Notes under the pieces: generated by a model | Told to the model about the DNA's origin: nothing | Seen by the model: only the letters and a program-made list of their open reading frames with translations | The model's database searches: none | Shown here: positions 1-64,000 of the stretch, in pieces | Layout of the letters: every line of letters begins with the position of its first letter | Numbering within the stretch: position 1 is the first letter of the stretch | Position numbers and translations under genes: made by a program | Source: Haladaptatus cibarius D43 | Lineage (GTDB): Archaea; Halobacteriota; Halobacteria; Halobacteriales; Haladaptataceae | Direction: 5' to 3' | Length of the DNA stretch: 64,000 nt | NCBI RefSeq assembly: GCF_000710615.1 | Contig: NZ_JDTH01000011.1 | Coordinates: 62,001 to 126,000 of the forward strand

Positions 1-86
1 TTATCCAGAATTCTCGTCACGACTCGCTCGGCATCGACCTATGATCGGCAAGCTTCGATTTCGGTTCGGAGCTCGCTGTGGAGCAT
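1..86 (-). pseudogene. Left-edge coding remnant with in-frame stop
   Basis: Read on the minus strand from the ATG at 84-86, the frame gives a protein-like stretch (MLHSELRTEIEACRS), a TAG stop at 39-41, then another protein-like stretch (VDAERVVTRILD) that runs off the left edge. The codons just before the ATG (RDTPLYN) also look coding. I do not recognise the family. It may be a decayed gene whose remainder lies outside the window, or chance. Bases 87-307 hold nothing I can call except the AT-rich promoter region of the next gene. Confidence 0.25.
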
Positions 87-307
87 ATTATAGAGCGGTG
101 TGTCACGAAGCGAACTCTAGTCTCAACAGCAGCTACAGTAACCCCTTCCGTGTCAGAGTGAAAGTGAACACCACGTAGAGAGGGTTATTGCAGGTTCTTC
201 TGGAGTATCTATAAGACACTCTAATTAAATAGTGAATATCAATGCTAACAATTGAAATATTGCTCTCAGTGAACAGTCCATGCGACCGAGCGGAGGGACG
301 ATAATCA

Positions 308-1477
308 ATGGGCCTTTTCGACCGCGGATCGGGCTCGGAGTACCGCGAGGAAGCGAAAAAGCTGGTTGCGAATGCACAGAGCGAGTCAGTGACGATGGAT
401 ATCCTAACACAGACGAAGGGGTCTACGTTAGGGATTGTCCAGTACTTCAACGATGGCCCGCTCATCACTCATCTCGAAACGGGTGAGCAACCACATTTTA
501 TTTACCGGTCGATGCAGCCACTGAAGACGGACGATGGTGAGAAGTTCAAATTCGGGGTCAATTATCGGAATTTCGTCGCTATCACAGACCGTCGCGTCAT
601 ATTTGCGACTCCGTCGAAAGATGGCGATCTGATTATTCCGATCCCATATGACTCAATCACACTCGTCCGGATCGCACCGCATGGTTCGACGAGATTCTCC
701 GGGGTCGATCGCGTTTTTGAAATCACGACCGACGAAAAGACTTACACCTTCAATTCTGATCGCAATCTCACCGACATTAATGACAACGAATTGTTGGCAA
801 TGGCGGAGTACGTCGTCAAACAGAACGACGACATCGAGCTAGTAGATGAGGTTTCAGCGAAGGATGAAGCAATCGATGACGCCGACCCGTCTGGTGACGA
901 GGATGTGCTCGACGAGAACGTGATTGTGCAGTTCTCTGGCGGAACACTGCGGATACCGAACCTCGAGACCGGTGGCGACCAGGAAATACACAACCCCGGT
1001 AGGCCTACCTGGACGAAAGCGGCGACAATCAAAGGGAATGATTACGAAACGAGGCTGAAAGAGGTGAAGGTCACGATCGATGAGGTGTATATCCGAGCGG
1101 GAACTCCGGAGAAAGGCATCGCACATATGATGGAAGAGCAGGAGATCACTCGACGGTACTACCAAATCGAAGCTGTCGACTACAAATCCGGGTACGATCA
1201 TGGGATGCATCTACATAGTGGTAGCTTAGTCTACCAACTCGAGTTCCCCTCGAAAAAAGTGGAGAAAGAGAAGATTATGCAGGCGATCGAGTACATCCGA
1301 GATCGTATTGAGGAGGAGCAGACTGAACATTCGCGATCGGAGGAGGATCCCGACTCAGACGAGGGGCGTGCTGATCCGCTCGAAAAATTAGAGAGACTGT
1401 CTGCCTTATACGAGAACGGCGCCCTCTCTGACGAGGAGTTTGAGACGAAGAAAGCTGAGTTACTGGAACAGATTTGA
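308..1477 (+). CDS. PH-like domain protein with C-terminal SHOCT domain
   Basis: This 389-residue cytosolic acidic protein has no signal peptide or membrane segment. Residues about 45-165 resemble bacterial PH-like (YokE-type) domains, with a fold-typical stretch around ITDRRVIFAT. A second beta-rich block at about 205-315 may be another PH-like unit, followed by an acidic linker. The last 35 residues form a SHOCT domain (LSALYENGALSDEEFETKKA), a short helical hairpin used for oligomerisation. The ATG at 308 has a GGAGGG sequence about 12 bases upstream and an AT-rich box (attaaatag) near 222. SHOCT tails recur in three other proteins here (10804, 33164 and 40673). Function is unknown; membrane-stress or scaffold roles are guesses. 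Confidence 0.8.
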   Translation: MGLFDRGSGSEYREEAKKLVANAQSESVTMDILTQTKGSTLGIVQYFNDGPLITHLETGEQPHFIYRSMQPLKTDDGEKFKFGVNYRNFVAITDRRVIFATPSKDGDLIIPIPYDSITLVRIAPHGSTRFSGVDRVFEITTDEKTYTFNSDRNLTDINDNELLAMAEYVVKQNDDIELVDEVSAKDEAIDDADPSGDEDVLDENVIVQFSGGTLRIPNLETGGDQEIHNPGRPTWTKAATIKGNDYETRLKEVKVTIDEVYIRAGTPEKGIAHMMEEQEITRRYYQIEAVDYKSGYDHGMHLHSGSLVYQLEFPSKKVEKEKIMQAIEYIRDRIEEEQTEHSRSEEDPDSDEGRADPLEKLERLSALYENGALSDEEFETKKAELLEQI

Positions 1478-1571
1478 TTACTGAGATCGACATACGAATG
1501 TGAGTGTATAGGAGCCAGCCACCCCTCAAGAACAAATGATATTTTACTGCTTAATTACCTTGTAGTAACTG

Positions 1572-2378
1572 ATGTCTCTAAGTGACCCGCTAGAATTACA
1601 GCAACAGATACTCAAAGCGGTCAAGTGCCTATATCCACCGAACCAATTCGAGGTCGAGCCTAGCGTCCGAGATCAGTTGGATCTGCCAGAAACAACAGGA
1701 GAGTATACAATTGGAGATATAGACCACGTAGTGCCAGCAGCGATTGAAATGAAGCGAATACACGGTCGCTACAATGCTCTAAAAATGCTCTACTATAATT
1801 TCAAGCGTATGAGAGATTTAGGAGGCTCGATTAGTGCAGAGGTGTTTCTTCTCATGGTAGAATACTGTGAGATCGATGATCTTGCTTTTGATATAGACTA
1901 TGTTAGTGGAGATGTGAAACCAAATAATCCAGCAGCTGCTGTTATACGTGGATGTGCCTTTTTTGAACAATATCTCCAAAACACTATTCCATGGAATGAT
2001 TTTATTGATCATAACGACCCATCCTTCGCCAAACTACTCAATATATCTACATACGATGAGGTGAATTTTCTCACGGATATTGAGCGTCGCGTTGGTCATC
2101 TTGTCCGAGCAATTCGTAACGATGTCGCACATCGGTCTTGGCTTGATATGCAGTATTCTTATGATGCTATTTTGCTAGGGGTTCGGGCTATGACATACCT
2201 GCTTGAACAGCAGATACGAAATTATGATGCAGGCGGTGAGCTTAGTGTGCCTGCCGAAGCCGAAAATATCGACCCACAAGAAGCGTATCTCTCCAAAGCA
2301 GAAAATGAGTTTGGTTGGTCATACAATTCAGATCGAAAATACTGGGAAACTGTGAATATCGAAGAGACACCCTCATAA
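1572..2378 (+). CDS. HEPN-like protein with R-x4-H motif
   Basis: This 268-residue soluble protein has a C-terminal half with the two helices of a HEPN fold: a first helix near residues 120-138 (AVIRGCAFFEQYLQNTI) and a second helix carrying R182-N-D-V-A-H187, the R-x4-H signature of HEPN ribonucleases. HEPN proteins are often RNases in toxin-antitoxin and defence systems, though some are inactive or act as binding modules. No MNT antitoxin partner is adjacent. The gene is visibly more AT-rich than its neighbours, suggesting horizontal origin. A TATA-like box (atattttac, about 1539-1547) lies some 28 bases before the ATG, so the message may be nearly leaderless. The N-terminal 100 residues are unrecognised. 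Confidence 0.75.
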   Translation: MSLSDPLELQQQILKAVKCLYPPNQFEVEPSVRDQLDLPETTGEYTIGDIDHVVPAAIEMKRIHGRYNALKMLYYNFKRMRDLGGSISAEVFLLMVEYCEIDDLAFDIDYVSGDVKPNNPAAAVIRGCAFFEQYLQNTIPWNDFIDHNDPSFAKLLNISTYDEVNFLTDIERRVGHLVRAIRNDVAHRSWLDMQYSYDAILLGVRAMTYLLEQQIRNYDAGGELSVPAEAENIDPQEAYLSKAENEFGWSYNSDRKYWETVNIEETPS

Positions 2379-2449
2379 CGAGTAGAGCTAACCAACAATA
2401 TTACGAGAAACATAAACGTTGATAGTCGGAGACTGCATCCTGAATTCAT

Positions 2450-3085
2450 ATGACTTCGCTTGAAAAGAGCGTCGCGGTTGAATGTCAAGAGTGCACCCTC
2501 GGTGAGGACGCCGATGACTATAACGAGATGCTCACATTTGCAGAGAAGCATCAGGAACACACCGGTCACTCGGTCAGATGGACAACCAACACTTCGCCTC
2601 CGGATGTAGGTATCGAGGAGGGTACGAACGTTGAACTAGAATGCCGGACTTGTGATGAGACATGGTCATTTGATTCGTTTGAAGCTGCCGAGACATTTCG
2701 AAGTGAGCATGCCGAATATACAGACCACGAAGCAAACGGTACTACAGAAACCACAGTCTGGACCGGTCACTGCAACCGATGTGGTATCTCCCAGACGTTC
2801 TTGGAACGTGAGAGTGTAGAGACTTGGTGTGACGACCACCGCTCGCAGAGTAATTGTTCGGATAAAGATCTGAGTTCACTCAGCAGGCGCGATCAAATCA
2901 AGAACTTCAAACAACTCATCCAGGAACTTGAAGATGAATACGACCATGGAGCACCCATTCCGTTTGTTGTCTTGTCAGCGGAGGAACAGGGATGGTCACA
3001 AATCAAAGCGCAACAAGAGGTTGATAACCTTAAGCAGAAAGGGGAGGTCTATGAGCCAGCAAGAGGTCATCTTCGCACTACTTGA
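2450..3085 (+). CDS. Triple zinc-knuckle protein with MCM-like C-terminal winged helix
   Basis: This 211-residue protein has three related units of about 45-50 residues, each starting with a CxxC: C12/C15 with H34, H37 and H40; C65/C68 with H87 and H93; and C108/C111 with C127 and H130. These should bind zinc. Residues about 147-208 (KQLIQELEDEYDHGAPIPFV ... GEVYEPARGHLR) closely resemble the winged helix at the C-terminus of archaeal MCM helicases. A nucleic-acid-binding or replication-linked adaptor is a reasonable inference. The gene follows the HEPN gene by 71 bases on the same strand but has its own AT-rich upstream region, so an operon is uncertain. Confidence 0.75.
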   Translation: MTSLEKSVAVECQECTLGEDADDYNEMLTFAEKHQEHTGHSVRWTTNTSPPDVGIEEGTNVELECRTCDETWSFDSFEAAETFRSEHAEYTDHEANGTTETTVWTGHCNRCGISQTFLERESVETWCDDHRSQSNCSDKDLSSLSRRDQIKNFKQLIQELEDEYDHGAPIPFVVLSAEEQGWSQIKAQQEVDNLKQKGEVYEPARGHLRTT

Positions 3086-3256
3086 TTATCTCTCGGACGG
3101 GAACCTGATTCACCCGTATTGAAAGTGAACGCTCCCAGTAGATCCAACTCAACCGGTGTATAGGATAATTTGATTTTATACAAACAGACGGCCAGGCGGG
3201 GGAAGCGATCGTCCACGGGAAAAACTGATGTGCGTTCGCATACAACCGTATACTGT

Positions 3257-3295
3257 CGAGCGTCGTTGCTCGGCGTCGTTCAAACAAAATAAATA
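3257..3295 (-). terminator. Conserved 3' element of 46-residue gene, copy 1
   Basis: Downstream of the first 46-residue gene (minus strand) comes a T-rich run, the complement of 3281-3295 (caaacaaaataaata), then a hairpin CGAGC (3257-3261) / GCTCG (3268-3272). The second gene copy has the same arrangement with a different loop but the same stem. Oligo-T runs terminate archaeal transcription, so this is a plausible terminator; the role of the hairpin is inferred only from its conservation. Confidence 0.45.
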
Positions 3296-3332
3296 CGAGG
3301 TCATCGGGAATGAGTGCTCGATTGGAACTCTA

Positions 3333-3473
3333 TCACTCACCCCGATCCCGTTTTGCTACCACCAAGCCAGCAGCGATGAGTACCCAACCAGCTACGTTCT
3401 GATTAGCTACGATGGTCGCGCCAGCGGTGATAAGCGCCACGGGTACACCGTTCGTGGGTGTTCCGTTGGCCAT
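3333..3473 (-). CDS. 46-residue hydrophobic membrane protein, copy 1
   Basis: This 46-residue protein starts MANGTPTNGVPVALITAGAT and has two hydrophobic segments (VALITAGATIVANQ and GWVLIAAGLVVA) followed by a charged KRDRGE tail, as expected of a hairpin membrane protein. The ATG at 3473 is chosen because a paralogue at 15155-15295 has exactly the same length, while the sequences upstream of the two ATGs fall out of frame with each other. Promoter, palindrome and 3' hairpin are also shared. About two thirds of residues are identical between the copies. Function is unknown; a small membrane regulator, toxin-like or bacteriocin-like peptide cannot be told apart from sequence. Confidence 0.7.
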   Translation of the reverse strand: MANGTPTNGVPVALITAGATIVANQNVAGWVLIAAGLVVAKRDRGE

Positions 3474-3521
3474 TTTTTGTCCGTCTTTTACAACGGACAT
3501 GCGGAGGGTTTTCACGGCAAT

Positions 3522-3531
3522 AGTATAAAAC
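3522..3531 (-). promoter_or_regulatory. TATA box of 46-residue gene copy 1
   Basis: On the minus strand this reads gttttatact, preceded by a G/C-rich run, about 50 bases before the ATG at 3473. The same tataaaac element is at 15342-15351 before the second copy, at matching spacing from both the gene and the palindrome. Confidence 0.5.
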
Positions 3532-3545
3532 AGGGGCAGACGCTA

Positions 3546-3564
3546 GTTAGTATCTCATACTAAC
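3546..3564. promoter_or_regulatory. Palindromic operator GTTAGTAT-N3-ATACTAAC, site 1
   Basis: This is a perfect 8-base inverted repeat with spacer CTC, lying about 15 bases upstream of the TATA element of the first 46-residue gene. Identical arms occur at 15366-15384 and 10439-10457. Exact conservation of 16 bases at three places, two with the same spacing to a TATA box, points to a transcription factor site. The cognate regulator is unknown; the PadR protein at 4362-4730 is the nearest candidate. Confidence 0.65.
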
Positions 3565-3685
3565 GTTTGATAATCGATTTTTGATATCCAACGCTACCCT
3601 GTTCAAAACAGAATTGACTGAGACGATACAAAGAGCTTATGCGAGCAGGAAAACGAGGCAAAATTAGATCCAGAGGCGACTCAGC

Positions 3686-4273
3686 ATGTACCGACACGGC
3701 CACCTCGGCATCACACTTCTCATTCTCGCACCAATTTCCTATGCACTCGTCCAAACTGGTCAGTTCGCACTTACTGGGTTGCTCGTTCTTGGCGTCCTCA
3801 TTATCGAACCTCTTCCTGATAACGACCACTGGGTACCTGGACTCTCGCACCGTGGCGTGAGTCACTCGCTGCTGACCGCTGGCGTCATTGGACTCATATG
3901 TGCCGGTTGTGGTTGGCTTCTTGGACGGTATCTGACTGTCCCACTTGCACATTGGATGCAGACGAGTGTCCTTCCAGCGACCAATACGACGGTAGTTGTA
4001 ATCGCGACTGAGCAACTTGCCGCACTCACTCCCGAGACACTCGCCGGACTCGGGTTTGTCATCGGCGTTCTCGGTATTTGTGCCCATCTCGCCGGTGACA
4101 TCATTACGGTCAGCGGTATCCATCCATTCCTCCCGTTTTCTCGGCGCCGGATCTCACTGTCACGCCTTCGTGCTGCGAGCACACTCGCGAACACCGTCTT
4201 TTTGCTGCTTGGCGTGCTCGCGATGGGGACAGTCATTTTCGCACTCTCTCCGTTCGCAGGAGCGTTCCCGTAA
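3686..4273 (+). CDS. YdjM/DUF457-like membrane protein (metal-dependent hydrolase family)
   Basis: This 195-residue integral membrane protein has about five hydrophobic segments. The stretch PLPDNDHWVPGLSHRGVSHS near residues 42-61 matches the conserved metal-ligand pattern (D-x-D-H-x ... HRG-x-x-HS) of the LexA-binding inner-membrane YdjM/DUF457 family, whose members are predicted metal-dependent membrane hydrolases. A second polar motif (LAGDIITVSGIHPFLPFS) fits the family's later conserved region. The gene stands alone, convergent with the PadR gene. Substrate unknown. Confidence 0.8.
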   Translation: MYRHGHLGITLLILAPISYALVQTGQFALTGLLVLGVLIIEPLPDNDHWVPGLSHRGVSHSLLTAGVIGLICAGCGWLLGRYLTVPLAHWMQTSVLPATNTTVVVIATEQLAALTPETLAGLGFVIGVLGICAHLAGDIITVSGIHPFLPFSRRRISLSRLRAASTLANTVFLLLGVLAMGTVIFALSPFAGAFP

Positions 4274-4361
4274 GGGAATCAGACCCGAATCAAGTCCCAT
4301 CATAAACTGTGATGAGGCCGAGCGAGAGAGCGACGACGAGCAGTTAGAGATGTTTTGATAG

Positions 4362-4730
4362 CTACTCTGGCGTCACAATATCGTGCATGAATCGGTGATA
4401 CTCTTCGACCGCCCAGTCGCCACGACCGACAGTCGCATACGCATTCCGTCGCTTATCGCTTGCTTTTGTCTGCTTCGAGATCAACCCTTTCTCCACGAGT
4501 CGGTCGAGGCCAGGATATAATCGGCCATGATTGATCGGCTCAGGATAGATGTCTTCTAACGCCTCCTGCAGATCAACACCCTCAGCTGGCCCTAAGCGGT
4601 AGATGACGCACAACAGGTGTGCCTGAAAGGCAGTGAGATCAGTCGGGAGATTATAGGACGCAAAATCAAGAGCGGATTCGTTCTCGTCTGGGTCAGCAGA
4701 GTCGTCCTGGTCGGATTCTAAATTAGTCAT
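4362..4730 (-). CDS. PadR-family winged-helix regulator
   Basis: This 122-residue DNA-binding protein has an acidic N-terminal 25 residues, then a PadR-type winged helix: AFQAHLLCVIYRLGPAEG, a recognition region (PINHGRLYPGLDRLVEKGLI) and a wing ending DKRRNAYATVGRG. It lacks the long C-terminal dimerisation helices of classical PadR, as do many haloarchaeal members. A perfect inverted repeat (4722-4745) overlaps its own start codon, so autorepression is likely. It sits between the YdjM-like gene and the secretion-like cluster and could control either. Confidence 0.85.
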   Translation of the reverse strand: MTNLESDQDDSADPDENESALDFASYNLPTDLTAFQAHLLCVIYRLGPAEGVDLQEALEDIYPEPINHGRLYPGLDRLVEKGLISKQTKASDKRRNAYATVGRGDWAVEEYHRFMHDIVTPE

Positions 4731-4745
4731 ACTGGAGTGACTAAT
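4722..4745. promoter_or_regulatory. Inverted repeat ATTAGTCA-N8-TGACTAAT at padR start
   Basis: Perfect 8-base arms (4722-4729 and 4738-4745) flank an 8-base spacer; the padR start codon complement (CAT, 4728-4730) lies at the edge of the left arm. Position over the start codon suggests repression of the PadR gene by its own product or by another dimer. The arms share TTAGT with the other palindrome family of this window. Confidence 0.5.
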
Positions 4746-4925
4746 CTTCGCTACTTAAATCCTGCTATAATATATAGTGAATAATCAATGCGAAACACGT
4801 GGAAGAATACAGATCAACGCTCGTCTTTGCTGGGAAAAGATGAGTATCGACCGTCTTGACCGTCCGAAACCATCTTCAAAACGAGTCCAGATCGCTCTAC
4901 CACGCCCGCTAAAATTCAGTATATT

Positions 4926-4952
4926 ATTCATAAAGGCTAAAGTTTTTACCAC
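4926..4952 (+). promoter_or_regulatory. Promoter motif shared by pilin-like and TrbL-like genes, copy 1
   Basis: ATTCATAAAGGCTAA (4926-4940) followed by a T-rich run and TTTTTACCACG lies about 23-49 bases before the ATG at 4975. Nearly the same sequence (ATTCATAAAAGCTAA ... TTTTTACGCG) recurs at 7219-7250 before the gene at 7293. This looks like a common promoter or activator site that co-regulates the two transcripts. Confidence 0.45.
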
Positions 4953-4974
4953 GGGGAAAAGAACGAAATCGTGT

Positions 4975-5316
4975 ATGCACCTCCCATTCCGACAGCAAGC
5001 TACGTATGTGGTCACCGCCCTGTTCACGATCAGCGTCAGTACGGGCATCGCCGCCGCTCAGCAAAGCGAGATTAACAACTCGCTCAGTGAGATCGAACAG
5101 TTCGTCGCAACCACGTTGGGCCAACTCGGAGTCATTGTCTTCCTGGTTGGCGCCGCTCTGTGGTTCGTCTCCGGGCGGAACGCGAGTCGCACACAGTGGG
5201 GCTGGCGTGCGCTCTGGGGCGGCGCTGGGATGATCGTGCTCTCGGTCAGCTATAATGTGTTCGTCACCCTCTTCGAAAACCTCGCACCGGGGATGATCGT
5301 CCCACCGTTCCTCTAA
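4975..5316 (+). CDS. Small two-TM exported protein, TrbC/VirB2 pilin-like
   Basis: This 113-residue protein has a signal-peptide-like N-terminus (residues 8-27, ending GIAAAQQ) and two later hydrophobic segments (about 47-65, VIVFLVGAALWFV; about 80-98, GAGMIVLSVSYNVFV). Size, cleavable N-terminus and paired helices resemble VirB2/TrbC pilins of type IV secretion systems. The frame is open upstream to 4777, but the ATG at 4975 fits the signal peptide and a promoter-like motif at 4926. It precedes a surface-protein gene and a VirB6/TrbL-like gene, which supports a secretion or conjugation role. Similarity is structural rather than by a recognisable motif. Confidence 0.6.
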   Translation: MHLPFRQQATYVVTALFTISVSTGIAAAQQSEINNSLSEIEQFVATTLGQLGVIVFLVGAALWFVSGRNASRTQWGWRALWGGAGMIVLSVSYNVFVTLFENLAPGMIVPPFL

Positions 5317-5386
5317 CGACGGTGCGCCAGTTTCGTCTCCTGTATCTCATCGGCTGACCATCGCCCTAGACACGCTTTCCCCACGA

Positions 5387-7219
5387 ATGCCACCACTCTC
5401 GGACACACGTCTTCGGCCACTCATTCTTGGACTCATTGTGTTGCTCCTATTGCTGAGCTCGTTTACAACTGGCGTCAGCACCGACCGATTCGCGAACGCT
5501 ACTGACGTCTTCGTCTCTGATGACCCAGATCCCAATATCGGTGCACTGCCACCGTTCATTCAACCAGACCTCCGGACGATTCTTCAGTCTCCGAATATCT
5601 CGGCAGTAAATGCCAGTCGAGCTCGTGATTTCACGTATTCGACGTCCCAGCCGTCTCACGCAGTCGGGCCTCACAATCAGACGCTTGCCGAGTACCGTCG
5701 CACCAGCCTCCAGACCCTTCCGCACAATCGCTCGACGAGCGTGTGGTTTCCTGATTCGAATCGTACGAACGGTACTGTCGTTAAGAATGCGCATGTGACG
5801 ATCCTCGGGACGCAGAACGGCACCCAAACCCGTCTGGGACGACCGAATACATCGTCACAAAATCTCTTCTTGCTTCCTCGAAACGGATCTATTCTCGCCT
5901 CGCTCGATTACTCGACGGCGATTCCAAATCAGACCTGTACGGTCACGAATGGCACCAAGACCTGCATCAACTACTCCATCACAAGCCAGTCCATCAATCG
6001 GTCTCTCAGAATCGGCTCGCAAACATGGACTTCCGAGGAGACCTCACAGGAAGCCGGAGCATCGCGGCCGCTCACATACACGAACGTGCGGGCGACTGGG
6101 CGGACGACAATGGTCGTGAAAGGGACGATCACAACGCAGTTGGCCATTCACAAGACCGTCTCAATCCGGACGAACTCGGGGTGGCAGCAAACGAATGTGA
6201 CCTCGAATACGACTCTTCTTTCGCATACTGTTCGCGATGCAGCACCCGTCGTGATCACACCGAACCAGCACCTCAACGCGACGCAAACCCTCGTCACTGA
6301 CAACGGCGAACTCAAACGCATTATTCTCCGCCTGGACGGGCCGGCGACCGTCACTAATCGCCGATACTGGAGTTACGCGTCATTCAAATCCGGGCAGATG
6401 CGCCTCGAAAACGTGTGGGGCGTCTACTCCCAGCATCGTTACCAGAATGCAACGATCGGTACCCAGCATCCCAACACGACGCTCGCACTCAATACATCAC
6501 AACCGTTAGTTCCGCTCAACAGGTCGGTCAATCGCTCCTCGCCACTCAGCACGACTTCACAAAGAACAGTCCCGCCGCCAGGTGTTCTCGAGAAACAACT
6601 GATCGCCGTTCGAAGCAAGCCAGCGATTGCTCGCACAGCCTCCCAGACAGCGTCGATGGCAACCGTTAGTCGCGTTCGTACTGTTCCACTCGCTCCAGAT
6701 GCTGCACCGCTCAAGCCGACCGTCAACCTCTCATCGGTTCCACCACGGGCGTCCACTCGTGTGGTTATTACGAACGTCGATCAGCCACTCACCACGCTCT
6801 ATGATATTCATGGCGATGCAATTCCACTGAAAACGAGGACTGTCTCCGAACACCCAGCTTCGCTCACACTCACGAAGCAGGATAAGAGACACGTCCGGAT
6901 CGAACTCACTGATGCACAGACTGGGAGCCCGGTCCCTAACCAGCCGATCTATCTCCATGGGGCCGTTCAGGGTCGTGTCACCACCAACAGCAACGGTGTT
7001 GCTGTCGTCATGCGTGATGAGAGTGCCGTCGAAGCGACGTTTCGCGGTGTCGCCAACGATTCACGTGGTCTCTACTACGCCCCATCGCACAATCAGATTC
7101 GATTTGCGCCAACATCGTTCAACATCTATAGCGCACTGGTGGCACTGAGTAACGGATTCGTGGCTGTCATCGCGTTTGTGCTATTCTATCTCCCATTCCA
7201 CTATCTCCGCCGACGATAA
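5387..7219 (+). CDS. Large cell-surface protein, N-terminal signal and C-terminal membrane anchor
   Basis: This 610-residue protein has a signal or anchor helix at residues 9-28 (LRPLILGLIVLLLLLSSFTT), a long Thr/Ser/Asn-rich extracellular region with many N-x-S/T sequons, and one C-terminal transmembrane helix at about 585-604 followed by YLRRR. Residues about 505-560 look like a beta-sandwich repeat (RIELTDAQTGSPVPNQPIYL ... TNSNGVAVV), the pattern seen in Ig-like or B-type surface domains. It lies 70 bases after the pilin-like gene and 73 bases before the TrbL-like gene, all on one strand. An adhesin or external scaffold of the putative apparatus is the inference. Confidence 0.65.
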   Translation: MPPLSDTRLRPLILGLIVLLLLLSSFTTGVSTDRFANATDVFVSDDPDPNIGALPPFIQPDLRTILQSPNISAVNASRARDFTYSTSQPSHAVGPHNQTLAEYRRTSLQTLPHNRSTSVWFPDSNRTNGTVVKNAHVTILGTQNGTQTRLGRPNTSSQNLFLLPRNGSILASLDYSTAIPNQTCTVTNGTKTCINYSITSQSINRSLRIGSQTWTSEETSQEAGASRPLTYTNVRATGRTTMVVKGTITTQLAIHKTVSIRTNSGWQQTNVTSNTTLLSHTVRDAAPVVITPNQHLNATQTLVTDNGELKRIILRLDGPATVTNRRYWSYASFKSGQMRLENVWGVYSQHRYQNATIGTQHPNTTLALNTSQPLVPLNRSVNRSSPLSTTSQRTVPPPGVLEKQLIAVRSKPAIARTASQTASMATVSRVRTVPLAPDAAPLKPTVNLSSVPPRASTRVVITNVDQPLTTLYDIHGDAIPLKTRTVSEHPASLTLTKQDKRHVRIELTDAQTGSPVPNQPIYLHGAVQGRVTTNSNGVAVVMRDESAVEATFRGVANDSRGLYYAPSHNQIRFAPTSFNIYSALVALSNGFVAVIAFVLFYLPFHYLRRR

Positions 7220-7250
7220 TTCATAAAAGCTAAGAAAATATTTTTACGCG
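7219..7250 (+). promoter_or_regulatory. Promoter motif shared with the pilin-like gene, copy 2
   Basis: ATTCATAAAAGCTAA (7219-7233) then an A/T run and TTTTTACGCG, 43-74 bases before the ATG at 7293. It starts in the stop codon of the surface-protein gene. One base differs in the 15-base core from the copy at 4926. Confidence 0.45.
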
Positions 7251-7292
7251 ATGATGGCGATAGACAAGTAAACCCCATCTTTTTGACACCCA

Positions 7293-8780
7293 ATGATCCC
7301 CACCCTCCAATCACACGGCACATCCATTGTTCACAGCATCCTAGTGACGATTCCCAAGCTCGCAGTTGGAGCTGTACAACACCCGCTAGAGATGACGTCA
7401 TTCGTTCTTGCCGCCGGATTCACCGGCTGGATCGCAGATCTGTTCACCTGGTTGATGACGAGGCTAATGGGCTTTGTGGGGCTGTTGATGTCCGGTGGCG
7501 TGTACACGTTCTTGGTCTTCGATAGCCCGTATACCGATCCGCAGTACCTCCAGGCGTTTGACCACCTGCTGGGTATTTTTCCCCAATTGCTTGTGGTCGT
7601 GGTGATGGCTGGCTTTGCCTCACAGCCATTTTCAAAGAACGCCGACGTGGATAGTGTCATCCTGGTTTGGAAGGCACTCAAGGCGATTATCTTTGTTGCC
7701 GTGGGGCGCCAGCTCATGCATTTCGGCCTGCTGCTCGTGAACGCGGTCATCGCCTACATCTACCCCGAGAGCTATGGCGCATTCGGGACGCAAGTGCTCA
7801 AAACCGGGATGGAAGGCGCCGCTGCCTCGGCGGGTGTTGTTGCAGTCGGGATGGTAATTTTGAGTGTAACTTCGATTGCCGGAATTCTCCTCCTGTTTGC
7901 GATGCTGGTGATTCGGGAGTTCCTCTTCGTGGCGATGTTTGTGACGCTACCGATTTTGGCGGTGATGCTCTATCTTGACTTCGGGCCATTTGAGGATTCA
8001 GCGAAAGCAGCGAAGATGTTCATCAACGCGACGCTCTCGCTATTTCTCGCCGGAATCTTCATGGCTGCCCTCATGTATGTCGGCGCTGCTGCGATTGGTG
8101 CCACTGGATCTGGCACAGCTACACATGCAGCGGCCACTGCAGGGTCAGATCCAGGGTCGTTCAATGAAGTTCTCGAGTCGTTCCTCTTCTGGTTGATCGG
8201 CTTGGTCGCACCGGCGATCTATGGCTTGAAAACAGCCATGTCGTCGGGCTTTATTCCTGGTCGCGTACGTAGTCGGCGGAAGCGGACATCCAGAAGTCGA
8301 TCGGCTGCATCAGCAGGTGGGTCACAGGAGTCGAGCCGTGCCAGTATCATGAAGCAGGCACGGTTTGGAGGGAAGCAAGCGGGTAGCTATGCAGGTTCTA
8401 AGATGGGTTCCCTTGATCAGCGTTTCACTGGTGGAGCGGTTAGTGGAAGTGTCAGTAAAGCCAGCTCAACTGTTGGAAGCGTTAAAAGTCGTGCTGGATC
8501 CAAAATTGAAGGGCCCAGGACAGAGCAAGGGGTTGAATTCATGAAGAAAAAGGGAAAGCGAGCAAAGAGCGGTGGAAAGCGTGCTGCAAACGACGCTCGT
8601 GTCGGCACAAATTTCGCATTGCGAAATCTTGATCGCTCACCCCTTGACTGGGCAGAAGCAGGTCTGGGGCACTATCGCGAAAATCCAGTTATAGACCCAT
8701 CTGAGAATGGATCAAAAGCAGACCAAAGCACGTTGAACGAATGGACCGACTCATCCCAAGAGAAACGGGGAACCAGATAA
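7293..8780 (+). CDS. TrbL/VirB6-like polytopic membrane protein with long basic tail
   Basis: This 495-residue protein has about seven or eight hydrophobic segments in residues 40-320, including a Gly/Ala/Val-rich central pair (GAAASAGVVAVGMVILSV, ILLLFAMLVIREFLF) typical of TrbL/VirB6 channel components. From about residue 325 it becomes a Ser/Arg/Lys/Gly-rich cytoplasmic tail with no membrane segments. VirB6/TrbL proteins form part of the inner-membrane channel of type IV secretion machines. The next gene, 47 bases on, is a membrane AAA+ ATPase. I found no VirB4 or VirD4 ATPase inside the window. Confidence 0.65.
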   Translation: MIPTLQSHGTSIVHSILVTIPKLAVGAVQHPLEMTSFVLAAGFTGWIADLFTWLMTRLMGFVGLLMSGGVYTFLVFDSPYTDPQYLQAFDHLLGIFPQLLVVVVMAGFASQPFSKNADVDSVILVWKALKAIIFVAVGRQLMHFGLLLVNAVIAYIYPESYGAFGTQVLKTGMEGAAASAGVVAVGMVILSVTSIAGILLLFAMLVIREFLFVAMFVTLPILAVMLYLDFGPFEDSAKAAKMFINATLSLFLAGIFMAALMYVGAAAIGATGSGTATHAAATAGSDPGSFNEVLESFLFWLIGLVAPAIYGLKTAMSSGFIPGRVRSRRKRTSRSRSAASAGGSQESSRASIMKQARFGGKQAGSYAGSKMGSLDQRFTGGAVSGSVSKASSTVGSVKSRAGSKIEGPRTEQGVEFMKKKGKRAKSGGKRAANDARVGTNFALRNLDRSPLDWAEAGLGHYRENPVIDPSENGSKADQSTLNEWTDSSQEKRGTR

Positions 8781-8827
8781 TCTGGCTCACAGAACGCACT
8801 TATGACGGGGGAAATCTAAGATAACTC

Positions 8828-10237
8828 ATGGACGGTCAAGAAAACATAACGTCCACCGCAGCGCAGAACAATCGCTCACTCGATCCCAAGAGACTTACTA
8901 GAATTGCGCTCTCGACACTGATTGCTTCGATATGTTATTTCCTTGTTCCAATTGGATTATTATTGGTCACAGGTGAACTCGCCTCGACTGTTGGTATACT
9001 CATTCCAGCAATTATCGGAGTATTTGCTATTTGGACCGTTCCAACTCTTGTAACCTCTATAATCTATGACCTCACGAACCAGGTAGCTCGATTGGATTCC
9101 CAAGACATAGATACTGGATGGATTCTTGGAGAGGTCATCGGACTAACTCTACTAACAGGTGTGTGGTTTCTTCCGCTCTGGACCCACCTTTTCCCACAGC
9201 TTGCAGGAATCTTGCAACTCTTCCGTGTTGCTCCCATGCTCGACGAGCCATGGCTAATGGGCCTTAGTTGGATCGCATGCATTCCGATACAGTTGACGAG
9301 CTTTTCAGTAGTTCTCGGCTCGGATGAGGACCACTCAAAGGAGACAAAGAAACAGCGAGCACAATCTCGAGATCGTAACCACCAGGATAGTCAATCCACC
9401 AAACGACAAGAGCAGAGTCAGCATCAGAATCACAACAAAGAGACGATGACGGATATTCAGTCTGATTTCACATTTGGCTGGGAGTCAGCGCCCACCACGA
9501 CGTTTCGCGATGTTGGGGGCATGGACGCCCTCAAACGCAATATAATGCGGTCAGTGCTTCGCCCGCTCTCGCACACTGACGCTGCCTACGAACGATTCAA
9601 CGTCTCGCCACCAAACGGCATCCTCCTGCATGGCCCACCTGGTACCGGAAAAACGCATTTCGCTCGGGCAATTGCTGGTGAACTCGGCCATCCATACCTC
9701 GAGCTGAGCGCTGGCGATATCAAAAGCCGGTGGGTGAATGAGTCCACCGAGCAAGTTAACCAGTTGTTCAATGAGGCCGAGCAGTTCGAGCGCTGTGTGA
9801 TCTTCGTCGACGAGATAGACGCACTCCTTGCCGGTCGTGGGAACGATCTTCACCGGGAGCACGCCCAAGTCGTCAACGAGTTTCTGGCGCACTTGGACGA
9901 TGAAGACCCGAGTTTTCTGCTCATTGCGGCAACGAACCGTGCAGACTTGCTTGATGAAGCCGCCACCCGCCGTGGCCGCTTTGACCAGCAGTATGAGGTT
10001 GGTCTTCCCGACAAGGAGGCACGCGAGAAAATCTTCAAAGTCCGATTGCAAACGCTCCCGACTGAGCTCGATCAAGAGGAATACGAGAAGTTAGCCGAGC
10101 GATCCACCGAGCTCAGTAGTGCTGATATTGTTGGGATTGTTGACGACGCTGCAATGAAAGCTGCTGAACGAGATGCGCAAGCAATCACGTACGAGGATCT
10201 CGCCGAGTCGTTTCCTGATTCGATGACTACTGGATAG
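8828..10237 (+). CDS. Membrane-anchored AAA+ ATPase (FtsH/Cdc48-type domain)
   Basis: This 469-residue protein has four predicted membrane helices (about 28-48, 52-79, 100-122 and 141-163), then a highly charged Gln/His/Lys linker (165-205) and one AAA+ module. The module shows Walker A GPPGTGKT (269-276), Walker B with VDEID (327-331), sensor-1 ATN (368-370) and an Arg-finger region RRGRFD (381-386). The AAA core is of the FtsH/Cdc48 class, but there is no protease HExxH domain, so it probably remodels or unfolds proteins at the membrane. It is the last gene of the secretion-like cluster. The membrane half is clearly AT-richer than the ATPase half, suggesting a mosaic origin. Confidence 0.85.
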   Translation: MDGQENITSTAAQNNRSLDPKRLTRIALSTLIASICYFLVPIGLLLVTGELASTVGILIPAIIGVFAIWTVPTLVTSIIYDLTNQVARLDSQDIDTGWILGEVIGLTLLTGVWFLPLWTHLFPQLAGILQLFRVAPMLDEPWLMGLSWIACIPIQLTSFSVVLGSDEDHSKETKKQRAQSRDRNHQDSQSTKRQEQSQHQNHNKETMTDIQSDFTFGWESAPTTTFRDVGGMDALKRNIMRSVLRPLSHTDAAYERFNVSPPNGILLHGPPGTGKTHFARAIAGELGHPYLELSAGDIKSRWVNESTEQVNQLFNEAEQFERCVIFVDEIDALLAGRGNDLHREHAQVVNEFLAHLDDEDPSFLLIAATNRADLLDEAATRRGRFDQQYEVGLPDKEAREKIFKVRLQTLPTELDQEEYEKLAERSTELSSADIVGIVDDAAMKAAERDAQAITYEDLAESFPDSMTTG

Positions 10238-10438
10238 GAAATCAAATGGCTTGAGAAGTGTAGTTGTGGTGAGTACGATGGGTAGTAGCTGCTGATAAGG
10301 TCTCTCCCTTCATTTTCTGGTGTTCTAGGTACCTCTCGTTCATTTAAGCTATTCTTGCGACAAGGAATAGATGTGAGGAAGATTTTCACGCGATACCACT
10401 TCTCGTTGATGTCTGAGCTCCGTCTTTGACTGACGATT

Positions 10439-10457
10439 GTTAGTATATTATACTAAC
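10439..10457. promoter_or_regulatory. Orphan palindrome GTTAGTAT-N3-ATACTAAC, site 3
   Basis: The same perfect 8-base arms as at 3546 and 15366, with spacer ATT. The flank to the right (ctctatctctcg...gagctactt) partly resembles the sequence right of site 2, but no TATA box or 46-residue gene follows on the left. It may be a leftover of a third unit or an operator for something not recognised. The surrounding gene-free stretch 10238-10803 otherwise holds only a decayed repeat. Confidence 0.5.
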
Positions 10458-10559
10458 CTCTATCTCTCGTGCTGAGCTACTTCCCTCTCGAAGTATGGGT
10501 TAGTGATCGCTGGAAAATGATCACACGGTTCTCGTGACGCTCGAAGCTGCAGTGGTGCC

Positions 10560-10700
10560 TTTCAGCCGACTCGCTCTCCTTACGCGATTCGCAATTACTA
10601 TCGCCTAAATCCATAAGCGGAAGTGCAATTGCCCGAGTTGCCGCCCTCGGTGAAGCATATTTTGTCTGTCCACATCTCTCACCTGCTCCACATCGGCAGC
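10560..10700 (-). repeat. Decayed coding repeat, copy 1
   Basis: On the minus strand this region encodes, in two neighbouring frames, fragments (TKYASPRAATR and KICFTEGGN, then GDSN) that align with fragments at 16460-16625 (TKFASPRVAIR and EICFPEGGD, then GDSK). The frame changes and the poor start context indicate a decayed segment rather than a gene. I do not recognise the parent family. Confidence 0.35.
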
Positions 10701-10803
10701 CTGCCCGAACAATCAGTATCCAATAGCCATCTACTGGTTGCATGAGCAGAAGGACATCAGACACTAGAGGCACGACTGGTTAACTAAAACAGCGAAATGA
10801 GGA

Positions 10804-11166
10804 TTACGACAGTTTCGCCCGAAGTCGTTCAAACTCCTCATCGTTGATTTCACCCCGAGCGTATCGCTCTCGAAGCACCGCCGTCGCGGAGTCAGTTTCA
10901 CGCTCGGTATCGTGGCGCCCTGCGAAGATGTACACGAGCACAAGGGGGACCACAATGAGGAGACCTATCCAGAGGAGTCCCCAGAGACCCATCCAGCCGG
11001 GACCGGTCATCCAGCTGTCACCCCACATATGACCGCCCCACGAGTGAGTACCGCCGATCGTACCGTTCGTGTGAGAGACGACCGTTCCAGCCGTCGTTGC
11101 GAGGAGCACCATCGTGAGAGTGGTCAGTGTTGTTGTTCTCGTTGTGAGTCGGCGTGCGAGAGTCAT
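10804..11166 (-). CDS. Membrane protein with C-terminal SHOCT domain
   Basis: This 120-residue protein has an N-terminal signal-like helix (about 12-32), a short Gly/Trp/His/Met-rich external loop (HSWGGHMWGDSWMTGPGWMG), one strong transmembrane helix (about 62-82) and a cytoplasmic SHOCT domain at the end (LRERYARGEINDEEFERLRA). The His/Met-rich loop could bind copper weakly. Similar TM-SHOCT proteins are at 33164 and 40673, each among metal genes. Role unknown. Confidence 0.8.
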   Translation of the reverse strand: MTLARRLTTRTTTLTTLTMVLLATTAGTVVSHTNGTIGGTHSWGGHMWGDSWMTGPGWMGLWGLLWIGLLIVVPLVLVYIFAGRHDTERETDSATAVLRERYARGEINDEEFERLRAKLS

Positions 11167-11353
11167 GTGGAGCTCACCCTTACATCTACTACTACGATGT
11201 CTGATGAATTATATCAAGTCGGTGATTCTTATCCACTGAGAACAATAATCCATCGAAATTAGCGATTCCATCTCCCGTACTGTAGATGCGTCAGCTACTA
11301 TCACGATTGTGCCTTAAACACTATACTGGTGGCGGTCGAACCGTGAGGTGGCT

Positions 11354-11752
11354 ATGAGCTACACGATGACCCGCCGCGTCGATGGTCCGTTTCAAGATGT
11401 CGTCGACTCGACCGTCGACGCGCTAGAAGCCGAGGAGTTCGGCGTGCTGAGCGATATCAACCTACAAGCCAAACTCGAAGAGAAACTCGACCTCGAGGGA
11501 TATCCGGAGTACCGCATCCTCGGCGCGTGTAACCCACCGCTAGCCGAACAAGGACTGGATGCCGAACGCGACCTCGGCGCGCTGCTGCCCTGTAACGTCG
11601 TCGTCTACAAGGACGACGGCGACGTGGTCGTCAGCGCCGTTGACCCCGATACCCTGCTGGGTGTCGTCGAGAATCCAGCCCTCGACGGTATCGCCGAAGA
11701 CGTTCGCGAACGATTCGATCGCGTGTTAGACGATGTCGCCGCCGAGTACTGA
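11354..11752 (+). CDS. DUF302 family protein
   Basis: This 132-residue cytosolic protein starts at an ATG preceded by GAGGTG; a GTG two codons upstream is the alternative. The sequence follows the DUF302 fold: an N-terminal strand-helix (MTRRVDGPFQDVVDSTVDAL), FGVLSDIN, the conserved YRILGACNPPLAEQ segment with a single Cys, LGALLPCNVVVY, and a C-terminal helix. DUF302 proteins bind nucleotides or small ligands and are common in metal and oxidative-stress islands, but no reaction is established. Confidence 0.85.
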   Translation: MSYTMTRRVDGPFQDVVDSTVDALEAEEFGVLSDINLQAKLEEKLDLEGYPEYRILGACNPPLAEQGLDAERDLGALLPCNVVVYKDDGDVVVSAVDPDTLLGVVENPALDGIAEDVRERFDRVLDDVAAEY

Positions 11753-11840
11753 CGAGTTATTCCTGCCGGTGAGCGACTGGGTCATAAAGACTCGCCAGTG
11801 GTACTCCAGATAGAGCATCTACAGGCGTAACAGGCCGAGT

Positions 11841-11920
11841 ACCTCGGGGTCGTTCGAGAGAGCGACGCTCTCTCGTGATGACGAGACGCCGGAGGCGTCT
11901 CGAACCACTTGACCCGAGGC
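11841..11920 (-). mobile_element. IS200/IS605-like end, omega-RNA-like hairpin set without tnpB
   Basis: An outer stem CCTCGGGGTC (11842-11851) / GACCCGAGG (11911-11919) encloses two perfect hairpins, GAGAGAGCG-A-CGCTCTCTC (11856-11874) and GAGACGCC-GGA-GGCGTCTC (11883-11901). This nested structure resembles the right ends of haloarchaeal tnpB elements, which give rise to omega/re-RNAs. No tnpA or tnpB reading frame lies next to it. The minus-strand end touches the stop codon of a truncated copZ. The assignment is from remembered family features, not a search. Confidence 0.45.
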
Positions 11921-11923
11921 GGT

Positions 11924-12105
11924 TCACCTTTCCAAGTTACTGAAACGAGCGTGAGGATACGACAGAGAGTAGAGAACCAAGACGATGTAGCCTGCGTCTT
12001 CGATAGCTTGTGCGATGGTGTCGACATCGGTACTCCTCTCGACCCTGACCAGGTCGGCCTCGTCATCTACGGTGACGGTCTCGACGTCACCTCGTTCATA
12101 TTTAG
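11924..12105 (-). pseudogene. 5'-truncated HMA copper chaperone (copZ remnant)
   Basis: The minus strand reads ...ERGDVETVTVDDEADLVRV, then STDVDTIAQAIEDAGY, closely matching residues about 25-62 of the intact CopZ at 40058-40255 (DTDTIAQAIENAGY). The N-terminal part with the CxxC metal site is missing and there is no start codon in frame, so it cannot bind metal. The reading frame runs on to a TGA at 11924-11926, directly against an IS605-like hairpin set. It lies in the upstream region of the multicopper oxidase gene at 12177. Confidence 0.7.
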
Positions 12106-12176
12106 ATCTTCTTCCAGTATTTTTCGTAATATTCCCAATACCGCACCTTATTATCCTTCAGTTCGTACGCCAACCG

Positions 12177-13622
12177 ATGACGAACGACTCACGTCTCTCC
12201 CGACGCGCCCTCCTTCGTGGACTCAGTGTCACAGGAATTGGTTCCCTGGCTGGCTGTTCCTCCAGTTCCGTCCCGTCGTTCGACGAGCAAAAGACAGTCG
12301 CCCCACGGACGACGGTGTCGGGCAACCCGGACGTGCAAACCACACTGACTACCTCCCCTGGTACAGTGTCGCCCGCCTCTTCGTCGGCACAGAATTGGCT
12401 GTACAACGGGTCATTCCCTGGCAACGAACTCCGCGCCAAAGAAGGCGACATCGTTCACGTCGACTTGCAGAACCAGCTTCCTTCGGAAACGACGATACAC
12501 TGGCACGGGCTTCCTGTTCCCAACCAAATGGACGGCGTACCGAACGTGACCCAACAGCCCATCCAGCCCGACGAGACGTTCACGTACAAATTCCGGGCTG
12601 AACCGGCGGGAACGTACTTCTTCCACAGCCATGCTGGTCTCCAACTTGATCGCGGACTGTACGCCCCGCTCGTAATCGAAGAAAAATCACCACACGTCAA
12701 GTACGACCGCGAATACACTCTCCTCTTCGACGACTATCTGGCCCGCTCACCCGAACCGCTCGGGGAGTCGTCGAGCGGTGGTGGCGGAATGGACGGCGGT
12801 ATGGGTGGCATGGGTGGTATGGGCGGCGGTGGAATGATGGGTGACCAACGCCCCCCGTACGCCGGCTTACTCGTAAACGGACGTCTTCCAGCAGACCCTG
12901 CATCCTTCGATGTGACGGAAGGAGAACGAGTTCGCTTACGGTTCGTCAACGCAAGCAGTGCAACGGCGTTTCGTGTCGGGATTGCCGGACATAAACTACG
13001 GATATCGCACGCCGACGGGCAACCCATTGACACCGTCCCAGTGGATTCGTTCGTTTTTGGGGCTGGCGAACGCTACGATGCCGTCATCGAAGCGACGAAT
13101 CCCGGTGCATGGGAACTACGAGGGGAAGCAGTCGATGGCGACGAACAGCCGGCTCGTGCAGTCCTTCGGTATGGTAATACGTCGGAGTCACCAACCGGTC
13201 TCAACTCGTGGGGACAGACACTCCAGTATGGGGATCTGCGAGCAAAGCAAATTCCGAAGCAACTCCGCGGAACTCCCGACCGAACCTTCGACCTGACACT
13301 CTCGCCCGAGATGGGCGGCTCGTATGGCTGGCTCATCGACGGACAGGCGTATCCCGACGCCGATCCGTTACAGATTCGAGAAGGTGAACACGTGCGCGTG
13401 AAGATGACGAATCGGAGTCCGGTGCTTCATCCGATGCACCTCCATGGGCATTTCTTCCGTGTCGGAGACGCAATGAAGGACACGGTCATCGTGCCGGGTC
13501 ACATGGGGTCGGTGACGTTCGACTTCCTCGCAGACAACCCCGGCAACTGGTTCTTCCACTGTCACAACCTCTATCACTTGGAGGCGGGGATGGCCCGTGT
13601 CATTAAATACGTCAGGGGATAG
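12177..13622 (+). CDS. Tat-exported multicopper oxidase (CopA/CueO-like)
   Basis: This 481-residue protein has a twin-arginine lipoprotein signal: RR at residues 9-10 and a lipobox LAGC ending at Cys27. It carries all four copper motifs: HWHG (108-111), HSH (150-152), HPMHLHGHFF (418-427) and HCHNLYHLEAGM (461-472, the type 1/3 copper site). A Gly/Met-rich insertion at 200-222, like the Met-rich segment of CueO, may bind Cu(I). It probably oxidises Cu(I) outside the cell for copper tolerance. The ATG at 12177 gives the complete Tat signal; the open frame upstream is in the copZ remnant. It is convergent with the DUF411/DsrE pair. Confidence 0.93.
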   Translation: MTNDSRLSRRALLRGLSVTGIGSLAGCSSSSVPSFDEQKTVAPRTTVSGNPDVQTTLTTSPGTVSPASSSAQNWLYNGSFPGNELRAKEGDIVHVDLQNQLPSETTIHWHGLPVPNQMDGVPNVTQQPIQPDETFTYKFRAEPAGTYFFHSHAGLQLDRGLYAPLVIEEKSPHVKYDREYTLLFDDYLARSPEPLGESSSGGGGMDGGMGGMGGMGGGGMMGDQRPPYAGLLVNGRLPADPASFDVTEGERVRLRFVNASSATAFRVGIAGHKLRISHADGQPIDTVPVDSFVFGAGERYDAVIEATNPGAWELRGEAVDGDEQPARAVLRYGNTSESPTGLNSWGQTLQYGDLRAKQIPKQLRGTPDRTFDLTLSPEMGGSYGWLIDGQAYPDADPLQIREGEHVRVKMTNRSPVLHPMHLHGHFFRVGDAMKDTVIVPGHMGSVTFDFLADNPGNWFFHCHNLYHLEAGMARVIKYVRG

Positions 13623-13757
13623 CTCCTCGGGACGTGTGTTTACACAGTAGAAGGCCTCACATTGGTGTAGGCTACCCGGATAACGGTTCATCCCATCTGG
13701 AGAAGTCTGGTTTATTCACTTGCAGTGGTCAGAATCATCAGCATCGAAGCCATGATA

Positions 13758-14285
13758 TCAGATAGTCATGAACTTACGATAGGAGCCATCTTTTTCCATT
13801 GCGTAAATAACGAATTCCTCGGTTTTCTCGCCTCCCATACCGGGTGATCCCGCTGGCATTTTTGGGAGTGCAATGCCGAGAATGTCTGGTTTTTCAAGTG
13901 CAAGCTTTCCGATTGCTTCTCGAGGAACATGACCTTCCACGATGTATTTCCCAGTGTCCAAAGTGTGGCAGCTCACGAGCTTTTTTGGCACATCAAATCT
14001 TGACTTTACTTTCATCAGGTCATCTATATCTCTCACCGACATATCCACATCTGTTGTTGATTCGAGGTACTTCTTATGCCCTTCACAACACATGCAGTTT
14101 GGTGCTTTGTAGAGGGTGGCTTTCGTCAAATATGTCGTCGCTGCTTGACGGAGCTGCTTTTCGTTCCCATCCGTCTTGTATTTCATATTGGTCTCGGTCT
14201 GACCACTGTTCGTACAGCCAGCAACTGCTCCCAGCCCTGCTGTCGTAAGTGTGCCGAGGAAGGCACGGCGATCGAGGTTTGTCAT
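13758..14285 (-). CDS. DUF411 copper-linked metal-binding lipoprotein
   Basis: This 175-residue protein has a Tat-type signal (RRAFLGTLTTAGLGAVAGC, lipobox Cys about 24) and a DUF411 domain. The hallmark Cys cluster is APNCMCCEGHKKYL (about residues 60-73), and SCHTLDTGKYIVEGHVP about 40 residues later is also family-typical. DUF411 proteins bind metal and are found in copper and silver resistance loci. It lies 50 bases downstream of the DsrE-like gene on the same strand and probably shares its transcript, facing the multicopper oxidase gene. Confidence 0.9.
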   Translation of the reverse strand: MTNLDRRAFLGTLTTAGLGAVAGCTNSGQTETNMKYKTDGNEKQLRQAATTYLTKATLYKAPNCMCCEGHKKYLESTTDVDMSVRDIDDLMKVKSRFDVPKKLVSCHTLDTGKYIVEGHVPREAIGKLALEKPDILGIALPKMPAGSPGMGGEKTEEFVIYAMEKDGSYRKFMTI

Positions 14286-14335
14286 AGGTATTTTCTCTAT
14301 GTATCGGAATATTGATTTGGCATCGTAATTTTGTG

Positions 14336-14815
14336 CTATGGAACCTTGATGTATCCGAAATCAAGTGCTTGCAGGCGAGCGAGTTCACCGACACCAGACG
14401 GGACCTGTTCGACCCCTGAGAGGAGATCGTCCTTCGTGAGGCCCAGCATCTCCATTGCATTCCCACAAGCACGGAACGTAACGCCACGATCCTGGAGCGA
14501 CGCAATTTGATCTGCGAACTCGTTGTCGTCGGTCGGCGGTGTGTACAGTTGTACCCCTTTGCTGTTCGCTAACACGACGAGATCCTTAACAGGAACACTC
14601 TCATCGTCCAGAAGATTCTTTCCGTTCATTAGGGCACCTTTGTGGGCCATCGAGTCGCCGCTCGAGAGATGAAGAACTGTTTTCGTTTTCGGTGCGGGTC
14701 GCGCGCACGAGTTTTGCTGTGCGGGATGATCCGTGTTCCTCGCACTTACCGATTCACTCCCTAGGAGTATCGCACCAAGCGTGCCAGTTACCGAGACGAA
14801 GTTCCGTCGTTGCAT
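14336..14815 (-). CDS. Exported DsrE/DsrF-like protein
   Basis: This 159-residue protein starts MQRRNFVSVTGTLGAILLGS, a twin-arginine-like signal without a clear lipobox. The rest resembles DsrE-family sulfur-relay proteins: VLHLSSGDSMAHKGALMNGK, a Rossmann-like VKDLVVLANSKGVQL, and a conserved Cys in GVTFRACGNAMEML (about residue 118). An extracytoplasmic DsrE paired with DUF411 and opposite a multicopper oxidase suggests a thiol-persulfide or copper-thiol role outside the membrane. First gene of a likely two-gene operon. Confidence 0.85.
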   Translation of the reverse strand: MQRRNFVSVTGTLGAILLGSESVSARNTDHPAQQNSCARPAPKTKTVLHLSSGDSMAHKGALMNGKNLLDDESVPVKDLVVLANSKGVQLYTPPTDDNEFADQIASLQDRGVTFRACGNAMEMLGLTKDDLLSGVEQVPSGVGELARLQALDFGYIKVP

Positions 14816-15085
14816 CTACTGATATCGTTGTACGAAATTGGGATAAATACACTGTAGTAACTGCGGGCGCTGAGAAGTAGCAAAACGTATTTGTATTCCG
14901 ATTAAAGTGGCGGATAGGGAAACCATTTATGTCGGAAGGATTCGTTTGAAATTTCCTCATTAAATCATAAGCAGCGATGGAGATTTCCCGAGAACGCTGT
15001 CGTAATCTCTGTGTCAAGGGTAGGTTGTGACGGATGCTGAAATCTCCACAAAACCTAAATCACAGACGCGTGTAGTATTGACTGT

Positions 15086-15123
15086 CGAGCCCGATTGCTC
15101 GGCGTCGCGAAAACAAATAAAAT
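15086..15123 (-). terminator. Conserved 3' element of 46-residue gene, copy 2
   Basis: On the minus strand a T-rich run (complement of 15109-15123) is followed by a hairpin CGAGC (15086-15090) / GCTCG (15097-15101). Stem, spacing and T-run match the element at 3257-3295, while the loop differs. Confidence 0.45.
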
Positions 15124-15154
15124 GCGACGTTTGGGCGAGTCTGCTTGGAGAGCT

Positions 15155-15295
15155 TCACTCGCCCTGTTTCCGTCTTGCTACCACCAATCCAGCAGCGACG
15201 AGTATCCATCCAGCAGGTTGCTGGCTGGCAACGATCGTCGCTCCGGCAGTGATGAGCGCAACGGAAACACCATGCGACGGTGTTTCTGTCGTCAT
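15155..15295 (-). CDS. 46-residue hydrophobic membrane protein, copy 2
   Basis: This protein starts MTTETPSHGVSVALITAGAT and continues through a second hydrophobic stretch (GWILVAAGLVVA) to RRKQGE, the same length as the copy at 3333-3473. ALITAGATIVA and AAGLVVA are identical in both. Substitutions are conservative and mostly at codon third positions, so both copies look under selection. TATA box, palindrome and 3' hairpin are conserved at equal distances. Function unknown; predicted membrane hairpin. Confidence 0.7.
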   Translation of the reverse strand: MTTETPSHGVSVALITAGATIVASQQPAGWILVAAGLVVARRKQGE

Positions 15296-15341
15296 TTTTG
15301 TCCGCCGTTTCAGACGGACACGCAGGCCTTCTCACGGGAAT

Positions 15342-15351
15342 CGTATAAAAC
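15342..15351 (-). promoter_or_regulatory. TATA box of 46-residue gene copy 2
   Basis: On the minus strand this reads gttttatacg about 50 bases before the ATG at 15295, at the same relative place as the box at 3522-3531. Confidence 0.45.
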
Positions 15352-15365
15352 AGCGGCAGACGCTT

Positions 15366-15384
15366 GTTAGTATGATATACTAAC
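15366..15384. promoter_or_regulatory. Palindromic operator GTTAGTAT-N3-ATACTAAC, site 2
   Basis: Perfect 8-base arms with spacer GAT, about 15 bases upstream of the TATA box of the second 46-residue gene. Same arms and promoter spacing as site 1 at 3546-3564. Confidence 0.65.
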
Positions 15385-15509
15385 AATTATTCCTCTCCTG
15401 TGCTACTTAAGCAGCTGTTCTGATCACTGGACCGTAACGTCCCCAGATGCACGCTTGTGCGTTGATGAGAAGGTGATGATAGAGCCGTTGTGCTACACAC
15501 GTATCGAGA

Positions 15510-15731
15510 TCATAGTGGCCGCAGATCTCGCCAGCGAAAATCCATTTGATCGCCATTGTTGAACTGAACCCGATAGAGTCGGTTGTCGCGCCGGTCACCA
15601 GTGATATCGCTCGCATCATCCGCGATGATTTCAGCAACACTCCCCTGTCGATCGTGGGCTGTCTCAAAGTCAGGATCACTCTTGTCAGGAATATCGACAC
15701 GGACGCGATCCCTCACACTGAAACGGTGCAT
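15510..15731 (-). CDS. Small haloarchaeal SH3-like protein
   Basis: This 73-residue soluble acidic protein has a compact beta pattern: RDRVRVDIPDKSDPDFE, a glycine turn (RQGSVAEIIADD), then LYRVQFNNGDQMDFRWRDLR. The arrangement of short strands around a DRV...G.V...Y.V...G......DLRP frame resembles small SH3-like barrels that are common in haloarchaea. No catalytic residues are evident. It stands alone, and function is unknown. Confidence 0.75.
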   Translation of the reverse strand: MHRFSVRDRVRVDIPDKSDPDFETAHDRQGSVAEIIADDASDITGDRRDNRLYRVQFNNGDQMDFRWRDLRPL

Positions 15732-15778
15732 GAACGCCGCTAGTAGGTGCCGATGGTTATGTGGATCACAGGCGCAAA

Positions 15779-15800
15779 GCCTCGCCCTTTAGGGCGGAGA
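15779..15800. mobile_element. IS200/IS605-like hairpin end relic
   Basis: GCCTCGCCC-TTTA-GGGCGGAG forms a perfect CGCCC/GGGCG stem with flanking bases typical of haloarchaeal tnpB-element ends. No transposase frame follows in 15801-16117, so this is a relic if it is one at all. The rest of that 300-base stretch contains no gene I can support. Confidence 0.35.
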
Positions 15801-16085
15801 TACGCGCCGTACGCTTACTTTCACACCCGCTGTCGATGGTCTGGCCGGATATCCCACGCCAAATCAGTAGTATTTCTTCCACGGTGGCGCTGAGTTGGAG
15901 CACTCGACAAGTTACAACGGAGGCCGGCATTGGGGGCGGTGAGCTATGGTATGTCCATTTGAGATAACGATGGTCGAAGAACGACTGAAAGGTCGCTGAA
16001 TCGACTACGGTAGGTGTTGAAATGATTTCTCATACTACTACCAAGTCGAACCATTCTTTATGATTAGTGTCACAAAATGCCCGGA

Positions 16086-16096
16086 ATTTTTATTCA
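16086..16096 (+). promoter_or_regulatory. TATA box of small membrane protein gene
   Basis: The T/A-rich box (attttTATTCA) is centred about 28 bases before the ATG at 16118, the distance expected for a leaderless haloarchaeal transcript. It supports the start chosen for that gene. Confidence 0.45.
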
Positions 16097-16117
16097 CTTT
16101 CTAATTCACCCTGAACT

Positions 16118-16324
16118 ATGGTTTCAGTCGTCGCACTTGTCTTTGGATTGATTTGTGTCGTGTTCGGCGCGTCGATGATACGAGATCCAAGCGCTCCAGA
16201 CAAATTCTGGTATCCCGAAGATGATCCGACGCACGGTCGAATCGCTCGGCGGGTAGTCCAGGTGATGGATGGGCTGTGTCTCTTCTTCGGCATCGTCGTG
16301 TCGTATTTCGGCTCTGGACTCTAA
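16118..16324 (+). CDS. Small two-TM membrane protein
   Basis: This 68-residue protein has two hydrophobic segments, residues 3-20 (SVVALVFGLICVVFGASM) and about 48-65 (VMDGLCLFFGIVVSYFGS), joined by a polar loop with PDKFWYPEDDPTHGRIARRV. The loop is acidic and rich in aromatic residues, as in many conserved small haloarchaeal membrane proteins. A TATA box at the leaderless distance supports expression. No family name is recognised. Confidence 0.6.
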   Translation: MVSVVALVFGLICVVFGASMIRDPSAPDKFWYPEDDPTHGRIARRVVQVMDGLCLFFGIVVSYFGSGL

Positions 16325-16459
16325 GGTGAATCCATTCAAAATCCCAAGGACTTCCCCGATGAGCAGTTTACTGTCGTCACGTCTACCAATCGTTTATTAG
16401 ACTCTCCTAGTTTTGCTTAGTGCAACATGGAGTAGTAAGACAACTGAACCATAGCCAAT

Positions 16460-16625
16460 TCACTCTTCATGGGTGAGCAGGACAAATTTACTGTCCCCTC
16501 AAATCAGAAGTGGAAATGAAATGGGGCGGATCGCCACCCTCGGGGAAGCAAATTTCGTCGACCGTACAAATGGGAGGTTTGCGGCCCAATCTCAGTTTCC
16601 GAAACTGAATGATTTGCATCTACTT
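16460..16625 (-). repeat. Decayed coding repeat, copy 2
   Basis: The minus strand contains TVDEICFPEGGDPPHFISTS then, one base out of frame, GDSKFVLLTHEE and a stop, while a third frame gives STKFASPRVAIR. These match pieces of the segment at 10560-10700. It looks like the C-terminal end of a lost gene with a frameshift. It lies just before the NAD(P)-binding protein gene, in the otherwise gene-free stretch 16325-16658. Confidence 0.35.
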
Positions 16626-16658
16626 CCCTCCTCGCCACCCATCACTTCCCTTTGACTA

Positions 16659-17579
16659 CTATCCGTGATTCTGCTCCCTGTTGCTGTTCGTTGACGTAGT
16701 CGACAGGTACGTCTCAACCCGCATCAGATCACTTTTATCGAGGCCGAATGCCTTGATATCGTTGTGATCTGTAGTGTTCGTCATTTCCAGTGCCCGCGCC
16801 TGGTCGATACCAAACGGAATTGTCTGCAGCGGTTCGGCAGCAGACAGAGCAAACTCTACTAACTGCATCGGCACTGGGAGAATGCGGACTGATTCCCCTG
16901 CAGCATGATAGAGCATGCGTGTGACCTCCCCAAACGTAAGTATCTCGGGACCTCCGAGATCGTACACCTGCCTCACGTGACGGTCTTGCTCGATTGCATC
17001 TGCGACGATTTGCGCGACATCCTCCACCCATATCGGCTGAAAACTCGGTTGATCTCCACCATCCGGGAGAAACGTGACGTACGGCGTTGTGTACTGTTTG
17101 ATGAAGGCGAACGTTTCACTCCCCTTCCCGAAAATGAACGAGGGACGGAGAATCACCCAGTCCAGATCTGAATACTGAGCTACCAAATCACCGAGACCCT
17201 GCGTTCGCCAATAAGCAATCGGACTGTACGGATCTGCACCGAGTGAACTCATCTCGATATATCGTGATACATCGTGTTCCTGAGCAGCATGTACCGCATT
17301 CATCACGCCGCCGATGCAGACGGTGTCGTGGAATGTTCCCGGTCGTGGTTGATGAAGCGGTGGGAGTGCTGTGAGGTTTACTGCAGCGTCTTTTTCTTCG
17401 AATGCTGCTTCGATGGAGTCGTAGTCCGTGATATCGCCCGATACTAGTTCGACAGTATCCGGCAGAACTTCGGCATCCGGCGACCGAGAGAGCGACGTGA
17501 CTGTGTGACCTCGGGTGACGAGTTCGGCACAGACGTTTCGGCCGACAAACCCGTCTCCCCCCGCGATGAGAACGTTCAT
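16659..17579 (-). CDS. NAD(P)-binding atypical SDR (NmrA/NDUFA9-like epimerase fold)
   Basis: This 306-residue cytosolic protein has an N-terminal Rossmann fingerprint GGDGFVGRNV (residues 7-16), then GDITDYDSIEAAF and VNLTA, which fits atypical short-chain dehydrogenases of the NmrA/NDUFA9 group. The middle part (WVILRPSFIFGKGSETF, FQPIWVEDVAQIV, YDLGGPEILTFGEV) is characteristic of this group in haloarchaea. The classical YxxxK catalytic pair is not obvious, so it may bind NAD(P)(H) without typical dehydrogenase activity. It is transcribed away from the VKOR/SPW gene's 3' end. Confidence 0.85.
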   Translation of the reverse strand: MNVLIAGGDGFVGRNVCAELVTRGHTVTSLSRSPDAEVLPDTVELVSGDITDYDSIEAAFEEKDAAVNLTALPPLHQPRPGTFHDTVCIGGVMNAVHAAQEHDVSRYIEMSSLGADPYSPIAYWRTQGLGDLVAQYSDLDWVILRPSFIFGKGSETFAFIKQYTTPYVTFLPDGGDQPSFQPIWVEDVAQIVADAIEQDRHVRQVYDLGGPEILTFGEVTRMLYHAAGESVRILPVPMQLVEFALSAAEPLQTIPFGIDQARALEMTNTTDHNDIKAFGLDKSDLMRVETYLSTTSTNSNREQNHG

Positions 17580-17666
17580 ACGCAGACTGGCACCGTTTTC
17601 GAATGTAAATATTTGTCTCAGTTTTCATTTTTCTGGCGAATAAATGAATCCTCGCTCAAATCTGCA

Positions 17667-19088
17667 CTATCTTATATATCGATTCCAGCTGCCGTACTGG
17701 TCACGAATACTTCCGCGAGGAACGCTGAAAACAACGATGAGGATACCGACAGCAACACTACTCCACATCGCGACTATTGAGGATCCTGTGAGAACCCACG
17801 GGGCTACGATGACCCATATCCCGAGAGGAATGTTCAGGAATCGGACGGTACGAACCGGTTCTCCCATCGCAATGACCGAAAACGTGACGACGAGTGCGCC
17901 AACGAGATGGCTACTGTCTGCGGCGGCACCAACCGTTCCGAGGAGGGCAGGCGACGATATTAACCAGAGACCTAACCCTGTTGTACCGAGAAGAGGCCGA
18001 GACACGGACATTCCCCAGAACATCGACCACCACGAGTCTGCATCCGAGCGTGTCTTTCCATCCACACCAGCATCCGAAGTTGAGAAGGAACCACCCATCC
18101 AAAAGACATGCCACAGTGAGACATCACCTCGCGTCTGTTGGTAGAGGAACTGTCCCATTGCGGCGACCTCATCAACCGTCAGTGCAATCATGAACAGCAT
18201 CGCGAGCGCGGAAAGCAAACAGAGCGTACACCACGTCCCGACGGCTAACGGCTGGAGGATAATGAGAACGATGCTAACGAAGCCGAGGGGGATGACCACG
18301 ATACCAAATAGCGTCACCATCCACGGCATCGTTCGCCACCGGCGCTTATCACCCATGAACCCCATAAGAACCTCGACCGCGTATGCGACGGCACCGAGAC
18401 CCGCATCAGAGATCGGAAACATCCTCGAGACATCGGACGTGAGCACGTTCTCCGTTCCACGGCCGAAAAACGGGTCGAAGACGAAGTCGGTGTAGCCGAG
18501 CTGGAACGTGGCCATGTGGGTCGAGAAAAAGAAGCCGATAAGTCCGGCAATAATGATCGGTGCCCGTTGTGCTGCCGTCGATGGGTTGTACGTCCAACCT
18601 CTCGGGATATCTGGCCCCGACATCTCCATTCGCATGACGACGAGCACAGCGAAGGTGATGACGAAAACACCGACGAGCGTGTCGTTCAGGTAGGCATCGC
18701 TCGTCGGAGCCCAGAAGAATAACGGAGCAAGCAGCAACCAGACACCGACGAACCCGTTTACGTAATTCGCGATGCCGCTCCCGAGTAAAATCACAGCACC
18801 ACTGAATACAATGAGGAGCACTCCGCTGACCGTGTCGCTGATGGTCATCGCGAGACTCTCGTACCCGAAGGTGAACGGACTCGCTATGAGCCAGAGTCCG
18901 AGGATAACGATAGGATACTGCGGCCAGATCTCCATCGTGGGATGTTTGAGCATCATCGTTCCCGGTGCTCGTGACTCCTGGTGTTGGCGGTCAGCCGTTC
19001 CATCGGATACTCTGTCCTGATTCCCACTCACTGTTTCCCACCCGATGGTTCTCTTCGGCGGCATCGGCCAAAGAATCACTGGCAACAC
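17667..19088 (-). CDS. VKOR-like/SPW-repeat fusion membrane protein
   Basis: This 473-residue polytopic protein has SPW-type membrane repeats (PIVILGLWLIASPFTFGY near 59-76; LGLWLISSPALLG near 372-384; PLGIWVIVAPWVLTG near 421-435) flanking a vitamin K epoxide reductase-like core. The core holds the VKOR redox motif CTLC at residues 287-290 in GTWCTLCLLSALAML. The loop where VKORs usually carry a second cysteine pair (SDVSRMFPISDAGLG, about 218-232) has no cysteine. It could be a thiol oxidoreductase that partners with another thiol protein. Starts at 19064 or about 18953 are possible, since the first 44 residues are polar and weakly convincing. Confidence 0.8.
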   Translation of the reverse strand: MLPVILWPMPPKRTIGWETVSGNQDRVSDGTADRQHQESRAPGTMMLKHPTMEIWPQYPIVILGLWLIASPFTFGYESLAMTISDTVSGVLLIVFSGAVILLGSGIANYVNGFVGVWLLLAPLFFWAPTSDAYLNDTLVGVFVITFAVLVVMRMEMSGPDIPRGWTYNPSTAAQRAPIIIAGLIGFFFSTHMATFQLGYTDFVFDPFFGRGTENVLTSDVSRMFPISDAGLGAVAYAVEVLMGFMGDKRRWRTMPWMVTLFGIVVIPLGFVSIVLIILQPLAVGTWCTLCLLSALAMLFMIALTVDEVAAMGQFLYQQTRGDVSLWHVFWMGGSFSTSDAGVDGKTRSDADSWWSMFWGMSVSRPLLGTTGLGLWLISSPALLGTVGAAADSSHLVGALVVTFSVIAMGEPVRTVRFLNIPLGIWVIVAPWVLTGSSIVAMWSSVAVGILIVVFSVPRGSIRDQYGSWNRYIR

Positions 19089-19338
19089 CTGTGGTGGAAG
19101 ATTTCTGACTGCACTTTTCGGAAATACTGAGTCTGTTGAGTAGTTGTCTACCGCACCGATTGAGTGTTCTCAGCTTTTCGCATCTTTAGCGTACAGTCGT
19201 CGATACGCGGCAAACGCTCCAATACGAGTCTCTATATCTGGAAACTGACTACAACGCAACTGGGTCATTATTATGATAACCAACGAAAAAATGGATCACA
19301 TACCGATGAGTTTAGTAGTGCAGATTGTCCGGTGTCTC

Positions 19339-19536
19339 TCAGGCGTGCGCGGTATATCCTGCATTCTCGACGGCTTGAACCAGAACCGTGACATCGGCAT
19401 CTCCTTCGATACTCGCTTGTTCGGCTTCGTGGTTTGCAGTAGCATCAGTGATGCCGTCGATACTACGGAGGGCGTCTTCGACAGTCTGTTCGCAGTGTCC
19501 ACACGACATTCCTTCGACAGTGATGGTCGTCGTCAT
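19339..19536 (-). CDS. copZ: HMA-domain copper chaperone (CopZ-like)
   Basis: This 65-residue protein is a single heavy-metal-associated domain. The metal loop is GMSCGHCEQTV (Cys at residues 12 and 15 of the MTTTITVEG start), and the end is QAVENAGYTAHA, a complete beta-alpha-beta-beta-alpha-beta fold. It should carry Cu(I) to a P1B ATPase. The start at 19536 gives the usual HMA length; the open frame upstream is not conserved in the paralogues at 24655 and 40058. It is divergent from the Lrp-TRASH gene and close to CopA, so the three probably form one copper regulon. Confidence 0.93.
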   Translation of the reverse strand: MTTTITVEGMSCGHCEQTVEDALRSIDGITDATANHEAEQASIEGDADVTVLVQAVENAGYTAHA

Positions 19537-19667
19537 ACATCTCAGTGTATGGGTGGCTTTCTTTTGTGGACTTCTCTTTAGATTGGTCGGTAGAAGCCGT
19601 CTAGAAACATTGGAAACGAAAGTCAAAAACACGCACGGCTTTTGGCTCTCGGTGACGTAGTGCTGTT

Positions 19668-20267
19668 ATGCGCGATCTGGACGAAACCGACCTCGAAATC
19701 CTGGAGCTACTGATGTCGAACGCTCGTCGGCCCTACAGCGATGTGGCGGACGCTGTTGATTTGTCACCACCTGCCGTCTCGGATCGGGTCGCTCGACTAC
19801 AGGAGCGGGGAATCATCCGTGGATTTACGCTCGATATCGACTCCTCACAACTTCGTCAAGGAATTCCTATTCTGGTAACTCTTGACGTCGCGGCTGACAG
19901 TCGAGACGCTCCGTCAGTTAAGGAGACACTCCTCGATACCGGCGAAGTCGAATACGTGTTTACTACTGCAGAAGCTGACCTCATTGCATACGTGCGGGTA
20001 CCCGACACTGATGTCGCTGCCTGGCTTGACACGATCTTCGACGAGGGAACGATCGACGACTTCGAAGTGACACTGTTGTCAGGTGCGGATTGGTCTCCTG
20101 ACCTTGGTGGGATGGAGTTCGCGTTGACCTGCGCGGAGTGTGGTAACACGGTCGATAGCGAAGGAACATCGACTCGCATTGATGGCGATCTCTATCAGTT
20201 CTGTTGTCCGTCGTGTGAAGCCCGTTTCGAGGAGAAATATGAACAACTCCAGCAAGGAGCGGACTGA
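19668..20267 (+). CDS. Lrp/AsnC regulator with C-terminal TRASH metal-sensor domain
   Basis: This 199-residue protein has an Lrp-type helix-turn-helix at residues 6-50 (DLEILELLMSNARRPYSDVA), a ligand-domain-like middle section, and a C-terminal TRASH domain with CAECG, YQFCCPSC (about residues 155-187), a treble-clef metal site. This architecture matches archaeal copper-responsive regulators such as CopR/CopT. It is divergent from copZ and 105 bases upstream of copA, so control of both by copper is likely. A paralogue with similar layout is at 39382-39981. Confidence 0.92.
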   Translation: MRDLDETDLEILELLMSNARRPYSDVADAVDLSPPAVSDRVARLQERGIIRGFTLDIDSSQLRQGIPILVTLDVAADSRDAPSVKETLLDTGEVEYVFTTAEADLIAYVRVPDTDVAAWLDTIFDEGTIDDFEVTLLSGADWSPDLGGMEFALTCAECGNTVDSEGTSTRIDGDLYQFCCPSCEARFEEKYEQLQQGAD

Positions 20268-20372
20268 GCAACGGTCAACGCGCCAGCGCTTTTGAATCGA
20301 AGCTTTTCGAGCTCCTTTTCCGAATAGATGAAAGGACAAATCGATTGAATAGCCAAGCCCTATGATATAGTA

Positions 20373-22967
20373 ATGAGCCAGCATCGAGTGCACATCGATA
20401 TTCAGGGAATGAGCTGTGCGAACTGTTCCCAGACCATCGCCGATTCCGTCGAATCCCTTGATGGGGTGTCGGAAGCAAACATCAATTTTGCGACCGACGA
20501 AGGAACCATCGAGTACGACTCGGACGAGGTTTCTCCAAAGCAGATCTACGAAGCTATCGAGAGTGCCGGCTATACTCCTGTCACGGAGACGAAAACGATC
20601 GGCATTACGGATATGTCGTGTGCGAACTGCTCGGAGACGGTACAGAGCGCGCTCGAGCGGACATCAGGCGTTATCGAAGCGGACGTCAACTTCGCTACTG
20701 ACGAGGCACAGGTCAGATACAACCCCGCTGAAGCGACGCTCACGAACCTCTACGATGCTATCGAAGATGCCGGCTACGCACCTGTTCGCGCGGACGGCGA
20801 GTCCGGTGAATCTGCCACAGATCGCCGCGATGCCGCTCGGCAGGCCGAAATCCGTAAACAATTACGACTCACTCTGTTCGGTGCCGTACTCTCTGCACCG
20901 CTCATTTTCTTCCTTGCTGAGAAATTCATTCTTGGCGGAGGGATTCTTCCGGAGACGGTATTCGGAATCGAGTTCGGCTGGGTCGAGTTCTTGCTCGCGA
21001 CGCCGGTTCAAATCGTTCTTGGGTGGGAGTTCTACAAGAACTCCTACAAGGCCCTCGTGAAGAACAAGAGCGCCAACATGGATGTGCTCATCGCGTTGGG
21101 CTCGTCTACGGCGTATCTCTACAGTGTCGTCGTGCTGCTCGGACTGATCGCCGGAAGTCTCTACTTCGACACGGCCGCGCTCATCCTCGTGTTCATCACG
21201 CTCGGCAACTATCTCGAAGCGCGCTCGAAGGGGCAAGCGAGTGACGCGCTACGCAAGTTGTTGGAGATGGAAGCCGACACTGCAACCGTCGTTGATGAAG
21301 ACGGTACCGAGCGCGAGGTACCCATCGAAAACGTGACAGTAGGCGACCGGATGAAGATCCGTCCCGGTGAGAAAATTCCCACTGACGGTGTCGTCGTGGA
21401 TGGACAGAGTGCGGTTGACGAATCGATGGTTACCGGAGAATCAGTACCCGTAGAGAAAGAGGAGGGGGACGAGGTCGTCGGATCGACCATCAACGAAAAT
21501 GGTGTCCTCGTCGTCGAAGCGACGAAGGTCGGGGAGGACACTGCACTCCAGCAGATCGTTCAGACAGTCAAAGAAGCACAGTCCCGTCAACCCGATATTC
21601 AGAATCTCGCCGACCGAATTTCAGCGTACTTCGTTCCCGTTGTCATCGTGAATGCCTTGTTTTGGGGGGCTATTTGGTATCTTTTCCCCGGAGCACTCGC
21701 TGGCTTCGTGGACGCACTCCCACTGTGGGGATTAGTTGGTGGTGGGCCGACTGCTCTCTCCACGTTCGAGTTCGCGGTCATCGTCTTTGCCAGCGCGGTA
21801 CTCATTGCGTGCCCATGTGCGCTCGGGTTAGCAACGCCAGCAGCAACGATGGTTGGCACCACACTGGGTGCGCAGAACGGCGTCCTCTTCAAAGGTGGCG
21901 ATGTTCTGGAACGGGCGAAAGACGTGGATACCGTCGTCTTCGACAAAACAGGTACCCTGACGAAAGGTGAAATGGAACTCACGGACGTCATTGTCTTCGA
22001 TGCCGATGGTCAGCCTCGTACGGATGGCGGAGACACAATTGCCAATGGTGGCCAACTGGCCACTCACGAACGTCTCACCGAGGCCGACGTGCTGCGCTTT
22101 GCCGCCAGTGCGGAGAGCGGGAGTGAACATCCACTCGCGCAAGCTATCGTCGAGGGAGCCAAAGAACGTGATATCGAGGTCATGGAACCTGACTCGTTCG
22201 AGAACGTTCCGGGGCACGGTATCCAGGCAACGCTCGGTGGAAGCGAGATTCTCGTCGGCAATCGCAAACTCCTATCCAATAATGACGTCGCTCCGGATCC
22301 GGCCGAAGAAACGATGCAACGTCTCGAAAACGAAGGGAAAACGGCGATGCTCGTCGCGTACGAGGGCGAACTCATTGGGGTGGTCGCTGATGCCGACACG
22401 GTCAAAGAGAGCGCAAGAGATGCGGTAAGTGCGCTTCAGCGGCGTGGCATCGACGTGATGATGATTACCGGTGACAACGAGCGTACTGCCCGTGCTGTCG
22501 CCAAGCAGGTGGGGATCGATTCCCAAAACGTCCGGGCTGGAGTCCTTCCCGAAGACAAATCCGATGCAGTCGAGACAATTCAGGACGAGGGACGGAAGGC
22601 GATGATGGTTGGTGACGGCGTTAACGACGCGCCGGCGCTCGCTGTCGCATATGTTGGGACTGCTATCGGGAGCGGAACCGACGTTGCCATCGAGGCAGCG
22701 GACGTAACGCTCATGCGGAATGATCCGCTCGACGTGGTGAAGGCGATCCGTATCTCGGATGCTACGCTCGCAAAGATCAAACAGAACCTCGTGTGGGCGC
22801 TGGGCTACAACACGGCGATGATCCCACTGGCGTCGCTCGGCTTACTTCAGCCGGTGCTGGCTGCGGGTGCAATGGCATTCTCCAGCGTGTCGGTGCTCAC
22901 GAACAGTTTGCTGTTCCGCCAATACACTCCTGACCACGATTACAAACTCTTCGGCAGACTGCGCTAA
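20373..22967 (+). CDS. copA: Cu(I)-exporting P1B-type ATPase CopA with two HMA domains
   Basis: This 864-residue membrane ATPase has two N-terminal HMA domains with CANC metal sites (C15/C18 and C83/C86). The intramembrane CPC motif is at 480-482 (IACPCALG), the phosphorylation site DKTGT starts at D524, the SEHP signature follows, and the hinge motif GDGVNDAP is near residue 749. CPC with these C-terminal helices is the Cu(I)/Ag(I) class. It pumps Cu(I) from the cytosol, fed by CopZ. The gene lies directly after the Lrp-TRASH regulator. Length is normal and the sequence is intact. Confidence 0.95.
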
Positions 22968-23101
22968 CGATCCGTTTCACACTTCACTAGTGGTGAGTCA
23001 ATTACTCCGAACGTGACTGCAGCTAACGTGTGCGGAACGACGGTTCACCATCATCGGTCTGTTCCTCGACATTCGTACAAGTGAAATGAATGAACGTTTT
23101 T

Positions 23102-23899
23102 TCAATCTTCGATCCGGACATCGAACTGGGTCGTAATCAGATTTCCATCCGGTTTGATCTGTAGGTATAGCCGATATCGACCTGGTGTCGGGAATGTTGT
23201 ACCGAACTCGACGCGACCTGGTTGTGGCGTTGTGTTCTTCGGATGTATATGGAGATACGCGAGATCTCCCTCCCGAAGTGCCACAAGATGACCTCGTGCT
23301 CCTAAATAATCCCGTAAGTCCGAAACAGAATCGCCGTCACGACGTATCTCGAATGATACCTGCGTCTCTTCGTTCGCGCCAATATCGTCGGTGCGTAGTT
23401 CGACCGTATATTCTTCTGCCGTCGTTTGTCGCGCTATCTCCGGATCCGATTCGAACGTGGTAGAACCGGGTACGAAGAGATCAAATCCGAGCGTCATTGA
23501 CCGACCTGCAATCGCGATATCTACGAATGCACGATACACTCCTGGCTCGGGAAGTGTGAAATCTTCGACGCGGCACGTGCCATCCGAGTCGATATCGGGA
23601 TGTAAGTGCTGAAAATGAGCCAAATCTCGGCGCACTACGATCAAGTGAAGGAGCTCTCCGTGTGAATCTTCGAATTCAGTTACTGTATCCCCCTCATGAG
23701 TCACGACTTGAAACGACCAAGCGGTCGGGACGCCGGACTCAAATCGAATTTCCGACGGTACCAGTCGAAATTCGTCGCTGGCAACCGACAGTCCATCTAC
23801 TGCCGTGTGTCCACCCGAACTGGAAGCGGATGTCTCATCTTGAAACTCCGTGTCGTGACTCTCATGATCGGACTGCTCCCCCATAACACTGGGTACCAT
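23102..23899 (-). CDS. Duplicated YtkA/FixH-like beta-sandwich protein, His-rich motifs
   Basis: This 265-residue protein has two beta-sandwich halves. Each has a family-typical motif: HLIVVRRDLAHFQHLHPDID (first half) and HLVALREGDLAYLHIHPKN (second half), clusters of His that could bind copper or other metals. Repeats of this kind occur in exported metal-handling proteins. No signal peptide is evident; the N-terminus is polar and Ser/His-rich, so either it is cytosolic or the signal is lost. ATGs at 23899 and 23884 are both possible. Convergent with copA. Confidence 0.7.
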   Translation of the reverse strand: MVPSVMGEQSDHESHDTEFQDETSASSSGGHTAVDGLSVASDEFRLVPSEIRFESGVPTAWSFQVVTHEGDTVTEFEDSHGELLHLIVVRRDLAHFQHLHPDIDSDGTCRVEDFTLPEPGVYRAFVDIAIAGRSMTLGFDLFVPGSTTFESDPEIARQTTAEEYTVELRTDDIGANEETQVSFEIRRDGDSVSDLRDYLGARGHLVALREGDLAYLHIHPKNTTPQPGRVEFGTTFPTPGRYRLYLQIKPDGNLITTQFDVRIED

Positions 23900-24654
23900 T
23901 GCTATCCTCTTACCGGTTTCTCCAGTCGTTGAAATCTGGGCAATGCATGGGGGTACAGATACAAAATTTTGATCGGTGCATAGTTACCGCTTGTTCGTCC
24001 GGCCAACCGATTGATTCGAATGTAATGTCTCTCGGTATCTTCGCAGGCCACGCTCTACTTGACGGGTTTTGATAGTTGCAAACGCTCTAAATCCCTTCAC
24101 ACGCTAGTATTGTGTATAGAAATAGCTGAGAAAGTGAGATTAACGAACATACTTGTAGACGCCCCCTCATCGATGGTCTGTTGGTCAAAACGCCATTAGT
24201 CGTAACTCCCCTATCGGTGTATATGGATAGTGGCGGGACAAAGCGAGCATACCTACACTGCCGACTAACTTTTACACATTCATTCCTCTGCGACGGCCAT
24301 TTCATTAGTAAACCGTCCCCATCAACCCCCGTCAGCTGTAATATTTTCTATTTTATTTTCTAAATCAGGAAGCAACGAACACATCGTTCGAAGAGACCCT
24401 CTTCTCTCCTTTGAACGTCTGACGGCGTTGTATGGGCTTGAACGGATTTTTATCCAGTTTGAGCTACACTGATTAACCTCGATAGATCGTTATCACCACC
24501 ATCTCAAATTTTGATACTACGGCTTAATATCAGAATACACCTTACTGAATCACCGCCCTCTCACCGTTCACCTTATTTTCTAAGCAATACGGGCGTTTTC
24601 TGAAATTATATTGTGCGAAAGTGGCTAATACGATTCCTTCATTGGTATTGGTGG
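23900..24654. other. Gene-free AT-rich stretch upstream of the HMA/ABC operon
   Basis: No convincing gene is visible on either strand; short open frames lack coding-like composition. A T/A-rich segment at 24343-24362 and several TATA-like runs near 24440-24615 are present. The last ones, including aaattatattg about 45 bases before the ATG at 24655, may be the promoter of the downstream operon. Confidence 0.4.
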
Positions 24655-24852
24655 ATGACAACAACACTCATTGTTGAAGGAATGACTTGCGGTGGTTGTG
24701 AACAGAACGTCATCGACGCACTCGAAGCGGTGGAGGGCGTTTCGAATGCGAACGCGGACAGAGAAGCAAACACGGCGTCCGTCGAGGGTTCCGCGAAGAC
24801 GGACGCACTCATCGGTGCTGTCGAGGACGCTGGATACGACGCGAGTGCGTAA
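24655..24852 (+). CDS. HMA-domain metallochaperone leading an ABC importer operon
   Basis: This 65-residue single HMA domain starts MTTTLIVEGMTCGGCEQ, with the metal Cys pair at residues 12 and 15, and ends GAVEDAGYDASA. It is complete and closely related to the CopZ proteins at 19339 and 40058. It lies only 23 bases before the substrate-binding protein gene of a Dpp/Nik-type importer and most likely shares its mRNA, which is unusual for CopZ. The ATG at 24655 gives the standard length; a 14-codon upstream extension is possible but not conserved. Confidence 0.9.
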   Translation: MTTTLIVEGMTCGGCEQNVIDALEAVEGVSNANADREANTASVEGSAKTDALIGAVEDAGYDASA

Positions 24853-24875
24853 CCGACCCGATACGGGACGAAACA

Positions 24876-26480
24876 ATGACAAACAAAAACATCACTCGGC
24901 GAAGCGCAGTACAAATAATCGGTGCGGGCAGTCTAATTGGGCTCGCTGGCTGTTCGAGTTCATCGGATTCTCCCAACCAATCGGATCCATACGGTTCGTC
25001 CACTTCGACTACGGGCGGAGGCGATGGTGCCACCAACGGTTCGAAGAGTGCGACGGTTGCCCTCGCGACAGACCTCACTGCTGGCACGTGGGGCGTGTAC
25101 GGCGGTGTGATGCCGTATTATACAAACATTCTCGAACCACTCATTTGGGTTTCGAAGGATATGAAACTCGAACCGTGGCTCGCTACGGAGTGGAAGGCAA
25201 CCGGTGAAACGACGTGGGAGTTCACGCTCCGCGAGGACGTCACGTTCCACAACGGCAAGCCGCTCACCGCCGAAGCGGTCGTTTTCTCGTTCCATCAACT
25301 CCTCGATGAGTGGTCGTGGGCACCCGGATGGCTCCACGTCGAAAAGGACGGCGTGAAGGCACTCGATAAGACGACGGTCGAGTTTACCACGACCGACCCT
25401 TTCCCGACGTTCCCTGGAACCATTGCTCACAACATGGTTGCAATCCAACACCCAGACCGTGACCGTAAGGCAGGAGAGGTTATCGGGACGGGACCGTTCC
25501 AAGTCGAGACCGTAAAGAAAGAACAGTTCGTTCAAACGACGGCGTTCGAGGACTACTGGAACGACCCGCCGAAACTATCGGGTCTGAAGTTCCGTGTTAT
25601 CACGGATGCAAATACGCGTGCATTGTCGCTGTCGGCACATGAAACGGACGTCGCGTATCAGCCTCCTCGGAACAAGATAAATTCGATTCGGAAAGCCTCG
25701 AAAACGAACGTCGAGACACAAGGCTCGCCGTCCGCAGGCTATCTCGGTATCAATCTCTACAAATCGCCGACTGACGACGTGAAACTTCGGAAGGCGCTAA
25801 ACTATGCAGTCAACCAGAACGCCATCGTCGAATCCATCCTCAGTGGGGTCGGCAAACCGGCGCGCGGTTCAATCGCCCCGAGCATCTACTGGTCGGCCCA
25901 CGACCAACTTCCCGAGTACGGCCAGAACAAGTCCAAAGCGAAGTCTCTCGTAAAGTCCTCAAATTATGACGGCGAGGCGCTCAAACTCCTCGTCAGCACG
26001 GATATGACCGACGGGAATCTGCTCGCCCAGGCCGTTGCCCAACAGATGGAAGCGGTCGGTGTCAGCATCGACATCCAGGTGTTGGAGGATGCCGCGTTCA
26101 ACGACGCCGAGCGCAACGGACAGGGCCATCTCGCACTGAGCGAGAAAGGGACGAACAGCGGCGCGGCGGACTACGTCATCTACGAGAGTTTCCACTCGGA
26201 AGGGGACATGAACGAGCGACTGTACGGCGACGAAGGAACTGGTCTCTACAACCTCGGTTCGAAGGTAGACTCACTTCTGAAGACCGGATTCCAAACGGGG
26301 AGCAAGGAGAAGAAGAAGGAGGTTTATCGAGAGGTTCAACGGATGATCGCTGAGAAGGCGGTTATCGTTCCGCTGTACTACAGCGAGTACGTCGTCGCGG
26401 CGTTTCGTGACGTGAACAATCTTGACCTTCGACCCATCCCCGAGATGGTTCGGTGGGATAGTCTGACGCATACAAACTGA
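24876..26480 (+). CDS. ABC importer substrate-binding lipoprotein (SBP family 5, peptide/nickel)
   Basis: This 534-residue exported lipoprotein has a Tat signal (RRSAVQIIGAGSLIGLAGC, lipid-anchored Cys26) and a Ser/Asp-rich linker. The mature part follows SBP family 5: LEPLIWVSKDMKLEPWLATE, EFTLREDVTFHNGKPLTAE, RKALNYAVNQNAIVESIL. Family 5 proteins bind oligopeptides, nickel, heme or metallophore complexes; the ligand cannot be read from sequence. It is the second gene of a seven-gene operon that starts with an HMA chaperone, hinting at a metal-containing ligand. Confidence 0.92.
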   Translation: MTNKNITRRSAVQIIGAGSLIGLAGCSSSSDSPNQSDPYGSSTSTTGGGDGATNGSKSATVALATDLTAGTWGVYGGVMPYYTNILEPLIWVSKDMKLEPWLATEWKATGETTWEFTLREDVTFHNGKPLTAEAVVFSFHQLLDEWSWAPGWLHVEKDGVKALDKTTVEFTTTDPFPTFPGTIAHNMVAIQHPDRDRKAGEVIGTGPFQVETVKKEQFVQTTAFEDYWNDPPKLSGLKFRVITDANTRALSLSAHETDVAYQPPRNKINSIRKASKTNVETQGSPSAGYLGINLYKSPTDDVKLRKALNYAVNQNAIVESILSGVGKPARGSIAPSIYWSAHDQLPEYGQNKSKAKSLVKSSNYDGEALKLLVSTDMTDGNLLAQAVAQQMEAVGVSIDIQVLEDAAFNDAERNGQGHLALSEKGTNSGAADYVIYESFHSEGDMNERLYGDEGTGLYNLGSKVDSLLKTGFQTGSKEKKKEVYREVQRMIAEKAVIVPLYYSEYVVAAFRDVNNLDLRPIPEMVRWDSLTHTN

Positions 26481-26491
26481 GGCACGACAGA

Positions 26492-27439
26492 ATGTGGAAA
26501 TTCATCGTTCGTCGAACCGCAACCGCTCTGCTCGTCCTCGTCGGCGTTTCGATACTCACGTACGCCTTAATGTTCTTCACGCCCGGCGATCCCGCGACGA
26601 CGATACTTCGTAAGCAGATGGGAGGCCGAACACCATCAAGTATGGCCGTCCAACAGTTTCGCGTTCAACACGGTCTCAATGACCCAATTCCGATTCAATA
26701 CGCGAACTGGGTCTGGGACATTCTCCACGGAAACCTTCGCCAATCGTATTACGAGAACACACCGGTGTCCGCGATGATTATGAACCGTGTGTGGCCCACG
26801 CTTGAACTCGCCGTCGCAGCGATGGCCGTATCGTTGGCTATTTCGCTCCCTGCCGGCGTCTTCAGCGCGGTTCACAAAGGAAAGATGCCCGACTACCTCA
26901 GTCAGTTCGCTGCACTGCTCGGCGTATCGATGCCCAACTTCTGGCTGGGCTATCTACTCATCATCGTCTTCTCTCTCGAACTCGGTGTCCTTCCGGTGTC
27001 CGGCGTTGGGAGTTTCGAACGGTTGATTCTCCCTGCCGTGACGCTTGGAACCGGGATGGCCGCTATCGTGACCCGACTCGTCCGGTCATCGATGCTCGAG
27101 GTGCTGGACGATGAATACATTCGGACGGCCCGTGCGAAGGGGTTAAGAGAACGGATTGTCGTCTACAAACACGCACTTCGGAATGCACTCATCCCGGTCG
27201 TAACCATCGTCGGTCTCCAGTTCGGTTATCTGCTCAACGGTGCTGTCGTGGTGGAAATCGTCTTCCAACGACCGGGTCTCGGAAGCTTGCTCATCAATGC
27301 CATTTTCGCCCGCGATTACCCCGTTGTGCAGGGATTAGTGTTGCTTATCGCGGCCATCTTCGTCCTGACGAACTTCGCTGTGGATATCGTTTATCGCTAT
27401 ATTGACCCACGAATCTCGTTCGAGGGGGCCAGCGCATGA
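26492..27439 (+). CDS. ABC importer permease (DppB/NikB type)
   Basis: This 315-residue inner-membrane protein has about six transmembrane helices. The N-terminal part fits DppB (RRTATALLVLVGVSILTYAL, FFTPGDPA) and the coupling motif is EYIRTARAKGLRERIVVYKHALRNA near residues 208-232. It starts 11 bases after the binding-protein gene and its stop overlaps the next start (ATGA). Confidence 0.93.
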   Translation: MWKFIVRRTATALLVLVGVSILTYALMFFTPGDPATTILRKQMGGRTPSSMAVQQFRVQHGLNDPIPIQYANWVWDILHGNLRQSYYENTPVSAMIMNRVWPTLELAVAAMAVSLAISLPAGVFSAVHKGKMPDYLSQFAALLGVSMPNFWLGYLLIIVFSLELGVLPVSGVGSFERLILPAVTLGTGMAAIVTRLVRSSMLEVLDDEYIRTARAKGLRERIVVYKHALRNALIPVVTIVGLQFGYLLNGAVVVEIVFQRPGLGSLLINAIFARDYPVVQGLVLLIAAIFVLTNFAVDIVYRYIDPRISFEGASA

Positions 27440-28368
27440 GCGATTCAGAATCCGATGCGATGACTGACGGCGGCGTCGTGGACGAGACGCGATTCCCGCG
27501 ATATCGATCCGCCGTCGAGTCACGAGCGTTCCGCCAGTTCACCGCGAACAAACTGAACATCATCGGCCTTGTCATCGTCGTGACGGTGCTTTTCGGTGCG
27601 GTATTCGCCCCGGTTCTCACGACGTACAATCCGGAAAAGGGAGACCTCTTCGACCGATTGGAGCCACCATCAGAGGAACATCTCCTCGGAACTGACCAAC
27701 TCGGTCGCGACGTTTTCGCCCGACTTCTCTATGGCGCGCGCATTTCGCTGGGAATCGCCGTTACGGTGGTGGGCATCACGTTGGTCATCGGAACCGCTGT
27801 CGGAGTGACAGCGGGATATGCAGGTGGATACGTGGACGAGGCGCTCATGCGCTTCGTGGATATCCTGCTCGCGTTCCCAGGAATTCTCCTCGCGCTTGTT
27901 ATCGCGGGAATCCTCGGGCCGAGTCTCACGAACATCATGATTGCACTTGCCGTCGTCGGCTGGACGCAGTACGCGAGGGTCGTTCGCGGAAGCGTCCTCT
28001 CCGTGAAGGAAATGGAGTATGTTCGAGCCGCGCAATTGATGGGCGTCTCACGAACTCGTATCGTTCTCAAACACATCATTCCGAACGTCATCGCGCCGGT
28101 CGTCGTACTTGGCACGATGGATATGGCATACGTCATCCTCGGGACGGCGGGGCTATCATTCCTCGGTCTCGGCGCCCAACCGCCGACACCCGAATGGGGA
28201 ACGATGTTGGCCTCCGGACGAAACTACCTCCAGGATGCGTGGTGGGTCGTGAACTTCCCCGGATTGGCGATTATGCTCGTCGTTCTCGGATTCAACCTCC
28301 TCGGTGATGGCCTTCGTGACCTTCTCGACCCCAAGGATATGGCCGATATGGAGGACAAGGGATTATGA
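27436..28368 (+). CDS. ABC importer permease (DppC/NikC type)
   Basis: This 310-residue polytopic protein has a cytoplasmic N-terminal 35 residues followed by DppC-type helices. The segment EEHLLGTDQLGRDVFARLLYG (about 76-96) is the hallmark of this subfamily, and the coupling motif is EYVRAAQLMGVSRTRIVLKH. It pairs with the upstream DppB-like subunit to form the channel. Both ends overlap neighbouring genes by four bases (ATGA), indicating translational coupling. Confidence 0.93.
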   Translation: MSDSESDAMTDGGVVDETRFPRYRSAVESRAFRQFTANKLNIIGLVIVVTVLFGAVFAPVLTTYNPEKGDLFDRLEPPSEEHLLGTDQLGRDVFARLLYGARISLGIAVTVVGITLVIGTAVGVTAGYAGGYVDEALMRFVDILLAFPGILLALVIAGILGPSLTNIMIALAVVGWTQYARVVRGSVLSVKEMEYVRAAQLMGVSRTRIVLKHIIPNVIAPVVVLGTMDMAYVILGTAGLSFLGLGAQPPTPEWGTMLASGRNYLQDAWWVVNFPGLAIMLVVLGFNLLGDGLRDLLDPKDMADMEDKGL

Positions 28369-29423
28369 GCAAACCATTACTCGAAATTGACGACTTACAT
28401 ACGCGATTCAGCACGCACGAAGGAACCGTTCACGCGGTCAACGGCGTCTCATTCTCTGTTGACCACGGCGAAATCGTCGGTATCGTTGGAGAAAGCGGGA
28501 GTGGGAAGTCCGTAACCGCACTCTCGCTTATGCGTCTCGAAAATCCGGGTCGTATCGTCGATGGCTCGATACGGTTTCAGGGAACAGAGTTAACGACGGC
28601 GTCATCCCAAGATATTCGCCGTCTCCGCGGCGGTGGGATGTCGATGGTCTTCCAAGACCCGATGACAACGTTGAACCCTGTCTTTACGGTGCGCGATCAA
28701 ATCATCGAATCGCTCAAGGTACACGAGAAACCGAACTCGCAGAGCCTCCTCGACTTTCTCAACGCACCACTGTTCAGCAATCGGTCAGAACACAAACGCA
28801 AACAGGAACGCGCAGTTGAGTTGATGGAACAGGTTGGTATTCCCTACCCTGCGGAACGTGCTGACGCGTATCCTCACGAGTTTAGTGGGGGTATGCGTCA
28901 GCGCGTAATGCTCGCTATCGCACTCGCGAGCGAACCCGATCTCCTCATCGCGGACGAACCGACGACCGCACTGGACGTGACCATCCAGGCACAGATTCTG
29001 CGTGAACTGAAAACACTCAACGAAACGCATGGAATGAGCATTCTGATGGTAACCCACGACCTCGGTGTCGTCTCCGAGGTGTGCGATCGCGTCATCGTCA
29101 TGTACGGTGGCGAGGTGATGGAAACCGGCTCAACGGACGACGTGCTCTCCGATCCGAAACACCCCTACACGAAGGCACTCCTCGACTGTATGCCACAGAA
29201 TACGAGGCGCAAAGAACCACTCAACGTCATCGAAGGACAGGTACCGGATATGGTCGGTGGGACGACTGGTTGTCCGTTTGCCGACCGTTGTTCCCACACA
29301 ACGAATGCCTGTACTAACGGCCCAATTCCGGAACACGACGTCGGTTCCGATCGCGTAGTGAAATGTGATGAAATCGAGTTCGTTAGCGATGCTGGTGTGG
29401 CGAGCGGTGGTGATGCCGAATGA
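28365..29423 (+). CDS. ABC importer ATPase (DppD type)
   Basis: This 352-residue ATPase has Walker A GESGSGKS (residues 42-49), signature FSGGMRQRV and Walker [13 protein letters not shown]. The C-terminal oligopeptide-transporter extension has a Cys cluster ([15 protein letters not shown] ... VKCDE), typical of Dpp/Opp ATPases. It forms a heterodimer with the next gene product to drive import. Four-base overlaps link it to both neighbours. Confidence 0.93.
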
Positions 29424-30439
29424 GCCTTCAGCAACCCATGACAGGTTCGACGCCGGTCTTCGAAATCGAATCCGTCACGAAACGCTTCGCGCTCTCCGAT
29501 TCGTTGCTCGACCGAGCCATCGGGACACGGGAGTTCGTCACCGCCGTCGACGATGTCTCCTTGACTATCCACGAGGGTGAAACGCTCGGACTCGTTGGAG
29601 AGAGCGGGAGCGGTAAATCGACGCTTGCGAACCTGATTACCGGGCTATACGAACCGACCGAGGGGACGATTTCCTTCGACGGTGAGCCAGTCGGTCACGT
29701 TTCCGCTCGATCGACCGACGTGCGCTCGGAAATCGGGATGGTATTTCAGAATCCGAAAGCGAGTATCGACCCCCGAATGTCGATTCGGGATGCTATCGAG
29801 GAGCCGATGAAAGCACAGGGCTGGTCACGCACTCGTCGCGAGGAGCGAATCGAAGAGTTGCTCACGCTGGTCAACTTGTCGGAGCATCACGCTGACCGCT
29901 ACGCTCACGAACTCTCGGGCGGACAGGCACAACGAGTTGCTATTGCACGTGCGGTCGCACTCGAACCACGTGTGCTGGTGCTCGACGAACCCACATCGGC
30001 ACTCGACGTGAGTGTTCAAGCGAAAATCACCAATCTACTGGTCGAACTGCAGGAGACGCTCGGCCTCACGATGCTGTTCATCGCACACGACCTCAGTGTC
30101 GTCGAACACATCGCCGACCGTGTCGCCGTCATGTATCTTGGGCAGGTCATGGAAGTTGCACCGACCGAACAACTGTTCGAACAACCAACGCACCCCTATA
30201 CGAGTGCACTCCTTTCCGCGATTCCGGAGGTCGGGCCGGATGATGGCGAAACGGTGATTCTGGACGGAGATATTCCAAGCCCAGTGAATCCTCCGAGTGG
30301 CTGTGTTTTCCACACCCGGTGTCCGATTGCGCGACCGGAGTGTGCCGAAATCAACCCTCAGTACGAGGGTATTAGTCATGGACGGACAAAGTGTCTATAT
30401 CCTATAGATGATGAAATCGAATCGGAGGCGGAACAATGA
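29420..30439 (+). CDS. ABC importer ATPase (DppF type)
   Basis: This 339-residue ATPase has Walker A GESGSGKS (60-67), signature LSGGQAQRVAIARA and Walker B VLVLDEPTSALD, and a C-terminal oligopeptide extension with Cys residues (GCVFHTRCPIARPEC). Partner of the DppD-like subunit. Starts by ATGA overlap with the previous gene; its stop overlaps the start of the amphi-Trp gene in the same way, so that small protein belongs to the transporter operon. Confidence 0.93.
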   Translation: MSLQQPMTGSTPVFEIESVTKRFALSDSLLDRAIGTREFVTAVDDVSLTIHEGETLGLVGESGSGKSTLANLITGLYEPTEGTISFDGEPVGHVSARSTDVRSEIGMVFQNPKASIDPRMSIRDAIEEPMKAQGWSRTRREERIEELLTLVNLSEHHADRYAHELSGGQAQRVAIARAVALEPRVLVLDEPTSALDVSVQAKITNLLVELQETLGLTMLFIAHDLSVVEHIADRVAVMYLGQVMEVAPTEQLFEQPTHPYTSALLSAIPEVGPDDGETVILDGDIPSPVNPPSGCVFHTRCPIARPECAEINPQYEGISHGRTKCLYPIDDEIESEAEQ

Positions 30440-30960
30440 CTAACGACAATTCCAACACCTCCGTGCCGTCCGATACTGGGTCAGCGGAGACCAGCAAATC
30501 AACGGACTCTACTTCAATTGAACCGAGTGAAAACGCACTACCCGCAGAGGATCTTCAGTATCCGGAGTTTACGTTCGAGGACGGCTCTATTTCTCCGGAT
30601 GGATCGTTCGACCTCGAACGAACGCTGAAGCGTGACGAGATGGAAAACTGGCTCTCCGACCTTGCCGGAGGGCTCACCAGCCACGACATCGCCGTTGAAT
30701 CGTCCGACCGCCACGTCACGTTCGGTATCCGGCCCGATGCAGTATCGATGGCGTTTGAACCGGACGACGATCATCGTGGAAAACTCAAGGTGTCGTTCGA
30801 GTTGGACGCGAAAGTCATGCTCGCGCAGGATACTGACAGTCCAAAGATCGGTGCCCGTGCCGGTCGTGGGTTCGTTCCCGTCGAGATGCTCACGACGGAT
30901 CGGAAGCCGGAACATTTCCGGTGTTACAATTGGATCGAAAATCCCGTTGAAGAGGAGTAA
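30436..30960 (+). CDS. amphi-Trp domain protein coupled to the ABC importer
   Basis: This 174-residue protein has a Ser/Thr/Asp-rich, probably disordered N-terminus (1-60), then a compact domain (LERTLKRDEMENWLSDLAGG ... KLKVSFELDA) that fits the amphi-Trp domain, a small alpha-beta fold of unknown role. The tail has one Cys (HFRCYNWIENP). It overlaps the upstream ATPase gene by four bases, so its product is made with the importer. It may bind the imported ligand or the ATPases; this is inference. Confidence 0.7.
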   Translation: MTNDNSNTSVPSDTGSAETSKSTDSTSIEPSENALPAEDLQYPEFTFEDGSISPDGSFDLERTLKRDEMENWLSDLAGGLTSHDIAVESSDRHVTFGIRPDAVSMAFEPDDDHRGKLKVSFELDAKVMLAQDTDSPKIGARAGRGFVPVEMLTTDRKPEHFRCYNWIENPVEEE

Positions 30961-31008
30961 TCGCTGCTATTTTTCGAAGGGTTTGCTTTCGATTCACACA
31001 ATGGAAGC

Positions 31009-31047
31009 TTTTTCACCGGGAGAAAAAACCCACAATGCTTACTTATA
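31009..31047 (+). promoter_or_regulatory. Leaderless promoter with dyad, copy A
   Basis: An imperfect dyad TTTTTC (31009-31014) / GAAAAAA (31022-31028) precedes AATGCTTACTTATAG, a TATA-like box about 24 bases before the GTG at 31067. The same order (CTTTTC ... GAGAAAAC, AATGCTTTATT) precedes the paralogous start at 40415. Conservation between diverged copies suggests a regulator site plus a TATA box for a leaderless mRNA. Confidence 0.45.
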
Positions 31048-31066
31048 GACGCACTCATCATCGACC

Positions 31067-31429
31067 GTGTGTGAGGATTGCCGTCCGCGCGAACTCCTCG
31101 CCCTCTTGGGAGATGAATACGTGCAAACCGTACTTTCCGCTACGAGTGATAAGCCACTGTCAGCGAACGAATTGAGTGATATTTGTGGGACATCATTGCC
31201 GACAGTGTATCGGCGCATCGAAGAGATGGTCGCCTGTCACCTCCTTGCTGAACGAAACGAGATCGACGCTAACGGCAATCATTACAAGACGTATGAGGCA
31301 CTGCTTGAGCAAGCAACCGTTCAGTTGGACGACGGCGAATTTGTCGTTGATCTTGACACCGTTGAACGAGAAGATGCACCGGATCGGTTCATGCGAATGT
31401 GGAACAACATTCGGGAGGATGAGTCATAA
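31067..31429 (+). CDS. Winged-helix regulator (ArsR-like), GTG start
   Basis: This 120-residue protein starts at GTG (MCEDCRPRELLALL), supported by an upstream TATA box at leaderless spacing and by the same start in the broken paralogue at 40415. Residues 8-75 form a winged helix (LSANELSDICGTSLPTVYRR as helix-turn-helix). The N-terminal CxxC (C2, C5) is conserved in both copies and may sense metal or thiol state. Its stop overlaps the next start (TAATG), so it is co-expressed with the 90-residue membrane protein. Confidence 0.8.
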   Translation: MCEDCRPRELLALLGDEYVQTVLSATSDKPLSANELSDICGTSLPTVYRRIEEMVACHLLAERNEIDANGNHYKTYEALLEQATVQLDDGEFVVDLDTVEREDAPDRFMRMWNNIREDES

Positions 31430-31701
31430 TGCATATCGGACTCGTCGTCGCCAAAATCGTCGTAGCGATACTCGGCCTACTCATTGCATTCCAGAGTTAT
31501 CGCGCCTACGCTCGGTACGACAGCAGTCCAATGTTGTATCTTGCACTCGGTTTCTCCCTCATCAGTATTGGCTCAGTCATCGAAGGGGTTCTCTACGAAG
31601 TCGTGAAATTGTCTCTCTTCTACGCCGGAATGGTTCAGTCAATCGTCGTCGCACTCGGCATGGTCGCTGTTCTGTACTCTCTGTACGGTCGGGAGCGCTA
31701 A
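31429..31701 (+). CDS. Small three-TM haloarchaeal membrane protein
   Basis: This 90-residue protein has three hydrophobic segments (about 4-21, 35-53 and 61-84), very short loops and a C-terminal GRER. It is translationally coupled to the ArsR-like regulator by a TAATG overlap. This pairing of a winged-helix gene with a 90-100 residue three-helix protein is familiar in haloarchaea (DUF7521-like, tentative). It may act as a membrane sensor for the regulator. Confidence 0.7.
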   Translation: MHIGLVVAKIVVAILGLLIAFQSYRAYARYDSSPMLYLALGFSLISIGSVIEGVLYEVVKLSLFYAGMVQSIVVALGMVAVLYSLYGRER

Positions 31702-31844
31702 CGCTTTCGAACTGCCCTTGCTGGCTGAATCTCCTCTTGCCGCGGTAGGAATCAGTCTCGTCCTATTTAAATGGTTCTGCCGATTAAATCCAGTGAAAAT
31801 ACGCCATTCGCTTTTGAGCCCTCTGTATGTAGAACCGTTCACCA

Positions 31845-32597
31845 ATGTCCAGGGAAAATTCTAATCACCGACGAAAACTACTACGACTTGCAGTCGTCGT
31901 AGCGCTCTTGACTGCTGCTGTCGCTGGCGTTGCTGCAGACACAACGACGACGGAGGGCCACGGTCATGGCGATGACGACCACGGAGAAGCCGAAACTACT
32001 AGCGCCCACCAGGAAGAGACCAAAACTACGAGTGACCACCATGGGGGTGCCGAAACTACGAGTGGTCATCATTCGGATGGGGACAGTCACGATGAAGGAA
32101 CCGAAACCACTGGTGGTCACCATTCCGATGGAAATAGCGATGACCATCATGCAGGCGAGAGCAGCGGTGACCAGCATAACCAAAGTTCGATGGCGTGGCT
32201 GGCCAGTATCGCTGGCTTGCTCGCGCTCTCTGCGGTTTCCGTTGGACCCGTCTACTGGTTTGGAAAACAACGAAATCACATCTCGAATGTCGATGCTGCC
32301 CATGTTGCCGCAGTCGGACTTATTCTAGTGAGTGCAGCCGTTCACCTCTATCTATTCCTCCAGCACAGCGAACTCGAGATGCTCCTCGCTGGACTCGGAT
32401 TTATCGGCGCAGTCGTCCTGTTTTTCCTCGGAATCAGCCGACGACTTCTCTACGCAGTCGGCATTCCGTACGTCGCAGCACAATTCGTTCTCTGGTGGAT
32501 GAGTGACATGCCACACCTCCAGAGTTACGGCCTGCTCGACAAGGCCTCCCAAGCGTTGCTTGTCGTCGTCCTGACGTACCTTCTCATCGTGGAATAG
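31845..32597 (+). CDS. Exported His-rich repeat domain fused to four-TM membrane protein
   Basis: This 250-residue protein has a signal peptide (residues 10-31, LLRLAVVVALLTAAVAGVAA), then about 85 residues of degenerate repeats rich in His, Glu, Thr and Gly (units like ETTSGHHSDG repeated about five times), likely a metal-binding sponge. About four transmembrane helices make up residues 117-250. A 3' fragment of a paralogue survives at 40455-40649. It follows the regulator and small membrane protein and probably belongs to the same metal-responsive group. Confidence 0.8.
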   Translation: MSRENSNHRRKLLRLAVVVALLTAAVAGVAADTTTTEGHGHGDDDHGEAETTSAHQEETKTTSDHHGGAETTSGHHSDGDSHDEGTETTGGHHSDGNSDDHHAGESSGDQHNQSSMAWLASIAGLLALSAVSVGPVYWFGKQRNHISNVDAAHVAAVGLILVSAAVHLYLFLQHSELEMLLAGLGFIGAVVLFFLGISRRLLYAVGIPYVAAQFVLWWMSDMPHLQSYGLLDKASQALLVVVLTYLLIVE

Positions 32598-32631
32598 CCC
32601 TCGCGACCGTGAAATACGAGACTATCTACCG

Positions 32632-32910
32632 ATGCGCAGACAACCGCCATGGAGTGCAGGCCTTTCAAATCGAGATTCTCGTTGGTTGCTCGTTACCGGC
32701 AACCGGCTAGTCGTTGCTGCTGTGCTCCTCTCCAGCATACTGTTTCTGCTTGTTCTGTTCATGTCCGTCGGCGTTCTCTCCAGTCGGCCGTCGAGTCCAA
32801 TGAACCTACTCTTCAGTGCGTTACTCGGCGGGAATTCCACGCTGATTTCTGTCGTGCTTTCGATCAACCAACTCGTTCTCTCGCGCGAGTTGGGCGCAAC
32901 CGGTGAGTTC
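32632..32910 (+). pseudogene. Truncated membrane protein (paralogue of 41139-42125)
   Basis: The first about 93 codons match residues 1-95 of the 328-residue protein at 41139 (for example GRPSSPM/SRPSSPM and SVVLSINQLVLSRELGA), including two transmembrane helices. Similarity ends abruptly near 32908 after the codons for GE; the frame then runs into unrelated sequence and stops at 33003. About 230 C-terminal residues are lost, so the product is unlikely to work like its paralogue. Confidence 0.75.
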
Positions 32911-33163
32911 CATAGTTGGCTGTCCATCTTGCCTGATGAACCTTCGCACCCAAACTGCATCCTGACGGCGTTAGTTCGGGTTCCGGTGGTCATTTTGAAA
33001 TAGTGGTGCAGAAACGGAACTCCGTATCGGGATGGTCTGTCGCTGTTGAATTTTGAAAGTAAAGGGTTGACCACCTATTTGACGTGGTTGCGCGGGTGTT
33101 TCACTCATATCCTGTGATTTATAATGGATAATTGGGTTAAATCTCCATCGCTTTCTAGATACT

Positions 33164-33526
33164 ATGGCAACTAAAACCACGGAAGACGAACTACTCCGAA
33201 CTGCTCTTATCGTTCTGGGTGTCATCGTCCTGATTCCAGTGCTGTTGATGGCCTTTGCGGTGCCGATGATGGGGATGATGGGTTGGTGGGGTGGTGGCAT
33301 GTTCGGACGAGGAGTCTCGCCAGTATGGGGATTCGGTATGATGTTCGTGTGGCTCCTCGTTCTATTGGGCATCAGCTATGCTTTGTATCGTGGACTTGTC
33401 GGGCGCAGTGATAGCGCTCGTACTAATGACCCAGCGCTTGACGAACTCCGAACCGCATTTGCTCGCGGGGAAATTTCCGAAGAAGAGTTCGAGATGCGCC
33501 GGGAGAAACTTCGAACAGATAGGTAG
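33164..33526 (+). CDS. Two-TM SHOCT-domain membrane protein
   Basis: This 120-residue protein has transmembrane helices at about 13-33 and 58-77. The loop between is rich in Met and Gly (MMGMMGWWGGGMFGRG), which could bind Cu(I). The C-terminus is a SHOCT domain (ELRTAFARGEISEEEFEMRR). It closely resembles the protein at 40673-41017. In both places it lies beside the copy of the large membrane protein gene, so the two form a conserved pair in different orientation. Confidence 0.85.
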   Translation: MATKTTEDELLRTALIVLGVIVLIPVLLMAFAVPMMGMMGWWGGGMFGRGVSPVWGFGMMFVWLLVLLGISYALYRGLVGRSDSARTNDPALDELRTAFARGEISEEEFEMRREKLRTDR

Positions 33527-33632
33527 AGTAACGACATTCCCGAAATCGGGTTACGATTGATCGGGGAAGCTCCCGGAGAAGTCGCCCGATTACGAGACTG
33601 TCATTGCGATCAACAGAAAAAGTCCTACTCTG

Positions 33633-33905
33633 TTAAATTGTATCACTGGGGTCGTGTTTGTCCGCCATTCGCTCGACTTCGGCCTCGTATCGGTTTTGGA
33701 GGGTCGAATCATCAACGGCTTCGAGATCGGCAGGTGGGACGTCTTTCGCAGCGGTCACCGAATCCATGTCGACCGCCTGTGCAGCGAGCTCTCGGCGATA
33801 GAGTCGCTTACCGTCTGGCGTTGCGTACTTAAGGATGATGAGATCACGATTGTTGTACCCACGCTCGACAAGCCACACACGGATATCCCCAGTTTCAGTA
33901 GCCAT
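33633..33905 (-). CDS. Small haloarchaeal protein of unknown function
   Basis: This 90-residue soluble protein starts MATETGDIRVWLVERGYNNR, continues with LIILKYATPDGKRLYRRE, and ends with an acidic helix (LQNRYEAEVERMADKHDP). A relative with an in-frame stop codon lies at 59052-59336, with WLVER, LIIL.YATPDG and the C-terminal helix conserved, which supports both the family and this start. The first half is probably a small beta sheet. Function unknown. Confidence 0.8.
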   Translation of the reverse strand: MATETGDIRVWLVERGYNNRDLIILKYATPDGKRLYRRELAAQAVDMDSVTAAKDVPPADLEAVDDSTLQNRYEAEVERMADKHDPSDTI

Positions 33906-34092
33906 AGTGATAGTGACGGGAATCACGATGTTAGGCAGTTTGGTCTCCCTTCGCATTCGAAATCGGTGTCAGGAATACCTGAATTCGAGAGAATAGCGAT
34001 ACTCGCAGTTAAGTCTCTAATGAGTCTCGGGATTCGATGCCGTCCAGTGAACTGGGTCGGTGACGTACATTGAACTGCGGCACTATCCAGTT

Positions 34093-34392
34093 CTACCGAG
34101 TGAGTGCATTATACAGCCACGCGAAGGCGTAGATGAAGATGAAACTGATGATCGCTGCTTCGATCATGCCTGCTACGGTTCCGACAATGGTCGGTTCGAA
34201 GAACAGGTGCCACTGTTCCATCATCTCGACTGCGCCTTCGTAGACGCCGACTGCTCCAAAGATTCTCAGAAGGAGCATGACGACGGCTGAAACAATTGCC
34301 GCGGCACTAGCGAATGCTAGTGCGTTGAGTTTCATCGTTTCGTGGGCAGTCTCCGATTCGTACTCTCTATGGCTAGTGGTCGTAGTGCTCAT
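34093..34392 (-). CDS. Small two-TM membrane protein (DUF5676-like)
   Basis: This 99-residue protein has a polar N-terminus, then a transmembrane helix at about 20-42 (LNALAFASAAAIVSAVVMLLL) and a second at about 70-95. The pattern and the position beside copper genes fit DUF5676, a small membrane family seen next to heavy-metal ATPases. Start at 34392 avoids a poorly coding nine-codon extension. It is divergent from the YHS-permease gene. Confidence 0.7.
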   Translation of the reverse strand: MSTTTTSHREYESETAHETMKLNALAFASAAAIVSAVVMLLLRIFGAVGVYEGAVEMMEQWHLFFEPTIVGTVAGMIEAAIISFIFIYAFAWLYNALTR

Positions 34393-34722
34393 ACGTAGAG
34401 ATACGTCGCGCTCGTTCAATCGGATTGCAGCTTAAATTCGAAAGCACTCGCCATTGCCCAATCCTCTGTGGCTTCATTTCGAACCAAAACGAAAGACAGG
34501 AGTAAGACCGTGTGAATAGTTCACATAGGATGTTTCGATATAAACGTCGTCGCGCTAAATGTAATAACAGTTTTAACCACCGTCTAGAAGATGCTCTGGT
34601 CGCTGACTCGCGGTAGCTGATTATCGTGCCAGATACTATCTTTCAGAGTAACCGTATGGATTGCCTATTCCTTCACATTTTTAAGGGCAATTGGCAAAAG
34701 TGATGCGGGCCAAGTTTCATGT

Positions 34723-36126
34723 ATGGAAACCACTGTCGTCAGCGGAATCCTCGAATCGTTACGAATCGGGGTCGGTTTCCTTTGGACCGCTGCATGGGCA
34801 ATCACTATGGGGTTAATGATCACGAGCCTCGTGCAAGTCTACGTCTCGAAAGAACGGATGGCACGCCTGCTCGGCGACGATGACCTCAGTGGACTCGCGA
34901 AGGCGACCGTCTTCGGTGCTGCTAGTAGTGGTTGTAGCTTCGGGGCCGTTGCTATCGCAAAGGGGTTGTTCAAGAAGGGGGCCCACGTGGTCAACGTTCT
35001 TGCGTTTATGTTCGCCTCGACGAATCTCATTATCGAACTCGGTTTGATGATCTTGATCCTCCTCGGCTGGGAGTTTCTCGTCGCCGAACTCCTCGGAGGC
35101 CTCATTCTCATCGCGGTGATGGCTCTTATCGTCCACGTAACACTCCCGGAAAATCTCTTTGAAGACGTTCGGAAGGAACTGAATCAGCAAGACCACGACC
35201 ACGGTGTCACCGAGGATCCGACGTGTGGAATGGAGGGCAAGGACGAGTACTCGCTCATGACAGACGGGGGTGAAACACTGAAGTTCTGTTCCGCTGGGTG
35301 TCTGGAGACGTACCAGCAGGAGGTTGCGAGCAGTGGTGACTGGCGGGACGAGTTATTGACGTGGGGTGGCTGGTACAAACTCGGGAATCAGTATCGGAAA
35401 GAGTGGTCGATGATTTGGAAAGACGTTATCGCTGGTTTTCTTATCTCCGGCTTCGTTATCGTTTTCGTCCCACAGTGGGTCTGGAACAGTCTCTTCCTTC
35501 AGGGAGATGGCCTGCTCGTAAGTGCCGAAAATGCGATCATGGGTGTGACAATTGCCGTCATCAGCTTCGTCGGCAGTATCGGAAATGTTCCGTTCGCCGT
35601 TGCACTCTGGGGCGGCGGCATCAGCTTCGCGGGTGTCATTGCGTTCGTCTACGCCGACCTCATCACCATTCCGGTGCTGAACGTTTACCGCAAGTACTAC
35701 GGCTGGAAGGTGACGCTCTACATCTTCAGTGTGTTCTTCGTCACGATGGCGTTCTCCGGATTTCTTATGGAGGAGTTGTTCACTGCCTTGGGTATCGTGC
35801 CAAACCTCGCTGGCGGGGAGACGGCGACCGAACAGACGTATTTCGAACTCAACTACACGTTCTATCTCAATGTCGTCGCGTTCGCGCTCTCGGGATTCCT
35901 CTTCTACGTCTACCGACGAGGACTTGGCGCACCCGGGCAGTACCGGGATCCCGTCTGCGGGATGCGGATCGACGACAGCGGTCCGAGCGTGACCCACGAC
36001 GGTGAAACCTACTATTTCTGCTCCAATCGATGTAAGCAGTCGTTCGAGAGCAATCCGGCTGAGTTCTCGCAGCTACACCCACAAATTTCTGGGACGAGTT
36101 CTTCTCAAAGCCACGAGCATCATTGA
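34723..36126 (+). CDS. ArsP/DUF318-type permease with two YHS (TRASH-like) domains
   Basis: This 467-residue protein has an N-terminal half-permease of the ArsP/UPF0718 family with the motif GAASSGCSFGAVAIAKGLFK and MFASTNLIIELG. A YHS-type metal domain follows at about 165-200 (DPTCGMEGKDEYSL ... KFCSAGCLETYQQE). The second permease half comes next (VSFVGSIGNVPFAVALWGGG), and a second YHS domain ends the protein (DPVCGMRIDD ... YYFCSNRCKQSFESNP). UPF0718 members export organoarsenicals or transport metals; the two YHS units suggest a soft-metal substrate. A tail with HEHH follows. A broken relative is at 47918. Confidence 0.88.
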   Translation: METTVVSGILESLRIGVGFLWTAAWAITMGLMITSLVQVYVSKERMARLLGDDDLSGLAKATVFGAASSGCSFGAVAIAKGLFKKGAHVVNVLAFMFASTNLIIELGLMILILLGWEFLVAELLGGLILIAVMALIVHVTLPENLFEDVRKELNQQDHDHGVTEDPTCGMEGKDEYSLMTDGGETLKFCSAGCLETYQQEVASSGDWRDELLTWGGWYKLGNQYRKEWSMIWKDVIAGFLISGFVIVFVPQWVWNSLFLQGDGLLVSAENAIMGVTIAVISFVGSIGNVPFAVALWGGGISFAGVIAFVYADLITIPVLNVYRKYYGWKVTLYIFSVFFVTMAFSGFLMEELFTALGIVPNLAGGETATEQTYFELNYTFYLNVVAFALSGFLFYVYRRGLGAPGQYRDPVCGMRIDDSGPSVTHDGETYYFCSNRCKQSFESNPAEFSQLHPQISGTSSSQSHEHH

Positions 36127-36260
36127 ACGACCCACTCTAGCCTTCGTCACTGCTTATATACCCGCTATAATTTCGCTCGGCGGAAACGACTTGTGTTGTT
36201 TTTAAAACACCATAGAATTGGCGCAGCAACGACATCGATAATCATCCCTTCGAATCCAGT

Positions 36261-37199
36261 ATGAAAGAGCAACCCCAATCGAGTGGCCAGCCGTGCGACG
36301 GCCTTTCCGATACGGAATCGAGTCTCGAACTCCACGATGGACGAAACCTCTCCTACACCGAATACGGAGACCTATCCGGTACTCCAGTATTTTTCTTCCA
36401 CGGAACACCTGGGTCCCGCATTTGTGTCCCGGACCCACTCGCAATATCGTCAAACAACGTCCGGTTCATCACCGTCGACCGACCCGGCTACGGTAAATCG
36501 ACGCCGATTTCCAATCGATCCCTGATGGACTGGTCCGACGACGTGGCCCAGTTAGCCGATACTCTCGGCATTGAGGAGTTCGCCGTTGCAGGGCTCTCAG
36601 GCGGCGGACCATACGCACTGGCTTGCGGAGCAGCACTTCCGGATCGAGTTACAACTGTCGACGTGATTAGCTGCATGGCTCCGATAGGAGTGGGAAACAC
36701 GACCGAGGGGATGTCGTTGTATAATCGGCTTGGATTCCTCCTCGCTCGTTATACACCATTCGTGCTACCACTGGTTCTCCGCTCGATGGCTCGGCAAGCA
36801 CGAGATGACGCCGAAGCGGTCGTTTCCGACGCTCGCTCCCGATACACACCATCCGACCAGCAGATACTGGACGACCCAGATATCCGACGAGATATGGCAC
36901 GCGAACTAGCGTCTGCGTACAAACACAGCGTCGAGGGGCACGTCGAGGATTTGAAGTCACTTGCACGGTCGTGGGAGTTCGAGCTCGCCGAAATCTCCAT
37001 CCCGGTTCGACTGTGGCACGGCGGCGACGACCGCAACGCACCGCTTCCGATGGCCGAGTATCTCGCCGAAACGATTCCTCACAGCCATCTCACGATCTTT
37101 CCCGAGGAGGGCCACCTCATCGCGTACGAACACTTCGACGAAATTCTTGGCGCACTCGCCGAGAAGAGCGTCTCTAGACAGAACGGCACAAGAGAGTGA
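36261..37199 (+). CDS. Alpha/beta hydrolase
   Basis: This 312-residue cytosolic protein has an alpha/beta-hydrolase fold: oxyanion region FFFHGTPGSR (45-54), nucleophile elbow GLSGGGP with Ser113, and a catalytic His near residue 283 (EEGHLIAYEH). The likely acid is an Asp in LWHGGDDRNAPLP. Substrate unknown. It stands between the YHS-permease and an HTH-10 regulator, each with its own spacing, so operon membership is uncertain. Confidence 0.9.
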   Translation: MKEQPQSSGQPCDGLSDTESSLELHDGRNLSYTEYGDLSGTPVFFFHGTPGSRICVPDPLAISSNNVRFITVDRPGYGKSTPISNRSLMDWSDDVAQLADTLGIEEFAVAGLSGGGPYALACGAALPDRVTTVDVISCMAPIGVGNTTEGMSLYNRLGFLLARYTPFVLPLVLRSMARQARDDAEAVVSDARSRYTPSDQQILDDPDIRRDMARELASAYKHSVEGHVEDLKSLARSWEFELAEISIPVRLWHGGDDRNAPLPMAEYLAETIPHSHLTIFPEEGHLIAYEHFDEILGALAEKSVSRQNGTRE

Positions 37200-37274
37200 C
37201 GAGCAAATCGCATCCAATGTGACTGCATACTCTCATCGGTAGCTTCGTTACGTGTGCCGCTGAACGGATACGGT

Positions 37275-37913
37275 ATGCGGTTTCTCCGATTAACACTCGG
37301 TCCGGAACTCATCGCGCCCAGTCCAGCAGCGACCAGTGGCGAGGTACTCAACGTTCAGTACGTCTCCGATGGAACAGTTCTAGAGCTCTACTCGGTCGAG
37401 GGAGACCTGGATAGGATTTTACACCAGATGGAAACCAGTCCGAACACGTGTCGGTTCGAATATCTGGGCACCCAGGCTGGTAGGCATTACATTTTCCACT
37501 CCGGGCGTCCGAGCGAGGAAGTGCAGGCTCTCATCGAACTGCTAGAAGAGTTCCATCTGATGGTCGTCCTTCCGTTGCTATTCGATGATACGACTGGCGC
37601 GACGGTCGACATCATCGGGGAAGCCGAGTCCTTACACCAGGTATACAAGCAATTCCCGCCGGAAATTCGACACCGAACGACAATCGAACAAGTGGGCAAG
37701 TACGTCCCGAATTACTCTGGCATTCTGTCAGTCCTCACTGAACGCCAGCGAGAAGTGTTGCATGCGGCCGTCGCAGTCGGCTACTATGCGACACCGCGGT
37801 CGGGAACCGCCGAAGACGTTGGTGAAGTCGTCGGGTGTGCGCCGAGTACGGCGGCTGAACATCTTCGGAAACTCGAAGCACGACTCTTTATCCACCTCGT
37901 AGGCTCGGAGTGA
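37275..37913 (+). CDS. HTH-10 (Bat-like) transcriptional regulator
   Basis: This 212-residue protein ends in an HTH-10 domain: LTERQREVLHAAVAVGYYAT, then DVGEVVGCAPSTAAEHLRKL, the haloarchaeal bacterio-opsin activator type. The N-terminal 150 residues form a sensor-like alpha/beta region (LNVQYVSDGTVLELYSVEGD). Start at the ATG 37275 (MRFLRLTLGP) matches the family. Targets are probably adjacent; the DoxX gene lies 82 bases downstream on the same strand. Confidence 0.88.
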   Translation: MRFLRLTLGPELIAPSPAATSGEVLNVQYVSDGTVLELYSVEGDLDRILHQMETSPNTCRFEYLGTQAGRHYIFHSGRPSEEVQALIELLEEFHLMVVLPLLFDDTTGATVDIIGEAESLHQVYKQFPPEIRHRTTIEQVGKYVPNYSGILSVLTERQREVLHAAVAVGYYATPRSGTAEDVGEVVGCAPSTAAEHLRKLEARLFIHLVGSE

Positions 37914-37995
37914 GCGCGAAACTAAGAATCTCGTTTTTGTATAGACGGTACGTATACACTGCTTGGTGGAGTACTCTAGTGAAGAGGTGAGAACA

Positions 37996-38556
37996 GTGGT
38001 CGACTCACAACCTCAGTACAACGAGTTCCGATCTACGATTGCTGGCGTTACCATTGAAGGACGTGCCCACTCGCTGAGCGCGTGGTTCGTCCTCGCGCTC
38101 AGACTGGTCATTGGGTTCGCGTTCTTCTACACGGGTATCGAGAAGATTCTCGGCGGGTTCGACGCACAGAACTACCTCGTAAACGTCGCCGCGACGAATG
38201 GGAACCCCCTTGCAGGACTGTTCCTGTCGATGGGGCAGACGTCGTGGTTCGTCGATTTTGTGAACGTCGCCGTTCCGTGGGGAGAAGTGGCCATCGGACT
38301 TGGCCTCATAGTCGGACTTCTGACCCGTCTCGTGGCGTTCTTCGGTGCGTTCCTGATGCTCATGTTCTACTTCGGCAACTGGAACCTCGAACACGGGTTC
38401 ATCAACGCTGATTTCATGTACCTGCTGGTATTCCTCTCTGTCGCTGCGTTCGGTGCCGGTCGTATTCTCGGTCTCGACGCCATCGTCGAACAGTACAAAA
38501 TCGATGGACGGGCCTTGCTCGACCGATACCCTCAGTTGGAATACGTTCTCGGCTGA
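37996..38556 (+). CDS. DoxX-family membrane protein
   Basis: This 186-residue protein starts at a GTG (VDSQPQYNEF...) with GAGGTGAG five bases upstream; upstream TTG/GTG codons are alternatives. About four transmembrane helices fit DoxX: LRLVIGFAFFYTGIEKILGG, FVDFVNVAVPWGEVAIGLGL, RLVAFFGAFLMLMFYFGNWN, and LLVFLSVAAFGAGRILGLD. DoxX proteins are linked to quinone or sulfur oxidation and oxidative stress, but the exact reaction varies. It follows an HTH-10 regulator. Confidence 0.87.
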   Translation: MVDSQPQYNEFRSTIAGVTIEGRAHSLSAWFVLALRLVIGFAFFYTGIEKILGGFDAQNYLVNVAATNGNPLAGLFLSMGQTSWFVDFVNVAVPWGEVAIGLGLIVGLLTRLVAFFGAFLMLMFYFGNWNLEHGFINADFMYLLVFLSVAAFGAGRILGLDAIVEQYKIDGRALLDRYPQLEYVLG

Positions 38557-38617
38557 AACTCATATTTGACGCAAAAAACGGTGTTCGAACGAGTTCGCCG
38601 TTCGGCTGGCTCCGTAA

Positions 38618-38971
38618 TCAGTGCATGCTGCGGCAGCTCTCGGCGCACTCGCTGAGAACGTCTGCACAGAGCTGGCAGTGGTCGTGGTCGTGTTGCTCGC
38701 ATTCATCGGCACACGCCTCACAGACGTCCGCACAGAGTTCACCGAGTTGGTCGCTGTAGTCCGAATCGCGGGCCATGAACCGTGCGTGCAGCGATGCGAT
38801 GTCCGCGACGTCACGGCAGAGACGGATGCACTCGGCCATGTCTTCGCCGTGGTCGGCACACGCATCGGCACACCACTCACAGGCTTCGGCGGCTTCCGTA
38901 CAGATTTCAATGCAGTCGCGCTGTTCTTCGCTCAGGTGGTCGATCTCGGAGACGGTGTCTGAAAGCGACAT
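38618..38971 (-). CDS. Four-helix Cys-rich copper-storage-like protein (Csp/DUF326)
   Basis: This 117-residue cytosolic protein is built of four helices lined with Cys and His: CIEICTEAAEACEWCADACA, CIRLCRDVADIASLHARFMA, LCADVCEACADECEQHDHDH, and CQLCADVLSECAESC. The spacing of Cys inside a bundle is that of Csp copper-storage proteins, which hold many Cu(I) ions. The start MSLSDTVSEIDHL is chosen because a truncated relative at 47411 starts the same way; an ATG three codons upstream (38980) is also possible. Upstream sequence is partly conserved between the two. Confidence 0.88.
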   Translation of the reverse strand: MSLSDTVSEIDHLSEEQRDCIEICTEAAEACEWCADACADHGEDMAECIRLCRDVADIASLHARFMARDSDYSDQLGELCADVCEACADECEQHDHDHCQLCADVLSECAESCRSMH

Positions 38972-38980
38972 TGCATCCAT

Positions 38981-39381
38981 TACTATGGGATGCTGCTTTT
39001 CCGGGATTGTGGCTTCGATTGTAAAGGAACAACGACTGTAATCCAGACCATCGACGGGTTCGTGGAGGTGCTGTATTCGCAACGGACGAGCGCAGAATCC
39101 CGAGATTGGCCATGAACCATGGAACGTAACTCGCTGCTGTGGAGGATCTTCGTCCTCATGGGGTAAGTAGTCCGACCGGAGGTTTACAAACCGAAATAGG
39201 GAGGTTGATATTCGGTGGTTTGTTAACGGTCACGTTGATTCCATCGTTTCTACCGCGGTGTGTCTACTTTGAAGCATGCACTGGCTCTCTTCGACGTCCT
39301 CGCGTTTCCGTTCAAAATCCCACCCCTATGAGGCGTATCGCAGATACACGAACTGATGAGGAGACAAAAAGCGTGAAGCTA
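38981..39381. other. Gene-free stretch between Csp-like and Lrp-TRASH genes
   Basis: No convincing gene is visible. The first 70 bases share sequence with the region upstream of the truncated Csp-like gene at 47545 (gcttcgattgtaaaggaa versus gctttgattgcaaagga), so this part is probably promoter DNA duplicated with the gene. Confidence 0.4.
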
Positions 39382-39981
39382 TTACTCGTTGGCTGCCTCC
39401 TGCAGTGATTCGTACTGTTCGACGATCTCCTCGGCACAGGACGAGCAACAGACGTGGTACATATCCCCGGAATCGACTTCCACCGTCTCACCGTCGCCAC
39501 TAATCTGGTTTCCACAGATTGAACATTGGATGCCAACGTCGCCACTTCGGAGCGCTGGTTGCCACGACGAATGCAGCACCGATTCGACTTTGTAGTCCTC
39601 GATTGCCGCCTCGTCTAAGGTGTCGGTGAACAACTCGTGAACTTCCGACGTGTCGAGAATCACTTTAGCTACGATACGCGATTCGACCGTCTGAAACACG
39701 TGTTCGACACCTTCGATGGATACCAACTGTGACCGGATATCCGCCGCCTTACTGGCTTGAACGTCGAGAATCAGCAGCAGTTCGTCGGCTCTCGAAAGCT
39801 GTGTTTGATCCATCTCGACGGTAAATCGTCGAACGATACCGAGGTCTTGGAGTCGTTCGACCCGGTTGGACACCGACGGAGGTGACAGACCGACGACGTC
39901 GGCAATCTCCCGATATGGGCGACGGGCGTCTTCGAGCAACAATTGCAGGATTTCGATATCGGTGGAGTCCAACTCGGTCAT
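39382..39981 (-). CDS. Lrp/AsnC regulator with C-terminal TRASH domain, second copy
   Basis: This 199-residue protein has an N-terminal Lrp helix-turn-helix (DIEILQLLLEDARRPYREIA, SPPSVSNRVERLQDLGI) and a C-terminal TRASH site (CSICGNQISG ... YHVCCSSCAEEIVEQYE). It has the same length and layout as the protein at 19668, with clear sequence similarity. It lies 76 bases downstream of a copZ on the same strand, whereas the first copy is divergent from its copZ. The start at 39981 matches the paralogue; a 63-codon upstream extension overlaps the intergenic region and looks non-coding. Confidence 0.92.
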   Translation of the reverse strand: MTELDSTDIEILQLLLEDARRPYREIADVVGLSPPSVSNRVERLQDLGIVRRFTVEMDQTQLSRADELLLILDVQASKAADIRSQLVSIEGVEHVFQTVESRIVAKVILDTSEVHELFTDTLDEAAIEDYKVESVLHSSWQPALRSGDVGIQCSICGNQISGDGETVEVDSGDMYHVCCSSCAEEIVEQYESLQEAANE

Positions 39982-40057
39982 TAATGGGGTCGGGAGAGGT
40001 TCGGGGTAATTCGTGCAACTGCTTGTCGCTTCTTTGGAAGAGTGTGATAGTTCATGC

Positions 40058-40255
40058 TCAGCGTTCCACGGTATACCCTGCGTTCTCGATGGCTTGTGCA
40101 ATGGTATCTGTGTCTGCGTTTCCGCTAACCCTGACCCGGTCGGACTCATTATCTGCGGCGGCGTTCTCAACGTCGTCTAATTCTTCGAGTGTCGATTCGA
40201 CTGTCTGTTCGCATCCGCCACAGCTCATCCCTTCGACGGTAAGTTCGGTCGTCAT
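40058..40255 (-). CDS. copZ: HMA-domain copper chaperone (CopZ-like)
   Basis: This 65-residue HMA domain starts MTTELTVEGMSCGGCEQTV with Cys at residues 12 and 15 and ends AIENAGYTVER. It is complete. It is upstream of the Lrp-TRASH gene on the same strand and divergent from the broken HTH copy at 40415. The remnant at 11924-12105 is most similar to this copy over its C-terminal half. Confidence 0.93.
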   Translation of the reverse strand: MTTELTVEGMSCGGCEQTVESTLEELDDVENAAADNESDRVRVSGNADTDTIAQAIENAGYTVER

Positions 40256-40355
40256 ATCGCGATAATACGGGCGAACGTCTTTTTCTCGTTTCGGCTTCGA
40301 ATCCGCGCATCATCGGTCGATAAATTCGAGGTTTCAAAACTAAGCGATTCGAAGG

Positions 40356-40393
40356 CCTTTTCAGCCAGCGAGAAAACCCGAAATGCTTTATTC
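40356..40393 (+). promoter_or_regulatory. Leaderless promoter with dyad, copy B
   Basis: CCTTTTC (40356-40362) and GAAAAC (40372-40377) form a weak dyad, followed by AATGCTTTATT about 25 bases before the GTG at 40415. The element aligns with the one at 31009-31047 although the gene behind it is now broken. Confidence 0.4.
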
Positions 40394-40414
40394 CGATTAC
40401 AAGCATCCGTGACC

Positions 40415-40649
40415 GTGTGTGAGGATTGTTATCCACGCGAACTCCTCACCCTCCACCGGCGTAGTCGTCTTGCTCTTCCTCGGCGTGAACCGACGACTCC
40501 TCTACACGGGCGGCATTCCGTATGTCGCGGCGCAACTCGTCCTCTGGTGGACAAGCGGCATGCCACACTTCCAGGGTTACGGTTTATTGGACAAAGTTAA
40601 CCAGACGCTGTTGGTCGTCGTCTTGGCGTACCTCTTGATCGCCGAATAA
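40415..40649 (+). pseudogene. Deletion fusion of ArsR-like start and His-rich membrane protein end
   Basis: The first about 11 codons (GTG start, MCEDCYPRELL) match the regulator at 31067. Sequence from about 40455 on matches the last 64 residues of the His-rich membrane protein at 31845 (VVLLFLGVNRRLLYTGGIPY ... VLAYLLIAE). The two parts are out of frame with each other, so no useful product is expected. Relative to the 31 kb copy about 1.3 kb is missing. The join falls at a CTCCTC sequence present at both original break points, which suggests a microhomology deletion. Confidence 0.75.
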
Positions 40650-40672
40650 CTGGACGATGCGAGTCGTCGCCG

Positions 40673-41017
40673 CTATTGTTCGCGTTGGAGGCGTTCCCGG
40701 CGCGTATCGAACTCCTCTTCAGAGAGGTCGCCGCGGGCGTAGGCGAGTCGCAGTTCTTCGAGCGCTGCATCACCGCCAGCCCCATCGCCAGCGAGCGCGC
40801 GGTAGAGGACGTACCCGAGTGCAAGCACGACCAATAGCGAGACGAGCATCATCATCCAGCCCCAGACTGGCGTTTGGCCGCCGTATCTCGGCCCCATCAT
40901 CCAGCCATCCATCATCGGGAACGCGAACACCATCATCAGCATCGGCGCGAACAAGATGACAGCCAGTATGACGACGATCAGTCGAAGCCACGAGTCGTTC
41001 TGACGTGTGGCGGTCAT
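40673..41017 (-). CDS. Two-TM SHOCT-domain membrane protein
   Basis: This 114-residue protein has transmembrane helices at about 9-32 (LRLIVVILAVILFAPMLMMV) and 53-74, a Met/Gly/Trp loop between them (PMMDGWMMGPRYGG), and a C-terminal SHOCT domain (ELRLAYARGDLSEEEFDTRR). Closely related to the protein at 33164. Start at 41017 matches that relative; a five-codon extension to 41032 is possible. Confidence 0.85.
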   Translation of the reverse strand: MTATRQNDSWLRLIVVILAVILFAPMLMMVFAFPMMDGWMMGPRYGGQTPVWGWMMMLVSLLVVLALGYVLYRALAGDGAGGDAALEELRLAYARGDLSEEEFDTRRERLQREQ

Positions 41018-41138
41018 ATGGAATACTAGCACTCAGAGTCAAAAAGAGGTATCGACGGTTCTGCACTCGTTCTAGAACCGCGAAATCAGACTGCCAGAAT
41101 GGATTAGTCGGCCGCGCCGAATGTGAAAGCACCCACTG

Positions 41139-42125
41139 ATGTCTGAAGAACAACGACCTAGTAATGGCTTGTCCAATCGACCGCTCCGGTGGCTGCTCGT
41201 GGCTGGCAACCGCGTGACTCTCGCCGGTGTGTTTCTCGGTGGAATTCTCCTCTTCGTTGCTGTGCTGACGTCTGTTGGTATCCTCTCTGGTCGGCCGTCT
41301 AGTCCAATGTACTTTCTGTTCAGTGCGTTTCTCGGCGGGAATTTCACGGTAATCTCGGTCGTGCTCTCAATCAACCAGCTCGTCCTCTCGCGTGAACTGG
41401 GTGCTCCCGGTGAGTTACGTCAGCGAATCGAAAACGCGCTCGAATACCGCGAGAACGCGCAAAAACGCGCCGACCAATCGGTAGCTCCGGTACTGCCGGG
41501 GAGCTTCTTGCGGTTTCTGCACGAAACGACCGAAACGCGAACCGAAGAACTCCGTAAGAGCGTGGTGAACACGACGGACGGGCGCTTGCAAGAACGTGTC
41601 GAGACGTTCGCCGACGACGTTCTTATGGACGTGAAGACGGTTCTTCGGGCGCTCGACACGGAGCCAGTGCAAATCTTCGCAGTCATCGAGGCGACACTCG
41701 GGACAAATCACGCCCGGCAACTCCGTGAAATCGACCGAATAGAGGCCGAGTTCGACGAGTACCTGACTGACGACCAGCGAAACGTACTCGGAGAGATTCG
41801 AACGAACTTCCTGCAGATCGACGTCGCCCGCAAGTACTATCGAACTGTCTACGTCGAAAAGGAACTCTCACATCTCTCGCGAATCATCCTGTACGTCGGC
41901 GTCCCTGCAGAGCTCCTCTTGGCCGTCGTCCTCGTCGTTTACGGTGGCGTAAAGACGACACCACTCGTCGCCGGGTGGCTCGACGTGCTCGTCCCTGTCG
42001 CACTTACTGCCGGATTTGGTCCCCTTGTCGTTCTCTTTTCGTTCGTCCTCCGACTCTCGTGGGTCGCCCAACACAACGCGTCGGTCGCGCCGTTCACCGC
42101 GTCAGACGAAGAATACCAGTTCTGA
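41139..42125 (+). CDS. Haloarchaeal membrane protein, two N-terminal and two C-terminal TM pairs
   Basis: This 328-residue protein has transmembrane segments at about 24-48 and 55-80, then a long cytoplasmic helical region of about 160 residues (EYRENAQKRADQSVAPVLPG ... YLTDDQRNVLGEIR), then two more helices at about 248-300. The layout is that of a membrane-anchored coiled or helical domain. I do not recognise a named family. A truncated relative is at 32632, and in both places a SHOCT membrane protein lies beside it. Confidence 0.8.
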   Translation: MSEEQRPSNGLSNRPLRWLLVAGNRVTLAGVFLGGILLFVAVLTSVGILSGRPSSPMYFLFSAFLGGNFTVISVVLSINQLVLSRELGAPGELRQRIENALEYRENAQKRADQSVAPVLPGSFLRFLHETTETRTEELRKSVVNTTDGRLQERVETFADDVLMDVKTVLRALDTEPVQIFAVIEATLGTNHARQLREIDRIEAEFDEYLTDDQRNVLGEIRTNFLQIDVARKYYRTVYVEKELSHLSRIILYVGVPAELLLAVVLVVYGGVKTTPLVAGWLDVLVPVALTAGFGPLVVLFSFVLRLSWVAQHNASVAPFTASDEEYQF

Positions 42126-42167
42126 TTAGTGCTTTGGGCCCGATTCGATACGAGATGGGTTTCACAA

Positions 42168-42341
42168 ATGCGTGAACTCATATATGTCCTCGTGACGCTC
42201 GTGCTGGTCGGCCTCTGGTTAGGCAGTGCCTCGATATTCACTGGTATCGCATTTTGGGGATTCACGGTAGTCCTGGTCGTCGTCCAATTGACCATCTTGG
42301 TCTATGCGGTTCGAGATGTCCGACGTCGAAACGAGAACTAA
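42168..42341 (+). CDS. Small two-TM membrane protein
   Basis: This 57-residue protein has helices at about 4-22 (LIYVLVTLVLVGLWLGSASI) and 27-47 (FWGFTVVLVVVQLTILVYAV) and a basic-acidic end (RDVRRRNEN). It starts 42 bases after the 328-residue membrane protein gene and may be co-transcribed with it. No family recognised; it is accepted because of its clear two-helix pattern and gene spacing. Confidence 0.55.
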   Translation: MRELIYVLVTLVLVGLWLGSASIFTGIAFWGFTVVLVVVQLTILVYAVRDVRRRNEN

Positions 42342-42354
42342 AACGCCTCGTTTT

Positions 42355-43356
42355 TCAGTTATTTTTCGACAGAGTATCGCCTTCTCGAAGGGCGTTTCGA
42401 GTTCCAAATGAGACAACGATGGAACTCATGCCCACTGCAGTTCCGAAGAGCAGAACGAGACTCAGGACGTGCAGTGCGACGACATCGTAGGTGTGACTGA
42501 TCGTTTTGCTCGCCACTGCCACACTGTCGACGAGTAGAATGAGCGCGAAGTACTGCTTGAACTTCGCCTCCTCGACGAACGCCGTCAACCGAGAGCCGAG
42601 ATACGCGCCGAAGACACTCCCACCGAGTAGAGGAACGACGACCGAGAGGTGAACCGCGTCCGTTCGGGCATAGATAAATGCGCCGTAGCCGCTCGATATT
42701 GCGATTTGAAAGATGTCTGTTCCGACCGCTACCGTTTCCGGCAGGCTCAACCCGTACATCAGACTCGGCAGGACGAGGAATCCACCGCCGACACCGAGGA
42801 CGCCAGCCAGCACCCCCGTCGTGAATGCGATTACCAGCACGACCCACACGGAAGCGGTAACCCCGCCGCTAAACGATAGCATTGGCGGAATTTTGACGGT
42901 TCCAATTTGCTGAAGGACGTTCGCATCTACCATTGTTCCCTGCACGGCAGTCCTGTTACGAGCGTCGAATAGCACGAATAGTCCGACCGCCGCTAACAAC
43001 CCGACGTATGCGGTGCTGACGATGAGGTCTGCGAGTCCGATGGCTGAAAGCTCGAACAACACCCGCTTCCCGACCTCTAACCCCATCGTCATCCCCACGA
43101 TGAGGAGCCCTCCCAATTTGTAGTCGATGTGGCCGAGACGGCGGTGTGTCACGACGGCCGTAATCGACGTTCCGAAGACGAATACCAGCCCGGAGCCGAC
43201 CGCCGCCTCGACCGGATGGCCGAGAACGAGCAGCGCAGGCGTGACGAAGAAGCTTCCACCAAGACCAAAGAAGCCGAAGAGGATGCCGACCGTGAATCCG
43301 AACAAGACGAAGAACGCGATTCCCGGTTCGAACGACCACAGGCTCATTCCCCCCAT
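42355..43356 (-). CDS. TauE/SafE (TSUP) family transporter
   Basis: This 333-residue protein has about eight transmembrane helices in two related halves. Each half starts with the TSUP glycine motif: GILFGFFGLGGSFFVTPALL in the first and GVLAGVLGVGGGFLVLPSLM in the second. Members export sulfite, sulfoacetate or other organosulfonates, or import anions, and are common next to metal or thiol genes. Substrate here is unknown. It ends 13 bases from the stop of the small membrane protein on the other strand. Confidence 0.92.
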   Translation of the reverse strand: MGGMSLWSFEPGIAFFVLFGFTVGILFGFFGLGGSFFVTPALLVLGHPVEAAVGSGLVFVFGTSITAVVTHRRLGHIDYKLGGLLIVGMTMGLEVGKRVLFELSAIGLADLIVSTAYVGLLAAVGLFVLFDARNRTAVQGTMVDANVLQQIGTVKIPPMLSFSGGVTASVWVVLVIAFTTGVLAGVLGVGGGFLVLPSLMYGLSLPETVAVGTDIFQIAISSGYGAFIYARTDAVHLSVVVPLLGGSVFGAYLGSRLTAFVEEAKFKQYFALILLVDSVAVASKTISHTYDVVALHVLSLVLLFGTAVGMSSIVVSFGTRNALREGDTLSKNN

Positions 43357-43416
43357 ACCGCTGTCCGTGACGAGAGCAACGATATTGGATCTTACTCCGC
43401 GTGCCGTAGGTGTCCG

Positions 43417-44109
43417 TCAGTCGTAGTCGTGTCCGCCTTCGTTGCCACTTTCGCCGCCATTCCCGTGCTCACCGTTGCTACCGTGGTCACCGCTCGTATT
43501 GCTCTGGTCTCGGTCGTTCTCGATAGTTACGTCACCAACCATCGTCGATGGATGCACGGTGCAAATATACTGGGCGATGTCGCGCGTAGCAACGAACGCG
43601 AGCATCTGTACTGCCCCCTCTTCGGCAACCTGTGGCGTCACTCGAATCGCATCCTCGGGTGGTTCTTGTCTCCCTCGATGGTTCCCCATCATCCCGTCCA
43701 TCATGGTTCCATTCGTTCCGCCCATCATCGTCCCGTTCTGACCACCCATCATCGGCCCGCCGTCCTGCATGGTCCGCACAGTCGGCAAAATCACAGAGAG
43801 ATTCTTCCCATTCGAGTCTCTCAACGCGAACGTGTGCGGTTGCCCGTCGAGGTTCTGCCACATGACGCCGTACGTCTGTCCCGGTTCTAGCTGGAGCGTC
43901 GGGTTTTGTCGTCCGGCAATCGATTGTGGACCCTGTCCTCGCCAACCGGAGACGCGGCCACCGAAGCGGAAACAACACATACCGCGGTGCTGATCACGAG
44001 ACGTCGTTTCTTGTGCGCCCACTCCTGATGACAAGCCAATTACGGTCCCTCCCACGGTCGCGATGAACCGTCTTCGTGTCTGCTTTGCTGGTCGTGGTTT
44101 CTCGAACAT
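43417..44109 (-). CDS. Tat-exported cupredoxin-like protein with Met-rich insert
   Basis: This 230-residue protein has a twin-arginine signal (RRRFIATVGGTVIGLSSGVGAQ). The cupredoxin fold has copper-ligand-like positions: His in GQPHTFALRD, and Cys, His and Met in YICTVHPSTMVGDV. A Met/Gly-rich stretch in the middle (MQDGGPMMGGQNGTMMGGTN) resembles Cu(I)-binding inserts. The C-terminus is Gly/Asn/His-rich and ends GGHDYD. A start at 44109 with a strong GGGGGAG ribosome site and a TATA-like box (near 44140) is preferred over the longer frame to 44235. Confidence 0.88.
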   Translation of the reverse strand: MFEKPRPAKQTRRRFIATVGGTVIGLSSGVGAQETTSRDQHRGMCCFRFGGRVSGWRGQGPQSIAGRQNPTLQLEPGQTYGVMWQNLDGQPHTFALRDSNGKNLSVILPTVRTMQDGGPMMGGQNGTMMGGTNGTMMDGMMGNHRGRQEPPEDAIRVTPQVAEEGAVQMLAFVATRDIAQYICTVHPSTMVGDVTIENDRDQSNTSGDHGSNGEHGNGGESGNEGGHDYD

Positions 44110-44317
44110 GGTACTCCCCCCCTCGCGACCACGGCATAGATGATAATAAATCAAACTAATATCCCATAGCAGTGCAATCAATACAATCGATTTCGGGACC
44201 GATATTTGCATTAAACTCGTAACACGCAAGCCCATGACGATGGCATAACTGGCAGTTCAGTGAAATCCCCGGTTGATTCGCAGTGCATCGAAAACGCTGG
44301 ATACACCAGTCACGCTG

Positions 44318-44812
44318 TCAGTCCGGTGGGGACTCGGCGTGGACGATCTCGGCGAGACTGTCGAGTTGCGCCGAGACGTGTGTGCACTCTCCGGCAAGGT
44401 GAAGGACGAGGTCATCGAAGGCAATGACGCCGACGACTTGATGGTCGTCAACAATTGGAATTCGGCGGACGTGGGCGTCGTTCATCGCCCGCAAGACACG
44501 CTGGATTTTTGCGTCTGCGTCGACGGACTGTGGATTCGGCGTCATCACGTCCTGTGCAGTGAGCATTTCGATATCAGTGTCTTCGTGGGTCAGGCTTGAT
44601 GACCCGTCGTCGGCGACGACTTCGACAGCGATGTCCCGGTCGGTGACGACGCCAACGAGTTCGTCGTTTTCGGTGACGAGGACGCTCCCGACCGTTCGGT
44701 CGCGCATTATTTGGGCAGTCTTGGTGATGGGCGTGTCCGGCGTGACGCTGACCACGTCCCTCCGTGCGAGTCGTCGGGCGGTCATCCCAAGGTCGGTTCG
44801 TTCGGTGGCCAT
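44318..44812 (-). CDS. Tandem CBS-domain protein
   Basis: This 164-residue cytosolic protein has two CBS domains: ARRDVVSVTPDTPITKTAQI with VTDRDIAVEVV, and AQDVMTPNPQSVDADAKIQR with RIPIVDDHQVVGVI. Paired CBS domains bind adenine nucleotides and regulate partner proteins. It is divergent from the CopB ATPase gene, the two starts being about 70-210 bases apart. Target unknown. Confidence 0.92.
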   Translation of the reverse strand: MATERTDLGMTARRLARRDVVSVTPDTPITKTAQIMRDRTVGSVLVTENDELVGVVTDRDIAVEVVADDGSSSLTHEDTDIEMLTAQDVMTPNPQSVDADAKIQRVLRAMNDAHVRRIPIVDDHQVVGVIAFDDLVLHLAGECTHVSAQLDSLAEIVHAESPPD

Positions 44813-45023
44813 GGCACCAACCGTACGCTAGCGATAGTCTAAATTATTTGCCTGTCTCCTAAGGCCGGTTGAGTCGGCGTTCGTGCCAGTGGTCTACGCT
44901 ATCGTCGGCAAATACGACGATGATCGCACTCCGGTTGACGAGGTCACTGCGATATACTGTGATCGACTCGGTGTAGAGCCCACACATCCATCAACCTCTG
45001 GATCGTACATCTATAAGTTCGCC

Positions 45024-47279
45024 ATGGACGACCACGAACACTCACAGAACGGAGATCCTCCATCAGGAACCGATTCTCACCATGGTCGCAACAGTGTAGA
45101 TGATGATGAGCCAGTCGGAACCAATGCGGACGACCGCGTAGAGCAATCGATGCTCGAGGAAGAGGCCGAGGACGCTGACGAGGCCGAGCGGGAGATTGCA
45201 GAACACGATGGACACGGGATGGGTCACGGCAACGGTGGAAACGGTCACGGTGATCACGGGGGTATGCACGAAGGGCACGAACAGATGTTCCGTCGACGCT
45301 TCTTCGTTTCGACCCTCCTTTCGATTCCTGTTCTTCTCTACAGTCCGTTCCTCCAGGAGACGCTCGGTTTTTCCGTTCCGGTATTTCTAGGAAGCCAGTG
45401 GATCAACCCCGTCTTCGCGGTGATCGTCTTTGTCTACGGCGGTGTGCCGTTCCTCCAGATGGCCAGCCCCGAACTGAAAGATCGCTCGCCGGGGATGATG
45501 ACACTCATTTCGATGGCGATCACTGTCGCGTTCATCTATAGCTTGGCGAGCGTCGTCTTCCCGACGCAGTCTGCGTTCTTCTGGGAACTCGTGACGCTCA
45601 TCGACATCATGTTGCTAGGCCACTGGATCGAGATGCGGTCAGTCCGGCGGGCGTCCAGTGCCCTAGACGAACTGGCAAAACTGATGCCCGACACTGCAGA
45701 GCGGATCACTGGGTCAGGTGACACTGAGGAGGTGCCAGTGAATGGACTTTCGGATGGCGATCTCGTCCTCGTACGGCCGGGCGCCAGCGTTCCCGCGGAT
45801 GGCATCGTCGAGGACGGCGAGTCGGACGTAAACGAGGCAATGATCACCGGCGAATCCAAACCCGTGGCCAAGGAACCCGGCGACGAGGTGATCGGTGGGA
45901 CGGTCAACGGTGATGGGAGCCTCCGGGTGCGGATCGACGCAACCGGCGACGAAACGACCCTTGCCGGGATCATGCGTCTGGTAGAGGAGGCGCAGTCGAG
46001 TAAGTCGAAGACGCAGGTACTCGCCGACCGCGCAGCGGGATGGCTATTCTACGTCGCTGTCGGGGCAGCACTGCTCACCGCAGTCGCCTGGACGGTCGCG
46101 ACGACGTTCAATGCGACCGTGATCGAACGGGTAGTCACCGTCCTCGTCATCGCCTGCCCGCATGCACTTGGCCTGGCGATTCCACTGGTGGTCGCAATCA
46201 ACACCTCGCTAGCGGCTCGCAATGGGATACTCGTCCGCGACCGCATCGCCATGGAGGAGGCGCGAAATCTCGATGCGATCATCTTCGACAAGACTGGAAC
46301 GCTAACAGAGGGAGAACATGGCGTCGTCGGGGCGGCAACTGTCGACGGCATTGATGAAGCGGAGGCACTCCGACTCGCTGCTGCCGTCGAGAGCGATTCC
46401 GAGCATATGATTGCGCGAGCTATCAGAGAGGCTGCCGCTGAGCGGGGGATCGACGCGCCTGCTGCAGACGACTTTGAAGCGATGAAAGGCCGGGGCGTCC
46501 GCGCAACCGTCGAAAGCCAAGAGGTCTACGTCGGGGGTCCGAACCTCCTAGGGCATCTTGACAGGGATGTTCCAGCCAACCTACAGAATTTCGCCGACGA
46601 AGCAGGCGAAAACGCCCGGACGGTCGTTTATCTCGTCCGGGAGGGAGAACTAATAGCTGCGTTCGCGATGGCCGATGTCATTCGCGAGGAAAGCTACCGG
46701 GTCGTCGACGCACTCCATGACCTGAACATCGAGGTCGCAATGTTGACTGGTGACGCCCAGGATGTCGCAAACGCCGTCGCGGACGAGCTGGGTATCGACA
46801 CGGTGTTCGCCGAGGTCTTGCCTGAAGACAAGGACAAGAAAGTACAGGAACTCCAGAATCAGGGTAAACTTGTCGGAATGGTCGGCGACGGTGTCAACGA
46901 CGCACCCGCACTGGCGCGGGCCGACGTCGGTATCGCAATCGGAAGTGGGACGGACGTCGCCGTCCAGTCAGCTGACGTCATCCTCGTCCAGAACAATCCG
47001 ATGGATGTGGTCCGACTCGTGAAGCTAAGTAAGGCGAGCTACCGGAAGATGCAGGAAAACATCGTTTGGGCTGCGGGCTACAACGTCTTCGCGATTCCAC
47101 TTGCAGCGGGCGTGCTCGCACCGATTGGAATCCTCCTTTCACCTGCTGTCGGGGCACTTTTGATGTCACTCAGCACGGTCATCGTCGCCATCAATGCCCA
47201 GTTCCTCCGTCGCGTCGATCTTGATCTTCCATCGCTTCCAGGCACTTCTCCTTCTAGGAGTCCACGACCGGCCGACTAA
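45024..47279 (+). CDS. copB: P1B-type copper ATPase CopB (CPH class)
   Basis: This 751-residue membrane ATPase has a His/Asp/Glu-rich N-terminal tail ([21 protein letters not shown], shortened as repeated HG units) in place of HMA domains. The intramembrane motif is CPH (378-380, IACPHALG) and the phosphorylation motif DKTGT starts at D422. [11 protein letters not shown] marks the hinge. CPH with a His-rich tail is the CopB class, linked to Cu(II)/Cu(I) or Ag export. The frame is open upstream to a GTG at 44883, adding 47 residues; the ATG at 45024 is preferred as that extension is not like known CopB. The sequence is intact. Confidence 0.92.
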
Positions 47280-47410
47280 CCGAAGACCACATCGCTCTTC
47301 GACTCCTTTGCACCCCAATGCTCGTATTGAGACGGTTTGCTCCGATTAGTGGCCTATCTATTAGACTGGCACAAAGCAGCTGTGTGGATTGATGGCGAGC
47401 GCTTGGCCAT

Positions 47411-47545
47411 TCAGGCGCTCATCATGTCGCGGCAGCTCTCGGCGCACCACTCACAGACCTCGATCGCTTGGGTGCAGATCTCGATGCACTCTTGCTGTTC
47501 GTCACTCAGGTGGTCGATCTTGGACGTCGTTTCTGCAAGGGACAT
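47411..47545 (-). pseudogene. Truncated Csp-like copper-storage gene
   Basis: The 44 codons from the ATG (MSLAETTSKIDHLSDEQQEC ... CEWCAESCRD) match the first 38 residues of the protein at 38618 and then stop with MMSA. The last three of four helices are missing. Sequence upstream of the ATG is also related to that of the intact gene, so the whole 5' part including the promoter was duplicated. It is probably non-functional, though a one-helix peptide could be made. A CopB gene ends 131 bases to the left. Confidence 0.7.
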
Positions 47546-47917
47546 TGCACACACACACACTACAGCAGGCTCACTTTCCCCGCTTCTGGCTTTGATTGCA
47601 AAGGACCCCCTATTAGTTGCAGTTTCCCAGTGGCATGTGTAGCGAGCTAGTCTCGGAAAAGATTGTGACATGTGATAACACTGTATGTCGTACACAGTAC
47701 GTAATCCGCCGTACCAGAATTCTGATGACAAACACGGTTCTCATGGCTGTCCAGGGATGCTCAAAGCCACAGTTGAATTAGTTGCTTGACGGATTTTGTC
47801 GCTAAAGAGAACGTGAGCACAGTGGCGAGCAGGCTATCAAGACAAACCACAACCCCCTTCGTACCTTTGTCTTGTTAGCCGAAAGCCCGTAAAGTGTCTC
47901 TCCCATAAGCCACAGAC

Positions 47918-48505
47918 ATGGACCGAAGAGAGTACGCAATCCTCGCACTCATCGCGCTCGCGACGGTCGGGATCGGCGTGATCACCACGTCGAAGCCACT
48001 GGCGACGTTCTTCGTCGAGAGCACACGCCAGTTCCTGTCCACGACAGCGGCGATGGCGTGGATCACGTGGTGGGCGCTCGTCATCGGCTTCGCCATCGCT
48101 GGTGGCGTCGAAGCGTGGACGTCCAACGAAGAAGTCGCGGACCTCCTCGACGGCCACGGTGCACGTGAGATCGGGTACGGATCGTTGTTCGGATTCATCT
48201 CCTCGTCGTGTTCGTACAGCGCCATCGCCACGGCGAAAAACCTCTTCAAGAAGGGAGGATCGGCGGCGGCGACCATCGGTGCGTTCATGTTCGCGAGTAC
48301 GAACCTTGTCATCGAAATCGGCGCAGTCATCTGGATTCTACTCGGCTGGCAGTTCCTACTCGCGGACATCATCGGTGGGTTCATGCTCATCGGCTTGATG
48401 GCACTCGGGTTCGTCTACGTCGTCCCTCAATATCGTTCGACAGCGTTAGTGACCGTGGGTGGTGAGGTAGGAATCACGGTCTCCAGAGACGGAGGCAGGA
48501 TATAG
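47918..48505 (+). pseudogene. 3'-truncated ArsP/DUF318-type permease
   Basis: This frame encodes 195 residues. The first about 172 match the N-terminal half of ArsP-type permeases (FISSSCSYSAIATAKNLFKK, MFASTNLVIEIGAVIWILLG), related to 34723 but without YHS domains. The end after VYVVPQ is not permease-like and overlaps the 3' end of the CDF gene by 60 bases. The second half of the permease is absent, so the gene appears cut off by the junction near 48430. A half-permease could in principle work as a homodimer, which some DUF318 proteins do. Confidence 0.65.
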
Positions 48506-49393
48506 CTCGACCGTTGCGTGGTCAACACCGTTGTGAGCGAGTGCTTCGTGGACACGCTGCGACACTACCTCGGCCTCGGTCATTGTCTCCACTGGGGTTT
48601 CAATATGCGTCGTTGCGATCGTGATCTGGCTGCAGATCTGCCACGCATGGAAGTCGTCAATTCGTTCAACACCCTCGATGTCAAGGAGGCGTGCCCGGAT
48701 TTCCTCCCCGCTCAGCGGTGTCTGGTGGAGGAAAATGGCACTACTACCCCGCAGTACTTTCACCGCTGACCACGTGATGATGACAGCAATGAGGCCTGCT
48801 GTGATCGGGTCGACGACACGGATTCCAGTCACCTCGATGATGATCGTAGAGAAAATAACGGCGATTGAGCCACCTGTATCGCCAAGGAGATGATAGAATG
48901 CACCCCGTTCGTTGAGACTCATCTCTCCACCTTGTAAAACGTAGACTGATCCAATGTTCACTAGCAGACCACCGGTTGCTATAACAAGTGTAGGCACAGT
49001 ACCGATGGTGACTGGGTCAAGGAATCGCTGGTAAGACTCCCAGAGAATAAACCCAACCATCGGAAGGAGCAAGAGCCCGTTGAGGAAGGCTGCAAACGGT
49101 TCGAGACGATGAAGTCCGTATGACCACCGATCGCTGCTCCCGTAATTCTCGGCGATATATGACGCGGCGAACGCCATCACGTACGCCAATGCGTCGAACA
49201 GCATATGGAAAGCATCACTAAGCAACGCGACCGAACCGAAGAGGAGGCCGCCAACGAGTTCGGCGAGAAATCCTAGAAGGTTGATCACGGAGACAGCGGC
49301 CAATTTCTGACTGCTTGTTGAATCAATGCTGTCGCCGTGGCTATGTCCGTTATGAGTGCCATCGTCGGAACCAGTCATCCCGTGGTCGTTCAT
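48446..49393 (-). CDS. Cation diffusion facilitator (CDF) zinc/metal exporter
   Basis: This 315-residue protein has six transmembrane helices. The zinc site is indicated by HMLFDA in helix 2 (SVALLSDAFHMLFDA) and HLLGDTGG in helix 5. A His-rich N-terminus (HNGHSHGD) and a C-terminal cytoplasmic ferredoxin-like domain (LLDIEGVERIDDFHAWQICS) are present. It exports Zn(II) or similar ions by proton exchange. It converges with the truncated permease. Confidence 0.93.
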   Translation of the reverse strand: MNDHGMTGSDDGTHNGHSHGDSIDSTSSQKLAAVSVINLLGFLAELVGGLLFGSVALLSDAFHMLFDALAYVMAFAASYIAENYGSSDRWSYGLHRLEPFAAFLNGLLLLPMVGFILWESYQRFLDPVTIGTVPTLVIATGGLLVNIGSVYVLQGGEMSLNERGAFYHLLGDTGGSIAVIFSTIIIEVTGIRVVDPITAGLIAVIITWSAVKVLRGSSAIFLHQTPLSGEEIRARLLDIEGVERIDDFHAWQICSQITIATTHIETPVETMTEAEVVSQRVHEALAHNGVDHATVELYPASVSGDRDSYLTTHGH

Positions 49394-49764
49394 CGTGCTT
49401 CCTCGTTGTCACGCCACCGTTATCAAATCAGCTACCAATTATGACGTTATTTTCGGTTATCTCTAACAAGAGACGGTAGATATTTTATTAATAATCTATT
49501 CACCTATTGATACAGGCGCGTAAGCGAAACCGGCCTAGGATGATTCAACAACAGTTGAAACAGACTATGATCAGATCTTCACAAATATTTGAGACTATTT
49601 ACCGCTCCCAGTCCGATCGTGTCACCCATCTCCAACTCCTAAATAAGTCATGAAAATATCAACAAGTAAGAAGGTCATCAGTGGTTAGCTAATCTCGAGA
49701 TCTGCACGAGTTCAATCGAGTCGGTACGCCACCAATCCAAGAGATGGGATGATATCGAGTACAG
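49394..49764. other. Gene-free AT-rich stretch
   Basis: No gene is visible. It has several T/A-rich runs (near 49480-49500, atattttattaataatc) that could be the CDF promoter read leftward. An inverted repeat TTCAAC-AACA-GTTGAA lies at 49544-49559; its role is unknown. Confidence 0.4.
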
Positions 49765-50193
49765 CTACTCAACTACCACGGTCCCACGCATTCCAGAACT
49801 CTCGTGAGGCACACAGAAGTACTCATAACTGCCGGTGACTTCGAACGTATGTTCATATGTGTCCCCCGCAGCTAGGAGACCACCACTGACGTCGTTTCGA
49901 GCCCCTCGCTCGGACGTGAATCCACCACTGGCGAAGTATCGTGCGTCAGCGGGTATTTTGTCCTCGTAGGCCGTTACTGTGTGACCAACGTCGCTGTCGT
50001 TCACCCATTTTACTGTCGCGCCTGGACTGACTGTGAGACGTTTCGGATCATAGGCAAAACTATCGTTCATCGAGATACGCGTCGTCCCGTTTGAACTCTT
50101 TTGGGACGAACAGCCTGCAAGAACTGTCGCGATGACTGTCGTTCCGCCGAGTCGGAGTAGTTGTCGTCGATTCATATGTTGTGTGAAGGTCAT
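49765..50193 (-). CDS. Tat-exported blue copper protein (halocyanin/pseudoazurin-like)
   Basis: This 142-residue protein has a Tat lipoprotein signal (RRQLLRLGGTTVIATVLAGC). The cupredoxin domain has the type-1 copper ligands His (GHTVTAYED), Cys (YEYFCVPH), His (CVPHESS) and Met (GMRGTVVV). It starts 11 bases after the ZIP stop and is the last gene of the dtxR operon; a start six codons later (50175) is also possible. It probably shuttles electrons outside the membrane, perhaps with the multicopper oxidase of the same operon. Confidence 0.92.
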   Translation of the reverse strand: MTFTQHMNRRQLLRLGGTTVIATVLAGCSSQKSSNGTTRISMNDSFAYDPKRLTVSPGATVKWVNDSDVGHTVTAYEDKIPADARYFASGGFTSERGARNDVSGGLLAAGDTYEHTFEVTGSYEYFCVPHESSGMRGTVVVE

Positions 50194-50204
50194 ATGGAGT
50201 ACGA

Positions 50205-51440
50205 TTAGAGTGCGACGAAAAGGTCGGTGACGTACATCACGACGAGTCCCACGAGGAATGTGACGAGGTTCAGTGCAGACGCTGCTTGTCCGTTCCGGCT
50301 AATCATGCCGCGCAGTTCCCAGATGACCTGGAGAATTGCACCCACGCCGACGGCGAGGAAGAATGCACCGAGCGTCGGCGAGAATGCAAGACTCCCGAGC
50401 CATCCACCGAGGATGACGGGCGCTCCTGCGAGGACACCGAGCCCGATGAAGTGTGCGATGCTTGGACGTTCACCACGTGCAACGGGTGCGACGACGGCCG
50501 GCCCTTCGGTCACGTTGTGGAGCATGAAGCCGATAACGAGGAACGCGCCAAGCGAGACGCGTCCGAGTGCGAACGAACTTCCGATGGCTAGCCCTTCGGC
50601 GAGGTTGTGCAGGCCGATGCCGAGCGCGACCAAATAAGCGATCCACAGCCCGCTCTGTGCACGCGAATCACCAGCAGCAGCGCGGCCCTTCCGCCATGCG
50701 CTGACGGATTGCACTGCGAGTAATGCGCCGATAATGCCGAGTGCAACGAGGGCGGTTCCCTCAAACGCACCCGGTACCTGTTCGCCGAGTTCAAACGCCT
50801 CAAATCCGGCATCAATAGCGAGGAATGCCAAGATACCTGCCGAGAAGGCGAGAATCGCATGCAGCCAGCGATCACTCATTGACTGCAGGAACGGGAACCA
50901 CAGCATCCCGAGTGCAACGGGAATGACGCCAACGAACAGGCCAATGACGGCCATCGTCAACAAGAGGTCACCCGTCAATCCCGGCGACTGGCTGGGTGCG
51001 ACGATAGTGTGGTGGACGGTGCTGCCGTCCGAGAGCATCAGGGCGACTTCAAGATCCCACCCTGGATTCCAGTGATACGGAACGACGACTTGCGCACTCT
51101 CACGTGGCGCGAGCGTATTGTCGCCACCTGCACCTTGGACATCAAAGTTCCAATATGCCTCGGCGACGAGCACTTGTGATATCGTCACTTCGTTCGGCCC
51201 GTTGTTCGTGACGTGGACGACGACCGTCTCGTCGTTCGGCAAGGTCGTGTGCGTCACTGTCACGTCGGGAAGTGGTTCGCCCCCGGTATCGAGCGACGCG
51301 AACGGCGTTGCTGCGAAGAAGCCGCCTGCTATGAGGCCTAAGAGGAGGATTGGGAGGAGTGCAGCCACCCACTTGGGAAGCCCGAGTGGACGTTCGGTTC
51401 GGTTCACAGTCGTGCCGCCATCAGTGTTGGGTTTGCTCAT
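50205..51440 (-). CDS. ZIP-family metal transporter with extracytoplasmic N-terminal domain
   Basis: This 411-residue protein has an N-terminal membrane anchor (about 25-45), an extracytoplasmic beta-domain at about 55-150 (VTHTTLPNDETVVVHVTNNG), then a ZIP core of about eight helices. The metal motifs are HNLAEGLAIGSS (helix 4) and MLHNVTEGPAVVAP (helix 5). ZIPs move Zn, Fe or Mn into the cytosol. Its start directly abuts the stop of the oxidase gene (TAAATG). The added external domain is not part of ordinary ZIPs. Confidence 0.92.
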   Translation of the reverse strand: MSKPNTDGGTTVNRTERPLGLPKWVAALLPILLLGLIAGGFFAATPFASLDTGGEPLPDVTVTHTTLPNDETVVVHVTNNGPNEVTISQVLVAEAYWNFDVQGAGGDNTLAPRESAQVVVPYHWNPGWDLEVALMLSDGSTVHHTIVAPSQSPGLTGDLLLTMAVIGLFVGVIPVALGMLWFPFLQSMSDRWLHAILAFSAGILAFLAIDAGFEAFELGEQVPGAFEGTALVALGIIGALLAVQSVSAWRKGRAAAGDSRAQSGLWIAYLVALGIGLHNLAEGLAIGSSFALGRVSLGAFLVIGFMLHNVTEGPAVVAPVARGERPSIAHFIGLGVLAGAPVILGGWLGSLAFSPTLGAFFLAVGVGAILQVIWELRGMISRNGQAASALNLVTFLVGLVVMYVTDLFVAL

Positions 51441-52700
51441 TTAGACCACCTCGAAGAAGCTCATCCAGCCAAGTTCAGCAAACTCGGACTGGTGAGCGTG
51501 GAACATGTACAGTCCCGGGTCATGATTTGAATAGTCTAATTCGATGATACCGCGCTGTGCTTGACACTGCATGACCGTATCCACCGTCTGGAGCGTCGGT
51601 GTTAGCGTCGTCCCGTGGTCATAGTAGTCGAAGAACTGCGAGTGGGTGTGGAACGAGTTGATGGGATCGAACTCGATGGCGTTAACGAGGTACACCCGAT
51701 GGCGTTTCGTCTTGTCCAGCTGAATCGGGCGCTTCGTCTCACCAGCTTTCCAGTTGCCACTGCCGTCAGTCTGCCCGACGCCGTACGCAAACGCACGAGT
51801 GTTCGCGGCGTACACCTCGTTGTCGCCATCGAAGTTGGTGTCGAACCCATTCATCACCATCACCATCTCGTTGATGGCATCGTTCTCCTGATACTCGTGG
51901 TTCCGGCTTTTTGCCTCCGCGACGAGTTCTGTCCGAAGTTGTTCGGTAATCTGCGACCGATGAAAATTACAGTACTCCTCTGGTTGCTCGGCAACGCGCT
52001 CCGGGTCTGGGTCGATGATGATTGCCCCGTACAATCCTCGATGGATGTGTTCTTTGAGTGGAAGCGAGTGGCAGTGGTAAAAGTGACTACCTGCGGGTTG
52101 GGCAATCCATTCATAAGTGAACGACTCTCCCGTATTGAGGACACCCGGTCCGTTCTGCGGAATCCCGTCCATCTCCGGATTGAGGTTCCGGAGATGTGGA
52201 TGGATCGTGTGAGCATGCCGACCGAGGTTTTCGAACTTCACGCGGATGAGGTCGCCTTCGACGGCGCGAATCGTCGGGCCAGGCACCTGCCCGTTGTACG
52301 CCCACGCTGGAAACTCGATTCCGGGTGCGATGCTAATCGTCGTATCGACGGCCCTGAATTCAAACTCGCGAACCGTTCGACCATTCTCCTTGTATTTCCG
52401 CTGAGGGACGTTTTCCTGTTCGCCGCGACCCGTGTTGAACTGATACAGGTACTCATGCGGGTCAAAATCCACATCACGGTATTCGCCGACCGCTCCAAAG
52501 TTCCCGTGTGAGTCTCCGCCAGAGCCCCCGTGGTCGTCGCTTCCTCGTCCGATACCAGTAAGCGCGGCACTTCCCGCTAGACCGACACCGCCGAGAACTG
52601 CTCGCCGAGTGGTTTTGAAGTCCTCTCCAAGTGAGTCTACTAAGCTATGTTCCAGTTTGTCTGTGAGTTCTGCTGCACGTGAATAATCTAGTGATGGCAT
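51441..52700 (-). CDS. Tat-exported multicopper oxidase in a dtxR/ZIP operon
   Basis: This 419-residue protein has a twin-arginine region at residues 32-50 (RRAVLGGVGLAGSAAL) behind an extended polar N-terminus, then a two-domain multicopper oxidase. The copper motifs are HTIHPHL in place of HWHG, HFYHCHS, HTHSQFF, and HAHQSEFAELGWM at the end. These motifs keep all His and the Cys of the type 1/2/3 centres with family-specific spacing. It overlaps dtxR (TAATG) and abuts the ZIP gene. It likely oxidises a metal such as Fe(II), Mn(II) or Cu(I) for or against uptake by the ZIP; this is inference. Confidence 0.9.
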   Translation of the reverse strand: MPSLDYSRAAELTDKLEHSLVDSLGEDFKTTRRAVLGGVGLAGSAALTGIGRGSDDHGGSGGDSHGNFGAVGEYRDVDFDPHEYLYQFNTGRGEQENVPQRKYKENGRTVREFEFRAVDTTISIAPGIEFPAWAYNGQVPGPTIRAVEGDLIRVKFENLGRHAHTIHPHLRNLNPEMDGIPQNGPGVLNTGESFTYEWIAQPAGSHFYHCHSLPLKEHIHRGLYGAIIIDPDPERVAEQPEEYCNFHRSQITEQLRTELVAEAKSRNHEYQENDAINEMVMVMNGFDTNFDGDNEVYAANTRAFAYGVGQTDGSGNWKAGETKRPIQLDKTKRHRVYLVNAIEFDPINSFHTHSQFFDYYDHGTTLTPTLQTVDTVMQCQAQRGIIELDYSNHDPGLYMFHAHQSEFAELGWMSFFEVV

Positions 52701-53404
52701 TACGTTACCTCGTGTATCTGTTCGGTTGCTGCAGAATCCTCTCTATCTGCTGAAATAACACGAATTGTCGCTGCTATTTCTTGAGTAAGCGGACTGCTCT
52801 GCTTCGTATTCCGAACGTGGATAGTTATTGTTCCAATTGGTGCCACCTCGGTCACCCGAATCACTGCTCCAGGAACAACACCGATGTCAGCAAAGTACGT
52901 GAGAACGTCTGCCGTATTCTCGTGAACTTCTTTTATTACTACTTTGTCGCCCACCTCACATTCGGTGAGGAAACAGTCGTCTGCATTTGTTGGGAGTTTG
53001 AGCTCCTCTGTCGGAATAGGCGCCCCATGTGGGTCTGCTGTCGGGTTGTCCAGTTTGTCGGCGATTCGCGACTCCAATTTTTCACTGATATGATGTTCGA
53101 GCACGTCGGCTTCCTCGTGAACTTCCGTCCAATCGTAGCCGAATTCCTCCGTCAGGAATAGTTCAAGCAGACGATGACGTCTAACTACCGTACGTGCAAT
53201 CTTCTCACCGTTCTCGGTGAGACTTGCACCCTGATATTTCTCGTAGACTACGAGCTCGTCGTCCTGTAACTGGTTTAGCATTCGAGTTACTGTTGGTGGC
53301 GTCACTCCGAGTTCAGTCGCGATCGCTGATGGTGCGACTGGTGCGTGGTCATCCTGAAGACTGTAGATCGCCTTCAGGTAGTCTTCCACTTTTGGAGTGA
53401 CCAT
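52700..53404 (-). CDS. DtxR/MntR-family metal-dependent repressor
   Basis: This 234-residue protein has an N-terminal winged helix (MVTPKVEDYLKAIYSLQDDH, PPTVTRMLNQLQDDELVVYE), a metal-binding dimerisation domain with many His/Glu/Cys (EEADVLEHHISEKLESR, FLTECEVGDKVV) and a C-terminal FeoA/SH3-like domain (GVVPGAVIRVTEVAPIGTIT). Start at 53404 fits the family; upstream codons overlap the promoter. It opens the operon with the oxidase, ZIP and cupredoxin, and probably represses it with Mn, Fe or Zn as cofactor. Confidence 0.92.
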   Translation of the reverse strand: MVTPKVEDYLKAIYSLQDDHAPVAPSAIATELGVTPPTVTRMLNQLQDDELVVYEKYQGASLTENGEKIARTVVRRHRLLELFLTEEFGYDWTEVHEEADVLEHHISEKLESRIADKLDNPTADPHGAPIPTEELKLPTNADDCFLTECEVGDKVVIKEVHENTADVLTYFADIGVVPGAVIRVTEVAPIGTITIHVRNTKQSSPLTQEIAATIRVISADREDSAATEQIHEVT

Positions 53405-53528
53405 GACGAAGGTTTTGATACGTCTAAATAAAAACTTTGCCATCCCGTTATTGTGTTTTTGCGATATTAAATACGGTGGATATTGCTTCTTCTACACCCC
53501 ACTGAGCCTCTAACGAACGTGAACCAAC

Positions 53529-53547
53529 TCGGGGTCACGCCCCGAGG
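53529..53547. mobile_element. IS200/IS605-like hairpin relic
   Basis: CTCGGGG-TCACG-CCCCGAG is a perfect seven-base stem in a context (GAACC before, GCATTTGCC after) like haloarchaeal tnpB-element ends. No transposase frame lies within the 53460-53750 gene-free stretch. The hairpin could also be a terminator-like structure, so the label is tentative. Confidence 0.35.
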
Positions 53548-53753
53548 CATTTGCCTTGTTCATCTGTCAATTAACCAAGTGTATTCAATTGCACTGTAAC
53601 TTGAACGGGCTGGCCCCTCCGAGAACCATTCAGACAGCATCAGCGCCAACGACACGAGCTCGTTGACCAACAAGCTCCGAACTATTTGTCTTGAATCTAT
53701 CCGCAGAACTAATCGGTGGTTGTTATGTTTGGTGATTCCAATGGATAGGATGT

Positions 53754-54362
53754 ATGCTATCCCCTGTTTGGTGGAATCGAATCCGATACCGTCTCTACGC
53801 GCCAATCTACGACCGAATAACCAAGCCGCTGGAACAGGGTCGTCGCGAAGCGATAGAACTCCTTGACCTGGATCCGAATGAAAAGCTTCTCATCGTCGGT
53901 TGTGGTACCGGCGCAGACCTCGAATACATCCCTAGGGGGGTGGATATCACCGCAGTTGATCTCACGCCAGAAATGGTTCGACGGACGGTAGCGTCCGCAG
54001 AACGAATTGGTCACGAAATCGATTCGCAAGTGATGGACGCTCGTTTGCTTTCGTTTGACGACAACGAATTTGATGCCGTGATACTTCACTTGATCCTCGC
54101 CGTCGTTCCCGAACCGTCCTCGGTGGTCAGCGAAGTTTCGCGGGTTCTCGTTCAGGGTGGTCGAGTTTCAATATACGATAAGTTCCTCCCTATGGATGAA
54201 GAGCCGTCGCTCCCTCGACGACTGATTAATCCGCTTGCATCCGCGCTCTTCTCGGATCTCAATCGACGACTCGAACCGATGGTTGACAGCTCTGATCTCT
54301 CCATCGAGGTACGGGAACCCGTTTTCAACGGACTCTACACGGTCGCAATCGTCAGGAAGTGA
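53754..54362 (+). CDS. Class I SAM-dependent methyltransferase
   Basis: This 202-residue cytosolic protein has a SAM-binding glycine motif LLIVGCGTGADLEYI (residues about 45-59), motif II VDITAVDLTPEMV and a post-I segment FDAVILHLILAVVPEP, in the UbiE/COQ5-type fold. The N-terminal part (RYRLYAPIYDRITKPLEQGR) is also of that type. Substrate is unknown; small lipid, quinone or arsenite methylation are possible, but the extra Cys residues of ArsM are missing, so arsenic methylation is unlikely. Single gene. Confidence 0.88.
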   Translation: MLSPVWWNRIRYRLYAPIYDRITKPLEQGRREAIELLDLDPNEKLLIVGCGTGADLEYIPRGVDITAVDLTPEMVRRTVASAERIGHEIDSQVMDARLLSFDDNEFDAVILHLILAVVPEPSSVVSEVSRVLVQGGRVSIYDKFLPMDEEPSLPRRLINPLASALFSDLNRRLEPMVDSSDLSIEVREPVFNGLYTVAIVRK

Positions 54363-54631
54363 TTCAACTGAACCGAGAGCGAATAGGATCGAATCCTGAA
54401 GGAAAAATGAGCTCCGACACAGCCTGACCGTTCTTGATGAAATGAAGGTACTATTTCCTTCGAGTCTGCGGTCTTCCATCCCTTCCCAGAAGTCGAGAAT
54501 ACGTTTCTCACTGCATAGGATTCTCCGAGCAGCTCACAGTACTCGCAAGTGCGGTTACGTTCTCACTCACTGACTTCTCATGGTAGTCATATGCTGTACA
54601 CACAAAAGCGGATGGTCACTTCGGCATCCAC

Positions 54632-55624
54632 TTATGAGCCTGACGGAATCGGGGACGGGGAATCTGGTAGAAGCCACCCCGGAACAATCCGCGTCAGGAT
54701 GACCATCCCAGTCAGTTCGACGAGCGTCTGGGTCACGACGACCGCCGGTGCGAGTGCATAGCCCGATGGTAATGCTAGCGCCAACGGTAGGACAACAAGC
54801 GAATTTCGCGTCACGGACGTGAATACGAGCGCACGACTCTCACCGACGTCCATCCCGAGCAGTCCAGCAGCAAGTCGACCGAGCAGCGGCATGATGACAA
54901 GAAACGCCACGTACACCGGAACGACAGCCGCGATTTGCCCGATCGAATCCTGGACGCGCGGCAGCTGTGAGGCAATGACCACGAACAGCGTCACACCCAT
55001 CATCGGCACCGGCAACCATCCCATCACGTCCTGCCACTCTTCACCACGTTCTGACCGATCTGCCCAGAGTTCGGTTGCCCACGCGAGCGTCAACGGTAGT
55101 GCAATGATCATGACGAACGCCTTGATGAACGGCCCAGCCTCAATGAACTCAGCCACCTGCTGGCCCATGAACACCCAGAGGTACACCGGGAGCAACAGCA
55201 ATTGCACGAGCATCAGTGCCGGTGTCGCAGCAGTGATCTGCTCGGCGTCCCCGCCCGCGAGATCCGTGAACGTGATGACATAGTCGATACACGGCGTCAG
55301 CAACACCATGAACGCACCGACGAGTATCACCGGTTTCTGTGGCAGGAACCGTGTAAGGCCGAACACCACGACGGGGACAACCACGAAATTCATCCCAAGC
55401 GCGGCCACCATGAAGCGCCCGTTCCGGAAGGCTCGCCTGATTCGAACGAACGGAATCTCCAGGAACGTCACGTACAACAATACCGCCAGAACAGGATTAA
55501 TGAGCGGTTCGAGACCTGAACTCGCACCTGGCAGTCCAAGACCGACCCCGATCGCGAGGAGGACGGCGACAGCGTACAATCCGACCTGGTTGTGCTGAAT
55601 CCATTGCTTTGAAAGTCGGGTCAT
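54632..55624 (-). CDS. ACR3/bile-acid-sodium-symporter superfamily carrier
   Basis: This 330-residue protein has about ten transmembrane helices. The motifs VLLTPCIDYVITFTDLAGGD and TRNSLVVLPLALALP fit the ACR3/BASS superfamily; the Cys in TPCIDYV lies where ACR3 arsenite exporters have their essential Cys (usually PCTAMV). Arsenite export is plausible, but bile-acid-like or other organic-acid transport cannot be excluded. It follows the Rdx gene by 47 bases on the same strand. Confidence 0.83.
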   Translation of the reverse strand: MTRLSKQWIQHNQVGLYAVAVLLAIGVGLGLPGASSGLEPLINPVLAVLLYVTFLEIPFVRIRRAFRNGRFMVAALGMNFVVVPVVVFGLTRFLPQKPVILVGAFMVLLTPCIDYVITFTDLAGGDAEQITAATPALMLVQLLLLPVYLWVFMGQQVAEFIEAGPFIKAFVMIIALPLTLAWATELWADRSERGEEWQDVMGWLPVPMMGVTLFVVIASQLPRVQDSIGQIAAVVPVYVAFLVIMPLLGRLAAGLLGMDVGESRALVFTSVTRNSLVVLPLALALPSGYALAPAVVVTQTLVELTGMVILTRIVPGWLLPDSPSPIPSGS

Positions 55625-55671
55625 AGAGTCTCTCTGTAGTTATTGAAGTTCGAGTATTGAGTACGGGGTGG

Positions 55672-55920
55672 TTAGGCTTCTGCCGGGAGTCGGTCATTGA
55701 CCGCGCCAACGATGAGTTCCACGTCAAGGTTAGCGCCGTGAACGTCTTTCTCCCAGATCGTCTCATCATCGACAGTCACGATGAACACACCCCCATGGCC
55801 AGGGGTGAATGTGACAGCATCCAGATCCTGCCCGAATTCGTTCAGGAGTCGGGTCTGAGTCTTAATCGCCGAGTCGAGAAGTCCACAGGGAACACAGTAT
55901 TCGATTTCGATTACTGTCAT
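55672..55920 (-). CDS. SelT/SelW/SelH-like (Rdx) thioredoxin-fold protein
   Basis: This 82-residue protein starts MTVIEIEYCVPCGLLDSAIK with the redox motif CVPC at residues 9-12, then GGVFIVTVDDETIWEKD and an end of LIVGAVNDRLPAEA. These match the Rdx family (SelW/SelT type) with Cys for selenocysteine. It is probably a thiol-disulfide or glutathione-like redox partner. It likely leads an operon with the ACR3-like carrier. A TATA-like box lies about 30-36 bases before the ATG. Confidence 0.9.
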   Translation of the reverse strand: MTVIEIEYCVPCGLLDSAIKTQTRLLNEFGQDLDAVTFTPGHGGVFIVTVDDETIWEKDVHGANLDVELIVGAVNDRLPAEA

Positions 55921-55971
55921 ATCTACTCGCTTCTCGAGCTGGTATCGCCATAAAGCTAGGATGAGGGTTCC

Positions 55972-55996
55972 CTAACCGGGTTAGCGCAAGCTAACC
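55972..55996. promoter_or_regulatory. Overlapping inverted repeats CTAACC/GGTTAG
   Basis: Three half sites, CTAACC (55972-55977), GGTTAG (55979-55984) and CTAACC (55991-55996), form two overlapping palindromes. The larger is GGTTAGC-GCAA-GCTAACC (55979-55996). They lie about 16-40 bases upstream of the TATA box of the Rdx gene, so they fit an operator for the Rdx/ACR3 transcript. The regulator is unknown; two HxlR genes are close by. Confidence 0.5.
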
Positions 55997-56005
55997 AGCT
56001 TCTCA

Positions 56006-56473
56006 TCAGTCAGCAGTTGTGGCCGGTTCTCCGCTCGTCAACGAAGTGTCACGGTCCAGTGTCCAGCCAAGCACACCACCATAGACCAAATGCAGAACGA
56101 ATGTTGCAACTGCAATTTTGGGAGTAATCGCCGTCCCAAAGACTCCCCACCCGAGGAAGGGAAGGAACGTGACTTGCATGAGGGCCCAGAGCACGACTCC
56201 GAGACCAAGTCCCTTCCAGATCGTCACTGGATGCGCAACTCGGACGAGAACGGCACCGAACAGACCACCATATCCGAGATGGAGCCCGATCGCGAGTGCC
56301 ATCAGCAGTGGTTTTGGGACACCACTACCGAGGAGCTGACCGGCTACAGCTTTTGGGATTGGTTGTGGCATCGGGGATGTACCTGTTACTGTTGCTAGCA
56401 GCATGGGGATCGACATCGCGATTGTCGCACCAATCCCATAGCTGAATCCGCGTCTCAGTCGTTGTCGTGGCAT
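56006..56473 (-). CDS. Four-TM membrane protein (DUF6789-like)
   Basis: This 155-residue protein has about four hydrophobic segments: GIGATIAMSIPMLLATV, LLMALAIGLHLGYGGLFGAV, GLGVVLWALMQVTFLPFLGW, and IAVATFVLHLVYGGVLGWTL. The two LHLGYGG/LHLVYGG repeats suggest an internal duplication. Start at 56473 is chosen because the longer frame is polar and poorly coding. The layout resembles DUF6789 proteins (tentative). It follows the DoxX gene on the same strand. Confidence 0.7.
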   Translation of the reverse strand: MPRQRLRRGFSYGIGATIAMSIPMLLATVTGTSPMPQPIPKAVAGQLLGSGVPKPLLMALAIGLHLGYGGLFGAVLVRVAHPVTIWKGLGLGVVLWALMQVTFLPFLGWGVFGTAITPKIAVATFVLHLVYGGVLGWTLDRDTSLTSGEPATTAD

Positions 56474-56558
56474 AGTCAAAGAGACCGAGACCGCCCACAT
56501 AAGGCTAAGACAAGGCCGAACTGACGAACTCAGCGGAGCCATACCAGGTGAGGTCACC

Positions 56559-56966
56559 CTAATCGAGGAGACGGTCAGTTGGTTGCCACAGCGAATATGA
56601 ACCGGTGCCCAGAACGAGAATCACACTGGATCCGACGAGGACGACGATGTTTTTCCAATCTGGCCTAACGTACAGAATCGCGACGATCATCACGGGAATT
56701 AAGAACAAAGCTGCGAGTCGCCCGCCAATTCCGAACAAAAGCATCACAACTGCTGCGACTTCGAGAAGTCCGGTGACGATGACCATTACTGCCGGAAATG
56801 GTATTCCATACGCATCAAAGAAAGCAACCGAGTCGCTGTACGTGACGAACTTACTCAGTGCTGGTTTCGCGATAAGTGCTACGAGAACGAGACGGAGGCC
56901 TGTAAGAAGCCAGTTCGGGGTCAACTGATGAAGTGACTGAAGAGGATTTACGCGCACTTCTCCCAT
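56559..56966 (-). CDS. DoxX-family membrane protein
   Basis: This 135-residue protein has four helices typical of short DoxX proteins: LTGLRLVLVALIAKPALSKF, MVIVTGLLEVAAVVMLLFGI, RLAALFLIPVMIVAILYVRP, and NIVVLVGSSVILVLG. It opens a group of four genes on the minus strand (DoxX, DUF6789-like, Rdx, ACR3-like). It probably supports redox or sulfur chemistry at the membrane, as DoxX proteins do elsewhere. Confidence 0.85.
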   Translation of the reverse strand: MGEVRVNPLQSLHQLTPNWLLTGLRLVLVALIAKPALSKFVTYSDSVAFFDAYGIPFPAVMVIVTGLLEVAAVVMLLFGIGGRLAALFLIPVMIVAILYVRPDWKNIVVLVGSSVILVLGTGSYSLWQPTDRLLD

Positions 56967-57119
56967 ATCTGGCAGTCGTCAACAGCTCGAATAAGCGTAA
57001 GCGAAGCTCATGCTGATGAGGTACTGCTTACTAACCAACTCTAATTACCGTATTGGCTTTGGAATGCGGACTTAGTAGCAGTATAGTAATGACGTCTCAA
57101 TCACTACTGCTTGAGTAGA

Positions 57120-57488
57120 ATGAGCCAAGCATCCAACGAGGACTGCATTGCGTCGTGGTGTGCTGACGATGAGTGGTGTACTGTGACGTGTACAGCCCAT
57201 CTTATCGGGAAGAAGTGGCATCCGGTTATCGTGCATCGGTTACTTGCGTGCGGCCCACTCGGGTTTAACGCCCTTAAAACAGAAATCGACGGTATCTCCA
57301 GTACTGTCCTCTCGAATAGTCTGGAGGATCTCGAAGAAAATGGCCTGGTGAATCGCGCGATCGTGAGCGAGAAACCATTTCGCGTCGAGTACTCCCTAAC
57401 AACGGAAGGAGCATCACTTAAGCCGATTATTGAGGCGATGGATGCCTGGGGCGATGACTATCTCAATAGATCCAACAGCTGTGCCTGA
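57120..57488 (+). CDS. HxlR-family regulator with Cys-rich N-terminus
   Basis: This 122-residue winged-helix protein (LIGKKWHPVIVHRLLACGPL, NALKTEIDGISSTVLSNSLE) is of the HxlR type. Residues 1-30 hold four Cys (DCIASWCADDEWCTVTC), more than usual, which suggests redox or metal sensing. The ATG at 57120 is preferred to a TTG three codons upstream. It is convergent with the second HxlR gene and lies beside the DoxX operon. Confidence 0.88.
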   Translation: MSQASNEDCIASWCADDEWCTVTCTAHLIGKKWHPVIVHRLLACGPLGFNALKTEIDGISSTVLSNSLEDLEENGLVNRAIVSEKPFRVEYSLTTEGASLKPIIEAMDAWGDDYLNRSNSCA

Positions 57489-57582
57489 ATCGATGCAGTC
57501 TATCTCGTCGGATTTTCGTTGCCACAATCATGCGCCGCTACGTGAAATCAAACTAGACACCGATGCCGATTATCGACCTGGT

Positions 57583-57957
57583 TTAGGATTCGGTTTGGAC
57601 AGACTCCTGCTCAGTTACCCATTCGAGCAGAGGATCAAGTTTCTCACGGAGGCTCTCTCCCTTCTCTGTGAGTTCGTATTCGACACGCGGCGGTATTTCT
57701 GCATACTGCTCTCGCGAGAGGTACCCGGCTGCAACGAGTTCATCGAGGCGTGTCGATAGCGTTGAACTGCTTACGTCGTCGAACATATCCTCGATTTCAC
57801 TGTACCGAGCTGGCCCTAACGCCCCCACAACACAAACTACCTGCATTGCATAGCGGCGACTGAGTAGATCCATTACTCCCCCAAGTGGACAGTAACAGAT
57901 TGGACCGTCACTAGGTGAATTTTCCGTTTCAGACGATGTCTCTTGATTATTCGCCAT
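57583..57957 (-). CDS. HxlR-family regulator
   Basis: This 124-residue protein starts MANNQETSSETENSPSDG and has an HxlR winged helix (GGVMDLLSRRYAMQVVCVVG, SEIEDMFDDVSSSTLSTRLD) and a tail DPLLEWVTEQES. Cys residues cluster before the domain (GPICYCPLGG). Divergent from the Cys-containing protein at 58037, whose promoter it may control. Start at 57957 suits the family; the upstream frame overlaps the divergent promoter. Confidence 0.88.
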   Translation of the reverse strand: MANNQETSSETENSPSDGPICYCPLGGVMDLLSRRYAMQVVCVVGALGPARYSEIEDMFDDVSSSTLSTRLDELVAAGYLSREQYAEIPPRVEYELTEKGESLREKLDPLLEWVTEQESVQTES

Positions 57958-58036
57958 AGCTGTTGTTCCCCGTAGTTCGTTCGATACTTCGGCCTTGACA
58001 GTATAATAGCTTTGAGTCTCAAAGTAACAGTGCACC

Positions 58037-58510
58037 ATGGTAGACCCCAGTAAGAGTACGAGAGACAACCAGCCTGTAAACAGAGTGATCGATGGTCCTA
58101 CGGATGGAGATCTTCAAGAGATTACCTGCACGCTCACGGAAGAACAGACCGACCAACGGAGAAAATGGGTTGAGGAGAACCTTCTCCCTCATTTAGAGAC
58201 TATCGAGGAGCACGAGGACGGCTTCTCGTTCGTGTTTGACCGGAATCCGGAGGCCTACACTGCAGTCGCAGAAGTAGCGTGGAAGGAAACTCAATGCTGC
58301 TCATGGGCCACGTTTGAAATCGAACTCCCGCCAGGCGACGATCCCCTCAAGTGGAATATCAGTTCAGACCGGAAAGAGGGTGTGGACTTCTTTAGGGGAA
58401 AGTTCCAGGAAACGCTCCAAGAATTCGAAGACACAGCTACAGGAGACTATGTTCTGCGTTGTCTCTGCCAAAGGCACGTCATCCCAACCTCGAAGGGTGG
58501 ATTTAATTAG
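58037..58510 (+). CDS. Small protein with QCC motif, of a type seen near mercury-resistance regulators
   Basis: This 157-residue cytosolic protein has the pattern CTLTEEQTDQRRKWVEENLL ... VAEVAWKETQCCSWATFEIE LPPGDDP ... GVDFF. Bacterial proteins of this small family (with an E-C-C-P-F segment) often sit next to MerR regulators or mer genes, so metal binding by the CC pair (about residues 94-95) is likely. It is divergent from the HxlR gene. I know no proven function. Confidence 0.7.
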   Translation: MVDPSKSTRDNQPVNRVIDGPTDGDLQEITCTLTEEQTDQRRKWVEENLLPHLETIEEHEDGFSFVFDRNPEAYTAVAEVAWKETQCCSWATFEIELPPGDDPLKWNISSDRKEGVDFFRGKFQETLQEFEDTATGDYVLRCLCQRHVIPTSKGGFN

Positions 58511-58588
58511 TGTATTTGCCACAATTCGATTTTAGCTGAATGCAATTCACTTGTTCAGTAGAGCTGCGTATTCAATGAGATACCTTAA

Positions 58589-58810
58589 TCAACAACTACC
58601 GCTTTCGTCGGGTGACCATTCGCATGCATCTCCCATTGTAAGGTCGTTTTCAGCGATGTACGTCGAGAGACAAGCATAGTTACAGAAGTATTTGGGCGAT
58701 CCACATTTGTCGGTACAATCACGTACACAGATTGGGTTGTGGTCGAATATATGCGACTCACAGTACGCGCACTCCTCTTCTGCGTCAGGTACTGCAATGC
58801 TCGTAGACAT
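58589..58810 (-). CDS. Small Cys-rich treble-clef/TRASH-like protein
   Basis: This 73-residue protein has eight Cys: ECAYCESH, ICVRDCTDKCG and YFCNYACLSTYIAEN, with a further Cys near each end. The last segment is like the second half of TRASH/YHS metal-binding domains. It is probably a soft-metal or zinc site of one domain. It converges with the QCC protein gene, and both lie in a metal-regulator cluster. Function unknown. Confidence 0.75.
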   Translation of the reverse strand: MSTSIAVPDAEEECAYCESHIFDHNPICVRDCTDKCGSPKYFCNYACLSTYIAENDLTMGDACEWSPDESGSC

Positions 58811-59051
58811 ATTTGTATTAGGAGACAGACCGAAGAAAGTGTTTCGCAGTCACCCGTCTAAACTCCATGGACGATACCAGTTGGCTCTCATACTGTATTC
58901 AACGATCCCACTAACGTACCGAACCACTGACTACTAACTTCGCCATTCTCCGAAACTGAGGTTATCATCTGAGCTTCTCAGAAGTTACCATCATACAATT
59001 TCTTGTTGAGAGCCGCCAGCGTTTAACGCCTACCACTAAGAACAATGAACC

Positions 59052-59336
59052 ATGCCGAATGAGCTGGCCGACGGAGTTCGTGTGTGGTTAGTGGAACGAA
59101 CGTATTCGGACGACGAGCAGAACCTCATCATCCTGACCTATGCTACCCCAGATGGTGACCGCTACTACCGAAAGGAGCGAGCACTCACTTCCTTTACTGA
59201 TACCTGAGATACGACAGCAGCTGTTACCGTTGACTCCGACAATCTTGGCTCGGTTGACGATCCAGAGCTGCAAGAGCGATACGCTGCCGAAGCTCAGCGG
59301 ATGAAGGACTCCCACACCCCTGACGACAGCATATAA
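59052..59336 (+). pseudogene. Relative of the 33633 protein with an internal TGA stop
   Basis: The frame encodes MPNELADGVRVWLVERTYSD ... NLIILTYATPDGDRYYRKE, then TGA at 59205-59207, then continues in frame to TAA at 59334-59336 with ELQERYAAEAQRM. Both sides of the TGA match the intact protein at 33633-33905 (WLVERGYNNRDLIILKYATP and LQNRYEAEVERM). A single nonsense change has therefore cut the gene. It is recent, because the rest of the sequence is unharmed. Confidence 0.8.
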
Positions 59337-59404
59337 CTTCAATATTGGCGCTACAAATAGTGGGAACCTGCCCGTTATGCTTCGGCGATTCCTACAATAG
59401 CAAT

Positions 59405-60154
59405 ATGCGCGAACTCGTCTTCGCCCTTGAGTATGAGCCTGGGTGCAATAAAGTAGCAGATACACTTGCTACACACCCTGACGCCCGGATTCGATCACTC
59501 TCGTTACACGCTACAACCGAGCGCCTCTGGCGAGTTGACCATGCCACTGGAACGCCCGATGCACTCACTGATATCGAAGATGCTTTTCTCACCGCTGACT
59601 ACTATGCGGATTGTCTTGCGACCGAAGATTGCGGTGCTTCTCAATCTACCGAGGTTCTCGATCACACCGATGATACACTCGTCCTTTACTCGTATTGGGA
59701 ACGCACTCCTACTTGCTCGTCTGTTCCTCATATCGCACGTGAACACCTTGGAGACGGCTTGCTGTTCGATACACGCCACGAGAGCCGTCACTATACATGG
59801 CGCATCATCCACCCGGGGAACGGAGATGTCGCTACGTTCTTTGCTGAGCTAGATGATGCTGTCGGCGACTGTGCCCACATGGAAATGCTTCGAACGGCGG
59901 ATACCTCTGTCTCGACACCCGGTGCAGACGACGAGGCGAGCGAACTCTCGCCGAAACAAGAGGCTGCACTTCGAGCTGCCGTTGAGCATGGCTACTACCA
60001 ATCACCACGGGCCATCGACGTCGGCGAACTCGCGGAGCATCTTGATGTGCCACGATCGACGCTCACCTACCGACTTCGACGTGCAGAGGAACATTTAGCA
60101 AAACAGCATGTTTCTCGTGAACAGATTGCAGATGGGCCGTCGACTCCGGTTTGA
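59405..60154 (+). CDS. HTH-10 (Bat-like) regulator of the ZntA-type ATPase
   Basis: This 249-residue protein has an N-terminal sensor region (MRELVFALEYEPGCNKVADT, with Cys in ADCLATEDCG and AHMEML) and a C-terminal HTH-10 domain (LSPKQEAALRAAVEHGYYQS, DVPRSTLTYRLRRAEEHLAK). The order, a Cys-containing sensor region followed by HTH-10, and the position 67 bases before a P1B ATPase on the same strand, suggest a metal-responsive activator of that pump. Start at 59405 matches related proteins; a 20-codon upstream extension is possible. Confidence 0.87.
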   Translation: MRELVFALEYEPGCNKVADTLATHPDARIRSLSLHATTERLWRVDHATGTPDALTDIEDAFLTADYYADCLATEDCGASQSTEVLDHTDDTLVLYSYWERTPTCSSVPHIAREHLGDGLLFDTRHESRHYTWRIIHPGNGDVATFFAELDDAVGDCAHMEMLRTADTSVSTPGADDEASELSPKQEAALRAAVEHGYYQSPRAIDVGELAEHLDVPRSTLTYRLRRAEEHLAKQHVSREQIADGPSTPV

Positions 60155-60221
60155 CACTGCTTCTTTGGGTTTGGAATATTCCAACTAAGGCTTATCGAAC
60201 TGACTGTCCAATCTCTACGTA

Positions 60222-62519
60222 ATGACTGATGACGCGACGACTGAGCAGGTAGGTAACGGGCAATCGCGAGAGCTTTCGCTCCGTCTCACGGTCCCGGAAA
60301 TGGACTGTCCGTCCTGTGCACAGAAGGTCGATAAGAGTCTCCAGCGTGTGGAGGGCATCATCGAGATCACCTTGCAACCGACCACAGGGATGGCCACGGT
60401 TACCTACAACCCCGAATATGTCGCCAAAGCTGACGTCGTTGCGGCCATCGAGAATGCAGGCTACGAGGTTGTTGACGACGAGGGTGACTCCACGGAAGCG
60501 ACTGGTGGCGAGATGGCGATTGCACCGCCATCAGAGATCTGGACGAGTTCACGGGCGATCAAAACGTGGATTGGTGCAGTGTTCGTCACATTTGGGCTTC
60601 TCTTCGAATTCGTCCTCACGGGACAGAATCTCGCCATTGCAAGCGTCCTCAATTACCCACTTACGCTCGCTGATGGGGCATTCCTTGTCGCAATCGCAAT
60701 CAGTGGCTATCCGGTTATTCGCGGTGGGTATTACTCGGCACGGAATCGGAGTCTCGATATCGATCTTCTGATGGGGACGGCGATTCTCGCTGCGACGGGC
60801 ATCGGCTACTTCGTTGAAGCCGCGACGCTAGCCGTTCTCTTCAGCATTGCTGAGTTGCTTGAAGACTATTCGATGGATCGGGCACGGAACTCGCTTCGCG
60901 AGTTGATGGAGCTCTCGCCGGACGAGGCCACTGTCCGCCGGGACGGCGAAGAGGTGACCGTACCAGCCGACGATGTGGAGGTCGGCGAGACTGTTATCGT
61001 CCGTCCCGGGGATAAGATTCCACTTGACGGCGAAGTCATCGATGGTGAGAGCGCCGTTGACGAATCTCCGATTACTGGTGAGAGTGTCCCTGTCGATAAA
61101 ACGATGGGAGATGAGGTGTACGCCGGGAGTATTGCCGAGGGGGGATATCTTGAAATAGACGTCGTCTCCGCTGCAGGTGACTCAACGCTGTCGCGAATCA
61201 TCGAGATGGTTCAGGGCGCCCAAGAGAAGAAGACAGAGAAAGAGCAGTTCGTCGATCGGTTCGCAGGCTACTACACGCCCGTGGTTGTCGCACTGGCCAT
61301 TCTCACCGCCGCGGTCCCGCCGCTCGCATTTGGATGGCCGTGGCAGACGTGGTTCATCCGGGGCCTGACGTTCCTCGTGATAGCCTGTCCTTGTGCGTTC
61401 GTTATTTCGACGCCCGTCTCCGTGGTGTCGGGCATCACGAGTGCTGCAAAGAATGGTGTTCTGATCAAAGGTGGGAATCATCTTGAGGCGATGGGTGAGG
61501 TTGATACCATCGCACTCGACAAAACTGGCACACTCACGAAAGGTGAACTGACTGTCACGGATGTCGTCCCACTCGGAGACTATAACGAAACAGACGCTAT
61601 TCGATACGCTGCCGGACTGGAGCAGCGAAGTGAGCATCCGATTGCGGAAGCAATTCTCACCCATACTGACAAGGCAAACGTGACCGCCCTTCCAGAACCC
61701 GCTGCATTTGAAAGTCTCACCGGAAAGGGGATCCGTGCTGAACTCGAGGGCGACACGTACTATGCAGGCAAGCCCGCACTGTTCGAGGAGCTTGGCTTCG
61801 ACCTGTCGGATACTCACCGTGCGACAGATGGCGGTGCGATGACGAAGGATTCGATAACTGAAGAGAGCAGGGACGTGCTTGTCGATTTGGAACAGGAGGG
61901 TAAAACAGTTGTTCTTGTCGGCACGAAGTCGGATCTGGTGGGTATCGTGGCGATCGCCGACGAGATGCGGCCGGGCGCTGAACGTGCTGTCGAACGCCTG
62001 CACGAACTGGGTGTCACCCACGTGGTGATGTTGACTGGTGACAACGAGGGAACTGCACGAGCGATTGCTGAACAGGTCGGCGTTGATGAGTATCGTGCTG
62101 AACTCCTTCCCGAGGAGAAAGTCGATGCAGTAGAACAACTACAAGCAGAGTATGGCGATGTTGCGATGGTAGGTGACGGTATCAATGATGCGCCAGCCCT
62201 CGCGACCGCTGAAGTGGGTATCGCGATGGGTGCAGCAGGGACTGATACGGCCCTCGAAACGGCGGACATTGCATTGATGGGTGATGATATTGAGAAACTT
62301 CCGTATCTGTACGCGCTGTCGCACAAGGCGAACGGCGTTATCCGACAGAACATTTGGATGAGTCTCGGTATGAAGGCAGTGTTGGCGATTGGCGTGCCGC
62401 TTGGATATGTGAGTGTTGCGCTTGCAGTCGTGGTGGGTGACATGGGGATGAGCCTCGGGGTGACAAGCAACGCGATGCGGCTGTCGCGGCTCAAACCTGA
62501 CCAGTTTTTCGAGTCCTGA
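60222..62519 (+). CDS. P1B-type Zn/Cd/Pb ATPase (ZntA-like) with one HMA domain
   Basis: This 765-residue membrane ATPase has one N-terminal HMA domain with CPSC (C29/C32) and the CPC motif at 389-391 (IACPCAFVISTPVSVVSG). The phosphorylation site DKTGT starts at D433, and the hinge motif GDGINDAPALATAEVGIAMG follows. The stretches FVISTPVSVVSG and DMGMSLGVTSNAMRLSRLKP at the end mark the ZntA (Zn(II)/Cd(II)/Pb(II)) class rather than CopA. It is the third P1B ATPase in the window and follows its HTH-10 regulator. Intact. Confidence 0.93.
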   Translation: MTDDATTEQVGNGQSRELSLRLTVPEMDCPSCAQKVDKSLQRVEGIIEITLQPTTGMATVTYNPEYVAKADVVAAIENAGYEVVDDEGDSTEATGGEMAIAPPSEIWTSSRAIKTWIGAVFVTFGLLFEFVLTGQNLAIASVLNYPLTLADGAFLVAIAISGYPVIRGGYYSARNRSLDIDLLMGTAILAATGIGYFVEAATLAVLFSIAELLEDYSMDRARNSLRELMELSPDEATVRRDGEEVTVPADDVEVGETVIVRPGDKIPLDGEVIDGESAVDESPITGESVPVDKTMGDEVYAGSIAEGGYLEIDVVSAAGDSTLSRIIEMVQGAQEKKTEKEQFVDRFAGYYTPVVVALAILTAAVPPLAFGWPWQTWFIRGLTFLVIACPCAFVISTPVSVVSGITSAAKNGVLIKGGNHLEAMGEVDTIALDKTGTLTKGELTVTDVVPLGDYNETDAIRYAAGLEQRSEHPIAEAILTHTDKANVTALPEPAAFESLTGKGIRAELEGDTYYAGKPALFEELGFDLSDTHRATDGGAMTKDSITEESRDVLVDLEQEGKTVVLVGTKSDLVGIVAIADEMRPGAERAVERLHELGVTHVVMLTGDNEGTARAIAEQVGVDEYRAELLPEEKVDAVEQLQAEYGDVAMVGDGINDAPALATAEVGIAMGAAGTDTALETADIALMGDDIEKLPYLYALSHKANGVIRQNIWMSLGMKAVLAIGVPLGYVSVALAVVVGDMGMSLGVTSNAMRLSRLKPDQFFES

Positions 62520-62677
62520 ACGGCTACTACGTACCCCAAAACGTTTCAGCCGACCATCTCGATACAATCATCCCGGTCTTGAGATCCATTCCCACTCATT
62601 ATCCATTTTCTGAGCTCTCTTCCTAACGAACCACCGTGCGTTTGTCAGCACTCTCTGGAAACGTGCTCGCCTGTGAT

Positions 62678-62941
62678 CTAATCGGCGGGAATAATCGAGG
62701 TCGGTCGATCAGGCTGCCGTGCTGCTTCGACTGAATAGACCAAGCTCCCAGTGAAGAGGATGATACTCCCGATAATGAATAGTGCACTGAGTGGAGACGC
62801 TGTATCGACGAATACCCAATAGAGGGGTGCTGCAATAGAGGGTCCGGCTGCGAGCACTGCGATTTTCGCAACGAGTGGACCACAACACCCACACGTACAG
62901 GAGCCGACGATCGCAGCACTCCCAACCGTACAATAGCGATT
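62678..62941 (-). pseudogene. Cys-cluster two-TM membrane protein without a usable start codon
   Basis: On the minus strand an open frame of 87 codons reads GSAAIVGSCTCGCCGPLVAK, then IAVLAAGPSIAAPLYWVFVD and LSALFIIGSIILFTGSLVYS, ending RPTSIIPAD at a TAG (62678-62680). Two hydrophobic segments and a CTCGCC cluster make it look like a real metal-linked membrane protein. However, in frame it is preceded by TAG (62942-62944) and there is no ATG, GTG or TTG before the Cys cluster. A frameshift or start-codon loss is the likely reason. It converges with the ZntA-type ATPase. Confidence 0.55.
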
Positions 62942-63078
62942 CTATATCCGGTATTTACACTGGACGTGGTGGTGTGTAGTGCACTTCCGTCTTGTGCAAC
63001 ATGGGGTAGTGATACGAACGGATCTCAACTAAGTCAGCCTGGATTCACTGTCGTAAAAATCCGAAATGAGCAGTAGAT

Positions 63079-63462
63079 TCAGTAGTTCTCAACATCGACA
63101 CCTCGGATGTAGTCAAAATCCGAATCACGGGTGACAACAGTGCCACCGATAGACCGAACAATGGCACCAATCATTACATCGGGTGTGCCAACAGGCGTCC
63201 CGCTCTCGCGCAATTCTCGCTGAATTTGTGCTGATTCACGGGCCGCAGTTTCATCAAAATCCAACACAGTCGCCCAGTCAAACGTGTCGAACACGTCGTC
63301 CATCGTCATTGGAGAGTCCGACCACAAGACGCCCCGATACGTCTCATACAATGCGACTGTCGTGGTTGCCAGCATCGTGTCTTCATGGTCGTCCAACCAC
63401 GCTTGTGCACCGTCATCTCCCTCAAGATAGTCGATAAGGAAGCTACTGTCCAAACAGTTCAT
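63079..63462 (-). CDS. PIN-domain toxin (VapC-like)
   Basis: This 127-residue protein has a PIN ribonuclease domain with its acidic residues: D5 in MNCLDSSFLIDYLEG, E40 in ALYETYRG, D94 in GTPVGTPDVMIGAI, and D114 in VVTRDSDF. Start at 63462 gives a normal VapC length. It overlaps its antitoxin gene by 20 bases, the standard vapBC arrangement. It should cleave RNA unless held by the antitoxin. Confidence 0.93.
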   Translation of the reverse strand: MNCLDSSFLIDYLEGDDGAQAWLDDHEDTMLATTTVALYETYRGVLWSDSPMTMDDVFDTFDWATVLDFDETAARESAQIQRELRESGTPVGTPDVMIGAIVRSIGGTVVTRDSDFDYIRGVDVENY

Positions 63463-63676
63463 CCTGTCTCTCTTTGAAATCCTTGTCAAATTCTTCGCGC
63501 TGTTCTTCGTAGGCCTCTCGGAGTCCCGTCCCTTCGAGCTTGCCAAAGCCTTTCCATACGTCCTTTTCGTTACCGAACTCGCGGAGAATCACGTCGGTGA
63601 AACTTTCTCCTTCTCGCTTTCGAGATTTGAGTTTTTCATAGGCCTCTTCGGTGAGACTAATGTTCTTTGTACTCAT
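63443..63676 (-). CDS. VapB-like antitoxin (DUF217 type)
   Basis: This 77-residue protein starts MSTKNISLTEEAYEKLKSRK, a ribbon-helix-helix-like N-terminus for DNA binding, with ESFTDVILREF as the second helix. The C-terminal tail (LREAYEEQREEFDKDFKERQ) is the toxin-binding helix. Upstream ATG codons in a run of cacata repeats add up to four residues. It is expressed first and overlaps the VapC gene. Confidence 0.9.
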   Translation of the reverse strand: MSTKNISLTEEAYEKLKSRKREGESFTDVILREFGNEKDVWKGFGKLEGTGLREAYEEQREEFDKDFKERQDELFGQ

Positions 63677-63688
63677 ACACATACACAT

Positions 63689-64000
63689 ACACAGTACACG
63701 GAGATAAGTGTTGTGTCAACCTTCCAACGTGAGATTAGAGTATAAGCAGAAGTAGACCCTCCCCGGGAGTGCCCAACCAATCTATGTACGGACACTACTC
63801 CCAAAGCAAGCATCTACTCCTCGAGGCAATACTCTGGCTCGAACTTCCATCGGTAGCGCGGATGCATTCAGGTAGAATATATTATCCTGAATCCCTAGCG
63901 CGCCTATTGTCTTCTATTCGCCGACGATCAACGTGCCGGAAGCCCGACCCATCCAATCCTCATCGCTCTACACTCCGACTCTCGTGTAAGTCATGTTGAA
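63689..64000. other. Right-edge stretch without supported gene
   Basis: No convincing gene is visible in these bases on either strand; the longest frames have poor coding character. A gene starting outside the window could be truncated here. Confidence 0.3.

Follow-up and report, generated by a model that had tools for sequence, protein, structure and literature searches.

Plasmids of the archaeal genus Haladaptatus carry a dispersed 19-bp palindrome whose probable cognate is a plasmid-encoded, MraZ-like protein of 139 aa, and two small genes in the window (the 64,000-nucleotide stretch of Haladaptatus cibarius D43 analyzed here) each have one copy of this palindrome in front of their promoter. 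We propose that each of these units, on a plasmid-like replicon, consists of a short, regulated gene encoding a membrane protein of 46 residues, and that the palindrome upstream of its TATA box would be a binding site of the 139-aa protein. The protein would control its own gene through the same site at its own start codon, its sites would be spread over the secondary replicons of the genus, and the two small genes would be members of a plasmid-wide regulatory network. With the TATA box as promoter element, transcripts would begin near a leader hairpin; the mRNA would then open with a conserved structure right before the ATG, and this structure probably governs translation or stability. We place the probability of this reading, taken as a whole with its regulated unit, MraZ-like binder, network and structured leader, at about 0.6.

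The dispersed palindrome with its probable regulator and the covarying leader are more interesting than the duplication of the units. Haloarchaeal plasmids are large and numerous, and the protein–site pair is a testable regulator–operator candidate. A second element open to testing is the leader hairpin, and with the small protein family several genomes gain an unannotated gene that is under selection.

Two units with the same parts at the same spacing

The window sits on a plasmid-like contig of 146 kb (C11) in a genome of 3.93 Mb, and the nearest plasmid relatives of this contig are all from Haladaptatus. The features of the two units are as follows.

3333–3473, minus strand: 46-codon ORF of unit 1 including its stop, predicted two-helix membrane protein MANGTPTNGVPVALITAGATIVANQNVAGWVLIAAGLVVAKRDRGE
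15155–15295, minus strand: 46-codon ORF of unit 2 including its stop, paralogue of unit 1, MTTETPSHGVSVALITAGATIVASQQPAGWILVAAGLVVARRKQGE
3546–3564, no strand assigned: 19-bp palindrome GTTAGTATCTCATACTAAC upstream of unit 1, exact match
15366–15384, no strand assigned: 19-bp palindrome GTTAGTATGATATACTAAC upstream of unit 2, exact match
10439–10457, no strand assigned: third exact copy of the palindrome, intergenic, without a unit
3523–3530, minus strand: TATA box TTTTATAC of unit 1, from its sequence and a palindrome spacing equal to other copies
15343–15350, minus strand: TATA box TTTTATAC of unit 2, from its sequence and a palindrome spacing equal to other copies
3479–3498, minus strand: leader hairpin of unit 1, GTCCGT..ACGGAC, 5 nt before the ATG
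15300–15319, minus strand: leader hairpin of unit 2, 4 nt before the ATG
3257–3294, minus strand: 3' T-run of unit 1, then hairpin CGAGC..GCTCG, with weak covariation
15086–15123, minus strand: 3' T-run of unit 2, then hairpin, with weak covariation
15081–15431, minus strand: ~350-bp segment common to unit 2 and a unit on an H. caseinilyticus plasmid, with unrelated outer flanks

Direct-repeat families of 145, 56, 50 and 29 nt link both units in register, with start-to-start distances of 11820–11829. The spacing between palindrome and TATA box is identical in every related unit copy that retains the palindrome. Both results bear out an earlier sequence-only reading, in which the two units were said to share the same parts at the same spacing. 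That reading correctly placed a palindrome at each unit and overlooked the third copy. The 3' T-run and hairpin that it described are also real, while their covariation is weak and the better-supported leader hairpin went unmentioned.

A dispersed palindrome and its 139-aa neighbor

The palindrome reads GTTAGTATNNNATACTAAC (TTAGTATNNNATACTAA). All nine Haladaptatus genomes contain it, in 5–26 exact copies each, and it is absent from the 19 other genomes of the family; reversed controls gave none. Across the class (391 genomes), it appears outside Haladaptatus in just two genomes, with one copy each. The window alone holds three exact copies, against 0.06 expected even with up to three mismatches. 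The 5–26 copies per genome rule out a private operator of the unit. The earlier assignment as the unit's own operator therefore gives way to a site that is one of many dispersed copies, with a separate plasmid-encoded protein as its putative cognate.

Reading 71 exact sites showed mostly unrelated flanks and gave the symmetrised consensus GTTAGTATwNwATACTAAC. Sites lie inside ORFs of at least 100 aa in 14% of cases, compared with 62% of random places, and some of the ORFs behind that 14% are simply the 139-aa frame prolonged upstream. To call the dispersed sites "operators" may be wrong, because most of them are away from recognizable promoters. In two long-contig genomes the largest replicon is free of all 40 sites; since the largest contig of H. 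pallidirubidus carries some, restriction to secondary replicons is a tendency and not a rule. On contig C1 of an H. pallidirubidus genome (G394), two pairs of palindromes (1545025/2096874 and 1643182/2195031) are each 551849 bases apart, a spacing that suggests a large duplication or an assembly repeat.

The commonest neighbor of the palindrome is an unannotated gene for a 139-aa protein. In all 13 copies seen, the palindrome stands 6 bp before the ATG of this gene, and several copies have a second palindrome directly after the stop codon. The gene occurs in exactly the same 9 of 28 family genomes as the palindrome, a co-occurrence that represents one clade and one event rather than nine independent observations. 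It is multicopy on Haladaptatus plasmids and also found on other haloarchaeal plasmids. D43 has intact copies on contigs C12 (L011:2841-3257) and C10 (L013:2285-2701), with the palindrome at the fixed distance. The gene was not found on C11, so any action at the sites in the window would be in trans.

The association of gene and inverted repeat extends beyond the genus. Homologues of 139–150 aa occur on plasmids of five haloarchaeal families with the 19-bp architecture 2–6 bases before the start. Outside Haladaptatus, 12 of 23 homologues are preceded within 60 nt by a perfect 19-bp inverted repeat, compared with 0.05 in shuffles, and 11 of these 12 repeats lie 2–4 nt before the start codon. 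The repeats in other genera are mostly GTTAGTAnnnnnTACTAAC or GTTAGCA variants, with GTTCGTAnnnnnTACGAAC in others. The form GTTAGTANNNNNTACTAAC is present at one to four copies per genome in several other genera, often right at the 139-aa homologue gene, and is absent from five relatives tested that lack this gene. In one genus, a group of homologues whose starts immediately follow an upstream stop codon shows no upstream palindrome. On a Halosegnis marinus plasmid (L131), the variant GTTCGTAnnnnnTACGAAC occurs twice near the 139-aa homologue, including after its stop; a joint change of site and protein would offer a good test of specificity. The 139-aa proteins thus form a family with a recognizable candidate cognate site, one that spans five haloarchaeal families and has multiplied strongly within a single genus. 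Neither palindrome nor protein is described in the literature searched, whose coverage largely leaves aside subscription papers.

A likely MraZ-like fold

Structural comparison suggests what kind of protein this is. The AF2 model of the 139-aa protein has a pLDDT of 92.7, and VIA-align ranks five MraZ structures first (Z 7.0–7.3, PDB entries such as 9sz7, 1n0e and 9r4j), aligned over residues 1–127; the next match scores 3.8. A Z below 8 by itself can reflect a common arrangement, yet the uniformity of the top hits and the gap to the rest make an MraZ-like (tandem AbrB-like) fold likely, if not certain. The AbrB-like label was first guessed from sequence and draws its support from this structural comparison. 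Foldseek searches of the PDB and of viral models returned no significant hit or E-value, none of 24 family members matched the Pfam MraZ family at E <= 1, and no Pfam, NCBIfam or PDB sequence match appeared, ParB/KorB included. With MraZ as the closest model, the 139-aa protein probably binds the palindrome and regulates its own gene.

The parallel with MraZ, its best structural match, extends to gene arrangement. The binding site of MraZ lies within the promoter of its own gene (PMC8475190), and the 139-aa gene likewise has a site-like element of its own. Unlike the direct repeats AAAGTG[T/G] that form the MraZ site in Mollicutes (PMC8475190), however, this element is an inverted repeat. The 139-aa gene is moreover archaeal and plasmid-borne rather than part of a cell-division cluster, and its product lacks a Pfam MraZ match.

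The two kinds of site also differ from each other in geometry. The palindrome abuts the start codon at the 139-aa gene, whereas at the unit it lies upstream of the TATA box, and the 139-aa protein may work in another way at each of them, or have no action at the unit. The fixed palindrome–TATA spacing suggests a role at the unit promoter.

Dispersed sites on plasmids recall KorB of plasmid RK2, which has several dispersed O_B operators both near and far from promoters (PMC11790492). Haladaptatus plasmids share the feature of dispersed palindromic sites; they differ in that the sites are found on many replicons and the 139-aa protein has no sequence match to ParB/KorB. A bolder version of our proposal, which we advance tentatively and regard as doubtful, is that an archaeal MraZ-like protein reads the multi-copy palindrome as a global plasmid silencer or organizer, filling a KorB-like role with an unrelated fold and counting small membrane-protein genes among its targets.

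A selected family of small proteins

The genes for the 46-residue proteins form a genuine small gene family, because units recur in Haladaptatus and palindrome-free orthologues occupy fixed chromosomal places. Whole or decayed units were found in eight of nine Haladaptatus genomes; the same search found none in other close genera save for one 23-base match. The chromosomal orthologues have intact ORFs and sit at flank-matched places in several species, one group between genes for phosphoglycerate mutase and NurA (both read from sequence) and a second before an ABC exporter gene. Close relatives of the protein are confined to Haladaptatus among the genome contigs searched, and remote relatives of 43–47 aa occur in other haloarchaeal families. 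The viral contigs searched contained no relative.

Both window copies look to be under selection as proteins. They are 70% identical, their differences fall 9/6/20 by codon position (20 of 35 at third positions), and their dN/dS is 0.27 (bootstrap 0.11–0.57). The sequence-only reading had taken both proteins to be selected and had set this ratio beforehand as a test; the value is not near 1. It had also named absence of homologues as a sign against its reading, and Haladaptatus units, chromosomal orthologues and remote haloarchaeal relatives all exist. Comparing unit 2 with a broken H. caseinilyticus copy gives a dN/dS of 0.72. Stop codons interrupt some plasmid copies in H. caseinilyticus, H. 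pallidirubidus and H. halobius, and since several plasmid copies have broken ORFs, the unit gene is dispensable.

The protein is hydrophobic by hydropathy, with two hydrophobic helices and a basic C-terminus, and it is modelled, with modest confidence (pLDDT 67), as a two-helix hairpin, features that predict a location in the membrane. No Pfam or NCBIfam family fits it, in agreement with the earlier reading, which knew of no family for these proteins. LiaF-TM (PF22570) matches residues 10–41 of unit 1 weakly (E 0.029) and does not match unit 2; its 15.6 bits are well under the curated cut-off of 27.

A covarying leader hairpin

Of 17 genes examined, 16 have a hairpin a few bases upstream of the ATG, with a stem sequence that varies. 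Across 15 sequences, 99% of cells are paired, and five of seven pairs have changed on both sides. Double changes number 17, as against 5.0 in shuffled alignments and at most 5 in slid controls. Related sequences may exceed shuffles without any structure, so the slid controls and the number of changed pairs weigh most, and both agree with a structure. The leader hairpin is thus conserved by compensatory changes. The 3' hairpin has one compensatory pair, seen in two sequences, and the hairpins folded upstream of the remote 43–47-aa relatives were not comparable. Rfam gave no match in positions 1–20000 of the window.

The usual archaeal promoter geometry would put the transcript start near the leader hairpin, and the unit mRNA therefore probably begins with this evolutionarily conserved structure. 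Haloarchaeal mRNAs are mostly leaderless, which makes a covarying hairpin directly before a start codon unusual.

Alternative explanations

The same observations could be read in other ways. The palindrome might be a plasmid segregation or nucleoid site, centromere-like and bound by the 139-aa protein, with its position beside the small gene incidental. Such a role would suit dispersed, intergenic sites that lie mostly on secondary replicons, with all 40 off the largest replicon in two genomes, and a plasmid-borne protein whose gene in some plasmids has a Cdc6 or ParA gene a few kb away or less. We nevertheless consider it unlikely: no ParA partner is consistently adjacent to the 139-aa gene, other genera carry the site mainly at the homologue gene itself, and the constant distance to the TATA box in each unit copy with a palindrome suggests a promoter role. 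Less probable still is a toxin: the product of the unit would be a small membrane peptide with toxic action, restrained by the leader hairpin together with the regulator. Its counterparts would be bacterial type I toxins and other tiny hydrophobic membrane peptides, which are likewise small, hydrophobic and multicopy with structured leaders, and the 46-residue peptide fits this description, with several copies on plasmids and chromosomes, a structure before the ATG and frequent decay. Unlike these toxins, however, it has intact orthologues at fixed chromosomal places, and its model has two short helices, not one long one.

A small mobile element of MITE type, with the palindrome and the 3' hairpin as its ends, would explain why unit 2 looks like a ~350-bp transferred copy between unrelated flanks and why genomes contain scattered partial and decayed copies. 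We regard this as very improbable. The palindrome is found at many unrelated sites that have no unit. Upstream of unit 1, more than 1.4 kb of flank recurs on three other Haladaptatus plasmids, the limits of the shared segment change from one compared pair to the next, and no terminal repeats or target duplication are visible at unit 2. These inconstant boundaries speak against a self-mobile unit, which we rejected, and we found no precise ends of the sort that would identify a MITE or an IS200/IS605-type element. On the H. caseinilyticus plasmid, the flank is ~80–95% identical to that of unit 1 over most of its length and the unit is closer to unit 2 (88% over 351 nt), which implies that units have been exchanged or copied by recombination. 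The idea of a "mobile or amplifiable" unit, to be judged by comparing flanks, thus survives in part: the copies differ from genome to genome and whole units are found repeatedly in Haladaptatus, but unit 1 sits at a conserved plasmid locus and the copies have no constant ends. Slightest of all is the chance that the unit yields a non-coding RNA, its ORF being incidental. Promoter, leader and 3' hairpins are kept even in copies with stop codons, yet the low dN/dS of the pair, changes biased to third positions, intact chromosomal ORFs and remote protein relatives in other families all argue for a protein. In our preferred reading, a regulated small gene with a structured leader, the unit would belong to a gene family whose copies arise by recombination and would not be mobile by itself.

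Gene content between the units

The 12 kb between the units holds copper and AAA-ATPase genes and is unrelated to the units, as the sequence-only reading had stated. The palindrome at 10439–10457 is flanked by an AAA-ATPase gene and a small membrane-protein-like ORF. Positions 5387–10237 form a row of plasmid genes seemingly matched in order and size on the H. caseinilyticus plasmid NZ_CP111038.1; the large genes at 5387 and 7293 have no Pfam family, and the third encodes an AAA ATPase. Adjoining unit 2, genes for a multicopper oxidase, a DUF411 protein and a DsrE-like protein at 12015–14815 make up a possible copper-handling cluster.
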